Shown piece after piece: positions 1-49,834 of a stretch of DNA of 49,834 bases. The notes under the pieces are model-generated. The model saw only the letters and a program-made list of their open reading frames with translations, searched no databases and had not been told where the DNA came from. The stretch comes from Bdellovibrionales bacterium (lineage in GTDB: Bacteria > Bdellovibrionota > Bdellovibrionia > Bdellovibrionales > UBA1609). A program made the position numbers and the translations under genes. The number at the start of each line of letters is the position of its first letter. The stretch's first letter is position 1. The stretch lies in assembly GCA_020850475.1 (NCBI GenBank), contig JADZEO010000073.1, positions 1 through 49,834 of the forward strand, given 5' to 3'.

Positions 1-49
1 CTAACAGAGAGGGGGAGAATTGGAGGTCGACTGGTTAATTTGATTTGGG

Positions 50-63
50 TTTTGGTACCAAAA
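50..63. repeat. 14-bp perfect palindrome upstream of first gene
   Basis: The sequence TTTTGGTACCAAAA reads the same on both strands and lies 67 bases before the chosen start of the first gene. It could be an operator half-site pair or chance in AT-rich upstream DNA. Bases 1-130 hold no convincing gene otherwise. Confidence 0.3.
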
Positions 64-130
64 TTGAATCGTTAGGCCGGGTTAGCCCCCGACTGGTGCG
101 TCTGTTAAACCCGAAATGAGGAACCCGCTC

Positions 131-928
131 ATGACGACTCTTACTCCCGTACTGCTTGGTTTTGCTTTGCTCGCTTCTACGGCTGTTGCCCAAACCGTGG
201 GTATCGTCGATATCACAAGTGACACCCAAATATGGAATGACATCGATCAAAGCACCACGCGCATTGTGGGCCCGAAGGTTCACTATGGTAACGGTGTGGT
301 TGTGCCTCTGCAGGTTCGCAAGTGTTCGCTGTTTGGCTTGCACAATCCTCCGCCTGAACTCAGCGCACTGTTCGACGTCATCGAAGCCGACCCAACTCCT
401 GGACAGCAGCGCATGTTACAAGATCTGAGCATTTGGCAGTGCACGGCGGGATTGTGTGCAGAGCAAAAAATCCTGGTCTTTAAAGAACTCTTTTGCGCAA
501 AGAACAAAGTCGTTCAAGTCATTCCTCGAATGGCGGAACTCAAAGTCATGGATCCGGCCCTTAAGGACGAATCCATCGGAAAACTCAATTACTTGAAAAA
601 CCTCCAAGTTAAAATTGGTCCTTTGAATTTTTATTTGGCCAAAACTATTGAAGAGCCGGGGCCTCAGGTTGAGCGCATCTGTAAGCTTTTTGGCTATAAG
701 CCGGTTTCCTTCAACCAGAAAATCGTGATCGCCGTAAGATCCAAATTTAGGCCCGGAGTGAGGCCCGAGGATGCGGCTTACGATCAACCCATCGAGTTCG
801 TCCCGTTTTCTACGGACATCCACCAACGCTCAGTGGTCGTTGGTGATAACGGTGAATTTACCGCTCTTGCCAGTGGTACTTCTGGGCGAGTCGTTTCTGG
901 CGTTTATTGTGGAGACCGACTTCCCTAA
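131..928 (+). CDS. Secreted protein of unknown function
   Basis: I do not recognise this 265-residue protein. The start at 131 is preferred over the in-frame ATG at 116 because GAGGAA lies seven bases before 131, and because the protein then begins directly with a hydrophobic signal peptide ending near Ala-Val-Ala-Gln. The mature part has several cysteines (for example WQC, GLC, LFC, ERIC and a C-terminal VYC), which suggests disulfide bonding after export. No repeats or membrane segments follow the signal peptide. It stands alone ahead of the heme-motif lipoprotein gene, separated by 83 bases. Confidence 0.75.
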   Translation: MTTLTPVLLGFALLASTAVAQTVGIVDITSDTQIWNDIDQSTTRIVGPKVHYGNGVVVPLQVRKCSLFGLHNPPPELSALFDVIEADPTPGQQRMLQDLSIWQCTAGLCAEQKILVFKELFCAKNKVVQVIPRMAELKVMDPALKDESIGKLNYLKNLQVKIGPLNFYLAKTIEEPGPQVERICKLFGYKPVSFNQKIVIAVRSKFRPGVRPEDAAYDQPIEFVPFSTDIHQRSVVVGDNGEFTALASGTSGRVVSGVYCGDRLP

Positions 929-1011
929 AATAATCGATGACAAGCGCTACACCCTGTTTTAGCCTGCGGTGCAGCTCCTAAAAAGTAGCAGGCACCTTTT
1001 GGAGGACGAGC

Positions 1012-1488
1012 ATGACGAACAAACTTAAACACCTCGTAGTCGCAGGCCTGATCCTGGCGTTGTGGAGCTGTAGCGAAGACACCAAGCCTAACAGTACGGA
1101 CACGACCAAATTCACGAGTATTTACACTAATATTATTCGCTTTCATAATTGTCATTCGTGCCACGCACCAGGCGGCCAAGTTTTTGACAACCCTACAGAC
1201 CCTGTCGAACTTAACTTTTCCACCGAAGACTTGGCATATAGCACCCTGACTTCAAAAAACGTTGCGGGACCTACAAGTAAGGGCACCTGTACTGGAATCA
1301 AGATTGTCAACACCACTCCCCAAACCAGTTTCTTGGCGGGGGTTTTGTTTAGCGAATATAACACTGCAAATTTTGCGGGCGTTACCGGTTGCACTCCCTA
1401 TAGTGTTCACCTGAGCGACCAAAATCTATCAAGTAGTGAAAAAAGCGCCATCGTGACTTGGATCAACAACGGCGCTCCTCGCAATTAA
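1012..1488 (+). CDS. Small lipoprotein with one cytochrome c-type heme motif
   Basis: This 158-residue protein starts with a lipoprotein signal peptide whose lipobox ends in Leu-Trp-Ser-Cys (Cys20), so it should be anchored to a membrane facing the periplasm or surface. Cys47, Cys50 and His51 form a single CxxCH motif, the site for covalent heme c attachment. The surrounding text (CHSCHAPGG, and a C-terminal helix ending in WINNGAPRN) is typical of short cytochrome-like domains attached to secreted lipoproteins in myxobacteria and Bdellovibrio relatives. A strong GGAGGA ribosome site precedes the start. The electron partner is unknown and heme binding is inferred only from the motif. Confidence 0.75.
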   Translation: MTNKLKHLVVAGLILALWSCSEDTKPNSTDTTKFTSIYTNIIRFHNCHSCHAPGGQVFDNPTDPVELNFSTEDLAYSTLTSKNVAGPTSKGTCTGIKIVNTTPQTSFLAGVLFSEYNTANFAGVTGCTPYSVHLSDQNLSSSEKSAIVTWINNGAPRN

Positions 1489-1584
1489 TTAGTTCATCGC
1501 CGATAATCTGACTTCAAAGTTGGCAGCCGATCATCCTGCAAAGTTAGGAGGCGGGCTAATTTAATTTTTGCCACCGACTCAATT

Positions 1585-4500
1585 TTAACGGCCGGTGGCG
1601 GCGCGGATCGCCTGAAGGCGCTTCACGTGGTGACCGACCATGCCGCTCGGGTCCTCGAGCTGGGCGAGCTTGCTGAGCAACTTATCGGTGGTCTTGCTCA
1701 CCGTCTTGTGGGACTTGCCTGAGTAATCTGCCAGACGCGCCAAGCCCCAAAAAGTGACGAGCGAGTCAATCAACTGCGAATTAAAACCATAATCGACGGA
1801 TTGCGCGAGCTCCTCAATCATGGAGCCTGCGCCGTCGAGATAGTTCTGGGCGGCTGTTTTGCGCCCACCGCTCAACTCGAGATCAGCCAGTTGCAGTTCG
1901 GTCTTGAGGCGAAACACCAGCCAGTTTTCGGTGGTCATGGCCACCGCGGTCAGTTTACTCCCGACCGACTCCAGGTGCCCCGCAACTTCCTTGAGAGCCT
2001 TTGCGCGATCGGCCCCAGTGAGGAGCTGCGCCTTCAGTCCCCCCGCCAAAATCTTTAAGCGCAGAGGTTCGAGGGCAATCCGCTGTTGTCCCGAGGCCGG
2101 CACCGGGGCCAGCTTGTCGGCTTCGGCCAAAACCTGTGTCAAGGTCTGCAGAACTTTACTGCGCTCGGCACTCGCCGACTTCGATTTTTTATTTTGCCAC
2201 GTCTTCCACTGCGCATAAGCCAAACCCAACTGGGCCCGGACGCGATTCCAAGCGGTTAAATTGGGGCGCGCCACAAATTGGCTGAGGTATTTTTCGGCGG
2301 CGACATAGTCCCCGCCCTCGAGATTATAAAATCCCAACTGTTGCTCCACCGCGGGTTGAAGATCCGCACCCGCAATTTTACCTAACTTCGCCATTTGCTC
2401 AGCGGCGGCCCGGCCGTCGGCCAACTGAAAGTGCGCGCGCGCCAAGTACCACCGATGATGGACTTCTTCGAGCGGTTCAACAAAGCCATAAGGTTCGCGC
2501 AGTTCGAAAAATCGTCGCGCCATTCCCCAGTTGCCCACCTGAGAGTGAAGGGCCGCCAGATTAGAAAGGGCGGAGGCGACGATCCGATGATTTTCGCGGC
2601 CCAAGTCATAGGCGAGCATCAAATGTTTGTGAGCGGCCGCCAACATTTCAGGGGAAAAATGCAAGCCTTCTCGGCCCAACTCGACTTGGCGCAAATAAAG
2701 ATAACCTAGGAGCAATTGATACATTGGCGACTGATAGGCCGAATCAATTTTGTGCAGGCTTTTGAGCGCCTCGTCGGCGGTCTTCGCAGTCAATTCACCT
2801 TGGCTTAACGCGAGCAACACTTCCACGTAGCCCAGGTTGTCGGCCACAAATTCGCGCTTACGCAAACTCTCGTAAACTTTGTTGACCTCGGCACTTTGCC
2901 CGTCCATTTGCATGGCGCGGATGTAGCCATAGTGAGACTCTAGATCATCAGTCAAACTCAAAGAGCCGTAAAAGTTATTTGAAGCATATCGATATTTCTT
3001 TTCGCCCCAGTTGAAATAAGCCCGAGCCAATACCTTGTCGACATAAATTTGGCGGGCGTAAGCAAACTCGGTGTCGGACTTTTCGGTGTACTTAAGCCAG
3101 GTGGTGGCCACATAGGTGAGATACTGAACCTCATCGTGGGCGAGGAAATTATCAAAGGCCCGCACCGACAGCGTCCGGCGCAAAAAATAATTGGCCCGCG
3201 TTTCGCTCATAAGTTTGTCGAGCTCCCGATAGGCTTGCGCCTTGCCAGCGTCCTTTTTTTCGGCGATCAACTGTAGCGCCACTAACTCCGACTTTAAGAG
3301 CGGCACGAGCACTTTGTCGGAAGTCACCCGAGTCAGCAGTTGGTTGACTAAGGCCACTCGCTCTTTGGCCGACAAACGCTCTTGAGCCGTGAGGAGCAAT
3401 TGGTAAGCGTAAAAGAGTTTTCCCTCGTCGCTCAACCGGCTTGCCACCAAAATCGGCGAATAGAGAGAAGCCAGGCGCTCGCCCGTCACCCCTCGTCCCG
3501 TGAGGCGCTCAATCGCTGCAAAGAGCAAGTAGTCGTCAAACTCCCGCAGCTCCGTCGCCCGAACCGACCCGAGAGTCTTGATCGCGGGCGCGGGTTGATC
3601 AATCAAAGTGAAGAGAAACGCTGAGACGAGCCTCGCGGTCGCGCCGGGCTGACTCTTCACCATGGCCTGCCATTTTTGCACTTTGGTGCGAAATTCAACC
3701 GTCACTTGGTTGGTCAGTTGTAGCCGCTTCTCGGCCAAGGCCTGCAAAAAAATGTCGAGCTGACGCAAACGCGGTTGCGCGTCTTTGGCGGCGCCCTCCA
3801 GCAACTGGCTCAAGTAGTAGCGCCCGGCGACGGCATCCTGACGCAAAATAAAGTTGCTCAGCATCCGACGAAGATACTCGTTACGCTCTTTGATGACTCC
3901 CAATTTATATTGGTGGTTGACGAGCAAAATCCGTTGCGCGTAGTTGCGCGAGGTTTGATGGGCATTGGCCAAGCGGGAGGCGTCCCAGTCGGCAGGCACC
4001 ACTCCCGTCGCAGGCACTCGATAGACATCGAGCGATCCTTCGAAATCGCAAGTCATGTAAAGATGCTCGCGCCGAACCCGTGGGAAACTGCAATTTTCAT
4101 TCGACGAGGTCAACTGTTGCGGGATCAGCTTTTGTTTGCCTTGGACCTCACTTACCTTGATACGAAAAATCACGCTGTTGTCGCTGGCGTCCAATTTTTG
4201 GTCCAAGTTGGAGTCACTAAAGTAGTGACTAAAGTAGAGCCACTCGCCGTCGGGAGAAAATTCCGGAAACCCCGAGACCCCGGGCAGGTCGAGGCGTACG
4301 ATCTGCGGTGTGCCGGTTGGAGCGCGCAAGACGAGTCTCACCCCTTCTTGGTCTTGTTTAACAAAGGCCACCCGCCCGCTCGAGGCGTGCACGGTGGGCT
4401 GCCAAAGTTCACCTTGCTCGAGAACTTCCTGCTGCCGCGTTTGGCGGTTCACCACCACCAACTGAGCCTTTTCGGAATTATCTCGACGCACTAAGAGCAG

Positions 4501-4962
4501 CCGGTCTCGTCCCCACCAACTGGGCGACTCGACCGCTCCGCCAATCTTGTAACAATTCACTTCACCCGGCGAGCCGACTGGCATTTCACACAAATCCCCT
4601 TGCGCGTTGGTTTTATAATAAACAAACGCCAAGGTTTTGCCGTCGGGACTGATCACGGCACTGCGGGAGTCCGCAGAATCGTCGAGCAGTTTCTGTTCAC
4701 TCACCTCGTTGAGATTTTGAAAATAAAGTTGCGTCGACAGATTCGCCCGCCGAGTAAAGGTCATGAGTCGTTCGTTGCTGTCGACGTCGACCTGAAAATT
4801 GTCGTCCGGGCCCACCGTTAGCTTGGTGGGAGCCACCAGCTGCGGCAACTCTTTGAGGCGCCGTTGAACAATCGTGTCTTGGGAGGCCGCTTCCTTGCCC
4901 TGAACTCCGACGGCCGCGCCCAGTAAGGAACCCATCACCAGAATTCGCAGTAACGATTTCAT
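1585..4962 (-). CDS. Large periplasmic beta-propeller (PD40) and TPR protein
   Basis: The 1125-residue product has an N-terminal signal peptide (cut near Val-Gln-Gly-Lys, residues 20-24). Residues about 40-340 carry repeated SPDGK- or SPDGEW-type blades as in TolB and DPP-IV propellers (ISPDGKTLAFVYY, FSPDGEWLYFSHY). The rest, roughly 345-1120, is helical with many TPR-like A/Y/L patterns. Such a protein normally works as a scaffold for partners in the periplasm; no catalytic motif is visible. Its ATG overlaps the stop of the upstream small lipoprotein by four bases (ATGA), and that gene in turn overlaps the AsmA-like gene, so the three are translationally coupled and probably form one complex at the outer envelope. 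Confidence 0.85.
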   Translation of the reverse strand: MKSLLRILVMGSLLGAAVGVQGKEAASQDTIVQRRLKELPQLVAPTKLTVGPDDNFQVDVDSNERLMTFTRRANLSTQLYFQNLNEVSEQKLLDDSADSRSAVISPDGKTLAFVYYKTNAQGDLCEMPVGSPGEVNCYKIGGAVESPSWWGRDRLLLVRRDNSEKAQLVVVNRQTRQQEVLEQGELWQPTVHASSGRVAFVKQDQEGVRLVLRAPTGTPQIVRLDLPGVSGFPEFSPDGEWLYFSHYFSDSNLDQKLDASDNSVIFRIKVSEVQGKQKLIPQQLTSSNENCSFPRVRREHLYMTCDFEGSLDVYRVPATGVVPADWDASRLANAHQTSRNYAQRILLVNHQYKLGVIKERNEYLRRMLSNFILRQDAVAGRYYLSQLLEGAAKDAQPRLRQLDIFLQALAEKRLQLTNQVTVEFRTKVQKWQAMVKSQPGATARLVSAFLFTLIDQPAPAIKTLGSVRATELREFDDYLLFAAIERLTGRGVTGERLASLYSPILVASRLSDEGKLFYAYQLLLTAQERLSAKERVALVNQLLTRVTSDKVLVPLLKSELVALQLIAEKKDAGKAQAYRELDKLMSETRANYFLRRTLSVRAFDNFLAHDEVQYLTYVATTWLKYTEKSDTEFAYARQIYVDKVLARAYFNWGEKKYRYASNNFYGSLSLTDDLESHYGYIRAMQMDGQSAEVNKVYESLRKREFVADNLGYVEVLLALSQGELTAKTADEALKSLHKIDSAYQSPMYQLLLGYLYLRQVELGREGLHFSPEMLAAAHKHLMLAYDLGRENHRIVASALSNLAALHSQVGNWGMARRFFELREPYGFVEPLEEVHHRWYLARAHFQLADGRAAAEQMAKLGKIAGADLQPAVEQQLGFYNLEGGDYVAAEKYLSQFVARPNLTAWNRVRAQLGLAYAQWKTWQNKKSKSASAERSKVLQTLTQVLAEADKLAPVPASGQQRIALEPLRLKILAGGLKAQLLTGADRAKALKEVAGHLESVGSKLTAVAMTTENWLVFRLKTELQLADLELSGGRKTAAQNYLDGAGSMIEELAQSVDYGFNSQLIDSLVTFWGLARLADYSGKSHKTVSKTTDKLLSKLAQLEDPSGMVGHHVKRLQAIRAATGR

Positions 4963-5198
4963 TTTCCGGTTTGCTCCGCGTTGAGGACACTTTCATTTTC
5001 ATCCTTGCCCGGCTGCTTGCGGGATTTGGCATAAAAGGTCGTCCCGGGTTTTTGTCCCACCTTTTGCAAACGTTTTTCCACTTCCGGCCAGTCGCCCGAA
5101 GCATCGGCCTCCATGACAGTTTGTCGATCGATGTTGTAAATGACGGGCGCACAGGAACCGGCCAAGAGACAAATCAAACCAATCATTACTGTTCTCAT
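4959..5198 (-). CDS. Small lipoprotein coupled to AsmA-like and propeller/TPR genes
   Basis: This 79-residue protein has a short signal peptide with lipobox Leu-Ala-Gly-Ser-Cys near residue 16, then a charged, lysine-rich tail. It has no recognisable domain. Four-base overlaps at both ends (with the AsmA-like gene upstream and the PD40/TPR gene downstream) show that it is a real gene and co-translated. It may serve as the membrane anchor for the large soluble TPR protein made next; that role is inference from order and size. Confidence 0.75.
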   Translation of the reverse strand: MRTVMIGLICLLAGSCAPVIYNIDRQTVMEADASGDWPEVEKRLQKVGQKPGTTFYAKSRKQPGKDENESVLNAEQTGK

Positions 5199-7699
5199 TT
5201 GAGTGGCACCTCCGCCATAAGTTTTGTTACTTGAGACGACACGTCGCTGAGTGTACTGCCGATCGGCACGGCCTTGACTTGCGGCAAGCGGCCGACGTTG
5301 GTATCAACTCGCACGTCAAGATAACTGTGACTAAAATCAAGTCCGACATAAGTTGGATATGCATAACCAAGGACCGACCGAACTTTGTTCATTTTGTCAT
5401 CCTTGTACTCGGGATCCATAAGGTTTAACAGTGCCAACAGCTGATTGGCCGAGATCTCCAAGATATCGGTGCGCCCAACGACCGACGATTTCGTTAAATC
5501 AACTGTAAAGTTGGTGCGCCCGTGAAGGGGCGGCCCGGGCTTGAGGTTGTGCAAATACTTTTGCGGCAGGAGCTTAAGAAAGTCCACTTGCGAAAAGCGC
5601 ATCAAAAACCCCACCTGCAGATTTCGCGGTTGCAAATCCACGTAGGACTCACCCGCAAAGCGGGCCCCACCGGCATGAAAGTCAAACTGATGAAGGGTCA
5701 GCAGATTTTGCTGGAGACTAACAAAACCCGTAAAGGGACCATAGACCCGCTTTTCAAAGTGAATGGTATCGATTTTAAGTGGTCGCGATCCGGCGAGCAG
5801 CGGCCGAAAACTATTAAAGTCCACCCGCTCAAAGCCGTTGCGCCGTAAGAGCCGACTGAACATGAATTTATCGCCCGACATCTTGAACTCCTCAGCCAGC
5901 GGAATGATGCCGTTGATGCCGCGAAGTTCGTAATTTGCCCCTTTGAGTTTAAACCCCTTGAATTCCAAGTGGCCATCGATTGCCGTCGCCCCCTTGAGAT
6001 TGATGGCGAGAGCAAAGGGAAAGTGGAGCCGTCCCTCGACTCCAAGATCGGGAACGAGCTTTTTGAGTCGCGGCCCCTGGCTGTTGATTGCCACTTGGCC
6101 CTTGAGTTGCCCCGCTTCACGGGCCAAGTGATAGCGACCGTTCACATCGAGATGGAGTTCGCCACCTAAGGCATCGGCCTCAAGTTTGCTGATCTGCAAT
6201 TCTTGCGTCGGCAGCAACTCACCGACAAAATTCAAATTCATTTCTTCATCGGGAGTTTCGCTTACGACTTTGACGTCTACCTGGGTTGAGGAGCCAGCGA
6301 TGACTTTGCCGGAGATTTGCAGTCCCTGCTCGAGACTTACCAGGCCTGGCTTGAGCGCCTTCCACAAGGCCCCCTGCGGAGTGGCCTTAAGCTTAAAGTC
6401 GGCGGCGGTGGTTTGGTCTTGCAACTGTGTCTGGGCCTCAAAAACCATCCAGGTGGCTTGGTCAATTTTGATCTCGCCTTCGACTGAAGGCCGAGCGCCT
6501 TCGCTGACATCGGCGATCAGTTCCAGGGCAGGTTTGAACTTAACCCCCTGCAACTGAATTTCATCGGAGTCGAGCTTGAGGTGCGGTTTTAGGTCCGCCA
6601 TCTTCATTTCAAGTTCAAAGTGGAGCGAGCCAAGCTTCACGGCGGCCGGCTGAAACGGCGGCGGAACCCGTACCAGGCCCGTGGCCGTGACGAGTGAATC
6701 CACCAAAGAATAGTTGGCTTTAGTTTGCAGTAACTCTTCGCCGTCGAGACGAGCCGAAGTTTCCAGACGAAAAACTTTGAGCGGAAATTCCACATCCCAG
6801 TGAAGTTCGCCATCGGCACGGGCCGTGGTTTTTTCGTCAAGCTTGAGGCCCTCGGCTTGCCACAAGTGACTCAGGCGCTGGGTTTCGCCCTGACTTCCCG
6901 TCAGCGTAAGCCGACGCAAAGGCGCCTTCGCTCCTTGGAATTCTACCAACCCAGAGAGGTCGTAGTGTCTAATCAAGATTTGCGGAAGTCCCTGTTGGAC
7001 TTTCGCATCGATCTCCAGTCCTTGAGTCAACTCCAGCGCCAGGTTTTGCCCGTCAGTGTTTTGCGCAGCCGGCTGTTGTTGAACGGCCGCCTTGAGGCGA
7101 AACTGATTTTTTAGCAACATGAGCCCGGGGGCGACTCTTCCCGACAATTGGTCATTGAGTTCGTGAAGACTCACGCGGGTTTCGCCCTCAGGCGCCTTCA
7201 GGTTCAGCTCACCTGAGATCTCCTCGAGCGCCAAATTGACGATTTCGATTTCCAACGGCAAGTTTTCCAACGTGGCCCAAGGCCCCTCGCCCGAGGTCTC
7301 TTCCTCTTCTTCCTCGGTCGCCGCTGGTTGGCTCACGAACTCGCCCTCGAGGCGAACTCCCTTAACCCGGAACTGCTCCACTCTGAGGTGACGCCGGAGC
7401 CACGCCATGTTCCACACGGCTTTGAACTCTTGGATCGTCACCACTAAGGGAGACGCCGAACCTGGGGTGGTTAACTCCACTCGCAAGTTGTTAAAATTAA
7501 ATCCCGAGAAAAGGGAAACTCTCCCCGACTCGGCGTCGATCGTCACTCCCGTCGAAGGACTCATCCCATTGGCGGTCTTGATCAGCCAGCGCACCCCTTC
7601 GGGTTTTTCGAGAAAGTGATATCCCCAGTAAGCCAAGGCGAACCCACCACCGAAAACCAAAATTGCCGCTGCGGCCCCAATGAGGGCGACCTTTCTCAT
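5195..7699 (-). CDS. AsmA-like inner-membrane/periplasmic protein
   Basis: The 834-residue product has one N-terminal membrane segment (about residues 4-26, rich in Ala/Ile/Gly) and then a long periplasmic part made of alternating short beta strands, with GxLxL-type patterns throughout. This is the look of the AsmA/TamB/YhdP group of bridge-like proteins, which are linked to lipid or outer-membrane protein traffic between membranes. An acidic run (EEEEEE) lies near residue 133. It is the first gene of a three-gene coupled operon with a small lipoprotein and a PD40/TPR protein. The exact subfamily is uncertain; C-terminal AsmA-like architecture fits best. No Shine-Dalgarno is visible, but a TATAAT box lies just upstream. 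Confidence 0.75.
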   Translation of the reverse strand: MRKVALIGAAAAILVFGGGFALAYWGYHFLEKPEGVRWLIKTANGMSPSTGVTIDAESGRVSLFSGFNFNNLRVELTTPGSASPLVVTIQEFKAVWNMAWLRRHLRVEQFRVKGVRLEGEFVSQPAATEEEEEETSGEGPWATLENLPLEIEIVNLALEEISGELNLKAPEGETRVSLHELNDQLSGRVAPGLMLLKNQFRLKAAVQQQPAAQNTDGQNLALELTQGLEIDAKVQQGLPQILIRHYDLSGLVEFQGAKAPLRRLTLTGSQGETQRLSHLWQAEGLKLDEKTTARADGELHWDVEFPLKVFRLETSARLDGEELLQTKANYSLVDSLVTATGLVRVPPPFQPAAVKLGSLHFELEMKMADLKPHLKLDSDEIQLQGVKFKPALELIADVSEGARPSVEGEIKIDQATWMVFEAQTQLQDQTTAADFKLKATPQGALWKALKPGLVSLEQGLQISGKVIAGSSTQVDVKVVSETPDEEMNLNFVGELLPTQELQISKLEADALGGELHLDVNGRYHLAREAGQLKGQVAINSQGPRLKKLVPDLGVEGRLHFPFALAINLKGATAIDGHLEFKGFKLKGANYELRGINGIIPLAEEFKMSGDKFMFSRLLRRNGFERVDFNSFRPLLAGSRPLKIDTIHFEKRVYGPFTGFVSLQQNLLTLHQFDFHAGGARFAGESYVDLQPRNLQVGFLMRFSQVDFLKLLPQKYLHNLKPGPPLHGRTNFTVDLTKSSVVGRTDILEISANQLLALLNLMDPEYKDDKMNKVRSVLGYAYPTYVGLDFSHSYLDVRVDTNVGRLPQVKAVPIGSTLSDVSSQVTKLMAEVPLK

Positions 7700-7706
7700 C
7701 TCGAAG

Positions 7707-7712
7707 ATTATA
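7707..7712 (-). promoter_or_regulatory. Consensus -10 box directly before the AsmA-like gene
   Basis: TATAAT on the minus strand ends seven bases before the ATG at 7699. No good -35 lies 16-18 bases upstream and no ribosome site lies between box and ATG, so a transcript from here would begin at or next to the start codon (leaderless). It may also be a chance match. Confidence 0.35.
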
Positions 7713-7785
7713 AGGTGTGGTTGAGCAATGGGGCAGTGGATTTCGCCCGGGCCTTACCAATCTTGACGCGACCAACTTGCGCTGA

Positions 7786-8643
7786 CTAAGACCGCCCTTG
7801 GTCGAGGAGCTCAACAAACTCTCGCATGGTCGTGACCGAAACATCAGGGCTCGACGCCACTGAGGCCATTGCTCCGGCAATCCAAAATGACGGACGCGGT
7901 TTGAGCTGGCGTCCTGCGGTCGCAAGGTAAGACTCAAATTGATCCAAATTAGAAACAATCGGTGCCGTCCCAATTACCACAATCGAGGGACGCAAAGCTC
8001 GACAAATGTCGGCCAGCGCCTCAGCTGGAAGATTCGGTCCAAAATAGGCGGTGGGGTAGCCCCGCGCTTGGCTCAACTTCGAAGCCATTAAAATTCCCAA
8101 CTCATGCAGATCGCCCTCGGGCGTACAAAATCCCATGAGCGAAAGTCCGGAAGTGACCTCGGTCGCGCGAATGCGCACGATCTGGTCGCGCACCAGGGCG
8201 GTGACGGCATGCTCTTGCGCGACACTGAGTTGGTTTCTCTGCACCAGGTGCCCCACTTCGCGCATGAGCGGCGTAACGAGATCAACTAAAAATTCTTCCA
8301 CCCCTCGCCGCACGCGGTGATGATGAAGTTCATCACTCAACTCTTGCAGACGATACGCCGTCAACAGCGACAGGAGTTGATCTCGGTGGGCTTCCAGCGA
8401 AGGGCGATAACTCGGCAACACCTGAATGATTTGTTCATCCGTCATTTGACTGGCGCGCCGAATGGGGTGCCCTAAGGCCACCAACTCCTTGAGAGTCTTG
8501 AGGCGCTCCACCTCAGCTAAGGTGAAAATTCGCTCTCGGCCGTCGCGCGCGGGGCGAATCGCGCCGTAGCGCTTTTCCCAAGCCCTAATGGTAAAGGCCG
8601 TAAGTCCAGTGATCTGAGAAACCTGATTAATATCCAGCAGCAT
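7786..8643 (-). CDS. MerR-family regulator with cobalamin-binding-like domain (CarH/LitR type)
   Basis: Residues 3-70 are a MerR winged helix with the RAWEKRYG recognition-helix signature found in CarH/LitR regulators. Residues about 75-160 match the helical bundle that caps the cofactor, and about 165-260 the Rossmann-like B12 domain with a DLHELG motif (Asp178, His180, Gly183), where His would ligate cobalt. Glu144-His145 of the cap motif is present, but the Trp ten residues before it, which packs over adenosylcobalamin in CarH, is Val134. The SxL and GG motifs are also altered (GTAP, AGAM). The start at ATG 8643 is preferred to TTG 8652. It probably represses itself and the divergent lipocalin operon through the shared inverted repeat. 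Whether it still senses light or B12 is open. Confidence 0.85.
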   Translation of the reverse strand: MLLDINQVSQITGLTAFTIRAWEKRYGAIRPARDGRERIFTLAEVERLKTLKELVALGHPIRRASQMTDEQIIQVLPSYRPSLEAHRDQLLSLLTAYRLQELSDELHHHRVRRGVEEFLVDLVTPLMREVGHLVQRNQLSVAQEHAVTALVRDQIVRIRATEVTSGLSLMGFCTPEGDLHELGILMASKLSQARGYPTAYFGPNLPAEALADICRALRPSIVVIGTAPIVSNLDQFESYLATAGRQLKPRPSFWIAGAMASVASSPDVSVTTMREFVELLDQGRS

Positions 8644-8672
8644 AGAGCTCAATTATATCGAGTTTTCGCTAT

Positions 8673-8702
8673 TTTACAATACCCCCCATCACTTTTTGTC
8701 TA
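8673..8702 (-). promoter_or_regulatory. Promoter of the CarH/LitR-like regulator gene
   Basis: On the minus strand TAGACA (8702-8697) and TGTAAA (8678-8673) are separated by 18 bases. The -35 lies inside one arm of the inverted repeat, as expected for an autorepressed regulator. The predicted leader is about 23 bases. Confidence 0.5.
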
Positions 8703-8729
8703 GTCGAATACACTTTTTATTAGACAAAA
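8694..8729. promoter_or_regulatory. Operator candidate: 9-bp inverted repeat between divergent genes
   Basis: TTTTGTCTA at 8694-8702 and TAGACAAAA at 8721-8729 are perfect inverted copies separated by 18 bases. They sit between the MerR/B12 regulator and the lipocalin operon, and each arm contains the -35 (TAGACA) of the promoter reading outward. Binding of the regulator here would block both promoters. Confidence 0.65.
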
Positions 8730-8749
8730 TACCTTAGGGGTGGTAGTCT
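8721..8749 (+). promoter_or_regulatory. Promoter of the lipocalin operon
   Basis: TAGACA (8721-8726) and TAGTCT (8744-8749) are spaced 17 bases apart. The -35 overlaps the right operator arm. The -10 is a weak match, as is usual for repressed or activated promoters. The leader to ATG 8775 would be about 19 bases. Confidence 0.45.
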
Positions 8750-8774
8750 TATTAGTAACTTAGGAGAAACTCAA

Positions 8775-9317
8775 ATGAAACAACTTGCTAGCCTCTTCGT
8801 AACCCTGCTCGCCTCAACCGCTTGTGCTCACGCCACCTCGGTACGTAATGCTCCCCCCGCTCCCCTGGAAACCGTGTCGTTTGTCGATCTGCAAAGATAT
8901 ATAGGTAAGTGGTACGAGATCGCGAGCCTGCCCGCGCCCTTTCAAGACCACTGTGTCGGCTCGACCGCCGAGTATTCCCTCCGCCAAGACGGTAAGATCA
9001 ATGTGACCAACCGATGTTTCAACAAAAGCTTCGACGGGGACATCGACGAGGTCTCGGGAAAAGCTTGGATCGTCGACACCACCACCAACGCCAAGTTGAA
9101 GGTTCAATTTTTTTGGCCCTTCAGCGGTAACTACTGGGTCATTGATTTAGATCCCGAGTACGGCTGGGCGGTGGTCAGCGAACCGTCGCGCAAGTATTTG
9201 TGGATTCTCAATCGCCAACCCCGCATGGCCCAAGATGTTTACGATGGAATCATCAGTCGCCTTAACAATCAGGGTTTTGATCTGAGCGAACTCAAACTGA
9301 CCCCACAACAGGAGTAG
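8775..9317 (+). CDS. blc: Bacterial lipocalin (Blc-like)
   Basis: The 180-residue product has a signal peptide ending near Ser-Thr-Ala-Cys-Ala (a weak lipobox) and the lipocalin GxW signature in YIGKWYEIASLPAPFQ. Later motifs also match Blc: RCFNKSFDG, VQFFWPFSGNYWVIDLD and the C-terminal YLWILNRQPRM. Lipocalins of this kind bind lysophospholipids or fatty acids at the outer membrane and are induced in envelope stress. A good AGGAG site precedes the ATG. It is the first gene of a + operon (NUDIX, secreted protein, mini-ORF, SnoaL-like) divergent from a CarH/LitR-like regulator. Lipocalin genes are known members of LitR light-response regulons, which supports the regulatory link. Confidence 0.9.
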   Translation: MKQLASLFVTLLASTACAHATSVRNAPPAPLETVSFVDLQRYIGKWYEIASLPAPFQDHCVGSTAEYSLRQDGKINVTNRCFNKSFDGDIDEVSGKAWIVDTTTNAKLKVQFFWPFSGNYWVIDLDPEYGWAVVSEPSRKYLWILNRQPRMAQDVYDGIISRLNNQGFDLSELKLTPQQE

Positions 9318-9321
9318 TGAA

Positions 9322-9834
9322 GTGAAGCCGCAAGTGACAATTGGTGCCGGAGCCTTGGTCATCGAGCAGGAGCAAGTCTTGTTGGTTCAACCCAACTACG
9401 GGCCCGCTCGTGGCCAGTGGCTCCTCCCCGGCGGATACGTCGAAGTCGGGGAAACTCCCAGCGAAGGAGCGCTTCGCGAGTTGTGGGAAGAGACCGGACA
9501 AGTCGGCCGGGTCGAACGCCCGCTTTGCCTTCGCTTCCGTCGCAATCCGGCCGACATTTATTGGGTTTTCGTCGTGAATCGACTTCTGCAAACTCCCCTT
9601 CGAGTCCTGGACACGGAACTTCTGGATGCTCGCTTTTGGCCCCTGGCCGAGGCTTTGGAGTCAGACCAGGTGCGCCCGATGACCCGCTATATTCTTGAGC
9701 TTGCAACTTCTCCGCAGCGGGCGCAACTCCCCCCGCTCCCTCAGGAGTTTCGCAATTCTCATGAGATTTTTTGCTTCGGTAACCACCCAGCCGCGACGGA
9801 TTGGACTCGCGAAGCAGCCAAGGCGGTGAGCTAA
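9322..9834 (+). CDS. NUDIX hydrolase
   Basis: The 170-residue protein contains a full NUDIX box, GYVEVGETPSEGALRELWEE followed by TG, at about residues 33-55. The Glu residues of the REx2EE core that bind Mg2+ are intact. The family hydrolyses nucleoside diphosphates linked to another group. The N-terminal pattern (IGAGALVIEQEQVLLVQP) resembles ADP-ribose or NADH pyrophosphatase-like members, but the substrate cannot be read from sequence. It uses a GTG start with GGAG about seven bases upstream and begins four bases after the lipocalin stop. Having no signal peptide, it is cytoplasmic, unlike its exported operon neighbours. Confidence 0.9.
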   Translation: MKPQVTIGAGALVIEQEQVLLVQPNYGPARGQWLLPGGYVEVGETPSEGALRELWEETGQVGRVERPLCLRFRRNPADIYWVFVVNRLLQTPLRVLDTELLDARFWPLAEALESDQVRPMTRYILELATSPQRAQLPPLPQEFRNSHEIFCFGNHPAATDWTREAAKAVS

Positions 9835-9835
9835 G

Positions 9836-10579
9836 ATGAATTTACTAGTTGTTGCGACTTTAACGTTGGGATTCTTCTTCACCACCTGGGCCTCGGCTGA
9901 CTCTTATGTGGTTGGCCACGCCTACACCAGTAAAACCAAGCGCCAACTCGCTTACCGCGAGTATCACGACATTACTCAAAGCCAGGGGCGCATCCAACGA
10001 GCAAAGACAACTTACAAAAATCCCGACGGTACGACCATCGCCGAGTTAAGCTGTGATTATTCGAAACAACTTTTTTTGCCCGACTTTGAGTTTACCGATC
10101 ACCGCAGTGGCTATTGGGAAAAAGTCGTCGTCGGAACCAACGAAATCAAAGTCGAACTGCGCGAGAATCGCAACGCCAAAATCCAAGCGACGACCTTTAA
10201 ACCCCGTGATAACTGGAGCGCCAGCCAAGGGCTCAATCAATTCATAACCAGCCATCTGCAACGCGCGGTAAAGGGTGAGGATGTGGTCACGACCTTCTTG
10301 CTGCCAGCCCATCTGACAACTGTGAAAATGCTGGTCACGGGCTCGACTCCCGACGGCCAACTGGCCCAACTCGAAATCAAAGTGAAAAATCCGATCTTGC
10401 GCTTGTTTGCGCCGCGAATTGAGCTGGTTTATGAACTGCAAACTCAACGGCTGCTCACCTACTTCGGAAACTCCAACATCTTTACCGCCTCCGGCGACAA
10501 GCAGACCGTCTTCATCGATTACGACTATCCAGTGATGACCGCCGCAACCACCCCAGCGCCCTCAAGAGGAGGACCATGA
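9836..10579 (+). CDS. Secreted protein of the lipocalin operon, unknown function
   Basis: The product has 247 residues with a signal peptide (cut near Ala-Ser-Ala, residues 18-21). The mature part is rich in beta strands (GHAYTSKTKRQLAYREYH, then alternating TYK/ELS/EIKV stretches). I recognise no family. It begins one base after the NUDIX stop and its own stop overlaps an 18-codon ORF, so it is part of the operon. Possible roles are lipid or pigment handling next to the lipocalin, suggested only by context. Confidence 0.75.
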   Translation: MNLLVVATLTLGFFFTTWASADSYVVGHAYTSKTKRQLAYREYHDITQSQGRIQRAKTTYKNPDGTTIAELSCDYSKQLFLPDFEFTDHRSGYWEKVVVGTNEIKVELRENRNAKIQATTFKPRDNWSASQGLNQFITSHLQRAVKGEDVVTTFLLPAHLTTVKMLVTGSTPDGQLAQLEIKVKNPILRLFAPRIELVYELQTQRLLTYFGNSNIFTASGDKQTVFIDYDYPVMTAATTPAPSRGGP

Positions 10580-10632
10580 AAATTGCCTCGGCAAGTCGTC
10601 CCCTCAGGGCCACACCAAAGGAGTCGTCATGA
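10576..10632 (+). CDS. 18-codon mini-ORF coupling two operon genes
   Basis: A start codon at 10576 follows a near-perfect GAGGAGG site and encodes MKIASASRPLRATPKESS. Its ATG overlaps the stop of the preceding secreted-protein gene, and its TGA overlaps the ATG of the SnoaL-like gene at 10629. It is too short for a known domain. It is either a coupling peptide that carries ribosomes to the next gene or the remnant of a longer gene. The basic, Ser/Pro-rich content is unremarkable. Confidence 0.4.
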   Translation: MKIASASRPLRATPKESS

Positions 10633-11132
10633 TCCGCACTTATTTGCTCCTTGTTCCACTCTTAGTGAGTTTGCACTTTTCAATCCCACTTGCGTTTGGA
10701 GAAGACATGAGCCAAATGGACCGAATCAAAAAAGCTTTCAACGAAGTACGAGCCGACAACCTTCATATTTTGGACGGCTTCTACGCCCCCGACACCCAGT
10801 TTGTCGATCCCCTGGGAGTTCACCAAGGACTCGACGCGGTTAAGAAGTACTACGCCAATCTCTATACCAACGTAACGGAGATCCACTTTGACTTTCTAGA
10901 CACCTATAGCGACGGCAACCGCCACGTCTTAGTGTGGAAGATGTTTTTGCGGGCCAAGGGCCTCAACAATGGCGAGGTCATGACCCTCGATGGCACTTCC
11001 ATTATCCGTTTTGATGAGCGCAACTTGGTGGTCTACCATCGCGACTACTTTGACATGGGCGAATTTATCTACGAGAAAGTTCCCGTCCTCAGATGGATCA
11101 TTGGCAAAGTGAAGCAGCGCTTAAAGCCCTAA
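10629..11132 (+). CDS. SnoaL-like (NTF2-fold) exported protein
   Basis: The 167-residue protein has a signal peptide (about residues 1-24) and then an NTF2/SnoaL-like domain: an N-terminal helix (MDRIKKAFNEV), DGFYAPDTQFVDPLG, the loop GLDAVKKYYANLY, and strands ending in YHRDYFDMGEF. The fold forms a small conical pocket for hydrophobic ligands and may or may not be catalytic. SnoaL-like genes occur with LitR regulators in light-response clusters, matching the lipocalin and the MerR/B12 regulator here. GGAG lies eight bases before the ATG, inside the mini-ORF. It is the last gene of the operon, ending two bases before a convergent gene. Confidence 0.8.
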   Translation: MIRTYLLLVPLLVSLHFSIPLAFGEDMSQMDRIKKAFNEVRADNLHILDGFYAPDTQFVDPLGVHQGLDAVKKYYANLYTNVTEIHFDFLDTYSDGNRHVLVWKMFLRAKGLNNGEVMTLDGTSIIRFDERNLVVYHRDYFDMGEFIYEKVPVLRWIIGKVKQRLKP

Positions 11133-11134
11133 CC

Positions 11135-11878
11135 TCACTTGCAAACGATATAGCTGTAGTATTTCTCTTCGCCAGCTTCAACCGCTGGAAGCTCGCGCAT
11201 CACCCCAGGAACCTTGGACGCATCAACGTGGGTGGCGGCCTTGCGGACGATAAATCGGTATTCAAAGCCTTGAATCTTCCCCTGGAAGAAGTAAATCACC
11301 ACGGCCGCATCCCGCATTCCCGAGCTATTCTCCAAGTGCGGCAACTTAAAGGTCACAAAGTAGTCGGCATTTGAAAATAATTTGGCGCGCGGAATCGAAC
11401 CACCGAATTTTTTTGCTTCATCCTCAGAGTACTCAGCTTTGATTGGTCCGTAGCTCAGGCGCACCGGGCGCATGGGCTCAGCCCGCTTGTCCTGATACTC
11501 GAAAAACCCGGTTTCGCGCTCTTCAGTGGCATTGGACAAAATTCCGCGGGAGACCATCGATGGCAACGCCGCCAGCCGCACATTGTGCATACTCTGCCTG
11601 CGCACTTCGTAAAGAGCGAACATCCACTCTGAAATACCGGGGTCGGTTTTATAAGTCGTAAGCCCGCAGCGCGGAGATTCAAAGCGAGGATCCGCAGGTT
11701 CCGCCACATTTAACACCTTGCCGTCTAAGGTAAAGGCCGACCCAAAAAACTCAAGCTTATCGCCCGGGAAAAAGAATTCTTCAGGCGAGGGGCCAGGACC
11801 TTCGGCCGCGACTGCGGTTCCGAAGATCAACCATGAGCTCAATAATAGACCCACAAGGGCAGCGCTATTTTTTGGCAT
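11135..11878 (-). CDS. Secreted protein at the end of the gliding-type operon
   Basis: The start at 11878 is chosen because AGGAG precedes it by seven bases and the protein then opens with a signal peptide ending at Ala-Val-Ala-Ala-Glu. The 247-residue product has no family I recognise. It contains two cysteines (PRCGLTTY and a C-terminal VCK) that could pair. Its start overlaps the end of the CglB-like gene by 14 bases, which places it in the same transcript and suggests an accessory role at the outer membrane near that adhesin-type lipoprotein. Confidence 0.7.
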   Translation of the reverse strand: MPKNSAALVGLLLSSWLIFGTAVAAEGPGPSPEEFFFPGDKLEFFGSAFTLDGKVLNVAEPADPRFESPRCGLTTYKTDPGISEWMFALYEVRRQSMHNVRLAALPSMVSRGILSNATEERETGFFEYQDKRAEPMRPVRLSYGPIKAEYSEDEAKKFGGSIPRAKLFSNADYFVTFKLPHLENSSGMRDAAVVIYFFQGKIQGFEYRFIVRKAATHVDASKVPGVMRELPAVEAGEEKYYSYIVCK

Positions 11879-12914
11879 GTTCTCGCTCCTGAGGATAAAT
11901 CGCCCGCTCATAAGAAATTGTCAGCTCACGGTCAAGATTGTCATCTGGCCACTCGACTTCGCGACCAATATTGATCGACTTGGTCTTAGGATCATAGGTC
12001 CAACCCTTAGTGGGATGATTGGGGATCACAATGTTACCATAGCGAACAACCATGCGCTCAGGATCTGGCGCCTTATCCAAAGTGATTCGGCTACCCACTT
12101 TATCTACAATGTCTTCAGCGATCCCGGCCAGCTCGAGTCCAAAATCCGGTGAGCAAAGGTTAAACGAACTTCGTCGCTGCCCGTTACCAAAGGCCATTGT
12201 TAAGAACTGCTCAATGCGCACGGGCTTTTCATTCTCTCCACCGTCACGTGAGCACTTCATGGTGTCATCCGAAGGCACAATCGCCCCGTACAGCAAAACC
12301 CTGTCAGGATCGCCGCCCTTAAGATTAACTAATTCCGCATACAAACCCGCTGGATCGACGTCACTTTGATCTTCAGCATCGGTCACTATCACCACGGCCA
12401 AATAAGACCCACGACGAGAAAACTTCAACAGGTCATTCTTAACAATGGGCAAAATCTGGGGAAGGGCTTTTTCCGTCGCATCCCCACTTGTTCCCACAAT
12501 CATGCTCTCGGCCAAAACCTCAAGACCGTTGGGCGTGCGGGTCGTGACGAAGGAGTTCGTCGGTCCGAGAAATTTCCCTCGATGCTGTTCCGACGTCGTC
12601 GTCACCCCAATACGATAATCCAGGATCACATTCTGTTTAAGGGCCAACACAAACTGAGAAGCATTCTTTTTTAAATTTTCTTGATGGGTGCTCATACTAC
12701 CCGAGTCATCAATCACAAAAAGGATTTCGACCATGGGCTTGCGGATTTCCATGCCGTTCGGCTTGGCCTGTACGACCTTCTCTAACGACTGATCCGGTAA
12801 GGGCCGCAACATCGGCGTTGGTTCATTGTCACTGCAACCCACCACCGCCGCGACAGCCAACAGGCTCACCCATCTCAGAGTTTGATTGAGGGAGAAATTA
12901 ATTGGCTTTTTCAT
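11865..12914 (-). CDS. VWA-domain lipoprotein, CglB-like surface adhesin
   Basis: The 349-residue product is a lipoprotein (lipobox Val-Val-Gly-Cys, Cys27) with a von Willebrand A domain from about residue 60. The metal-ion-dependent adhesion site is intact: Asp69-x-Ser71-x-Ser73 in VIDDSGSM, plus a TDAEDQSD segment where a further Asp is expected. In Myxococcus, CglB is an outer-membrane lipoprotein with an integrin-like VWA domain that couples the gliding motor to the ground. Position in an operon with ExbB/ExbD, TPR, AgmX and beta-barrel genes supports a CglB-like role. It overlaps the upstream TPR gene by 17 bases and has GGAG before its ATG. The symbol is not assigned because orthology was not tested. 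Confidence 0.85.
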   Translation of the reverse strand: MKKPINFSLNQTLRWVSLLAVAAVVGCSDNEPTPMLRPLPDQSLEKVVQAKPNGMEIRKPMVEILFVIDDSGSMSTHQENLKKNASQFVLALKQNVILDYRIGVTTTSEQHRGKFLGPTNSFVTTRTPNGLEVLAESMIVGTSGDATEKALPQILPIVKNDLLKFSRRGSYLAVVIVTDAEDQSDVDPAGLYAELVNLKGGDPDRVLLYGAIVPSDDTMKCSRDGGENEKPVRIEQFLTMAFGNGQRRSSFNLCSPDFGLELAGIAEDIVDKVGSRITLDKAPDPERMVVRYGNIVIPNHPTKGWTYDPKTKSINIGREVEWPDDNLDRELTISYERAIYPQEREHAKK

Positions 12915-14493
12915 CTTTTTCTCCTCTGAGGCTTGCGCATTTCAACTTCATGTCCACCCGATAATTTGCCAGCTCATCAAACCAAAGTTCCTTTTCGGAT
13001 TTACTTTTGAACACTAGGGCGTCTTTGGCAGAACTGCCCGTCTGACCTTTGCGAGTTCCCATGCTCTTGGGGCTCTCACCTTTGGCTAAGCGCTTGGCAG
13101 CACTGTCAACCCGTTGGATAATTTCAACTTCCAACACCTGCATCTTGGTTAATACATCGTTGAGCTCCTGGAGCTCGCGTTTAGCCAGGAACTTAATCCG
13201 TTGACCAATTTCCGTGGTCCGTACTGCCTGTCGCGCGGCGATCACCTCAGATAACCACTGATCTTGAGGTTGATTGAAGAGCTTCTTACCGCTCCCGGCT
13301 TCCGCCACTAAGTCGGCATGTGAACGTGACAACTGACGGATGGTCTCATCGCGCAAAGTTTTGCGTGGCAAGTGCCCGACGACTCGGCTGATACGCTCAA
13401 TCCGCAACGCTGATTGATTGAAAACATCCATAACGGGTCCGAGATCAATCGCCCCGTTTTCAGCCTTCATCAGCTGTTGCGCGCGCCCTTTGAACTTCTC
13501 TTTAAAAATCATCAGGGCTTTGACGGCTTCGGCATAGTCACAAACGTAGAGTTGGGCCAAGCCGCGCAAATAGTAAACCTCAGGGCCGACCAGAAAACCA
13601 AAGTCAGTTGCCATGAAGGTATTGGTTTGGGCGATCACGTTCTCAGATTGCCCGCTCCGCAAGTAAATCCATCCCAATTCTTCTTGCGCCTCAAACCAGT
13701 AATAAGAGTTATTGGGAACTTTTTGATAATACTGGGCCGCGACGTCGAGAAATCCCTTTTTATAGAGCAATCGGGCGGCGGTGAGATTCATCAAATCTTT
13801 TGAAACGGGATTGTCGCGATACTGCATCAAAGAACTGAGCAACTTAGCTGACTCTGGCACATCGCCTTTGAGAGCCAAAGCATTGGCCAGCTGCCACTGC
13901 AACCAAGCGCGCTCCGCCGTATCAGGAACGGTCTCGGTGATCATTGCTTCAATTGCGGCAGTATCGGTTTTGGCCCGCAAATGTTGAGCCGTCGCCCGCA
14001 CTTGAGCCGCTCCACCAAAGACCTTGGTCCACTCAGGATGCCATTGCACCTTGACCGACTTCCAAACCTTGGCTGAACCGGGTGCGAGTTTTTTCCACTC
14101 GGACATAATGGCGGGCGACAGTTCTCCGGGCTTTTCAACGCCGAACAGAGTTTCGATGCCGCTGATTTCAAAGCCATTGGCATACAACACCAAGCCCAAC
14201 AAGGCTTGACCATTGGGAGACTTCGCAAACTCAGAACCGGAAATTGTTTTGTTCCACTCCCGCAATGCCTCAGGCCATTTGCTATTGGCAAAGGCCCCGG
14301 TAAAGGGAGCTGCAGTGGCAACGAGCCCGCGGCCCATCATCGCCTCAAGCATGCCCTGTCGACTCGCTTGCACGGCCGCCAGTTCCTGAGAGCTTGACTC
14401 GCCCAAGATCTTTCCTAAGTCTTCGGCCGCGCCGGCGGAAAACGAAGGCCCGAGTGACAGCATTAAGATTGTACAAACCGTGCGCCTTAACAT
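12898..14493 (-). CDS. Periplasmic TPR protein of the gliding-type machine
   Basis: I chose ATG 14493 because AAGGAG lies about eight bases upstream; the codons at 14502 and 14499 are too close to it. The 531-residue protein has a signal peptide ending near Ser-Ala-Gly-Ala-Ala-Glu and then helix-turn-helix repeats (LLYKKGFLDVAAQYYQKV, ELGWIYLRSGQSENVIAQ, YYLRGLAQLYVCDYAEAVKA) typical of TPRs. The last quarter is predicted coiled and basic. In Myxococcus several periplasmic TPR proteins (GltC, GltD, GltE) link the inner-membrane motor to outer-membrane parts; this is a candidate for one of them. It sits between a beta-barrel gene and the CglB-like gene. Confidence 0.8.
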   Translation of the reverse strand: MLRRTVCTILMLSLGPSFSAGAAEDLGKILGESSSQELAAVQASRQGMLEAMMGRGLVATAAPFTGAFANSKWPEALREWNKTISGSEFAKSPNGQALLGLVLYANGFEISGIETLFGVEKPGELSPAIMSEWKKLAPGSAKVWKSVKVQWHPEWTKVFGGAAQVRATAQHLRAKTDTAAIEAMITETVPDTAERAWLQWQLANALALKGDVPESAKLLSSLMQYRDNPVSKDLMNLTAARLLYKKGFLDVAAQYYQKVPNNSYYWFEAQEELGWIYLRSGQSENVIAQTNTFMATDFGFLVGPEVYYLRGLAQLYVCDYAEAVKALMIFKEKFKGRAQQLMKAENGAIDLGPVMDVFNQSALRIERISRVVGHLPRKTLRDETIRQLSRSHADLVAEAGSGKKLFNQPQDQWLSEVIAARQAVRTTEIGQRIKFLAKRELQELNDVLTKMQVLEVEIIQRVDSAAKRLAKGESPKSMGTRKGQTGSSAKDALVFKSKSEKELWFDELANYRVDMKLKCASLRGEKDEKAN

Positions 14494-14505
14494 GGCCATC
14501 ACTCC

Positions 14506-15204
14506 TTAAAGCATATACCCCAACGACAAACCGAGAACCGTGAGATTCATGGTGTGAGTTCCGGTAAATCGTTCTGACTCATACGACTGACGACGCAATT
14601 CTAAACGCCCCGTCATGTGCTGCGAGAACCACACTCCCAAACCAGCTCCATAAGTGATGGTGTCGCGCTCTTTTGAAGCGAGCTCCATCACCCCGGCTCC
14701 GGCCGTGAGATACAAGTCGAACTGAGAAATTCCTAAATCATAGAGACTCATCTTACCGTAGATCGGGTACCAGTTGACCGTCGCTAGGTAGCCTTGACGA
14801 GGTTCATCGAGATCCGGCACCAGCGGCTCCGTCAATTTAGGCTGAAGCGCATTATTGATGAGCGCCTTGGCTTCTGAGGTGAGCGAGTTAAAGGCGTAAT
14901 GATAATTGAGTCCCACCGACCAACGGTGATTAATGTGAAAGTGATAGGTCAGCCCCACGGTGTCGGTCGACAAGTAGGCATCACCACCCACAAAACTCGC
15001 AACTTGAGGAGAAAACTCATGACGAAAGCGCCGTCCGACCGTGCGCCCTTGAACCACCTTAATGTCAGATTCCGGGTGCAGCGCTTTGGCCTTTTCGTAA
15101 AGTTCCTTGTTACCACCCAAAGAGTCAAAGCCCTCCAGAAGGTCGCTTGCCTGCGCGGACCAGACACTAAAAATGAGAGTTGATAGAAGTAATAAGTGTT
15201 TCAT
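14506..15204 (-). CDS. Outer-membrane beta-barrel protein (GltA/GltB-like)
   Basis: The start at ATG 15204 has AGGAG seven bases away, better than the ATG at 15210. The 232-residue protein has a signal peptide ending at Ala-Gln-Ala-Ser. Residues 60 onward alternate polar and hydrophobic with frequent aromatic ends (LTYHFHINHRWSVGLNYHYAF, GQGL-type turns), closing with LTVLGLSLGYML, a C-terminal strand. This fits the myxobacterial-type outer-membrane beta-barrel family to which GltA and GltB belong. It lies between the lipoprotein and TPR genes of the operon, so it likely forms the outer-membrane platform. Confidence 0.8.
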   Translation of the reverse strand: MKHLLLLSTLIFSVWSAQASDLLEGFDSLGGNKELYEKAKALHPESDIKVVQGRTVGRRFRHEFSPQVASFVGGDAYLSTDTVGLTYHFHINHRWSVGLNYHYAFNSLTSEAKALINNALQPKLTEPLVPDLDEPRQGYLATVNWYPIYGKMSLYDLGISQFDLYLTAGAGVMELASKERDTITYGAGLGVWFSQHMTGRLELRRQSYESERFTGTHTMNLTVLGLSLGYML

Positions 15205-15213
15205 AGTCATCTC

Positions 15214-16524
15214 CTATTGGCCGCCGCCAACATACACTGTATTGTCAGCTCTGGTCCTGGTCGCATCGTGTCCGCCGCCCACCAATTCACCGAGTTCATT
15301 CTCGATTGGCGGTTGCCCAATTTTTTGCACTAGCAGTCGCCGCTTGAAGGTGACATCCTTGGAGTACTCATCCTTGTCGACCGTAGTTTTGCTCACCACT
15401 TTAAATTCCAATTCGATAATCTTAGGCAAAGTAAATTGCGGGTTCGACTTCGGAGTCCAAGCGATCTGGCAGTTTTGCATCGTGCTCTCAGTCACGCTGC
15501 AGGTAACCAGAAGACCGGGATACTTTTTCCAGTCCGTCACCCACTCAACCGAAACCTGTCCCTCAAAGCGGGGATCAAAGACCCTAAAGGCAAAGTAGTT
15601 CTCGCGGTTTTCCGCAAAAATAACTGACTGTTCGGCCATCCAGCTCGTCATCGGATCAACCAAAGTCGTTCTCACTTGCACTACCTGTTTGGTCGACATG
15701 GAAGGGACCAAGTGACGATTGATCGCTTGAAGGCCAAAGTGGTAGGCGTCTTGATTTCGGGTGAGGCCAAATTCAGCAGCCAAATTGATTTTGACTTTAA
15801 AAATCCAAATGGTGGGATCTTTTTCGTCCCGGCGAGGACTGTCTTGAATCTCCACAAAGGAACTTAAGCTTGAAGAATTGTTGGTCTCCACCACCCGAAG
15901 AACCGGCGCTTTCCCGGTCAGCGGCTGGAGAGTCGAAACTGACTCAGGGTCTTTCACCCGAACCTCAAATTCAAAGCTTTCACCTTCACGCACACCCGCT
16001 GGCGGCATTTCGCCAACTTGAACGATCTCAGGGCCCACATCGGCGCGAAAAACCACCATCTCGATTTCCTGACGACGAGACAACATCGATTTGCCTCGCT
16101 TCGCTGCCAAAACGGCAGTAACCCGAGTCCGTCGCACCGACTGATCTCCCACCCAACCTTGGGGCGGAGTCCACTTTACGGTAAGCTCGTGCTTATCTGC
16201 CGAAGGTGTCACAACCACAGAGTCCAATCGGCGGTCGGCACCTTCGAGTTCCAGATAGTAATCGGCATCGGGCAATAGCACGCGGCTCCCGATCTTGATT
16301 TCCTTCTCTTCGCCTTCAACAAACTCGTAGAAATTATCGGCGTCGACTTGCAGAGAGTCTTCCGGAAGAACGTCCGCTGCTGGCGAATCAGTCTTTTTCT
16401 CCGGCGGAATTGCTCGCTTCACACTGTCGGGCTGACCACTGAGGGGATCTTGATCTTTAAATCCCGAGTTGCACCCAAACAGGAGTGCGGTCATCGCAAC
16501 TAAAACCATAATTTGACGGCTCAT
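15214..16524 (-). CDS. Large lipoprotein with Ig/cadherin-like segments, gliding-type operon
   Basis: The start at 16524 is preferred to upstream in-frame codons because GGAG precedes it and the protein then begins with a lipoprotein signal (lipobox Leu-Phe-Gly-Cys, Cys18). The 436-residue product has a Pro/Lys/Asp-rich linker and then beta-rich segments. One (PPAGVREGESFEFEVRVKDP) looks like an Ig- or cadherin-like repeat boundary. It is probably an outer-membrane lipoprotein lying with the adjacent beta-barrel, comparable in position to GltK-type parts of Myxococcus, though similarity to any named protein is not established. The gap to the AgmX-like gene is 20 bases. Confidence 0.75.
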   Translation of the reverse strand: MSRQIMVLVAMTALLFGCNSGFKDQDPLSGQPDSVKRAIPPEKKTDSPAADVLPEDSLQVDADNFYEFVEGEEKEIKIGSRVLLPDADYYLELEGADRRLDSVVVTPSADKHELTVKWTPPQGWVGDQSVRRTRVTAVLAAKRGKSMLSRRQEIEMVVFRADVGPEIVQVGEMPPAGVREGESFEFEVRVKDPESVSTLQPLTGKAPVLRVVETNNSSSLSSFVEIQDSPRRDEKDPTIWIFKVKINLAAEFGLTRNQDAYHFGLQAINRHLVPSMSTKQVVQVRTTLVDPMTSWMAEQSVIFAENRENYFAFRVFDPRFEGQVSVEWVTDWKKYPGLLVTCSVTESTMQNCQIAWTPKSNPQFTLPKIIELEFKVVSKTTVDKDEYSKDVTFKRRLLVQKIGQPPIENELGELVGGGHDATRTRADNTVYVGGGQ

Positions 16525-16544
16525 AGCAGACTCCTTCATCTCCT

Positions 16545-17681
16545 TTAGCCCTGACCTTTCCGCTTCAACATATACGGATACGAAATCTTGACTTCCATTC
16601 CCCCTTTGGGAATCGGAAACTGCCAAGTCTTCAATCTCTGCAGAATGCAATTTTCAATAATCGTCGAGTTCAATGTCGTATTAGCAATGCCCGCTTGACT
16701 GACCAGTCCGTCAGATCCGATTGCAAAGCGCACCACCACCCGGCCGTTCAGTCCAGGATCGGCTTGCAAACCCTGCTCATAGCAAAAGAGCACTTGTCCC
16801 TTGTTGGCTTCCATCACGCGCGCAACTTCGTCGCGATCCAGACCGCCATCGATAATGGCTTCGGTGCCGAGCGGAATGGTGCTGTTGCCAGCCGAGCCAG
16901 TCATGGCCAGCTTGCCATAGCCCGCTTGACCGCCACCTTTTCCTTTGGTGCCGTAACCGCCACCACCGTTCATGTTGCCACCCTCACCCAGAGGGGCCGC
17001 AACCAGACCTTTGCCGTAGAGGCTCGTTTGAACACCACCGCTGCCGCCGGTGCCACCAAGACCAATTCCCGCCGTGGTTTGAGCGGCACCCAAGTTGAGG
17101 CCACCGCGCTGCTTACTTTTGTTGAGACTTCCTAAAACTCCCAAAGCACCCATACGGCTAACCGCATTGGGATTTTTCTTGGTCAAGGTATCGGTCGTGC
17201 GCAAGTCAAAGCTCTTAGCTTTAAAACGCACCGTCTCGGGCGGTTTGGGCGGAGCCCGTTTGACAACTTCAACAACGTGCTCTTTAAGTTCCTCTTCCAA
17301 TTTAACTCGCGGAGCTGACACAAAATTGGCTCCAACGATAATCACGATCTGCAAAATTCCAACGATCGCCAAACACCAGTTCCAGGTTTCATTTGAATCG
17401 GGAAGCTCAGGCTCGTTGTGATCAAGAGTCTGTTCCTGAGCCGCGGCGCGAACGCGACTGCCGTTGCCAAATTCAAAGGCGCCGGTCTTTAAGATGTCGC
17501 TGCTAATGGGGCCAAGCACTTGATAGTCTTCGCCTTCGTCCCCATATTGGTCCGGTTGCGAAGTCACTTCGATTCGGCCGGAGTCGGTCAGGCGAACAAC
17601 CGTCAATTGAACCGCTCCATCCCAAGGAATGGTGCGAGCCACTTCACCAAAATTATTCTCAATAACTAAAGGCTTACTCAC
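16545..17681 (-). CDS. AgmX/GltG-GltJ-type energy transducer with TonB-like C-terminus
   Basis: The 378-residue protein has a cytoplasmic N-terminal part (1-100), one membrane segment (about 101-122), a basic Pro-rich stretch (VVKRAPPKPPETV), a Gly-rich flexible region (about 190-275) and a C-terminal domain (285-375) with the AgmX/PglI pattern: LFCYEQGLQ, LNGRVVVRFAI, a second Cys (ENC) and WQFPIPKGG. In Myxococcus, GltG and GltJ share this plan and carry force from the AglRQS motor across the periplasm. The start is GTG with AGGAG eight bases upstream. The N-terminal part resembles a degenerate FHA-like domain only weakly. Confidence 0.85.
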   Translation of the reverse strand: MSKPLVIENNFGEVARTIPWDGAVQLTVVRLTDSGRIEVTSQPDQYGDEGEDYQVLGPISSDILKTGAFEFGNGSRVRAAAQEQTLDHNEPELPDSNETWNWCLAIVGILQIVIIVGANFVSAPRVKLEEELKEHVVEVVKRAPPKPPETVRFKAKSFDLRTTDTLTKKNPNAVSRMGALGVLGSLNKSKQRGGLNLGAAQTTAGIGLGGTGGSGGVQTSLYGKGLVAAPLGEGGNMNGGGGYGTKGKGGGQAGYGKLAMTGSAGNSTIPLGTEAIIDGGLDRDEVARVMEANKGQVLFCYEQGLQADPGLNGRVVVRFAIGSDGLVSQAGIANTTLNSTIIENCILQRLKTWQFPIPKGGMEVKISYPYMLKRKGQG

Positions 17682-17692
17682 AACCCATACTC

Positions 17693-17932
17693 CTAATTTT
17701 GCTCCATCGAGTCTTCGATGCGATCATCAAAGTCTCGACGAATCTTCAAAATCTTGCCAAAGACCTTTTCCTCTTCCACTGTCACCACGGACTCATTCGA
17801 GAAGTGATACCGTCCCTGAATTAACAGGTCTTCAAAACTCAAATCCGTTCCGGTGGATTTTTTGGGCTTTTCTTGGGCCCCCGCCACCGCGGTCAAAAGG
17901 ACTACTAACGAGGCCAATAATAGCTTCATCAT
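17693..17932 (-). CDS. Small secreted protein of the gliding-type operon
   Basis: The 79-residue product has a signal peptide (cut near Val-Ala-Gly-Ala-Gln) and a charged mature part of about 58 residues with no recognised family. It has no cysteine or membrane segment after cleavage. The start overlaps the TPR gene stop in an ATGA junction, and the AgmX-like gene follows 11 bases after its stop, so it is a true operon member. It may be a small periplasmic subunit linking its two neighbours; that is inferred from position. Confidence 0.7.
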   Translation of the reverse strand: MMKLLLASLVVLLTAVAGAQEKPKKSTGTDLSFEDLLIQGRYHFSNESVVTVEEEKVFGKILKIRRDFDDRIEDSMEQN

Positions 17933-20900
17933 TTGCCACCCTGCCCGGCACTTGGCGCCGCAGAGCTTGATGCTCCCTTAGCCAAGCGTCCCTCAAGATA
18001 AGTCACCATCACGGCATTGCCGCTTTGCTTTTCAACTTCTAACAAGAGCTTTAACTTTTCTGAGTTCATCGGGTCTGCCCGCAAATCGTTGCGCGCCTTT
18101 ACCACTGCCGAGTTTGCTACCCCGCTCTCATTCTGAGCTTGCAGCGAACCGATTTCAGATTGCCATTGAGCGCGCAAGGTATCCGGGGCCACTGCGGCGA
18201 CGATCTCAACCTGCGAACGAAGGAGTGCGCGAACCGCACCGGACTCAGCTTTAACCATCGCTGGTACTTGCTGAGCAACGGCTCCGTTACTCCAAAACTC
18301 CTGAGCCTTGGCGCCGGCTTCTTGCGCCCGTTCCTGATGCGGAGCTGCCTGTTGACCGAGGAGCTCTAGGTACTGGCGTTGCTCGTCGTCACTGAGGCCC
18401 GCCGGCATCGGCAGTGCCAGAATGTTGTCGTAGAGACGCTTGGACTCCACCGCCAACACTTGCAGGGTTGCGGCCTGAGCTAACCAGTCTTTGGCTTCAA
18501 GGGCTTCGGCGGTGAGCTTTTCCCAGTCACCTAACATTTTAATGCGCGCTTTGAGCGTTTTGCCCATCGCTGCCTGGGATTTAACATCAATTTGATGACC
18601 TTGCAGTTCAGCCATCGATTTGCTGACTCGTCCTAATATATATTGGCGCTTGAGCACTTTGCCGCTGGGAGTTTCAGCAAGCTTGCCGTCTTTGGCGACT
18701 TTAGCGATCAGCTTGTCGCTCGGCTTGGCGGCAACCACTTCAAGATAAGTTCGCGCCAGGACTTCGGCGTCACGAGCAAGGACTTTTTCGAAGCGTCCCA
18801 AATCCTTCTCCGGCTCCGGAGAGGTCGTAACCAACCGGGAAGCGATGGCTGAATCACGACTCGGGTCCTGAGAAACCTTTAGATACTGTTGCAAATAAGG
18901 CCGAGAGTCCTTTTCTGCCAAATCCGCGAACATTGCTAAACGCAGTTGGCGGTCGGTTGGCGAGAGTCCGGCCATCTTCATTTTTTCGCTGAAACTCAAA
19001 GCTTGACCAAAATCCAATTTCAACTCAGAAACCCAAACTACTTTTCCAGCGGCGAATTCACGATCCTCGTCGGTGAGATCTTTAAGCGCCAAGATCGCCT
19101 TCGCACTCGACTCAACTTCATCCCACTTGTTCATCTTTTCAGCGAGCAGGGCACGGTTGCGATAAGTGCGCGCTTTGTCTGCATCGCTCGCCCCTTCCAA
19201 GTTAACTTTGGCCATCTTAGCCCAAGCAGCATCGAGTTGGGCCTGGTCGCCGCTGGACTGGGCCAAGCTCACGGCTTGGTTCAACTGAGCTGCGCGGGTA
19301 GCCTTGGCGAATTCCTGTGCTCCATCTTTGAACACGCTGGAAAACTCGGCGGCCCATTGCTCAATTCGGGCATCATCTTTGAGCAGCACCAAGGTATCGA
19401 GCGCCAGGTCAGCTGCTTGCCGTTTAATTTTCTGATTTTGCAATCCCGGCACCAATGCCAAGGCGCGCAGGGCTTCGGCCGCTTGCGGGTACTCGCCGCT
19501 TTCGTAAATCATGTAGGCGAGCTGATATTGAACCTGAAACTTGTGAACCTCGTCTTTCGACATCGCCAGAAACTGGGCGTAGGCTTTGCGCATCAGGCTC
19601 TTGTCTTTGCTCTGTTCGGCCGCCTCAATTTGGCTGAGGAGCGATACTTCCATTTTGTCGTGGGCTTCTTTGCGAGCCTTGGCGTCTTGAGCGGCCGCAG
19701 CTTCCGCACTGGCAAACAACTGACTGGCCCGGGCGAACAGCGTCTCAGCTTCGACAAATTGTTTTTGGCCTTTGGCGACTAAGCCAGCAAACAAGTGCAT
19801 ATCCGGATCGTTGGTAAAGATCTTAAGATAGGCTTGGTAGGTCGCCAAGAGCGCAGGATTGGACTTTTCTTTTTCGACTTTATTCCAGTTAACCAAAAAG
19901 TTTTTTAGTCGTGATTTGATTTCCGCGCAAACGGCATCGTCGGGTTTCTGGCAGTCCGGTGTGGCAGTCCAAGTTTGGAGTGCTTGGTGGTAGTCTTTGA
20001 TCCCCTGTTCCGCCAACTGCGAGTTCATTTCCATTTGAGCCATCAGAGTCAGGCCAGTGAGGCGCTCTTTGGGGCTGGTGTCTTGACTCAACACAAATCG
20101 CCAGACTTCGATGGCCGGCGAAATTTTACCCATGCGCTCCAGCTCCTTAGCTAAGTAAGCCGTGTTCGAGCGAGCTGCTGACTTGGGACTTAACTCAAAC
20201 AACAACTGGGCCTGAGCCAGCGTAATGGTCTGCCGACCGAAGAAGGTCGCCAAATCCCGCGAAACCTCCGCCTGAAACTCTTCATCAGGCTTCACCACTC
20301 CCGGAGCCATCCCGCGAGTGAGGAGCCGCGGAGATTTGAGAATTTCAATCATCGCGGCAGATGACTTTTGATCATCGCCGAGATTAAAAAAGCACCAGGC
20401 ACGGCGATAGGCCGCGAGCCCGGCGCCGGTGGCCTTGTCAATTGGTATGACTTTTTCGTAATGGGGAATGGCATTGCGGAAGTCACCTTGGCGGAAATAG
20501 ATCTCACCCATCGATAATTCCGCTTCGGCAATCGCCAGCGGATCTTGGCTGGATTTAATGATAACTGTGTAGGCCTCGATCGCCTTTTTCTTTTCTCCCA
20601 CCAACTCATAAAGGTGACCGAGCTGAGTGGTGATGACTCCTTTGTCGACGTCACTGTTGACCTGAAGAATCTGTTCATAAAGAGCAATCGCTTGACGTCG
20701 GTCGGGAGTTCCAGCCTCGCACTGAGTGCAACCCTTTTCGAGTTCGGCCATAGAATCTAAGCGCGCCCGTTCAGCGTAAAGGTCCGCTAGCCGCAACATG
20801 ATGTCTCGGCGCGAAGGATCATCCTTCGGAAGACGAGCTAGCACGTTCTGCATTTTGGTAATCAGCACGGATTCTGTGCTGGGCTCACCTGCAAGCAATG

Positions 20901-20973
20901 GCAAAGTCGATGCGAGGGCGACGACCACCATTCCTACTTTTAACTTTCCTGTCAATGAGCTCATTCTCTTCAC
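17929..20973 (-). CDS. Large periplasmic TPR scaffold, GltD/GltE (AgmU)-like
   Basis: The 1014-residue protein begins at GTG 20973 with AGGA close upstream and has a signal peptide ending near Pro-Leu-Leu-Ala-Gly-Glu. The rest is almost entirely TPR repeats (AIALYEQILQVN, LGHLYELVGEKKKAIEAY, LSMGEIYFRQGDFRNAIPHYEKV and many more), with a helical, Ala/Gln-rich C-terminus. An internal CTQC pair sits near residue 82. AgmU/GltD of Myxococcus is a similarly large periplasmic TPR protein in the gliding machine. Lying directly after ExbB/ExbD/ExbD genes, it is the best candidate for the periplasmic element that the motor pulls on. Confidence 0.85.
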   Translation of the reverse strand: MKRMSSLTGKLKVGMVVVALASTLPLLAGEPSTESVLITKMQNVLARLPKDDPSRRDIMLRLADLYAERARLDSMAELEKGCTQCEAGTPDRRQAIALYEQILQVNSDVDKGVITTQLGHLYELVGEKKKAIEAYTVIIKSSQDPLAIAEAELSMGEIYFRQGDFRNAIPHYEKVIPIDKATGAGLAAYRRAWCFFNLGDDQKSSAAMIEILKSPRLLTRGMAPGVVKPDEEFQAEVSRDLATFFGRQTITLAQAQLLFELSPKSAARSNTAYLAKELERMGKISPAIEVWRFVLSQDTSPKERLTGLTLMAQMEMNSQLAEQGIKDYHQALQTWTATPDCQKPDDAVCAEIKSRLKNFLVNWNKVEKEKSNPALLATYQAYLKIFTNDPDMHLFAGLVAKGQKQFVEAETLFARASQLFASAEAAAAQDAKARKEAHDKMEVSLLSQIEAAEQSKDKSLMRKAYAQFLAMSKDEVHKFQVQYQLAYMIYESGEYPQAAEALRALALVPGLQNQKIKRQAADLALDTLVLLKDDARIEQWAAEFSSVFKDGAQEFAKATRAAQLNQAVSLAQSSGDQAQLDAAWAKMAKVNLEGASDADKARTYRNRALLAEKMNKWDEVESSAKAILALKDLTDEDREFAAGKVVWVSELKLDFGQALSFSEKMKMAGLSPTDRQLRLAMFADLAEKDSRPYLQQYLKVSQDPSRDSAIASRLVTTSPEPEKDLGRFEKVLARDAEVLARTYLEVVAAKPSDKLIAKVAKDGKLAETPSGKVLKRQYILGRVSKSMAELQGHQIDVKSQAAMGKTLKARIKMLGDWEKLTAEALEAKDWLAQAATLQVLAVESKRLYDNILALPMPAGLSDDEQRQYLELLGQQAAPHQERAQEAGAKAQEFWSNGAVAQQVPAMVKAESGAVRALLRSQVEIVAAVAPDTLRAQWQSEIGSLQAQNESGVANSAVVKARNDLRADPMNSEKLKLLLEVEKQSGNAVMVTYLEGRLAKGASSSAAPSAGQGGK

Positions 20974-20991
20974 CGTATTCCTGAACAGTTA

Positions 20992-21492
20992 TCAGTTTTG
21001 CAAAACTGCAAAGTTAATTTCGCCAAATCCGGCATTGTTACCGGAAGTCACGATACGATTGATGTCTTCATAGGGTGTGGACTTGTCCGCCTGAATCGTG
21101 AGAGCGGCTTCGGCCTGAGGATCGGTATTGTGCTCTCCCCATTGCTTACGAATCTCAACCAACATTGCGACCAGGCTATTGGGATCGATTTCCTTTTCTT
21201 CGAGGGAAAGTTTATCTTTTTTAATTTTAATGATCGTGTGGCGCTCCAGAGCAAAGGTATTTTTGGCGGCCGGCAGTTCCGTCCCGGCATCAACATAAAG
21301 AACTTCGCCGGTGTTGGACATCGACACGAGTAGATAGGCCACCAGAATCGAGAAGGCGTCCACCAGAGAGGTCAACATAAGGGCCGCCGCGGTACTCATC
21401 CCACGCTTACCGCCCTTGGGATTTAACGTGGAGCAAGACTCCACTGAGCTCGCAAAACTGGTGTTTCCTAAAGTCGAACATGAAGACAACAT
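20992..21492 (-). CDS. ExbD/TolR-type motor subunit (AglQ/AglS-like) with membrane Asp
   Basis: The 166-residue protein has a cytoplasmic N-terminus, one membrane helix (about residues 34-60, STAAALMLTSLVDAFSILVA) and a periplasmic domain ending in the ExbD pattern (ALTIQADKSTPYEDINRIV). The Asp in SLVDAF matches the proton-carrying residue of ExbD/TolR/AglQ. It pairs with the ExbB-like protein to use proton motive force. A strong GAGGAG ribosome site precedes ATG 21492. Unlike the neighbouring second ExbD, it keeps the key residue. The N-terminal 30 residues have several Cys and Ser, which is unusual. Confidence 0.9.
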   Translation of the reverse strand: MLSSCSTLGNTSFASSVESCSTLNPKGGKRGMSTAAALMLTSLVDAFSILVAYLLVSMSNTGEVLYVDAGTELPAAKNTFALERHTIIKIKKDKLSLEEKEIDPNSLVAMLVEIRKQWGEHNTDPQAEAALTIQADKSTPYEDINRIVTSGNNAGFGEINFAVLQN

Positions 21493-21509
21493 GTCAATCT
21501 CCTCAAGCT

Positions 21510-21968
21510 TTAAAGTGGTGCAACACCCAAACTCGCAAAACCTTCGCCCTTAATAACGTCCATCAGGCGAATCACTTCGCCGTAGGCACTTTTACTCTCG
21601 GGCTTAATCAATGCCATGTTGATCTCAGGGAGTTCGGATTTCAGCTGACCGAGTGATTGTTTCAGCGATTCCAAATTGGGTTTTCCCTCTACACCTTTAA
21701 TCACCATGCCAAAGGCCTTAACGAGTTTGGCCGGAGCATTTTCTAGCCGCAGCTCAATGGCCCCGTCGGGTTTGACGAGCGTCCATAGAGCTGGCTCTTT
21801 TTTAGTGTCTTCCGCCGCTTGTCCACCGACGGCCTGCTTAACCTGGAAGGACCCAATATTGATCCACACCACGGTCATTAACAAAAAGCAGATGCACACC
21901 GATTGCAGCGAAATCACCGACACCAGGTCGATTTCACTATCTAGATTTTTTACGTTTCCCCGACTCAC
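21510..21968 (-). CDS. Second ExbD/TolR-like subunit lacking the membrane Asp
   Basis: The 152-residue protein has the ExbD layout: a short cytoplasmic start, one membrane helix (about 15-38) and a periplasmic domain ending with YGEVIRLMDVIKGEGFASLG. Where ExbD carries an Asp in the helix, this protein reads VSVISLQSV, so the position is Ser or another uncharged residue; an Asp occurs only just before the helix (SEIDLV). It would therefore not carry protons itself but could form a mixed pair with the other ExbD, as AglQ and AglS do in Myxococcus. It starts with GTG, AGGAG nine bases upstream. Confidence 0.85.
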   Translation of the reverse strand: MSRGNVKNLDSEIDLVSVISLQSVCICFLLMTVVWINIGSFQVKQAVGGQAAEDTKKEPALWTLVKPDGAIELRLENAPAKLVKAFGMVIKGVEGKPNLESLKQSLGQLKSELPEINMALIKPESKSAYGEVIRLMDVIKGEGFASLGVAPL

Positions 21969-21990
21969 GACTCAAAACTCCTGCCCGAAC

Positions 21991-22707
21991 TTATTGGGCG
22001 TTTTGTTGGTTACGAGCCTGGTATTCTTTGATTTCTTGGCTTGCCCGACGAGCTTGGGCCACGGGGCTGTAGCTGTAGCACAACCAGTGGAAAGCCTTCA
22101 TCGCACCTTGATTCATGTCTTCAATCAAGCCACCCACGCGATTCAAAATGGCAGCGTGAAAGAGCAGAGCCGGAATGGCCACAATCAATCCGTAGGCTGT
22201 GGTATTCATCGCTTCCGCGATACCGGTTGACAGCAAGGTCGCTTTTTCAGCTGGATTGGCGTAAGCCACAGCCGCAAACGACTTGATCATTCCCGTAATC
22301 GTGCCGAGCAGTCCGGTCAGAGTCGCGACGTTACCGATCACGGCCTGAAAGCCGGCGCGCTTTTCAAAGCGTCCAGTTTCTTTGTAGAGGACTTCGTCCA
22401 TTTTGCCTTGGATTTCATTGCGACCACCAAGATTCATCGCAGCCTTAGCTCCAGCGGCAATAGCGCGAGAAACCGGATTCTCGACTTCGCCCTCTTTGGC
22501 TTTCTTGTAGACGGCTTCGATTTCGCCGCGGCGGATGACTTCTTCAAAAGAATCGGCGACGCTTTCTTGGTTGGGTTTGCGCTTCATGAACAACTCAATC
22601 CCACGCTCGATCATGAGTGCGATTGAGAAAACATGAAGACCCAAGATGGCCCACATGAAGATACCACCTTGAATAAAAAGCGACTTTAGTTCTGCGATAA
22701 ACTCCAT
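21991..22707 (-). CDS. ExbB/TolQ/MotA-family proton channel (AglR-like)
   Basis: The 238-residue product begins at ATG 22707, where the family's N-terminus starts (MEFIAELKSLFIQGG). It has three membrane helices: about 12-36, then GNVATLTGLLGTITGMI, and TTAYGLIVAIPALLFHAAIL. The last two contain the conserved Thr and Gly/Pro residues that line the TolQ/ExbB channel. The large cytoplasmic loop lies between helices 1 and 2. Together with two ExbD proteins it makes an AglRQS-type motor that converts proton flow into movement of periplasmic partners. It is the first gene of an 11-gene operon reaching down to 11135; intergenic gaps are short or absent. Confidence 0.92.
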   Translation of the reverse strand: MEFIAELKSLFIQGGIFMWAILGLHVFSIALMIERGIELFMKRKPNQESVADSFEEVIRRGEIEAVYKKAKEGEVENPVSRAIAAGAKAAMNLGGRNEIQGKMDEVLYKETGRFEKRAGFQAVIGNVATLTGLLGTITGMIKSFAAVAYANPAEKATLLSTGIAEAMNTTAYGLIVAIPALLFHAAILNRVGGLIEDMNQGAMKAFHWLCYSYSPVAQARRASQEIKEYQARNQQNAQ

Positions 22708-22834
22708 TGTACTTACCCTCACTCGTAAAGTTTGTTTCGACCCAAATGAGTCCACCGGTGGTTCAGTGCAAGATTGCGAAAAATTCCGCTTTGCACAAAA
22801 AACTGCCGGAAATGGCCTTTGGTATTCAGATGGT

Positions 22835-22862
22835 TTTATCAACGACCTGCATTAATTGACAA
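22835..22862 (-). promoter_or_regulatory. Candidate promoter of the gliding-type motor operon
   Basis: On the minus strand TTGTCA (22862-22857) and GATAAA (22840-22835) are separated by 16 bases. The leader to ATG 22707 would be about 120 bases. The match is moderate. Confidence 0.4.
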
Positions 22863-22875
22863 AGAATATGATTTT

Positions 22876-22902
22876 TTGACCAGCATAAGTGCTTGTTATG
22901 AT
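22876..22902 (+). promoter_or_regulatory. Extended -10 promoter before the beta-barrel gene
   Basis: TATGAT at 22897-22902 is preceded by TG one base upstream (extended -10). TTGACC at 22876-22881 gives a short 15-base spacer, acceptable with an extended -10. It reads toward the beta-barrel gene at 23108. Confidence 0.5.
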
Positions 22903-23107
22903 TAATGTTTTTGAAAACTTTGCGGACAATCTTACAATCTCTGGTAAAAAGTTCGCGCTCACTCGGCCGGGTGCATCTGAATGAATTTCAGCACCTCTCA
23001 CCAGCAAAAATCTTCATAAAGTGCCAGTTGTCACCGACCAAAGACCATGGGATTTTTATACGGCAGCGAATATTCGCTCGAACTTTTTAATCCGACCGGG
23101 GGACATC

Positions 23108-24100
23108 ATGGGGCTCTTTCAACCAAAACACGACGCGATTTTACCAACCCTTTTGGCTCTGCTCGCAGTGCTCACGGTGAATGAATTCACCCTCGCTGCC
23201 TCGGCCGAATCCCCCACCAAAGCAGAAACCCGCTCCACGGTCGAGGCCCAGCGACCGCCCTCGGCTCCGCGCTGGGGCTTAAATGTATCCAGCGGTCGCT
23301 TTGATTTCGCCGGAACGGAAGCGGCTCGCGGCAACTCTTACAGCTTTGACCGCATTCTTGTTGAGAGTCAAAACGTGGGCTTTTCTTTCAAGAAAACTCC
23401 GCAACTGACTTTTGCCGTCGGCGGTAAGTACCTCCAAAATTATTCTGAACTTCGTGCCGGCACCAAGTTGTTTAAGAGCAACACCGAGGGCTGGGGTGAC
23501 ACTTTGCTGACCGCCACTCAGGTTGAAGCCCTTGATCCCCAGCAAACACTCGTGAGTACGATTGGCGTGCAAGTGCCAACGGGCGAGGTCACCATCAAAA
23601 ATCCCCGCAAAGTGAATGTGAATCATCCTTATTACTTGCAAACCGGCTCGGGCACGACCGATTTTTACGGAGCCCTCACTTATCAAAAGGCGTGGAGCAC
23701 TCCTCTCCGAGCCGGCGCCTTGGCTTCGGCGTTGGTGCGCACGGGACGTAACGAAGTCGACTACCGCCGTGGAAGTGAATACTCCGCCAGCCTATGGTCG
23801 GATTGGGTCGTCCACTCCGCCTTTACTCCCGGGCTTCGCCTGAACTACAAACACATCGGGAAGCTTGCCGGTGTCGACGCCTCCTTGGGTCGCAATGAGT
23901 ACACGGAGTACTACCACTCGCCCCAAAACAACTGGGATTTCGGCGTGACGATGAAAGGGGCCTGGCCGCTGAAAGTTCTCGGCAACACGAACTTGACCTA
24001 CGCCGCAAGTCTGCCGGTCGCCCAGCGACTCAAAAATGTCGTGAATCTCCAAGTGGAAACCAAGTACACCGTCACGGCCGGGTTGCAGGCGACTTTCTAG
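23108..24100 (+). CDS. Outer-membrane beta-barrel protein, transporter-like
   Basis: The start at ATG 23108 has GGGGGA six bases upstream and places a signal peptide (about residues 1-31, ending Leu-Ala-Ala-Ser-Ala) at the N-terminus. The 330-residue product is rich in amphipathic strands with aromatic girdles (QLTFAVGGKYLQNYSEL, FYGALTYQKAW, TNLTYAASLPVA) and ends in a terminal strand LQATF with a closing Phe, the usual barrel signal. It resembles the phenol-degradation MetA-type 'transporter' barrels in general pattern only. It is monocistronic and reads away from the motor operon, possibly sharing regulation with it. Confidence 0.75.
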   Translation: MGLFQPKHDAILPTLLALLAVLTVNEFTLAASAESPTKAETRSTVEAQRPPSAPRWGLNVSSGRFDFAGTEAARGNSYSFDRILVESQNVGFSFKKTPQLTFAVGGKYLQNYSELRAGTKLFKSNTEGWGDTLLTATQVEALDPQQTLVSTIGVQVPTGEVTIKNPRKVNVNHPYYLQTGSGTTDFYGALTYQKAWSTPLRAGALASALVRTGRNEVDYRRGSEYSASLWSDWVVHSAFTPGLRLNYKHIGKLAGVDASLGRNEYTEYYHSPQNNWDFGVTMKGAWPLKVLGNTNLTYAASLPVAQRLKNVVNLQVETKYTVTAGLQATF

Positions 24101-24143
24101 GCCCACGAGGGTTTATTCCCCAGCGGACAGGTTTGACCGTCAA

Positions 24144-25628
24144 CTAAAGATTATTAATCGCGCGCCGAACTTTTTCGGCGCGTTGGGGATCGAGCTTGGA
24201 GTTAAAGGCCGCAGCCCGCTCGGCGCAATCGGCCACTTCGCAACGCTCGCAGGTTTCGGCAGTTTCCCGAATCGGAATCGCCGGATCCCGCAAATATTGA
24301 ATGGTGTCCTCGGCCTTTTTGTTGATCAAAACTCCCACTGTGACCGCGGCCGCATCGCCCTGGGGCAGATCTTTTTCAAACGCCATGGACCACGCCAGGT
24401 AGTCGGTGTCGGAACCCCGAAAACGCGAAAGCTGGCAACCGACCAAGAATTTTTCCTGCGGAGAGTCCTTTAATTGTTCCAGGAGCTGGGTCGTGAGCCA
24501 TCTTCGGCAGTAGTGCTCACGTCCAGTAATCTTGTGAGGGGTGTGCCGCTCGGCTAAGTGAAGTTCGCGCACCACCTGAAAATGATCCTCTTCGCCGCTG
24601 TAATCCAAGCGCAAAAAGAACAAATGCTCAACGCCCAGGCCTCTTGGTAAAAGCTGGGTCAGACGATGAAAGACACTTTCGACGGGGCAGGCATAGGAAA
24701 GAATCCACTCCCGCATCGCCTGGCGGTCAAAGGTCGATTGGCTAAACAGTTCCTTAAGACGCTCGACAAACTGCCGCTCTGGAACCAACAAACCGCTGGC
24801 AAAGTAGGACGCCGAAAAGTGATTCAACAATTGCTGAAAGGAATCCAGCGACTCGATCATGCTGCTAAACGGGCGCTCGGTGATTTCCAAAACGCGAAAG
24901 CCGAGCTCGCGCGCCAAAATCAGCGCCCGCTCTCTTGCTCCCAAGGCCGGATGAATCAACAAGGTGCCGCCCACGGCCTTTGGCTTAAAACAATAATAGA
25001 GATGTTTCAGGTGCGGATCGGCTTGGCCAAAATCACAGGTTTCGACTTCAATGCGAAATTTTTTGCGCAAGAGCTCCTGAAACTGATTCACCACCCGGTC
25101 TGGGCCGCCGTCCACCTCTAGGTCAAACTCCTCGCGAAAGGCTTCGACTTTCTCTTCGATGGCCGGGAAAAAGTTTTGGTTTAAATCCAGGTAAGCTCGC
25201 AACGTCGCATAGTAGAACTCATCAATAGAAATGTTGTGCGAGCGAGCCAATTCGAGGAGCGTCCCGATTAAGGCTCCCATTTTGCGAGGACGTTCGGAGA
25301 GCAACTCATAAACCACCTGGGAAGGAATCCCAAAAAGCTCAAAGGGCAATCCGGTCAGGATGTTTTTTTCGAGGAGCTGACTGATCAAATTAAGTTCGCG
25401 CTTGAGTTTGACCGAAACCAAGTCTTCGTAGGACTCGCCGAGGGCCTTGGCGATCACAATAATCTTGTCGCTCTTAGGATATTTTTTGCCCTTCTCGATT
25501 TCATTCAAGTAGGACGGCGACATCCCGGTTTGCTCGGCTAGCTCCTTTAAGGACAAACCCTTATCCAAGCGCAGCCCACGCATCTTCATGCCAAAAATGT
25601 ACTTAAGTGTGTCCTGATCTAAAAGCAT
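24144..25628 (-). CDS. XRE/ScfR-type regulator with degenerate ImmA/IrrE domain
   Basis: Residues 8-70 are a classical helix-turn-helix (LSLKELAEQTGMSPSYLNEI). The following region matches short-chain-fatty-acid-type regulators (RamB, PccR, ScfR): an IrrE-like domain near 200-250 and a C-terminal domain with a Cys cluster, Cys460-x2-Cys463-x4-Cys468 (CERCEVADC). The zinc protease motif HExxH is replaced by RELGF (240-244), so no peptidase activity is expected and the domain likely senses a ligand. Such regulators control acyl-CoA or glyoxylate/propionate genes. No such target is adjacent; the neighbours are a barrel and the TrhP gene. Length 494 fits the family. Confidence 0.85.
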   Translation of the reverse strand: MLLDQDTLKYIFGMKMRGLRLDKGLSLKELAEQTGMSPSYLNEIEKGKKYPKSDKIIVIAKALGESYEDLVSVKLKRELNLISQLLEKNILTGLPFELFGIPSQVVYELLSERPRKMGALIGTLLELARSHNISIDEFYYATLRAYLDLNQNFFPAIEEKVEAFREEFDLEVDGGPDRVVNQFQELLRKKFRIEVETCDFGQADPHLKHLYYCFKPKAVGGTLLIHPALGARERALILARELGFRVLEITERPFSSMIESLDSFQQLLNHFSASYFASGLLVPERQFVERLKELFSQSTFDRQAMREWILSYACPVESVFHRLTQLLPRGLGVEHLFFLRLDYSGEEDHFQVVRELHLAERHTPHKITGREHYCRRWLTTQLLEQLKDSPQEKFLVGCQLSRFRGSDTDYLAWSMAFEKDLPQGDAAAVTVGVLINKKAEDTIQYLRDPAIPIRETAETCERCEVADCAERAAAFNSKLDPQRAEKVRRAINNL

Positions 25629-25737
25629 GGCGTGACATATAGACCTTGGCAGGCACCAATTTCAAATTATTGGGTATATAGTGCGTCGCATTGACAAAGA
25701 ACTTGTCCCTCTCCCACCCCTCGGGTTAGATAGGCCC

Positions 25738-27009
25738 ATGCAACTCTCAACCCTTCCTGAACTCCTTGCTCCCGCTGGCTCGCTGGAAAAGCTCCGATAC
25801 GCCTATGCCTTTGGGGCTGATGCGGCCTACGCGGGGATCCCCTTTTTCTCGCTACGCGCGCGTGAAAATGAGTTTTCCCTAGAAGAACTTCGCCAGGGGT
25901 TGGATTTAGCCCGCTCGATGGGTCGTCGACTGTATCTGACGGCCAATATCTTTGCTCGCAACCGGAAGATTCAACCGTTTTACAGTCACCTTGATCAATG
26001 GGCCGAACTTAAGCCCGACGCTCTGATTATGAGTGATCCAGGCTTGATGTTAATTGTTCGTGAGCGCCATCCCGAAATCCCGATTCACCTTTCAGTGCAA
26101 GCCAATTGCATGAACTGGCAGGGGGTTCGTTTTTGGGCCCAGCAGGGAGTGCAACGGATTATCCTGAGTCGCGAACTCACCCTCGAAGAAATCCGCACAA
26201 TTAAAGACAAAGTCCCCGAAGTGGAACTGGAGTCCTTTGTCCACGGTGCAATTTGCATCGCTTACTCGGGTCGTTGTCTCTTGTCGTCGTACATGAGTTA
26301 CCGCGACGCCAACCAAGGGGTGTGTGACAACTCCTGCCGCGAAAAGTTCCACGTCTACAAAACCCCCTCGACCGACGAGAATTTTTTTGTTGAAGACCTA
26401 CGCAACAAGGGTGAGTTCTATCGGGTGGACGAAGATGAAAATGGCACGTTCATCATGAACGCCAAAGACCTGCGCCTGATTGAGCATCTCAAGGAAATCA
26501 TGCAAGCCGGAGTGAGCTCGCTCAAGATTGAAGGCCGAACGAAGTCGATTTATTATGTTTCGATCGTGACTCGTGCTTATCGACAAGCGCTCAACGACCT
26601 TGCGGCAGGTCGGGACGTGGATTCGCGCTGGATCACCGAGCTCGACAAAGTGGCCAACCGTGGCTACCACAAGGGCTTCTTGATGGGTGAGCCTCAAGCC
26701 GACGACCATAACTATAAAGTGGGAACCACGCGCCACTCCAAGCAACGCTTTGGGGGATTGGTTCGTCCCGAAGAGCGCGTGTATGACGGCTGGCTACCCA
26801 TTGAAGTCAAAGGGCCAGTGTCAGTGGGTGACCGCTGTGAGCTCATTCACGCCGACGGCACTTCGGATTGGCTTACGATTGAAGCGATTCGCACTTCACG
26901 TGGTAAGGAACTCGCCAAAGCCAATCCCGGTATTGGTACCTTTCATGTTCCCGCCAGTATCGCGCCTCGCGACCACTCGATCCTCAGCGTGCAGCTCGAA
27001 AGCAACTAA
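25738..27009 (+). CDS. trhP: U32-family tRNA hydroxylase TrhP (YegQ)
   Basis: The 423-residue product matches the YegQ/TrhP branch of the U32 family, an enzyme that adds a hydroxyl at C5 of U34 in the tRNA wobble position. Family hallmarks are PAGSLEKLRYAYAFGADAAY at the N-terminus, FVHGAICIAYSGRC and GVCDNSC near residues 170-200, and IEGRTKSIYYV. Cys173, Cys180, Cys196 and Cys200 are placed to bind the iron-sulfur cluster. The start at ATG 25738 gives the E. coli-like N-terminus; an upstream GTG at 25681 lacks support. The gene ends nine bases before a stand-alone chorismate mutase gene. In E. coli the hydroxylation needs prephenate, the product of that enzyme. Confidence 0.9.
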   Translation: MQLSTLPELLAPAGSLEKLRYAYAFGADAAYAGIPFFSLRARENEFSLEELRQGLDLARSMGRRLYLTANIFARNRKIQPFYSHLDQWAELKPDALIMSDPGLMLIVRERHPEIPIHLSVQANCMNWQGVRFWAQQGVQRIILSRELTLEEIRTIKDKVPEVELESFVHGAICIAYSGRCLLSSYMSYRDANQGVCDNSCREKFHVYKTPSTDENFFVEDLRNKGEFYRVDEDENGTFIMNAKDLRLIEHLKEIMQAGVSSLKIEGRTKSIYYVSIVTRAYRQALNDLAAGRDVDSRWITELDKVANRGYHKGFLMGEPQADDHNYKVGTTRHSKQRFGGLVRPEERVYDGWLPIEVKGPVSVGDRCELIHADGTSDWLTIEAIRTSRGKELAKANPGIGTFHVPASIAPRDHSILSVQLESN

Positions 27010-27018
27010 GGAGAGTGC

Positions 27019-27315
27019 GTGACTCGGCCATCCGACCCAAAGGAACTTGCTCAACTCCGTCGACAAATGGATTTTTTGAACCAACAACTGACCCGCATTT
27101 TGACCGAACGTCTCGACTTGGCCGAGCAGATTTCCCAGGTTAAGCAGGCTCAAGGACTACCGCTCCACGACCCAGACAGAGAGCGCCAAATGTTGGAAAC
27201 CTCGCTGGCCGCCGTCGTAGAACCCAACAAGAGCCCCGCCATAAAACGGATGCTCGAGTCGATATTTGCTTTCACCTTGGATTATTTGAAAAACAACTGG
27301 CGCCGGAATCAGTAA
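27019..27315 (+). CDS. AroQ-type chorismate mutase (stand-alone)
   Basis: This 98-residue helical protein carries the AroQ pattern: LRRQMDFLNQQL at the N-terminus, then ERLDLAEQISQVK, and HDPDRERQML. The Arg, Lys, Asp and Arg-Glu residues that bind chorismate in AroQ enzymes are in place. It converts chorismate to prephenate for Tyr/Phe synthesis. It starts with GTG after AAGGAG and lies nine bases downstream of trhP in the same direction, so they are co-transcribed. This pairing is meaningful because prephenate is needed for U34 hydroxylation and also feeds carboxy-SAM formation in the cmo5U pathway. No signal peptide, so it is cytoplasmic. Confidence 0.9.
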   Translation: MTRPSDPKELAQLRRQMDFLNQQLTRILTERLDLAEQISQVKQAQGLPLHDPDRERQMLETSLAAVVEPNKSPAIKRMLESIFAFTLDYLKNNWRRNQ

Positions 27316-27332
27316 AAATCGGACCCCGAAGG

Positions 27333-27902
27333 TCAACCTTTCGGCATGACTCCGACTTTAAGACCCTGAACTTCGTATAGCTGCTTGCCATCGGCAATCA
27401 CCTGGCCATCGCCGATTCCCATGTAGAGTGGTGCCGTCTTCACCCGAACCATGTCGATTTTGTAAATGACTTCTTTGTTCTCGGGTAAGATCTGGCCAGT
27501 AAACTTGACTTCCTTGGCACCGAGAGCGCGACCACGTCCTTCCGCTCCCCGCCAGCCGAGATAAAATCCCAAAAGCTGCCAGAGGGCATCGAGGCCGAGG
27601 CAACCCGGCATGACGGGATCATTTTTAAAATGGCAGCCAAAAAACCACAGATCCGGACGAACCGTGAGACGGGCTTCGAGATATCCTTTTTTGTACACTC
27701 CCCCCACCGGGTCAATCTGGCTGATTTCGTCAAACATCAACATGGGAGGAACCGGCAAAGGGGGAAAATTCGGTCCGTGCATTCGACCTTCGCCGCAGGC
27801 AATGAGTTGATCATAGTTGTAGGAGGTTAGCCGCCCTTCAGGAATAACCGGTGCGCAGGCGCACCCTTGACCTTGGCTCTCGTTCATAACCTGAGCATCC
27901 AT
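27333..27902 (-). CDS. fabA: 3-hydroxyacyl-ACP dehydratase/isomerase FabA
   Basis: The 189-residue product matches FabA over its length: PPMLMFDEI, the active-site segment LWFFGCHFKNDPVMPGCLGL with His91, and Asp105 in GLDALWQLLG, spaced 14 residues as in E. coli. FabA dehydrates 3-hydroxydecanoyl-ACP and isomerises the product for unsaturated fatty acid synthesis. The N-terminus is about 20 residues longer than E. coli FabA and includes CAC, which is unusual. No fabB or other fatty acid gene is next to it; the neighbours are chorismate mutase (convergent) and a secreted protein gene. GAGGGGG lies before the ATG. Confidence 0.93.
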   Translation of the reverse strand: MDAQVMNESQGQGCACAPVIPEGRLTSYNYDQLIACGEGRMHGPNFPPLPVPPMLMFDEISQIDPVGGVYKKGYLEARLTVRPDLWFFGCHFKNDPVMPGCLGLDALWQLLGFYLGWRGAEGRGRALGAKEVKFTGQILPENKEVIYKIDMVRVKTAPLYMGIGDGQVIADGKQLYEVQGLKVGVMPKG

Positions 27903-27960
27903 TTCATCCCCCTCATTAGCATAGACTCAATACGTACCAAAGACCTTGGGTAACTACCAG

Positions 27961-29148
27961 TTATTTTGAAAGATTATTAGGCATTGGCGGAAGGTCTTTA
28001 GATTGAGTAAAGGGGGCAACAGCGTCCAACTCACAATCCCAGCTTTTTTTTGAAGCAAAATCGGTCGACTCCACCCGCAGGGGCGCCAGATGAGTGGTCG
28101 ACACCAGGTAACTCCGCCGAGTGAGTTGGCCCGAACTCACCGAATACGAGACGATGGGCTCCACCTCGATTTTGCCCCAATTCGCCGTGCCGATGAGCTT
28201 CGTCGGTCGCACCTCCACTCGCACATAGTGCTTCCGCTCGCCAACCTTAACGCTCCCACGGTACACTTCCCGCTCCAAAACCCCGGGAGCTTGAAAGAAT
28301 TTTTCTCCCGCAATCGAAGGAATGAGGGGCGACTCTCCGGGAATCTGAATTTGCGTGGCCACTCCCGCATAAAACAACTGCTCGTTGGTGGTTTTCTTTG
28401 GCTGGTCAACTTCATCGATTTTTTCAGTCAGTATCACGGTCGAACCAAGGTTTTCGTGGACCATTATCTCCATCGCCCTCAGATCGCCACGGCAACGATA
28501 AGTAAGACGGTGCTCTTTTTTGACAAAACGAAGTGTCGTGGGCGCAAGCTTCAGGCCACCGGCGGGCTTCAAGGACCGTATCTCACACTTGTACTTCCCA
28601 AAATCACCGTTGCGTTCTTCGACGAGGTTCATCCGGTGGGTCCGCGAATATAACACTTTGCTGGTTGAAATCGTTTTGGTTTTGGCTTTGACCGTCGAGG
28701 TGATCGGAATGACCTCTTCCTGCCCAAGGGCGGTGGACTTTGAAATTTGGTCGCCAACCACCAACTCCACCGAGTAGGATTCCCGTCCCTCGAGCCCCAT
28801 CAGCTCGATCTCTCCCTGAAGTCGTCCGATTTTTAAATCTTTGACACTCTCCAACTGAGGCGAAGCCCGAGTCACGCGCAAGAATTCCTTACCCGTATGA
28901 TACTCGCCGGGAATTTGCGCCAAATATTGCCAAAGCTGATAGTCCTGACTGACTTCCATCTCGCCCCAGGCGTCGAGCACTGTCATGCCGATGGAAGATT
29001 GCGTCCAAATTTGACTTTCTCGCAGTTCGCCGAGGCCGCCCCAACACTGATAGGAAGCGACGGTCCCCACGGCTGGCAGTTTGCCCTGGGCTAAAACCGC
29101 CGGCGACCACAGCGAGATCGTCATGAGGGCAATGAGACAAATCCTCAT
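27961..29148 (-). CDS. Secreted protein of unknown function, beta-rich
   Basis: The start at ATG 29148 gives a signal peptide (about residues 1-20, ending Ala-Val-Leu-Ala-Gln). The 395-residue product shows repeated beta-strand stretches with paired Cys (SYQCWGG, YKCEIRS, YRCRGD, WDCELD), which suggests two disulfide-linked repeats. I recognise no family. It follows the SCCGG beta-barrel gene by 32 bases in the same direction, so it may be the last member of that group, exported to the periplasm or surface. Confidence 0.7.
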   Translation of the reverse strand: MRICLIALMTISLWSPAVLAQGKLPAVGTVASYQCWGGLGELRESQIWTQSSIGMTVLDAWGEMEVSQDYQLWQYLAQIPGEYHTGKEFLRVTRASPQLESVKDLKIGRLQGEIELMGLEGRESYSVELVVGDQISKSTALGQEEVIPITSTVKAKTKTISTSKVLYSRTHRMNLVEERNGDFGKYKCEIRSLKPAGGLKLAPTTLRFVKKEHRLTYRCRGDLRAMEIMVHENLGSTVILTEKIDEVDQPKKTTNEQLFYAGVATQIQIPGESPLIPSIAGEKFFQAPGVLEREVYRGSVKVGERKHYVRVEVRPTKLIGTANWGKIEVEPIVSYSVSSGQLTRRSYLVSTTHLAPLRVESTDFASKKSWDCELDAVAPFTQSKDLPPMPNNLSK

Positions 29149-29180
29149 AGAAAAATAATGAACGAAATCGGCGCTTTTGA

Positions 29181-30113
29181 CTACAAAGAGATGCGATGTT
29201 GGAGCAGAAGCCCGATCTCCCGAACCAAGGGCGTGTTTCGGGCTGGGCCCCACAGAGTTTGATCGCGATAAGTAACGGCCGCCATCCACTCATCAGTAAA
29301 CAAATAACTCGTTGAAAAAGTCGCGTCCCACACCCATCGGGCCTCTGAGTCGGGGCGCGTTCCTGAAAAAGCCACGCGACCAGTGACTGCAGGACCTAAA
29401 CTCAAACCCAGACGAACCTTGGTCCCGTTGGGACTGTAGCCAAAGCCAATAGAACCAGAGGCCTGTGGTCCTGGAGAAATGAGGACCGATTCGCCTTCCA
29501 GACGATAACGTCGCGACCACAGTGTGCGCCACTCCGCATGACCATTGAGATCCCAAAGACCCAAAATCTTCACGAAGGCCGCGCCCACGCCCAGAGAGTA
29601 AAATCCTTGTCCGCTGATCGACGACAGGAGCGGATCCTGCGCCTCATACACCGACTGACCACTCGGCACGACTCCTCGCAAATAAGCAAAGCCTCGCGGC
29701 TTCCAGGGCGAATAGGTCTTCTCGGGCAAAAACTCGTAACTTCCCAAGAGCGAAACATCACCAAGGTCGGTCTGCCAACCTGGATTCTCGCCGGCGACCA
29801 CCTCACGACTCAGGACGGGAATCTGAATCGCCGACTGCACGCCCTCCGCCAGTTGGGCCACCGCCGTAAGACTCGAAGCGCGAATGCTGTCACGTGACGA
29901 GGAACTCCGCCTTCGCACTTGACCATCCCGAGCGGCATCGGCAACCGTCCACTGATCGCGCAGTCCCATTGAGAACTGAGCTTTTGAATCGGTGGTCATC
30001 AGGGCCGGAAAGCTCGTCGAGCCACCACAACAGGAACTCGCCGATGCCCGTGGCACCAGCGCGCTGGCTAACAGCACCAGCAAACCCAAACTAAAGTTCA
30101 ATTGCCACGACAT
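29181..30113 (-). CDS. Outer-membrane beta-barrel protein with SSCCGG motif
   Basis: The 310-residue protein has a signal peptide (about residues 1-25) and then SSCCGGST directly at the mature N-terminus, followed by a beta-barrel pattern with alternating strands (VSLLGSYEFLP, GQGFYSLGVGAAFVK, SIGFGYSPNG) and a C-terminal strand IGLLLQHRISL. Two adjacent Cys next to Gly at the periplasmic end could bind a soft metal ion. It overlaps the YtkA-like lipoprotein gene by 23 bases. Its place in a group of His- and Cys-rich exported proteins supports metal transport or handling, which is inference. Confidence 0.7.
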   Translation of the reverse strand: MSWQLNFSLGLLVLLASALVPRASASSCCGGSTSFPALMTTDSKAQFSMGLRDQWTVADAARDGQVRRRSSSSRDSIRASSLTAVAQLAEGVQSAIQIPVLSREVVAGENPGWQTDLGDVSLLGSYEFLPEKTYSPWKPRGFAYLRGVVPSGQSVYEAQDPLLSSISGQGFYSLGVGAAFVKILGLWDLNGHAEWRTLWSRRYRLEGESVLISPGPQASGSIGFGYSPNGTKVRLGLSLGPAVTGRVAFSGTRPDSEARWVWDATFSTSYLFTDEWMAAVTYRDQTLWGPARNTPLVREIGLLLQHRISL

Positions 30114-30531
30114 ACTCTGCCACCACTTGTTCGTCTTGATTGGTCCACTGGAGGTGCAAATTCCATAACCCCGGCATTACGAACCACAAATTATGCAAAA
30201 AAATAACGCCGGGATTGACGACTTCAATGCGCAATGGAGCCGACCCATGCCCATGCTCTGGCATCCACAGGTAAGCCTTTAAGCGCAATGAGTGGAGCTT
30301 CTGCGCCTGACTCTCATCCGGAATCACAATTTGTACCTTGGCTTCCTCGTTCACCCGTGGCTGCTCAAGTCCTGAGTAGGTAAAGCACACGCCGAGATTT
30401 TTCCATTGGTGAGAGCACTCGGTCTTTTCGACCGCCATGACGCCCTTTTGTGGTTTGTCTTTCTGCATTTTGAAGAGCGGAGCTTGGCACCCCGCGAGCA
30501 GCAAAAGGCAAAAAATTCCAACCATTTTCAT
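30091..30531 (-). CDS. YtkA/FixH-like lipoprotein
   Basis: The start at ATG 30531 gives a lipoprotein signal (lipobox Leu-Ala-Gly-Cys, residue 15). The 146-residue product has the YtkA-like pattern of a small beta-sandwich: LKAYLWMPEHGHGSAPLRIE and a later HNLWFVMPGLWNLHLQW. The MPxHGHG motif with two closely spaced His residues suggests a metal or redox site, and the same motif occurs in the second YtkA-like protein two genes upstream. TAGGAG precedes the start and the gene directly follows the thioredoxin-fold gene, overlapping nothing on that side. A periplasmic partner of the metal group is likely. Confidence 0.75.
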   Translation of the reverse strand: MKMVGIFCLLLLAGCQAPLFKMQKDKPQKGVMAVEKTECSHQWKNLGVCFTYSGLEQPRVNEEAKVQIVIPDESQAQKLHSLRLKAYLWMPEHGHGSAPLRIEVVNPGVIFLHNLWFVMPGLWNLHLQWTNQDEQVVAEYVVAIEL

Positions 30532-30542
30532 CGAATCATCTC

Positions 30543-31100
30543 CTAACGGACAATGTAACAACCCAAAGGACGCCGTTGAACCTCGGGAATTTTTCCGCCG
30601 GTCGTGACTGCCATCAACACTTCCTTGAGGTAAAAAGTCTTGGCTTCACCAAACTCACTGGAGTCCGTGACCGGACCCATGTAGACCTTTTCGCCCTTGT
30701 CGTTAAGGACAAAAACGTGGGGAGTTTTGAGCGCACCAAACTGGTCGGCAATTTTTGCACCAGGATCACGCACCACCGGAAATGGAAGGTTCACGCCACT
30801 AAAATAGCGAGCCGCTACGTCTGGCTTTTCATTTTGATTGGAGTGCACTCCCACAAAATGAAAGAGAGGAAAATCTTTGGCGAGCTGACCCAAATGAGGG
30901 GCGTGGCTCGCCGAGCATGGACACTTGGCCGACAAGAAAACCACGACGGCCGGCTTTCCAGCCCAGGAAATGGTCGCGTTTTTGTTTTGACCATACTCAA
31001 GGCCCTGCACCTGGGTCACCGGGTCGGCATTCCCCGACCCCACCAACAGTAAGCTCAACGAAATCAACAGCGCCGATATCATTTTGCGCCAATACGCCAT
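30543..31100 (-). CDS. Exported thioredoxin-fold protein with CPC-xxx-H site
   Basis: The start at ATG 31100 is chosen because it overlaps the previous stop as TGATG and begins a signal or membrane segment (about residues 8-25). The 185-residue product has an AhpC/TlpA-like fold: VVVFLSAKCPCSASH with Cys60, Cys62 and His66, DFPLFHFVGVHSNQNE, and a cis-Pro loop LKTPHVFVL. The CxC spacing with a following His differs from the usual CxxC and is closer to metallochaperone-type sites. It lies between two YtkA-like genes, so a role in reducing or delivering a metal ion to them is plausible. Confidence 0.8.
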   Translation of the reverse strand: MAYWRKMISALLISLSLLLVGSGNADPVTQVQGLEYGQNKNATISWAGKPAVVVFLSAKCPCSASHAPHLGQLAKDFPLFHFVGVHSNQNEKPDVAARYFSGVNLPFPVVRDPGAKIADQFGALKTPHVFVLNDKGEKVYMGPVTDSSEFGEAKTFYLKEVLMAVTTGGKIPEVQRRPLGCYIVR

Positions 31101-31618
31101 CAAAGATTTACCCCAAACACAAAGGAAAGCTCCTGACCACCGAGAATCGTCTTCACACGAATCTCCCAAAGACCGGGCATTATGAAGTAAGCCGAAGTGA
31201 CTTGATAGTGTCCCATCATCGGATTGCCATCTTTGTCGACCAACGCGCTGACCGTGACCGGTGAGCTGCCGTGTCCATGACCGGGCATCCACAAAATCAC
31301 CTCGGGCTTGATCTCAGACTCAAGGCTGTTGTGATCTTGATCAAAAAGGTGAAGTACAAACTGGCTTTCACCCCGGACGACGGGTCCCTGCTGCCAATGA
31401 AGCATCAAGCAGGTTTCACCACCAGTACTATTGGACTGGCACAATTCCATATCGGTTGCGGGTTGCGGTTCACCGCCTCCGCCGTGGCCCCCACCATGCC
31501 CACCACCATGATGACCACCACCGTGGCCCCCGCCATGGTTGCAAGCGCGAGCTTGCCCGGAGCCAAGAGTGAGGAGCACCAAAATCATTGATAAGACGAA
31601 AAAATTAAATTGTTGCAT
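31100..31618 (-). CDS. His/Gly-rich YtkA/FixH-like secreted protein
   Basis: The 172-residue product has a signal peptide ending near Ala-Arg-Ala-Cys and then an array of GGGH and GGHHGGG repeats (about residues 27-48) with many His residues, a clear metal-binding tail. After that comes a YtkA-like beta-sandwich: VILWMPGHGHGSSPVTVS and AYFIMPGLWEIRVKT, the same motif as in the lipoprotein two genes downstream. Its stop overlaps the thioredoxin-fold gene (TGATG). It is first in the operon that includes thioredoxin-fold, second YtkA-like and SCCGG barrel proteins. Copper or zinc buffering in the periplasm is the likely job. Confidence 0.8.
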   Translation of the reverse strand: MQQFNFFVLSMILVLLTLGSGQARACNHGGGHGGGHHGGGHGGGHGGGGEPQPATDMELCQSNSTGGETCLMLHWQQGPVVRGESQFVLHLFDQDHNSLESEIKPEVILWMPGHGHGSSPVTVSALVDKDGNPMMGHYQVTSAYFIMPGLWEIRVKTILGGQELSFVFGVNL

Positions 31619-31725
31619 ACATCCCTCGCGTACATAGGTTTGGATAGAACTCTACATACCGCAGCTTCCCCAGTGATGAAATCAAAATGCCCCGAGTGGA
31701 CGAAAAATCCCGCGCTCTATACCCC

Positions 31726-32742
31726 TTAGGGGTTTTGCTGAGGGGAACAATTGGCACAATCGGACTCCGGGCCGAACTCGACCTCCAAGGTCGAGTGTGT
31801 GATCCGAAACCGATCACGCAAGAGGGCCTTGGCCGACCGCTTGACCTGATCAATTTGGTCCAAGCTCTTCGCATTCAGCACCAAATGAGCTTCGATGGAA
31901 CGAAAGGCCTCATGAAGCTGCCACACATGAATATGATGAACTTCAACTACGGTTTCCACCTGACTGAGAGCACTTCTGACCTCTTCGACTTTGATGTCAG
32001 AGGGAACCCCTTGCATGAGAATTGACAAGCAGTCGCGAATCAAAAAATAAGACTGATACAAGATGTAAACCGCAATCAGCAACGTGGCGGCGAGGTCAAC
32101 CCAATACACCTGCCACACCAAGATCACGCCACCGGCAACCATCACCACGACCGACGCCAGCGCATCGGACACATTATGCACAAAGGCCGCTCGAATATTC
32201 ACACTGCTCTTGGCACCTTGGTAGGTCAGAAGTGCGGTGATGACATCGACGAGCAAGGCCACACCCGCAACTCCAATGACCACCCAACCATCGACGGGCT
32301 GAGGATGAAGAAACCGATCGAGGGATTCATAAACCAAATAAAGACCGACAATCACCAGAGTCGTGCTATTAACCAAAGCACCAAGAATTTCGGCCCGCCC
32401 GTATCCAAAAGTCATGCGCTCCGATGGCGGCAAACCCGCCACCCGTCGGGCAAAGGCGGCTAAGGCCAGGGATCCCGCATCGCTAAAATTGTGTACCGCA
32501 TCCGCAACCAGAGCCAAAGAGCCGGAGAAAATTCCTCCCACTAACTGCACGACAGTCAGTCCCACATTGACTACCACGGCCCACACCAGCTGCCGCCCAT
32601 GAACATCATGGTGATGGTGATGATGATGATGCCGTCGACCGATCTCGTCGCGGTGGTGATCGTGATCGTGATCGTGATCGTAATCGTGATCGTGATCGTG
32701 ATCGTGATCGCCGTGAGTGTGGTGGCTTTCTTTTTTGCCCAT
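31726..32742 (-). CDS. Cation diffusion facilitator (Zn exporter, ZitB/CzcD-like) with His-rich tail
   Basis: The 338-residue product starts at ATG 32742 and opens with a cytoplasmic His/Asp-rich tail (runs of HD and an eight-His run). Then come six membrane helices of the CDF family, with HNFSDAGSLAL and HNVSDALASV giving the HxxxD pairs that bind Zn2+. The C-terminal cytoplasmic domain contains EVHHIHVW. CDF proteins export Zn2+, Co2+ or Cd2+ in exchange for protons. Length and motifs fit ZitB/CzcD. It is transcribed in the same direction as the adjacent His-rich metal genes but 107 bases away. Confidence 0.92.
   Translation of the reverse strand: MGKKESHHTHGDHDHDHDHDYDHDHDHDHHRDEIGRRHHHHHHHHDVHGRQLVWAVVVNVGLTVVQLVGGIFSGSLALVADAVHNFSDAGSLALAAFARRVAGLPPSERMTFGYGRAEILGALVNSTTLVIVGLYLVYESLDRFLHPQPVDGWVVIGVAGVALLVDVITALLTYQGAKSSVNIRAAFVHNVSDALASVVVMVAGGVILVWQVYWVDLAATLLIAVYILYQSYFLIRDCLSILMQGVPSDIKVEEVRSALSQVETVVEVHHIHVWQLHEAFRSIEAHLVLNAKSLDQIDQVKRSAKALLRDRFRITHSTLEVEFGPESDCANCSPQQNP
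32658..32711. repeat. Tandem GATCGT repeat encoding HD units
   Basis: Nine copies of a 6-base unit (GATCGT with one AATCGT and one final GATCGC) run without interruption inside the CDF gene. On the coding strand they encode alternating His and Asp. A hexamer keeps the frame when copy number changes, so the length of the metal-binding tail may vary between strains. Confidence 0.9.
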
Positions 32743-32758
32743 ACAATATGTTTTAGGG

Positions 32759-32789
32759 GTCTTCGCCGCCTTGGTCAATCAGCGAAGAC
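32759..32789. other. 8-bp inverted repeat in the CDF gene leader
   Basis: GTCTTCGC (32759-32766) and GCGAAGAC (32782-32789) are perfect inverted copies separated by 15 bases. They lie after the stop of the secreted-protein gene and before the CDF start. Neither strand shows a T run after the stem, so this is not a clear rho-independent terminator. A metal-responsive leader or repressor site is possible. Confidence 0.45.
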
Positions 32790-32792
32790 ATT

Positions 32793-33470
32793 TTATCTGG
32801 TGGTTGGGGCAGCTGGAGCGATTGATTTCTCCCCGACCGGCGAGGAGGCTCCTGAAGCCGGCGTCAGATTAAAAATAAAGTCCCCGAGTTGCCTCTCGTC
32901 AACCCCAGATCCTTTGATCGTTCGAAAATACTCATTAGCCCCAATTGGTTCGCCACTGTTGGTTGGGTAGTTGGGTTCGTCGCCTACGAGCCGACACAAA
33001 TCCCTTGCTTCCTGTAAAAATGCCGCCGACGCCAGCCCTTGAGGAGGAGTTAGCAGCTGTTCTAACCGTTCAATTTTTTTCAGAACCTCGTCGGTCTTGG
33101 GCCGATTGTTCTTAGGCTTGTACCACTCCTTGAGAATCGCGAGAGCTTTGCGCAGCGTCTTGGGGTCGGTTTGCCCTGTGCGCTGAGCTAGGGTCTCTGA
33201 GCCCTTGGCACTCGCGACCGTGCCCAAAATCTCGGTGATCAGAACCAAAGTCAATGCTCCCGAAGAGTCATTTACACTTGAGGGAACACCGCCAGACTCA
33301 ACATAATTCAAACGAAGCGAATCAGGACTATAAACAGGAACCGGAGGATCACGATCCAAATGTCCAACCAACTGGCCCTTGACCTCTGCTGGCGCGCTCA
33401 AGCGAAGCGCTTGGGCTTCGTATGTGGAAACAATCAAGACCAAAACTATTCCTACTGGCCAGATGCGCAT
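32793..33470 (-). CDS. Secreted protein of unknown function
   Basis: The 225-residue protein has a signal peptide (about residues 1-21, ending Glu-Ala-Gln-Ala). The mature part has a helical central section (LRKALAILKEWYKP, EVLKKIERLEQLL) and a single Cys. I recognise no family. It starts one base after the stop of the small membrane protein gene, so it belongs to a three-gene - operon led by the S1-type protease. It may be a substrate or regulator of that protease. Confidence 0.65.
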   Translation of the reverse strand: MRIWPVGIVLVLIVSTYEAQALRLSAPAEVKGQLVGHLDRDPPVPVYSPDSLRLNYVESGGVPSSVNDSSGALTLVLITEILGTVASAKGSETLAQRTGQTDPKTLRKALAILKEWYKPKNNRPKTDEVLKKIERLEQLLTPPQGLASAAFLQEARDLCRLVGDEPNYPTNSGEPIGANEYFRTIKGSGVDERQLGDFIFNLTPASGASSPVGEKSIAPAAPTTR

Positions 33471-33471
33471 C

Positions 33472-33903
33472 TTAGTTGCCCCTTTCCATCTCGGCGAGAC
33501 GTTTAAAAAAAGCGACTCGAACCCGAGCTTGGGTCTCTTCGTTGAGGTAAGTCATGCAAGTCTTTCCGCAAGTAATCATGTGATGAATGCACGAATCGGT
33601 ATCCCAGTTGATGGCACAAAAATACTGAACTGCACGCCGCACTCGCACTTGATCTTCCGATCGTAGCTGTTCATAAACCCCTTGGGCAGTGGTCGAAGTC
33701 AGCCACTCGGGGCCACTGCCAACGGACGCTGGGTTCCGGCCCTGAGAAGTCGAACTCTCCGCTGAGCTTCGCTTACCAGAAAGAACTTGGTCTAAAAAAG
33801 GGGTGTAAAGATAGGTCACGGCTCCGGCCACCAATAAGAGAATGAGCATTTCAATTTTGCCGCTCTTCACCCGCACCCACCCCAAAGCAAACGACTCACC
33901 CAC
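33472..33903 (-). CDS. Single-pass membrane protein with Cys-rich domain
   Basis: The 143-residue product has one membrane helix (about 18-36, MLILLLVAGAVTYLYTPF), a Ser-rich linker and a soluble domain with paired Cys (YFCAINWDTDSC, MITCGKTC). The start is uncertain: GTG 33903 gives the longest form, ATG 33849 begins at the helix. It follows the S1 protease gene by 16 bases and is followed by a secreted-protein gene after one base. Its role is unknown; being a membrane anchor for the protease group is an inference. Confidence 0.6.
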   Translation of the reverse strand: MGESFALGWVRVKSGKIEMLILLLVAGAVTYLYTPFLDQVLSGKRSSAESSTSQGRNPASVGSGPEWLTSTTAQGVYEQLRSEDQVRVRRAVQYFCAINWDTDSCIHHMITCGKTCMTYLNEETQARVRVAFFKRLAEMERGN

Positions 33904-33919
33904 AAACCCGCTTCAAATA

Positions 33920-35398
33920 CTATCGAAAGATCGACTCCGCCCCATTTACTTTTTGGGCCGTCAGTCGTGTCCGCATCCGCGCAACATCTGTCCACTCAAT
34001 GACCGGTGCCCCACCAATTTGCGAAGAATTGTAGCGAACCGAGTGGTTCGTGAGAATCACTCGATAGCCATTGATATCAGTAATGTAACCAGCCCCGGAA
34101 GCACCTGGATCACTCACCGTGTCAGAGGTAAAACTACTACTGTGGGGATCATAATAAACTCGCCCATTGCTGAGGATAGGCCGAAACTGGCCATCCCGCT
34201 TTTGGCTAGCCGGAAATCCCACGACTTCAACTTGCGTCCCGTTGATTCGCTCGAATTCTTGCGGGGCACAGCGAAGATAATAGTCCTGGGGTATGCAGCC
34301 ACTCCGAATGGACGAGTCGCGAGTTGCAACAAAGGTCGTGCGATTCACATAAGCCCGACTGTCTAGGTTGCAAATGACCGTGTCATGGGCCACTAAGGTA
34401 TTATGCGAGTAATCATACTGCTCATTGGGAACACAGGTAGCTCCGGTGCTCTGCATACGGCCCTGAGCGTCGGGAGTCCACAGCGTGGCCCGCCCGCCAT
34501 TTTGATCAAAGCAGTGGGCGGCCGTGATGGCCTGTGAGCCATCACCAAACGCTGTTGCCGAACAAGTTCCGACAATTTGTCCGTCGGAATTTCGCATTTG
34601 CATTTGCCCATAGCTTTGGTCCACCGATGACGGACGACCCAGTGCAGCCATGTCCTGATAATTGGGAGTACTCGAGGCCGAGTACTGACACTGCTCAAGT
34701 CCTTGATCGGTCGTGTAACAAACAATTTGATTGAGTTGAGAATTGAAACTCGCGGCTTGCCTACGACAAGTCAAAGTCGAGTTCGCCGCCCCCTTGTAAA
34801 GATCGGCCTGGGAACCCATGCAACGACTCATCCCCTCTAGACGTTTTTCGCAAACCTCTTTAAGCACTACGTCGACGGCGATTGAGTCGACATTGATGGC
34901 TGGCGCCGGGCTGTTATTTTCATCAGGAGGCACCAATTGCTGAGATGGTGCGGCCGCTTCCACATCAGTTTGATATTTGAGACAGGGAGCTCGACAACTC
35001 TCACGAATAAAGTAATTGCATAAAAACTGGCGCCTTCGGGTCACATTATGGGCCCCGACAAAGTCCTCAATCTGCATATCAAAGCTTGCGGCAATGCCCG
35101 CCGAGCCATGGCGTGGATTAAGTGGTTCAAAATCCTCCCATTGGCAGTTCTTCATGTCAGGGCTAAAGCAACACCGAATTGCCTTGTGTGCTTCTTGTTT
35201 GCAAGTATTCATGCCTCTCGGCATCGCATCGTTTAGAGCCTTGCGGGCGTCGTCTTCGGAAAAATCGCAACGTGGTATACTTTCAAGCCCGAAATTTGAT
35301 TGGCAAGGTACTTGCGGCAATGGTTGCCAGCTCGCAGCCCGTAATGGCTCCGCCCAAGCTAAACCAAGCACTAAAAGTAAGTTAATGATACCCTTCAC
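33920..35398 (-). CDS. Secreted S1-type (trypsin-like) serine protease
   Basis: The C-terminal part carries S1 features: His in SQAITAAHCFDQNG, an Asp in AHDTVICNLDS, and the nucleophile Ser in SDPGASGAGY, which departs from the usual GDSGGP. Several Cys pairs are present. The N-terminal 250 residues have no recognised domain. GTG 35398 is proposed as the start because it gives a clean signal peptide (KGIINLLLVLGLAWAEPLRA); an open frame continues to 35506 but without a signal sequence at its N-terminus. Ribosome sites are weak for both. It is first of a three-gene operon with a small membrane protein and a secreted protein. Confidence 0.75.
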   Translation of the reverse strand: MKGIINLLLVLGLAWAEPLRAASWQPLPQVPCQSNFGLESIPRCDFSEDDARKALNDAMPRGMNTCKQEAHKAIRCCFSPDMKNCQWEDFEPLNPRHGSAGIAASFDMQIEDFVGAHNVTRRRQFLCNYFIRESCRAPCLKYQTDVEAAAPSQQLVPPDENNSPAPAINVDSIAVDVVLKEVCEKRLEGMSRCMGSQADLYKGAANSTLTCRRQAASFNSQLNQIVCYTTDQGLEQCQYSASSTPNYQDMAALGRPSSVDQSYGQMQMRNSDGQIVGTCSATAFGDGSQAITAAHCFDQNGGRATLWTPDAQGRMQSTGATCVPNEQYDYSHNTLVAHDTVICNLDSRAYVNRTTFVATRDSSIRSGCIPQDYYLRCAPQEFERINGTQVEVVGFPASQKRDGQFRPILSNGRVYYDPHSSSFTSDTVSDPGASGAGYITDINGYRVILTNHSVRYNSSQIGGAPVIEWTDVARMRTRLTAQKVNGAESIFR

Positions 35399-35541
35399 CG
35401 AAACCACATTTTGGTATCGGTTTCGGACTGGACTAACTTGAGATTTTCGTTCCCACTTCGTCTCACCTTGAGACAGTTCGAAAGAACAATTGGGACTAAG
35501 GCACATTGCCCCATTTCACCTGGGCCAGTTACACTTGAATC

Positions 35542-36111
35542 ATGAAGTATTGGAGTTTGATCACCGTTTTTTGTTTGCTTTCTTGGGGCTGCGCAACCGC
35601 TCCTCCGACTCCTGAAACAACGGAAGAACGAGACCGCGGTGATCAAGTCGGAGCCGATGCGGTTCGCTCGATTCCGCGCAAACGCACGATCAACTATGAT
35701 CAATTGCAAAAGGTCTTAGCTATGAAACGCCCCGCAAGTGAGCTGGGCTTTGCCGAAAAGGCCTTTAACACTTGCAAAGTTGGATCGGGATATTCTTCTG
35801 AAGCTTATTGCGAGAATCAATTCATGGTCGTGATCCACTTTCGCTTTCAGTGTCGGGACTCCGAAGGCACAGTTGAAGCCGTGACGAACTCGGAACTCAT
35901 GCCCCTTGCCGCAGAGTTTTTAAAGTGGAAAGTGGGACTGATGGAAGGTTCATTGCAAACGGACCAGCAAGGTTATGCTCAAATACGATTTGTTGCTCCC
36001 GGTAGCTCCAGCAATCAAAACCTCCGCTTGGTCGCCGGCACCAATTCGCTGCGCCTGCAGGCCGCCGAAGTCACCCGCATCATCGCTCCCAAATATTGGT
36101 GTCGCAACTAA
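35542..36111 (+). CDS. Lipoprotein of unknown function
   Basis: The 189-residue product has a lipoprotein signal (lipobox Trp-Gly-Cys-Ala near residue 17), a charged linker and a beta-rich domain with Cys residues (FNTCKVG, AYCENQF, FQCRDSEG, and a final WCRN). I recognise no family. It is divergent from the S1 protease and ends with a 4-base overlap of the convergent aldolase gene. No good ribosome site is visible before the ATG. Confidence 0.65.
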   Translation: MKYWSLITVFCLLSWGCATAPPTPETTEERDRGDQVGADAVRSIPRKRTINYDQLQKVLAMKRPASELGFAEKAFNTCKVGSGYSSEAYCENQFMVVIHFRFQCRDSEGTVEAVTNSELMPLAAEFLKWKVGLMEGSLQTDQQGYAQIRFVAPGSSSNQNLRLVAGTNSLRLQAAEVTRIIAPKYWCRN

Positions 36112-38069
36112 ATCACGCGGTCGTTGCCACCGTCGACAGGAACCTGAGCGCCTGTGGTCTTTGCAAACGCCACTCCCGCCATGGACGCCACCAAGCGGGC
36201 CACGTCACGAGAGGTCACTGCGATTTTCATCACGTTGTTACGCTTATACTCATCGACCGAAAGACCATAGTTCTTGGCGCGTTGACCAAGGACTTCGTCC
36301 GACCAAATACCGGTATCAAACACCGCGTTGGGGTGAACCACATTCACCCGAATCCCGTCCGCTCCCAACTCCAGGGCTGCGACGCGGGCCAACTGCGTGA
36401 GCCCGGCTTTGGCCACCGAATAGGCCGCCGCTCCGGGGCCCGGTGCGGGCACGTTCTTTGATCCAACAATCACCACGGCCGGCTGCCAACCCAGTTTTAA
36501 AATTGGAATGGTCACCTTCAGCAATTTCTCATGACTGGTGAGGTTCACTTCGAGGGACTTTTGCCAATCGCTCTCGCCGAGGTTTTCGATGCGACAACTG
36601 GCTGGAAAATTTCCCGCGTTACTTACGACAATATCAATGCCTCCGCACCAATTGATCGCTTGAGCAACAGCATGTTTGAGTTCACCAACTGAAGTTGCAT
36701 CACACTTGAGGCCCAAATAATTTGCTGAGGAGAACTGTGCCGTCACTTGAGGATTGATGTCGAGACCCACCACTTGAGCTCCTCGGGTCATGAGTTCTTC
36801 GACACAGGCTTTGCCGATGCCACTAGCGGCGCCCGTCACTAGCGCGACTTGCCCCTCAAACTCGAGGCGCACTTGGCCTTTGCGCAATTTGGCTTGCTCA
36901 AGTTCCCAATATTCAATGGCAAACAAATCCGCAGGCGGCAGGCCCCACCACCCGCCCATTCTTTCGCCACTCAAAATTGATTCAACGGTGTGATCAGTGA
37001 TGTCCCTCACGACTTGCAAGGCCTTGGCATTGGCTCCAAAGGCCACTGTGCCGAAGTTTGGCCAGTAAGCCCAGCGCGGAGCCGGGTCGAGCTGTACCAT
37101 CCCCGCCTGGCGATGCCGTTCAAAGTAAGCTTGATAATCTTTGGCAAAGGCATCGACTGACTTAGCTACATCATCACCGACGACCAAGGGTTTGGGTTTG
37201 GTGTGAATCACATGGTCAGGTGTGAGGGGTCCGCGAACGACCGCCTGAGCAAAGTTATCGGGCGCATCAACCCGTCTTTGCAGTGAACTGTCAAACCGTG
37301 CCAACATCGGACGCCCTGCCGTCTGAGACACGCGCTGCCTTAAACGAGGTACATCCGGAACTACTGGAATCCCATCACCATGACCAAGATTTATTCCGCC
37401 TTGATCACGATAACCTTCTGCTCGCGAGACATAGGCAATCATGCGCTCATAACTTTCCTTGGCCGATTCAGCAAAGGTAAAAATCCCGTGGTGCATGAGC
37501 ACAATCGCCTCAAGCTTTTCCCAATTTACGTCTTGGGTTTGCTCATACACTTGGCGGGCCAACACAAACCCGGGCATGACGTAGGGAAGAATCAAAGCCC
37601 GATCGCCAAAAATTTTTTTTAGTTTCTCGACATCACGCACACAATTTGTAACGGTCACGACGGCGTCAGCGTGAGTGTGATCGACAAATCGATAAGGAAT
37701 AATTCCATGTAGAATGGCTTCAATGGAAGGTGTCGGCGCTTGCGGATTGGTCATCGCCGCCTTTTGCTCCCTCACCATGTCGCTATCACTTAAGGTCGAA
37801 AGCATCGCCAAGCGACGCAAAACTGACAATTTGACTGGCGCAAACCCCTCGGGCTTGATGGTGGCTAAATCCCACCCACTGCCTTTGACGTACAAAATAT
37901 CTTGGGGCTCACCAAAGAAATCATTTTCTGTAACCTTGACCGAGGTGTTGCCCCCACCGTGCAAAACCAGATCTTCGCACTGCCCGATCAAATTCGAAGT
38001 GTAGGTTCGCAAAGTGAGCAAATCACTTGAGCGAGCCGAAACATCTTGTTCATTCCACAAACTTTTCAT
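36108..38069 (-). CDS. Fused class II aldolase and short-chain dehydrogenase
   Basis: The start at ATG 38069 follows GAGG. The 653-residue product has an N-terminal class II aldolase domain (HGGGNTSVK near residue 38; DHTHADAVV and LMHHGIFTFAES as metal-binding and catalytic parts) and a C-terminal short-chain dehydrogenase domain from about 410, with the NAD-binding VTGAASGIGKA, the SNAG motif, and the active site YSVAKAG. Fusions of this type act on sugar phosphates, aldol cleavage being coupled to oxidation of a hydroxy-aldehyde or sugar; the RhaD/YtbE-type name used in databases often claims rhamnulose-1-phosphate, which I cannot confirm. It follows an M48 lipoprotein protease gene by ten bases. 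Confidence 0.88.
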   Translation of the reverse strand: MKSLWNEQDVSARSSDLLTLRTYTSNLIGQCEDLVLHGGGNTSVKVTENDFFGEPQDILYVKGSGWDLATIKPEGFAPVKLSVLRRLAMLSTLSDSDMVREQKAAMTNPQAPTPSIEAILHGIIPYRFVDHTHADAVVTVTNCVRDVEKLKKIFGDRALILPYVMPGFVLARQVYEQTQDVNWEKLEAIVLMHHGIFTFAESAKESYERMIAYVSRAEGYRDQGGINLGHGDGIPVVPDVPRLRQRVSQTAGRPMLARFDSSLQRRVDAPDNFAQAVVRGPLTPDHVIHTKPKPLVVGDDVAKSVDAFAKDYQAYFERHRQAGMVQLDPAPRWAYWPNFGTVAFGANAKALQVVRDITDHTVESILSGERMGGWWGLPPADLFAIEYWELEQAKLRKGQVRLEFEGQVALVTGAASGIGKACVEELMTRGAQVVGLDINPQVTAQFSSANYLGLKCDATSVGELKHAVAQAINWCGGIDIVVSNAGNFPASCRIENLGESDWQKSLEVNLTSHEKLLKVTIPILKLGWQPAVVIVGSKNVPAPGPGAAAYSVAKAGLTQLARVAALELGADGIRVNVVHPNAVFDTGIWSDEVLGQRAKNYGLSVDEYKRNNVMKIAVTSRDVARLVASMAGVAFAKTTGAQVPVDGGNDRVI

Positions 38070-38079
38070 CGACTTTACC

Positions 38080-38871
38080 TCAGGGCCTGATGCAACGAGG
38101 GCTGCGCCCAGCCGCACGAGCTTGTTGGTAGAGATTCAGCGCTTGCGCCATATTACTTTCCAAATCCTTAATGCGTCGGCTGTTCGAGGGATGGGTCGAC
38201 AGCCATTCCGGGGGACCGCCACCACCGGCGCCTTCCATGTTTCGCCACAACTGCACACTCTCCTGGGGATCAAATCCGGCCATCGCCATCAGCTGTTGAC
38301 CGACATCGTCCGCCTCTGATTCCTGTTTGCGCCCGTGGGGGAGAATCACGCCAAATTGAGTTCCCACACCAAGCGCGGCCATGATGGTCCCGCGGTTGCG
38401 GTTGGTTTCAAGTAAGGCATCCGTCACTAAAAGCCCCGCTTGAGCCGCCATTGCCTGCGACACTCGTTCCGCTCCATGGCGAGCAATCACGTGGCCCACT
38501 TCATGTCCCAGCACCGCGGCCAATTGGTCAGCGGAAGTCGCCACCTTTAGCATTCCGGTGTGAACACCAATTTTTCCCCCAGGAAGGGCAAAGGCATTGG
38601 CTGACTTATCTTGAAAGACCACCACTTCCCAACTGGCCACTCCGGTATGATCGCTTGCAACACTGGTCACTGCATTGGCCACGCACTTAACGTAAGCATT
38701 GACGGCCGATCCGTGCTCCCGCGGCACCTTTGACTTCATCTCATCAAAGGCCTGCTCCCCCATGGCACTCATCTCACCATCCGAAACCAGCAACAACTGG
38801 CGACGACCGGTGGGCGAGGTCGCACAGCCGATAACTAACAATACCGTCAAAATCTGAATTGCGTTTTTCAT
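38080..38871 (-). CDS. M48-family metalloprotease, outer-membrane lipoprotein
   Basis: The start at ATG 38871 gives a lipoprotein signal (lipobox Val-Ile-Gly-Cys, Cys16). The 263-residue product has the M48 zinc site HEVGH (His123-His127) and the third ligand region ESEADDVG, plus the FALPGGKIGVHTGML segment typical of LoiP/BepA/YcaL proteases. These work in the periplasm on misfolded outer-membrane proteins. A final C-terminal part has no extra domain. The gene precedes the aldolase/dehydrogenase gene by ten bases. Confidence 0.92.
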   Translation of the reverse strand: MKNAIQILTVLLVIGCATSPTGRRQLLLVSDGEMSAMGEQAFDEMKSKVPREHGSAVNAYVKCVANAVTSVASDHTGVASWEVVVFQDKSANAFALPGGKIGVHTGMLKVATSADQLAAVLGHEVGHVIARHGAERVSQAMAAQAGLLVTDALLETNRNRGTIMAALGVGTQFGVILPHGRKQESEADDVGQQLMAMAGFDPQESVQLWRNMEGAGGGGPPEWLSTHPSNSRRIKDLESNMAQALNLYQQARAAGRSPRCIRP

Positions 38872-39030
38872 ATCCCGAGACTCTAACATTGCTGCAAAGC
38901 AGTAAACTAGCGGTTTTGCCCCAAAGCCCCATCAATTTTAGACAACGAATCCCATTCTGCTGGGAAATCGCCCAACCCCATGGTAGGCACGTCCCATCCA
39001 AAACACAATGGCCTCGACTGAGGGGGATTT

Positions 39031-39972
39031 ATGCAGTGTCGGCTGGTCGGTTTGTTGCTGTCCGTCTTCTTCTCCATCTCAACCCTTGCCGCCCAAAGAC
39101 TTGAGACTGCGGATCTCGCCGAGGTGCGTACGCAAGCGGAGACTCTGGCCGCTCAGTTCGGCGGCCCTCAACAGGTCATGTTGGTGTTTGATCTCGACAA
39201 CACTTTGCTCAAACACCAGCAAGCTCTTGGCACCGACCAATGGTTTCGCTGGCAAGAAGATGCCGTGCTTAACAACAAAGAAATCCCCGAGCGCGTGGCT
39301 AAGGATTTTAATGGATTGCTGGGTATTCAAGGGGTGCTCTTTCAATTGAGCCCCATGCAGCCGACTCAGCCCGATGGCCCCGCCATCGTGCAAGAGTTGA
39401 AAGCGAAGGGCTTCGCTGTCATCGCCTTGACGGCCCGAGGATTTGACTACCGGGATGTCACCTTTAAACACCTCAACGTGGGTTACAGCTTTTCTCGCTA
39501 TGGCTACAGCGGCCTAGGGAGTCATTCCTTTTTGCCTTACGACCATAAGAATTTGTCGTCCATTGGCTTGAGTGCAAACCAAGATCCACAGTGGATTAAG
39601 GATCTCAAACTCCATGAGCCCGCCCGCCCGGTGAACTTTACCGACGGTGTGTTCTTCAGTGGCGGTCAGCACAAAGGAACGATGCTCCTCGCGATCCTTC
39701 ACCTGACCAAACTTCAACCCAAGGCTGTCATCTTTGTGGACGACACGCAAAAACATGTGGACCGCGTGCATCGCGCCTTGGAAATTAAGCCCATCGAAGT
39801 CGTCACTTATCGTTACTCCCGCGAAGACCAGGTGGTTGCCGATTTCGAAAAGCCCAACTCGCCAGATAAAAATCAAGCCGCCTTTGATTGGTCTCGACTG
39901 AAAACCTTAGTAAGGGAAATCTTCGGACAAAATTCTTTGCCGCCTGACACTGACCCCACAGGAGTTCATTGA
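39031..39972 (+). CDS. Exported HAD-fold protein (DUF2608-like)
   Basis: The 313-residue product has a signal peptide (about 1-20) and the HAD phosphohydrolase motifs: FDLDNTLLK (Asp54, Asp56), ALTARGFDY, HKGTMLL and IFVDDTQKHVD. Together they match the exported DUF2608 group, which probably dephosphorylates small molecules in the periplasm. Its stop overlaps the start of the next gene (TGATG), so it is coupled to a beta-barrel gene. The upstream context is a divergent M48 protease. Confidence 0.88.
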   Translation: MQCRLVGLLLSVFFSISTLAAQRLETADLAEVRTQAETLAAQFGGPQQVMLVFDLDNTLLKHQQALGTDQWFRWQEDAVLNNKEIPERVAKDFNGLLGIQGVLFQLSPMQPTQPDGPAIVQELKAKGFAVIALTARGFDYRDVTFKHLNVGYSFSRYGYSGLGSHSFLPYDHKNLSSIGLSANQDPQWIKDLKLHEPARPVNFTDGVFFSGGQHKGTMLLAILHLTKLQPKAVIFVDDTQKHVDRVHRALEIKPIEVVTYRYSREDQVVADFEKPNSPDKNQAAFDWSRLKTLVREIFGQNSLPPDTDPTGVH

Positions 39973-40874
39973 TGAAAACAATTTTTGCGTCGCCACTCTT
40001 AGCCCTCATCTTACTTATTGGGATTTCTCTGAGCCCCGCAAATGGCCCCGCTCAAGCTGAATCCTCGACCTCAGTATCAACTGAGCCCGTCTTCTCTTCT
40101 CCCACTTCCTGGCTGAGTTTAAAGCCCCAACGATTTGGTGGCTCGTACTTCGGCTGGTTTTTTATGAACGGCGAGGCCGCTAACCGTGGTAATCCGGATG
40201 ATTCCTTTTCGATTCAAAATTTTGGCCTGACCTACAAGACCGAAAACGACGTGACGTGGGGTCTATGGTATGCCAGCACTCTCTCATGGGACGAGCAAGG
40301 ACAGTCCGAATATGAAGCTGCCAACCCTTACATAGAAGTGAACAAGTTTGGCTGGCTACGACTATTCGGCGACGTCACCGTGAGCGCCATGGCTCAGCTT
40401 TACTTGCCAGCGACCGATGAGTGGCGCCGTCGCGGAACCACCGAGGTCTTTGGCTTTGCTTGGATCAACAAACCGCTCAGCAAAAACTGGGAAGTCGAAT
40501 ATCACTTGAATCCGCGCTATTCCCATCACCGGAGTTGGCGCGAAACCACAACAACCACAAGTGGCACGACCGTCGAAGGACTCCCGGGATTTCTTTATCT
40601 GCAAGAACTCAAAGCTCGGTACCTTGTAAATTCAAAGCTTAAGGCTTTTCAGCTGGTGGGTCTTCAAACCGAGTGGCGCCACCGTGGAGCCAACAGCGAA
40701 TCCTTCGCAGAAACCTTCGAGGTTGAAACGGGAATCGAGTTTGCCGCTCACCGCTACCTGTGGTTACAGGCTTCGGTGAGGCAGAACATTTCGGAGCGCC
40801 CCTACTTGCGCGGATTTAAACTCTACTCCGAGGACCAAACCGAGTACCACTTGCGGCTTTCGGCGAATATGTGA
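39972..40874 (+). CDS. Outer-membrane beta-barrel protein coupled to the HAD gene
   Basis: The start at ATG 39972 follows AGGAG and overlaps the HAD gene stop (TGATG). The 300-residue product has a signal peptide (about residues 1-29) and a barrel pattern (GSYFGWFFMNGEA, LTYKTENDVTWGLWYAST, LQASVRQNIS), ending in YHLRLSANM. Aromatic residues are common. Co-translation with an exported phosphohydrolase suggests uptake of the product it releases, which is inference. Confidence 0.75.
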   Translation: MKTIFASPLLALILLIGISLSPANGPAQAESSTSVSTEPVFSSPTSWLSLKPQRFGGSYFGWFFMNGEAANRGNPDDSFSIQNFGLTYKTENDVTWGLWYASTLSWDEQGQSEYEAANPYIEVNKFGWLRLFGDVTVSAMAQLYLPATDEWRRRGTTEVFGFAWINKPLSKNWEVEYHLNPRYSHHRSWRETTTTTSGTTVEGLPGFLYLQELKARYLVNSKLKAFQLVGLQTEWRHRGANSESFAETFEVETGIEFAAHRYLWLQASVRQNISERPYLRGFKLYSEDQTEYHLRLSANM

Positions 40875-40905
40875 CGGGACCTGTCGCCTGACTCGCGAAG
40901 CCCGA

Positions 40906-41343
40906 TCAAAAGTGGCATTCCAAAATGGGCCCGAGCTGACCATTGATCTTGGTCCATGCGGTAATCTTCAAAAATATTTTACTGGGATCTGTTCGCGAGA
41001 CAACCACCTTGCCTCGAATGGGCATTTCAATCCTGATTCTTTCGCCCCCCACCTGCAGATAGGCTGTTATGTTGTAGGAAACTGGAGAACTCAATCGCAC
41101 AAACTTTGCAACGTGGAGTTCCAATCCTTCGGTGTCACCGAGATCAGCCTGCCAAACGCGTTCTTGCCCCTCCGTTTGATAGTTGATGGCGTACATGACT
41201 CCTTGGGCCTCGCAAACTAATCCAGGATCCTGAATTTTAGTTACGGGCGAATCACCTGGCTCCCTTGGCAAAGTGATAAAGGCTTGGGCAACCGAACTCA
41301 TCGCCAGGACCGAAGCTGCAAGAAAAAATTTAAATTGGTTCAT
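40906..41343 (-). CDS. Small secreted protein of unknown function
   Basis: The start at ATG 41343 gives a signal peptide (ending Ala-Gln-Ala-Phe near residue 20). The 145-residue product shows beta-strand patterns (YNITAYLQVGGERIRIEM, KIFLKITAWTKI) and two Cys (LVCEAQG and the C-terminal LECHF) that may pair. I recognise no family. It is transcribed alone, convergent with the barrel gene. Confidence 0.65.
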   Translation of the reverse strand: MNQFKFFLAASVLAMSSVAQAFITLPREPGDSPVTKIQDPGLVCEAQGVMYAINYQTEGQERVWQADLGDTEGLELHVAKFVRLSSPVSYNITAYLQVGGERIRIEMPIRGKVVVSRTDPSKIFLKITAWTKINGQLGPILECHF

Positions 41344-41479
41344 TTTTGTCCCCCTTTGGACAGCTCCGTATAGGTTCAAGAGCCCCATCGGTCAATACTG
41401 ACTCTTTAAACTCTTGGGTAACGTGTAAAAAGTAGACCCGCGATGGGGGACCGGGTACATCCTACCTACGGGAGGACTT

Positions 41480-42868
41480 ATGGCTCGCCAAATTTTTCTT
41501 TTTGTAATCGCGTCTTTTTTGTGGAGCTGCCAAACGGTGAACGCCCCTCAGTCCACGGCCATCGATCCCGTCGACCATTTTGCCGGGTACGGAAAACTCA
41601 GCATTGTCCAAGCAGCAACGAGCACGACCGAAACTTTCATCAACGTGATGGGCCCACGAAATCGGGACTACAAATTTTATGTGCTGCTGAACGGGAAGCC
41701 CGCAGGACGCGTCGACGTGGTGGAGATTGTAGACCCCAGCCCCATGCTTTTTAAAATTTACAAGCTGCGGGTTTCTGAATTGAACCCCAACACTGAGTAT
41801 CGTCTCGAGGTGCGCATCCCCTACGGTGATACCATTGCTGATTATCGCACTTTCAAAACCTTTCCCGCCGCATCTCCGGCGGTTCGCTTTGCTGTGGGTT
41901 CCTGCTTTTCTGACGATTTCGTCTTTAGCCATGTCCGCGAAGCGATTTGGCAACACATGTTCGAGCAAAATCCCGATTTTATTCTCCTCAACGGCGACCT
42001 GGTTTATGTCGATACCCATGATTTTGTCCCGCGTGAAAAGGCCACCGAGTCAGATGTGTGGCAGCGGTACATTCACAGCATGGAAATCATCCCCCTTTTT
42101 CATAAGGAGCGCTTGATCCCCGTGGTCGCCACTTGGGACGATCACGATTACGGCACCAACGATGGCAACAAGAATTTTGCAGGCAAAGATTTCTCCCGCC
42201 GGGCTTTTCGGGCCCTCTTTAGCAGTGGGGATATCAAGGGGGTCTATGAAAATGGTGCGGCGGGCGTGTACAAGTCTTTTTCGCTGTCTGGGCAACGTTT
42301 TTTCCTAATGGACAACCGCACCTTTCGTGAACCCAATGGTTCTGCTCAGGTTTTTGCTCACTGGGGTAAGGCGCAGCACTCGTGGCTGCTTGAACATCTA
42401 AAATCCAATGATCAACCAGCCTGGCTCGTTAACGGCGGGCAGTACTTTGCCCCTCCCATCATTGTTGGAAGTGAATCTAACCAGCCACGACAACTAAATG
42501 AATCCCTTATGGCAGATCACCCCGCGCACTTTCGCCAGTTAATGAAGGATCTAAAGGAATCGAACGCACCGGTGATTTTTGTTTCCGGAGATATTCACTT
42601 TTCTGAAATTCTCGAAGTCGAGGCGACCCAGCTGGGCTACACGACTTATGAGGTGACCTCAAGCCCCATTCACTCCTACTTGTTTCGCAACAAACCCGGA
42701 GAGCCAGAGCTGTGGGCCAATCCCCGTCGCGTAGTCGGCGCCAAGGATCACAACTACATTCTTGTCGAAAGTCGAGTGACTCCTCAAGGCTGGGAGGCCG
42801 AGGTGAAGTCCTACGGGGTCAAACGGCCCGAACCCTTGTTTGCAAAAAAACTCGTCATTAAGAAGTGA
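41480..42868 (+). CDS. PhoD-like phosphatase/phosphodiesterase lipoprotein
   Basis: The 462-residue product is a lipoprotein (lipobox Leu-Trp-Ser-Cys, residue 17) with an N-terminal fibronectin-like segment and a PhoD-type metallophosphatase domain: VGSCFSDDF, LNGDLVYVDTHDF, TWDDHDYGTNDGN and SGDIHFSEI, which supply Asp, His and Asn ligands for two metal ions. PhoD enzymes cleave phosphodiesters such as teichoic acids or phospholipid head groups. Outer-membrane location is likely from the lipobox. GGGAGG precedes the ATG. Confidence 0.9.
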   Translation: MARQIFLFVIASFLWSCQTVNAPQSTAIDPVDHFAGYGKLSIVQAATSTTETFINVMGPRNRDYKFYVLLNGKPAGRVDVVEIVDPSPMLFKIYKLRVSELNPNTEYRLEVRIPYGDTIADYRTFKTFPAASPAVRFAVGSCFSDDFVFSHVREAIWQHMFEQNPDFILLNGDLVYVDTHDFVPREKATESDVWQRYIHSMEIIPLFHKERLIPVVATWDDHDYGTNDGNKNFAGKDFSRRAFRALFSSGDIKGVYENGAAGVYKSFSLSGQRFFLMDNRTFREPNGSAQVFAHWGKAQHSWLLEHLKSNDQPAWLVNGGQYFAPPIIVGSESNQPRQLNESLMADHPAHFRQLMKDLKESNAPVIFVSGDIHFSEILEVEATQLGYTTYEVTSSPIHSYLFRNKPGEPELWANPRRVVGAKDHNYILVESRVTPQGWEAEVKSYGVKRPEPLFAKKLVIKK

Positions 42869-42999
42869 TAGCTGAGCGGTCAGGTGACCAACCTTTCCGC
42901 ACTCGAAATGCCCCAAATCTAAGCATTTGCACCTAATAGGGGCCCTGGTCTTGCTCTCCTCTAAGTTAACTACAATCCAGTTCATTGGAGGAGTTGGAT

Positions 43000-43119
43000 A
43001 TGAAAACAGCTATCAACTTGGTTCGCCACCCCCAGGTGACTTCGCCGAAACCCTATCTCAGCCTCATTTTTGCTTTAATCGCCAGCATCGCGATGATTCT
43101 CTACAATTACCTCAACTAA
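43000..43119 (+). CDS. 39-residue single-pass membrane protein
   Basis: A start at 43000 follows GGAGGAG and encodes 39 residues: a basic N-terminus (MKTAINLVRHPQVTSPK), then a hydrophobic stretch of about 17 residues (YLSLIFALIASIAMILY) and NYLN. The ribosome site is among the strongest in the window, which argues for a real gene despite its size. It lies between the PhoD-like and metallophosphoesterase genes. Function unknown. Confidence 0.65.
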   Translation: MKTAINLVRHPQVTSPKPYLSLIFALIASIAMILYNYLN

Positions 43120-43206
43120 AGCGTCACACCCTTCGTGCAAATCCCTCGCACGCCGCGGGGATCCTTGGCCTCACGCATTCCTGAGCCGCAAATCGAGTTC
43201 AATGAG

Positions 43207-43234
43207 TTGACTCAGCCTGGTCCTCTAATATTCT
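43207..43234 (+). promoter_or_regulatory. Promoter of the metallophosphoesterase gene
   Basis: TTGACT (43207-43212) and TATTCT (43229-43234) are 16 bases apart. A start near 43241 would leave about 32 bases to the ATG at 43273, enough for the GGAGGA site. Confidence 0.45.
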
Positions 43235-43272
43235 AAGAGCAAGTGAAGACCTGACACCCGTTGGAGGACACG

Positions 43273-44364
43273 ATGTCTATGCCGTTCAAGGGATTGAGTT
43301 TTGGGCTGGGATTTGCTGCTACACTTCTGATTTGCCTGATCAGTCGACCGGCACTGAGTGAAACCACTCCTCCTGACTTCAAAGTTGCCTTTATCGGCGA
43401 CCTGGGAGTCGGGTCCAAATCAAAAAAAGTACTCAAACTCATTCGCGATGAAAAGGCGCAGCTGATTCTTCACCAAGGGGATTTTGATTACCGGAACAAT
43501 CCGGCGGCTTGGGAAACCATGGTCGACTCCATCTTGGGCTCGGACTTTCCCTATATCGCGTCGGCAGGAAATCACGATGCACAAGACTGGTTCCCGGCCA
43601 ACGGCTTCCGCGATCGGTTGAATCAGCGAGCGGCCCGAGTGGCCGGCATGAGTTGCACTGGCGACCACGGAGTCAAAGTTTGTGTTTACAAAGGCATGAT
43701 GTTCGTCACCTCCGGTGTCGGGTCCATTGGACGTAGCAACCTGACTTATCTCCAAGGCGTGCTCCAGCAGTCAGATCCCTTTGTCTGGAAAGTGTGCTCT
43801 TGGCACAAACAACAGAAGAGCTATCAAGTCGGAGGAAAGTCCACAGCTGTCCCATGGGATTTTTATCGCGCTTGTCGCGAACACGGAGCGATCGTCGCTC
43901 AGGGACATGAACACAATTACTCTCGCACCTACACCATGTCTAACTTTGAACAGCACCAAGTTCATCATCGATCAAACAACTTGTTGGTCGGTGCAGGTTT
44001 GAGCTTGGCCTTTACCCAGGGCCTCGGTGGTGAATCCTTGCGCGGCCAAGATCTTTGTTTAAGAAAGGGCGAGTGCCCCTATTGGGCAAGTATTTACACG
44101 AGCACGCAAAATGCCGAACCCTCGGTGCTATTTTGTTCCTTTCATGTCGACGGACAAGAAAACAAAGCTCGCTGTTACTTAAAAAATATCAAAAACGCCA
44201 TCATCGATGACTTCACGATTACCAGCGAGAATGGCCCCTTTGCACCCAGTGCAAAAAAAATCGCGAAAAAACTTGAACGGCCCACGACCCTGTCTTTTCC
44301 CACCGAAATGTCCACCATGGATGATCTGTGGATTACCAAAGAAGACCTCAAAGAATGTGAGTGA
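43273..44364 (+). CDS. Exported metallophosphoesterase
   Basis: The 363-residue product has a signal peptide (about residues 1-30, ending Ala-Leu-Ser) and the complete calcineurin-like set: FIGDLG, LHQGDFDYRNN, SAGNHDAQD, and GHEHNYSRT, all in the usual order with spacing for two metals. Several Cys (MSCTG, VCVYKG, WKVCSWHK, LCLRKGECPYW) suggest disulfides after export. GGAGGA lies just before ATG 43273. The substrate is unknown; it could be a nucleotide, phospholipid or phosphoprotein. Confidence 0.9.
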   Translation: MSMPFKGLSFGLGFAATLLICLISRPALSETTPPDFKVAFIGDLGVGSKSKKVLKLIRDEKAQLILHQGDFDYRNNPAAWETMVDSILGSDFPYIASAGNHDAQDWFPANGFRDRLNQRAARVAGMSCTGDHGVKVCVYKGMMFVTSGVGSIGRSNLTYLQGVLQQSDPFVWKVCSWHKQQKSYQVGGKSTAVPWDFYRACREHGAIVAQGHEHNYSRTYTMSNFEQHQVHHRSNNLLVGAGLSLAFTQGLGGESLRGQDLCLRKGECPYWASIYTSTQNAEPSVLFCSFHVDGQENKARCYLKNIKNAIIDDFTITSENGPFAPSAKKIAKKLERPTTLSFPTEMSTMDDLWITKEDLKECE

Positions 44365-44388
44365 GGTTGTAAAATTCCACCCACTTGC

Positions 44389-44416
44389 CCTGTGTCATGG
44401 AACCATCTGACACAGG
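44389..44416. other. 9-bp perfect inverted repeat after the phosphoesterase gene
   Basis: CCTGTGTCA (44389-44397) and TGACACAGG (44408-44416) are perfect inverted copies with a 10-base loop. The loop can pair further (TGG/CCA). It is followed by AATTTAAAG rather than a T run, so terminator function is possible but weak. Confidence 0.5.
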
Positions 44417-44510
44417 AATTTAAAGAAAAATTTTGATTGCTTTTTCCCTTCTCGCGTCTGGTAAGGGTTCTGGCTACAAACATCGTTGAACCCGACCTAG
44501 GAGGATAGCC

Positions 44511-44924
44511 ATGAAAAAAGTAATTTATGCTTGTTTGATACTGGTGCCCACTCTCGCCCTTGCGGCAACTAACCTCACCGAAATTTCACTGAGCATTCCC
44601 AAGGCGGTTAAAAATCCGGCTCTCATCGCTGCTGCCAATGCAGCCATTGCGGACGCAGTTTATTGGGAAGATGAAGGTAAAGAATTTAAGCAGCTCGATC
44701 CCGCCGAGGATCTGGTTATCACCAAGCTCTATCTTGATAAAAACAAAGTCGCGCAAAAACTGGAGTTACAAGGCCGGGCCCAAGTCGGTGGATTCGGCTG
44801 GCATCGCGGCTACCAAGTCGGAACGGCTGAGTGCACGATCTCCATCGAGAAGGTCAATGGCAAGTGGCCCGCCGACGGAAGTTCAGCCGAGGCCGACTGC
44901 GAAGTCACTCTTGATCGCGAGTAA
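44511..44924 (+). CDS. Small secreted protein of unknown function
   Basis: The 137-residue product has a signal peptide (about 1-18, ending Ala-Leu-Ala-Ala). The mature part is beta/alpha mixed with acidic and Lys residues (VKNPALIAAANAAIADAVYW, then ELQGRAQVGGFGWHRGYQV) and two Cys (AECTISIEK and ADCEVTL). I recognise no family. GGAGGA precedes the ATG. It stands alone between a metallophosphoesterase and a hydrolase-like gene. Confidence 0.65.
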   Translation: MKKVIYACLILVPTLALAATNLTEISLSIPKAVKNPALIAAANAAIADAVYWEDEGKEFKQLDPAEDLVITKLYLDKNKVAQKLELQGRAQVGGFGWHRGYQVGTAECTISIEKVNGKWPADGSSAEADCEVTLDRE

Positions 44925-44992
44925 GCTCTCGGAAGATCAATGAAATTGCCTGCCCCTAGACAGGTGAGGCCGAAAGCGCTTATCCTAGGTTG

Positions 44993-45688
44993 ATGCTTAA
45001 TCGCCCCTACTTATTGATTGGCTTACTTTTTTTGACCATCGTCAGTTGGGCCGACCCGATTCCGCAAGTCCTATTCGTGGGGGGCTACGGCTCGACCGAA
45101 GAACAAATGCAACGCTGGGAGAAGGCCGCCCGTGAAAATCCCGCTTACCGAGGACAATTCAACTTCCGGGCGATTCCCCTTCCCGCTAATCGCTGGGATG
45201 CTTACGCAGTTTTGGCCCAGGGTCGAAGTAAAATCGAAGAAATCGTGCGCCAAATCGACGCCTCACCGCCAGGCAGTGTGTTCATTCTTGCGGGCCATTC
45301 CTCTGGAGCCGCCATTACCAATGAAATCGCTCGTCGAGTAAGGGACAAGTCCAAGATCCGGCTTGTTGCACTTGACGGCTTTGTCCCACACCAAATTCAA
45401 AGCCAAGTGCAAACCACTTGTTGGTCCGCAATCGACGTCCGCACTCGACTCGAAGCGAACAACCGGGGCAGCATGCGCAACTGCCAAAACTATCGGGAAA
45501 TGGCCGCCAATGGCTGCAATAACAGTTGGTGCCTCCACTTTGTGTTGGTCAATTCATCGGCCGGTCGGGTGGGTGTTACCCACGAGAACTTCAAGGCCCG
45601 TGGCTACGATGACGTTTCCCCCAACCTTATGTGGCTCAATGAGTTCCTCCCCGCGCGCTCAGGGCCCGCCCCTTCCGCCACGCGATAG
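44993..45688 (+). CDS. Exported alpha/beta-hydrolase-like protein
   Basis: The 231-residue product has a signal peptide (about 1-20, VSWADP) and a GHSSG nucleophile elbow after a FILA strand (residues near 103-107), the mark of serine lipases or esterases; QVLFVGGYGS fits the first strand with an oxyanion loop. A Cys-rich segment (TTCWSA, RNCQNYREM, NGCNNSWC) lies in the lid region. A later HFVLVN and a His (VTHENF) may supply the catalytic His. It is monocistronic; the ribosome site is weak. Substrate unknown. Confidence 0.8.
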   Translation: MLNRPYLLIGLLFLTIVSWADPIPQVLFVGGYGSTEEQMQRWEKAARENPAYRGQFNFRAIPLPANRWDAYAVLAQGRSKIEEIVRQIDASPPGSVFILAGHSSGAAITNEIARRVRDKSKIRLVALDGFVPHQIQSQVQTTCWSAIDVRTRLEANNRGSMRNCQNYREMAANGCNNSWCLHFVLVNSSAGRVGVTHENFKARGYDDVSPNLMWLNEFLPARSGPAPSATR

Positions 45689-45841
45689 TGACACTCGGCC
45701 AATAATTGGGCAGTTCAATAATCATTAGGCAGTAGCGAAAATCTCCAACAGTTAAGTTTCACCAATTGCGAAACGGTTGAGGTTTCGCGGCTCCCCACGA
45801 CGGCCCGTTGTTTGCTCCTTGATTCTGCGGTGGTAGATTTT

Positions 45842-47311
45842 GTGGTAAGGGTGACTCTCCCCCTTCTTATTTTGTGCTCCTTGGTTTTAGGAACCGGTTG
45901 CAGCGATGTGCGACTCCTTCAACCTTCGGAGGTCGGTGAATACCGGTCGTTGTTCGGCCCTCTCAAAGCCGTGCTCGCGGTCCGCAATCCCGCCTGCATC
46001 ATGTGTCACGCTAAGATCAAAGGCGACTTCATCACTGACTTTGGTTATGGCAATCAATTCTTTATGGGTGCCGACCAAGTCATCAATCATCCTAACCAGG
46101 CGTCCTACTATAGCCCCTTTGCGAGCAAGCACTTCATCTGGCACGATTACGCTTGGCAAACCTCAAGCATCATGGGTGACGTTTACATTCCGAATGTGAC
46201 TGTCAATGACCCACGCTTGATCGCCGCTTATCGAAGCCCACTCGCGGGCAATCCGCCGGCGCCTAACCCATTGCCCCTAATCGATTTTGTTAACAACCCC
46301 TTTGAGTATTTGCCAAATGGAACCCTCACGCGACTCATCGGTCGCTCCTCGTCTCCCGATATCAATGAGCCAGGACTTCGCGGAAATTTTGTCGCGCGAA
46401 GGTCAGTGTGGATCGATGCGCCCAGCGAAGAAGAAATCCTGTCGCTCAAAGAAGCCCCAGGTGCTCAAAAGCTCTTTGCCGAGCTGGGCGTCGTGGTCTA
46501 CAAACGCAGTCGCATTGATCACCTCGAAGGCCTTGATGTTCGCCAAAGTCAAAAAACTTATAAGCTCTATTTGACCAACGCACCGACGATGACCTGTCGA
46601 GGCGATATTATTGTCCAGGGCAATTTGTTTCTTAATAACTTAAATCTGATTACCGACGATCAAGGGTGTCGCTTGTATGTTGCCGGCTCGGTATTTATTC
46701 AAGGCCCCATCAATTATTTAAGCGGCGGCACCTCGAACCTCCAAATTTCGAGCTCGCGCGCGGTCATCATGGGAATGCGCGCACTGGGCTCGCGCCTCAC
46801 GCAAAGTGCAACTCCGGCAATGGTGGGCGGCATCCGTCAAGGGTGGACCGACGATCAAGAACTGATGTTTAACATTCAAATTTCAGTCGACCGTGACTCA
46901 ATTGACGGGCTCACCAACGATGCCGGACCCTTCCGCAAAATGGTAGACCAAGCTGGAAATGTTTTGGCCCTAATGGATGACTATGACTTGGCCGAATGGC
47001 GAGCGGCTCCGGGTGTGACCTCGTTTCCGAGCCCAGACCAATGCATTAATGGCTATTTCCCGACGGGCGACCAGCCTTGCGGCCTCGTTTGGGCCGAAGA
47101 GTTCCAACGAAAATCCATCGACTATAAGCACTTGGTGCTCAATGCGCCCAAGATATACAGCCGCTACTATGGGACCTTTGAGGGCGTGGTTATCGCCGAA
47201 GATGCTTTGTTTGCGGTTAAGCACTTTGTGTTTGCGCACGATCCGATGCTCGATCGAGTCACCCTGCTCCCATTGGTGCAAAACCGCGTCTTCAATCTGT
47301 CGAACGACTAA
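45842..47311 (+). CDS. Large lipoprotein with one CxxCH heme motif
   Basis: GTG 45842 is chosen because GGTGG lies eight bases upstream and the protein begins with a lipoprotein signal (lipobox Leu-Gly-Thr-Gly-Cys, Cys20); a longer open frame reaches 45812. The 489-residue product has CIMCH at Cys52, Cys55, His56, a heme c site, then a large beta-rich part (about 240-320, YVAGSVFIQGPINYLSG and SSRAVIMGMRAL) that reads like a right-handed beta-helix or polymer-forming fold. No other domain is recognised. This is the second heme-motif lipoprotein in the window. It likely faces the outside or periplasm. Confidence 0.75.
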   Translation: MVRVTLPLLILCSLVLGTGCSDVRLLQPSEVGEYRSLFGPLKAVLAVRNPACIMCHAKIKGDFITDFGYGNQFFMGADQVINHPNQASYYSPFASKHFIWHDYAWQTSSIMGDVYIPNVTVNDPRLIAAYRSPLAGNPPAPNPLPLIDFVNNPFEYLPNGTLTRLIGRSSSPDINEPGLRGNFVARRSVWIDAPSEEEILSLKEAPGAQKLFAELGVVVYKRSRIDHLEGLDVRQSQKTYKLYLTNAPTMTCRGDIIVQGNLFLNNLNLITDDQGCRLYVAGSVFIQGPINYLSGGTSNLQISSSRAVIMGMRALGSRLTQSATPAMVGGIRQGWTDDQELMFNIQISVDRDSIDGLTNDAGPFRKMVDQAGNVLALMDDYDLAEWRAAPGVTSFPSPDQCINGYFPTGDQPCGLVWAEEFQRKSIDYKHLVLNAPKIYSRYYGTFEGVVIAEDALFAVKHFVFAHDPMLDRVTLLPLVQNRVFNLSND

Positions 47312-47359
47312 AGCGATTCACTGAGTTGATTTGTTTTCCCATTGTGCTATCTTCACCCC

Positions 47360-48034
47360 ATGAATTTTACCCAAGCGACCGTCCTTTCCACCAATGTCGG
47401 AAGTCCCCAGGAATTTACCTTTGAGGGCGTGACGATCAAGACCTCGATGCGCCGATTGGCCCGACCGGAGGGGATTAAGGTACATCACCTTCGGGTCGAG
47501 GGAGATACCTTTGAGTCTCCCCAAGTGCACGGAATTCCGACCGCGGCGATTTATGCTTACGACGCTTCGGCTTTTCCATTTTGGACTCAGCAGTATGAGC
47601 AGCCGGTGGGCGTGGGACAATTGGGTGAGAACCTCACCTTGTCGGCACTCGATGAGTCGGCCGTCTATGTGGGTGATGAATGGAGTGTCGGGAGCGTTTT
47701 GCTGCGTTCTACTTCGCCGCGATATCCCTGTAATCGCCTTAATTTTGTGTTCCAGCGCCCTGATGCTCAAATCCTTTTTAAACAGGCCCGCCGACCGGGG
47801 GTTTACTTTGAAGTATTGCAAGAGGGTTTTATCAAGACCGGTGATAGCTTTAAGTTAGTCCGCCCCGGACGTCGTCGTTGGAGTATTCAGCAGTTTTTTG
47901 ATCTGATGACAGTCTTGCGCGAAGGGGAAAAGACGGCCGCCGTCAAAAAAACCTTCGGCGCCTTGGGATCTGACCCCGATATTCCACAGATCTATCGCAA
48001 GCGCTTTTACGAAGCCTCCCTTGACTCTCGATGA
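47360..48034 (+). CDS. MOSC-domain protein (YiiM-like)
   Basis: The 224-residue product matches the MOSC family with YiiM-like features: VHGIPTAAIYAYDASAFPFW, GQLGENLTL, VYVGDEWSVGSVLL and TSPRYPCNRL with Cys124 as the reactive residue. MOSC domains carry sulfur or act with molybdenum cofactor; YiiM protects against base analogues such as N-hydroxylaminopurine. The start at ATG 47360 gives the family N-terminus. The C-terminal helix region (about 180-224) is also usual in this group. It is cytoplasmic and stands between a heme lipoprotein and a PA2779-like gene. Confidence 0.9.
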   Translation: MNFTQATVLSTNVGSPQEFTFEGVTIKTSMRRLARPEGIKVHHLRVEGDTFESPQVHGIPTAAIYAYDASAFPFWTQQYEQPVGVGQLGENLTLSALDESAVYVGDEWSVGSVLLRSTSPRYPCNRLNFVFQRPDAQILFKQARRPGVYFEVLQEGFIKTGDSFKLVRPGRRRWSIQQFFDLMTVLREGEKTAAVKKTFGALGSDPDIPQIYRKRFYEASLDSR

Positions 48035-48073
48035 CTTAGCACTATTCAATATGACTAGTCACCGGAGGGATCA

Positions 48074-48436
48074 ATGACGCTCTTTAAGCAAGCACTCGCC
48101 ATTTTTTTAGCACTGGTTATGTCTCACCTCACGGAATCGGCCTTGGCAGCCACGCCCGGGCAAATGATTTCGACAGTGGAATATGTCGAACAAGTCACTC
48201 GGGCTCAGGCGGAAGAGCAGATCCGCCATCAAGTCAATCGCACCGAGGTCCGCAAAGAACTTGGGCGGCTCGGCGTCTCTCCGGATGAAGTCTCGGCCAA
48301 AATGGCAAGTCTCACCGACTCTGAGCTTCGCGATATCGCCTCGCAGATGGATAGTGCGCAGCACGGTGGCATTATTGGCATTCTCGTCGTCGTGGTGCTG
48401 GTTCTGCTCATCATCTATTTGGCTAAGCGCATTTGA
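48074..48436 (+). CDS. PA2779-family membrane protein
   Basis: The 120-residue product has a signal peptide (ending Ala-Leu-Ala-Ala), a helical middle with charged residues (EQVTRAQAEEQIRHQVNR, LGRLGVSPDEVSAKMASL) and a C-terminal membrane helix GIIGILVVVVLVLLIIYL followed by AKRI. This is the PA2779 family layout, always next to a PA2778-type protein, which is the next gene here. The stop overlaps the next start (TGATG), so they are co-translated. Confidence 0.85.
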   Translation: MTLFKQALAIFLALVMSHLTESALAATPGQMISTVEYVEQVTRAQAEEQIRHQVNRTEVRKELGRLGVSPDEVSAKMASLTDSELRDIASQMDSAQHGGIIGILVVVVLVLLIIYLAKRI

Positions 48437-49269
48437 TGAAGCGACTTGCGCTGCTGTTTTTTCTGCCGCTGATGGCCGTCGGTTGCGCCACTTTATCACC
48501 ACAAACCAAAGCGGTGTTAGCACAACCCCCAGGACCGCCTCGCGCTCGGCTTGAAACTATCCAGGGCCTTCCTCGGCAGGACGGCGACTGCGGTCCCATC
48601 GCTCTCAGTTTGGTTTTGCAATATGCGGGCTCCTCGGTTCCTCCCGAGGACCTTCGGCAAGAGCTCCTCACGCCCAAAAAGCAAGGAACCCTCCCGATGA
48701 GCCTCATCAGCGCGGCCCGGCGCCGGGGCATGATGGCCATTCCGGTGAGTGGCATGACCGCCCTCGTGCAGGAGCTGGCCGCTCTTCACCCGGTGATCAC
48801 TTTTCAAAATCGTGGATTGAGTTGGCTCCCCAATTGGCATTACGCCACGGCCATTGGCTACGATTTGGCGAGCCAGGAAATTTTCTTCCTCGATGATCTT
48901 CATCCTGAACCCATGCCCATGACCTATGTCGAACGTCACTGGGAACTGGCTCAGTTTTGGGGGTTGGTGGTGTTGCCACCAGGTGAACTTGCCGCCAGCG
49001 CGAGCGAACTTGAGCACCTCAAAGCCGCCTCAGGCCTTGAGCAAGTGCAACTTCTCCCCCAAGCCCGCCAAGCCTACGAAGCTATTCTTAAGCGCTGGCC
49101 CGACAGCCTCGGGGCGCGAATTGGTCTCGGCAATGTCAATTATCAGCAGGGGCAATTTGCAGACGCGCTTCTGCATCTGCGCGAGGCCGTCCGCCTCCAC
49201 CCCGACTCCCCCATCGCCCGTCACAACCTGCGCGTGGCCGAAGAGGCCCAAAGCACAAAACCCCGCTAA
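48436..49269 (+). CDS. PA2778-family lipoprotein with C39-like peptidase and TPR
   Basis: The start at ATG 48436 overlaps the PA2779-like gene stop. The 277-residue product is a lipoprotein (lipobox Ala-Val-Gly-Cys, Cys17) with a C39-like peptidase domain: DGDCGPIALSL with Cys52, LPNWHYATAIGYD with His135 and a following FFLDD. C-terminal residues about 185-265 are TPR-like repeats (LPQARQAYEAILKRW, GNVNYQQGQFADALLHLREA). The PA2778/PA2779 pair is conserved across Proteobacteria and is thought to process or pass peptides at the envelope; its substrate is unknown. Confidence 0.9.
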   Translation: MKRLALLFFLPLMAVGCATLSPQTKAVLAQPPGPPRARLETIQGLPRQDGDCGPIALSLVLQYAGSSVPPEDLRQELLTPKKQGTLPMSLISAARRRGMMAIPVSGMTALVQELAALHPVITFQNRGLSWLPNWHYATAIGYDLASQEIFFLDDLHPEPMPMTYVERHWELAQFWGLVVLPPGELAASASELEHLKAASGLEQVQLLPQARQAYEAILKRWPDSLGARIGLGNVNYQQGQFADALLHLREAVRLHPDSPIARHNLRVAEEAQSTKPR

Positions 49270-49347
49270 CAGCCGAAGCTCAAGGGGCACACCAGTGGTC
49301 ACGCACCTTCACTTTTGAGTTAGCACTACTTACAGAAAAATTTAAAC

Positions 49348-49773
49348 CTATTTGGCCTGAGGATAGACTCGCTCAAAGAAATTCAGATTGCTTTGATCTT
49401 TGGAGGAGAAAATTATGAAACTTGCATCAAAGAAGATGATTTCAATAGCAGCGCCTGCCAGTTGAGGCTCGTAATTTTGCGTCCATATTGCCTTGTTACC
49501 GTCAGCCCAAGGGAGAGACTTGTTATTAAGTGAACCCATGTCAAAGGACTCATCAACCGAAGAAAAAATTCCCCAAATAACTTGGAGATCTTTGTTTATC
49601 CTAAACAATTCACTAAGCTCAAAGCCAGTCATCACTAAAGGGTCGCTTTTGAGACGGCGATCAGGATAGCTGTTGCATTCAACTTCATTTATCAGCCACT
49701 TATGTTTCACAATCAATGGCTTAATAGAATCAAAAAAGGTTGCCGTATCCACGGCCTCAATCTTCATGGTCAT
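49348..49773 (-). CDS. Orphan protein of unknown function, AT-richer
   Basis: The 141-residue protein has no signal peptide, Cys cluster or membrane segment. Acidic and hydrophobic residues alternate, which gives it the look of small immunity-type proteins, but no family is recognised. Its DNA is visibly more AT-rich than the rest of the window, and it starts (ATG at 49773, GGAGAA upstream) 19 bases after the stop of a frame that runs off the edge. It may be the partner of that upstream gene. This is the best candidate for recent acquisition here. Confidence 0.6.
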   Translation of the reverse strand: MTMKIEAVDTATFFDSIKPLIVKHKWLINEVECNSYPDRRLKSDPLVMTGFELSELFRINKDLQVIWGIFSSVDESFDMGSLNNKSLPWADGNKAIWTQNYEPQLAGAAIEIIFFDASFIIFSSKDQSNLNFFERVYPQAK

Positions 49774-49792
49774 TCGACTTCTCCAAAGTCAT

Positions 49793-49834
49793 TTACTTTG
49801 AGGTTTGGCTGGACCCCGCTTTGGTGTTCCACCC
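49793..49834 (-). CDS. C-terminal end of a gene cut by the window edge
   Basis: On the minus strand an open frame enters from the right edge and ends at TAA (49795-49793), encoding GWNTKAGSSQTSK. Too little is visible to identify it. It directly precedes the AT-rich orphan gene and may be its operon partner. Confidence 0.4.
   Translation of the reverse strand, partial: GWNTKAGSSQTSK

Follow-up and report, generated by a model that had tools for sequence, protein, structure and literature searches.

A TrhP-type hydroxylase gene followed by a chorismate mutase gene

The window, by which we mean the whole stretch of 49,834 nucleotides analyzed here, derives from a Bdellovibrionales genome (G000) rated 100% complete. 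It carries a gene for a TrhP-type U32 hydroxylase and, after an intergenic gap of 9 nt, a gene for a small stand-alone chorismate mutase (CM) of the AroQ fold (Table 1). An earlier note on this DNA had placed trhP and a small mutase in one unit with a nine-base gap, and this reading is confirmed by the coordinates, the profile matches, and the structural model. Based on profile searches, the two are the sole U32 (PF01136) gene and the sole CM_2 gene of the genome. The Shine-Dalgarno motif of the CM gene overlaps the trhP stop codon, which is the layout expected for translational coupling of the two genes.

Table 1. Positions of the gene pair and its neighboring features in the window
Feature	Position	Strand	Details
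Divergent HTH regulator gene	24144–25628	-	weak M78/RamB-like part; upstream of trhP
TrhP-type U32 hydroxylase gene	25738–27009	+	423 aa; ATG start; TAA stop at 27007–27009; further GTG upstream at 25681
Shine-Dalgarno motif AAGGAG	27008–27013	+	overlaps trhP stop codon; 5 nt before CM start; read in sequence
Stand-alone AroQ-fold CM gene	27019–27315	+	98 aa; GTG start

The upstream protein matched the Pfam Peptidase_U32 family at 298 bits. Among the NCBIfam models, TrhP was the best (494.6 bits, slightly below its cut-off of 534), with UbiU at 192, and the protein reads as a divergent TrhP orthologue. It shares 195 of 423 residues (46% identity) with Escherichia coli TrhP and, in the alignment to that protein, retains the equivalents of E162 and of the Fe-S cysteines C170, C177, C193, and C197. 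E. coli TrhP depends on E162, C170, and C177 and, in vivo, on prephenate; a pheA tyrA mutant regains ho5U34 when supplied with a PheA that has CM activity only (PMC6599085).

The downstream protein matched Pfam CM_2 at 56 bits, against a cut-off of 27. Its AF2 model (pLDDT 94.3) adopts the three-helix AroQ fold, with helices at residues 7–44, 52–64, and 69–96, and its best Foldseek matches were solved chorismate mutases (5j6f, 2d8e, and 5go2).

Aromatic pathway of the window genome

We analyzed the surroundings of prephenate metabolism in the window genome using profile searches. Chorismate synthase is present, while no AroH, prephenate dehydratase (PDT), prephenate dehydrogenase (PDH), or CmoA was found; PheC-type dehydratases lay outside these searches. 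AroH-type CMs were found in none of the 21 genomes searched, including G000 and the genome G068 described below. Because the PDT search was positive in 14 of 14 control genomes and the PDH search in 13 of 14, an insensitive search is an unlikely cause of the absence of these two enzymes. With PDT, PDH, and CmoA absent, the U32 protein is the only known prephenate user detected in the window genome. Ordinary phenylalanine or tyrosine synthesis by the window CM was therefore rejected, since the genome has neither PDT nor PDH. External phenylalanine is also required in a published metabolic model of Bdellovibrio bacteriovorus (PMC7529429).

The earlier note had also considered that prephenate from this mutase feeds carboxy-SAM for cmo5U. 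We rejected this role for the window genome because it has no CmoA; of the 144 genomes of the class, a single one gave a CmoA match above the cut-off.

Linkage of chorismate mutase and U32 genes across genomes

The relatives detected in named genomes belong to Bdellovibrionales and Oligoflexia MAGs. Profile searches of 144 genomes of the class detected CM in 61 and U32 in 57 above the cut-off. Among the 127 genomes without PDT/PDH, 45 encoded both CM and U32, 78 encoded neither, one encoded only CM, and three only U32 (Fisher p = 1e-29, with relatedness of the genomes ignored). The earlier note had named random pairing across genomes as the outcome that would speak against its proposal; the pairing is non-random. 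In two of the three genomes with U32 only, the contig ends beside the U32 gene, on the side on which the CM would be expected, and the third, G068, is a real exception. Both-present and both-absent genomes occur side by side in six genera; CM and U32 have therefore been gained or lost in concert several times.

The linkage is also visible in gene position. A U32 gene is located no more than 4 kb away from 48 of the 53 stand-alone CMs. These 48 are spread over 21 genera, a count that serves as a rough correction for kinship in a sample from one phylum that consists partly of MAGs and of mutually related genomes. Four arrangements were counted. In 22 of the 144 class genomes, the CM directly follows trhP on the same strand. 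Another 26 CMs lie beside genes for long RlhA-like U32 proteins (U32 plus DUF3656, the domain make-up of E. coli RlhA), preceding them on the same strand in 8 cases and being convergent in 16 and divergent in 2. Neighboring reading frames overlap by 4 nt in 7 of the 23 trhP-CM pairs inspected and in the CM-RlhA-like gene pairs of G064 and G060, and an extra trhP-CM pair was found outside the class set (G201, on the same contig as L004). The remaining five stand-alone CMs comprise three in genomes with PDT/PDH, one in G036, and one isolated in G026. In Bdellovibrio-type bacteria that are apparently without the known phenylalanine and tyrosine enzymes, the small CM is thus kept almost only beside RNA-hydroxylating enzymes.

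Four of the first ten trhP relatives had no adjacent CM. In all four genomes, however, a CM is encoded at another site, either fused to an aromatic-pathway domain or linked to RlhA, and these loci were rejected as counter-examples since another CM is encoded in each genome. The CM tree was poorly resolved; because its well-supported branches force at least three switches of U32 partner, the link of the CM is, as judged from this tree, to U32 enzymes as such and not to one inherited gene order. A literature search, which most subscription papers lay outside, found no description of the trhP-CM pairing, and the earlier note had likewise known of none.

These distributions bear on the explanation that the CM is an ordinary enzyme of amino acid biosynthesis whose place beside trhP is an accident of operon layout. 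The protein does have the fold and the main residues of a CM, and in 12 relatives the CM is fused to a phenylalanine/tyrosine-pathway domain and probably works in this manner. However, the window genome lacks PDT, PDH, and any other CM, and the adjacency repeats in 21 genera, in two U32 subfamilies, and in different gene orders. We therefore strongly disfavor this explanation and regard it as very improbable for the window.

Several further loci were noted. In G068 (L116, L079), neither CM_2 nor AroH was detected, although TrhP, chorismate synthase, and an authentic CmoA are encoded; it may encode an unrecognised chorismate mutase. In G026 (genus g30, Bdellovibrio), a stand-alone CM without Gln88 (G026:C3:217739-217960, L187) does not adjoin a U32 gene, and a long U32 gene is located elsewhere in the genome. 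Conserved, very divergent CM-like genes (L151-L171 and L173-L176, e.g., G247:C17:67546-67728) occur in f18, the second large family of the phylum, and encode proteins of 130–160 aa retaining the Arg/Lys set and not the usual Gln88. In the three loci read, such genes (142 aa) lie just before cmk and not beside U32, and the host genomes mostly keep several U32 genes.

Active site of the U32-linked chorismate mutases

The window CM retains R14, R31, K42, and R54, corresponding to R11, R28, K39, and R51 of E. coli, while the equivalent of Gln88 is Leu. This Leu falls in a gap-free helix 3 in the main alignment and is reliable there, a second alignment having a gap at the position. Across 48 aligned U32-linked CMs, R11, R28, and K39 (E. 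coli numbering) are retained in all and R51 in 47, and these Arg/Lys residues are the most conserved positions of a protein that otherwise drifts. Position 88, occupied in E. coli by Gln in PheA and by Glu in TyrA, has lost both residues in 46 of the 48: Gln is found in only 2 and Asp in 1, the others being L, A, K, M, P, and further residues. All 23 comparison CMs (16 in the main alignment, two of them E. coli proteins, plus 7 that do not belong to the class) have Gln or Glu. CMs tied to phenylalanine and tyrosine enzymes retain this residue, unlike the U32-linked CMs, which constitute a class of CMs without the usual catalytic glutamine.

Q88 mutants of the E. coli chorismate mutase are badly impaired, and for this reason the window protein could be a non-catalytic relic. 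A further explanation gives it no role in prephenate formation at all, either as an RNA-binding or structural partner of the U32 protein or as an isochorismate-pyruvate lyase. The fast evolution of the CM, with only about 25% identity between pairs compared with 46–62% for TrhP, would agree with such a role, and PchB structures do appear as weak matches in the profile comparison of the window CM. However, CM structures scored far above PchB (2e-18 versus 3e-5), the four active-site Arg/Lys residues are the most conserved while the rest drifts, and, when U32 is present, the presence of the CM is tied to the absence of another CM. We consider it highly unlikely that the protein has no connection to prephenate.

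Another possibility is that the CM-like protein is only part of a catalyst. As a subunit with an incomplete active site, it would bind chorismate or prephenate but would require a complex with the U32 protein to become active or to pass on its ligand. A precedent is the CM of Mycobacterium tuberculosis (MtCM) with its DAHP synthase: MtCM also lacks a Gln88 equivalent, which demonstrates that CM activity is possible in this state, and on its own it reaches <1% of the usual activity, which its partner raises >100-fold (PMC7762937). The loss of Gln88 while the other ligand-binding residues stay, together with the apparent tight translational coupling of trhP and the CM gene, is consistent with this arrangement. 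Opposed to it, position 88 holds many different residues (L, A, K, M, P), a pattern that points to relaxed selection more than to a newly formed shared site, and the CMs linked to long U32 genes are convergent with their neighbor in 16 genomes and hence not always co-translated. An AF2 model in which TrhP and the CM were joined as one in-frame read-through chain yielded no measure of an interface and does not decide the matter. An incomplete subunit of this type is in our view rather unlikely. A similarly low probability is given to its more specific form, in which the U32 hydroxylase would complete or activate the incomplete site of the CM, such that a complex that both makes and uses prephenate would generate an unstable hydroxyl donor directly at the RNA-modifying enzyme.

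Probable role in prephenate supply

The explanation we favor, and hold to be likely, is that the protein is a chorismate mutase of low flux whose prephenate goes exclusively to U32 RNA hydroxylases, with CM activity, prephenate delivery, and RNA targets predicted from sequence comparison. The CM would turn chorismate into prephenate for the co-encoded, prephenate-dependent U32 hydroxylase, which would form ho5U34 of tRNA in the case of TrhP and ho5C2501 of 23S rRNA in the case of the RlhA-like U32 enzymes of relatives. These lineages retain the shikimate pathway as far as chorismate and are without the known PDT and PDH. Because phenylalanine and tyrosine are probably taken from prey or the environment, the former aromatic-pathway CM would survive only in the presence of a U32 enzyme that continues to require prephenate, suggesting that it now serves solely to provide RNA hydroxylases with this metabolite.

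A dedicated supply may also account for the altered active site. Since RNA modification would need little prephenate, selection on CM turnover may have been relaxed and Gln/Glu88 lost, whereas the catalytic lysine and the arginines that bind the carboxylates have stayed in place. Assuming 100 copies of the enzyme, 20–100 µM chorismate, and a kcat/Km of 500 per M per s, matching that of the inefficient CM domain of B. subtilis (PMC5526877), a weak CM would produce roughly 3,600–18,000 prephenate molecules per hour. As this output is about the order of the assumed demand of about 20,000 tRNA positions modified per generation, a weak CM could, on these assumed values, suffice for tRNA modification.

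Some observations count against a CM dedicated to U32: G068 has TrhP and CmoA without a detectable CM, the CM of G026 lies away from U32, and four genomes hold an aromatic CM together with a trhP-CM pair. The earlier note's reading is in part upheld. Its core, a small mutase dedicated to TrhP, agrees with the non-random pairing and has more behind it than the note claimed, as the window genome has this CM alone and neither PDT nor PDH, and the link also reaches RlhA-like U32 enzymes. The cmo5U part fails for this genome, the loss of Gln88 was beyond what the note could see, and local delivery of the metabolite is a prediction.

Prephenate is usually taught as an amino acid precursor, whereas comparative genomics here points to a CM kept only for RNA hydroxylation. 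If true, this would provide independent, evolution-based support for prephenate as a needed substrate of U32 hydroxylases, and it would offer a simple organism in which prephenate can be tested as the direct oxygen donor, free of amino acid side effects. For annotation, a chorismate mutase in such genomes should not be taken to imply phenylalanine or tyrosine synthesis.

Comparison with known systems

One of the closest known systems is the E. coli TrhP/RlhA pathway (PMC6599085), whose U32 enzyme has the same E162, C170, and C177 and needs prephenate. In E. coli, however, prephenate comes from the bifunctional PheA and TyrA, whereas the window has a stand-alone CM in the U32 operon, with no amino acid branch or CmoA detected in the genome. 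MtCM (AroQdelta, Rv0948c) is likewise a small three-helix AroQ CM without a Gln88 equivalent (PMC7762937). It differs in that its catalytic Lys is replaced by Arg, its partner is DAHP synthase, and it serves amino acid synthesis, while the window CM retains the Lys and has a U32 RNA hydroxylase as its neighbor.

In the closest solved folds of the Foldseek search, the CM domain forms part of a fusion with DAHP synthase (B. subtilis AroA(G), Geobacillus, and Thermus thermophilus). Those domains function in the shikimate pathway or regulate it, and the B. subtilis domain keeps the glutamine (Gln86, PMC5526877).

Use of prephenate for nucleic acid modification outside amino acid synthesis is shared with phage CmoA-CmoX (PMC12783734), although that system makes carboxy-SAM for DNA and has no U32 enzyme. 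A cluster resembling it was observed in G036 (L117, G036:C4:68000-78000, 3228-5994), where a stand-alone CM that lacks Gln88 is flanked on one side by a divergent DAHP synthase and on the other by a double methyltransferase of 491 aa with a CmoA-like C-terminal half, followed by a putative asparagine-synthase-like ORF. This cluster looks like a dedicated prephenate supply for carboxy-SAM.
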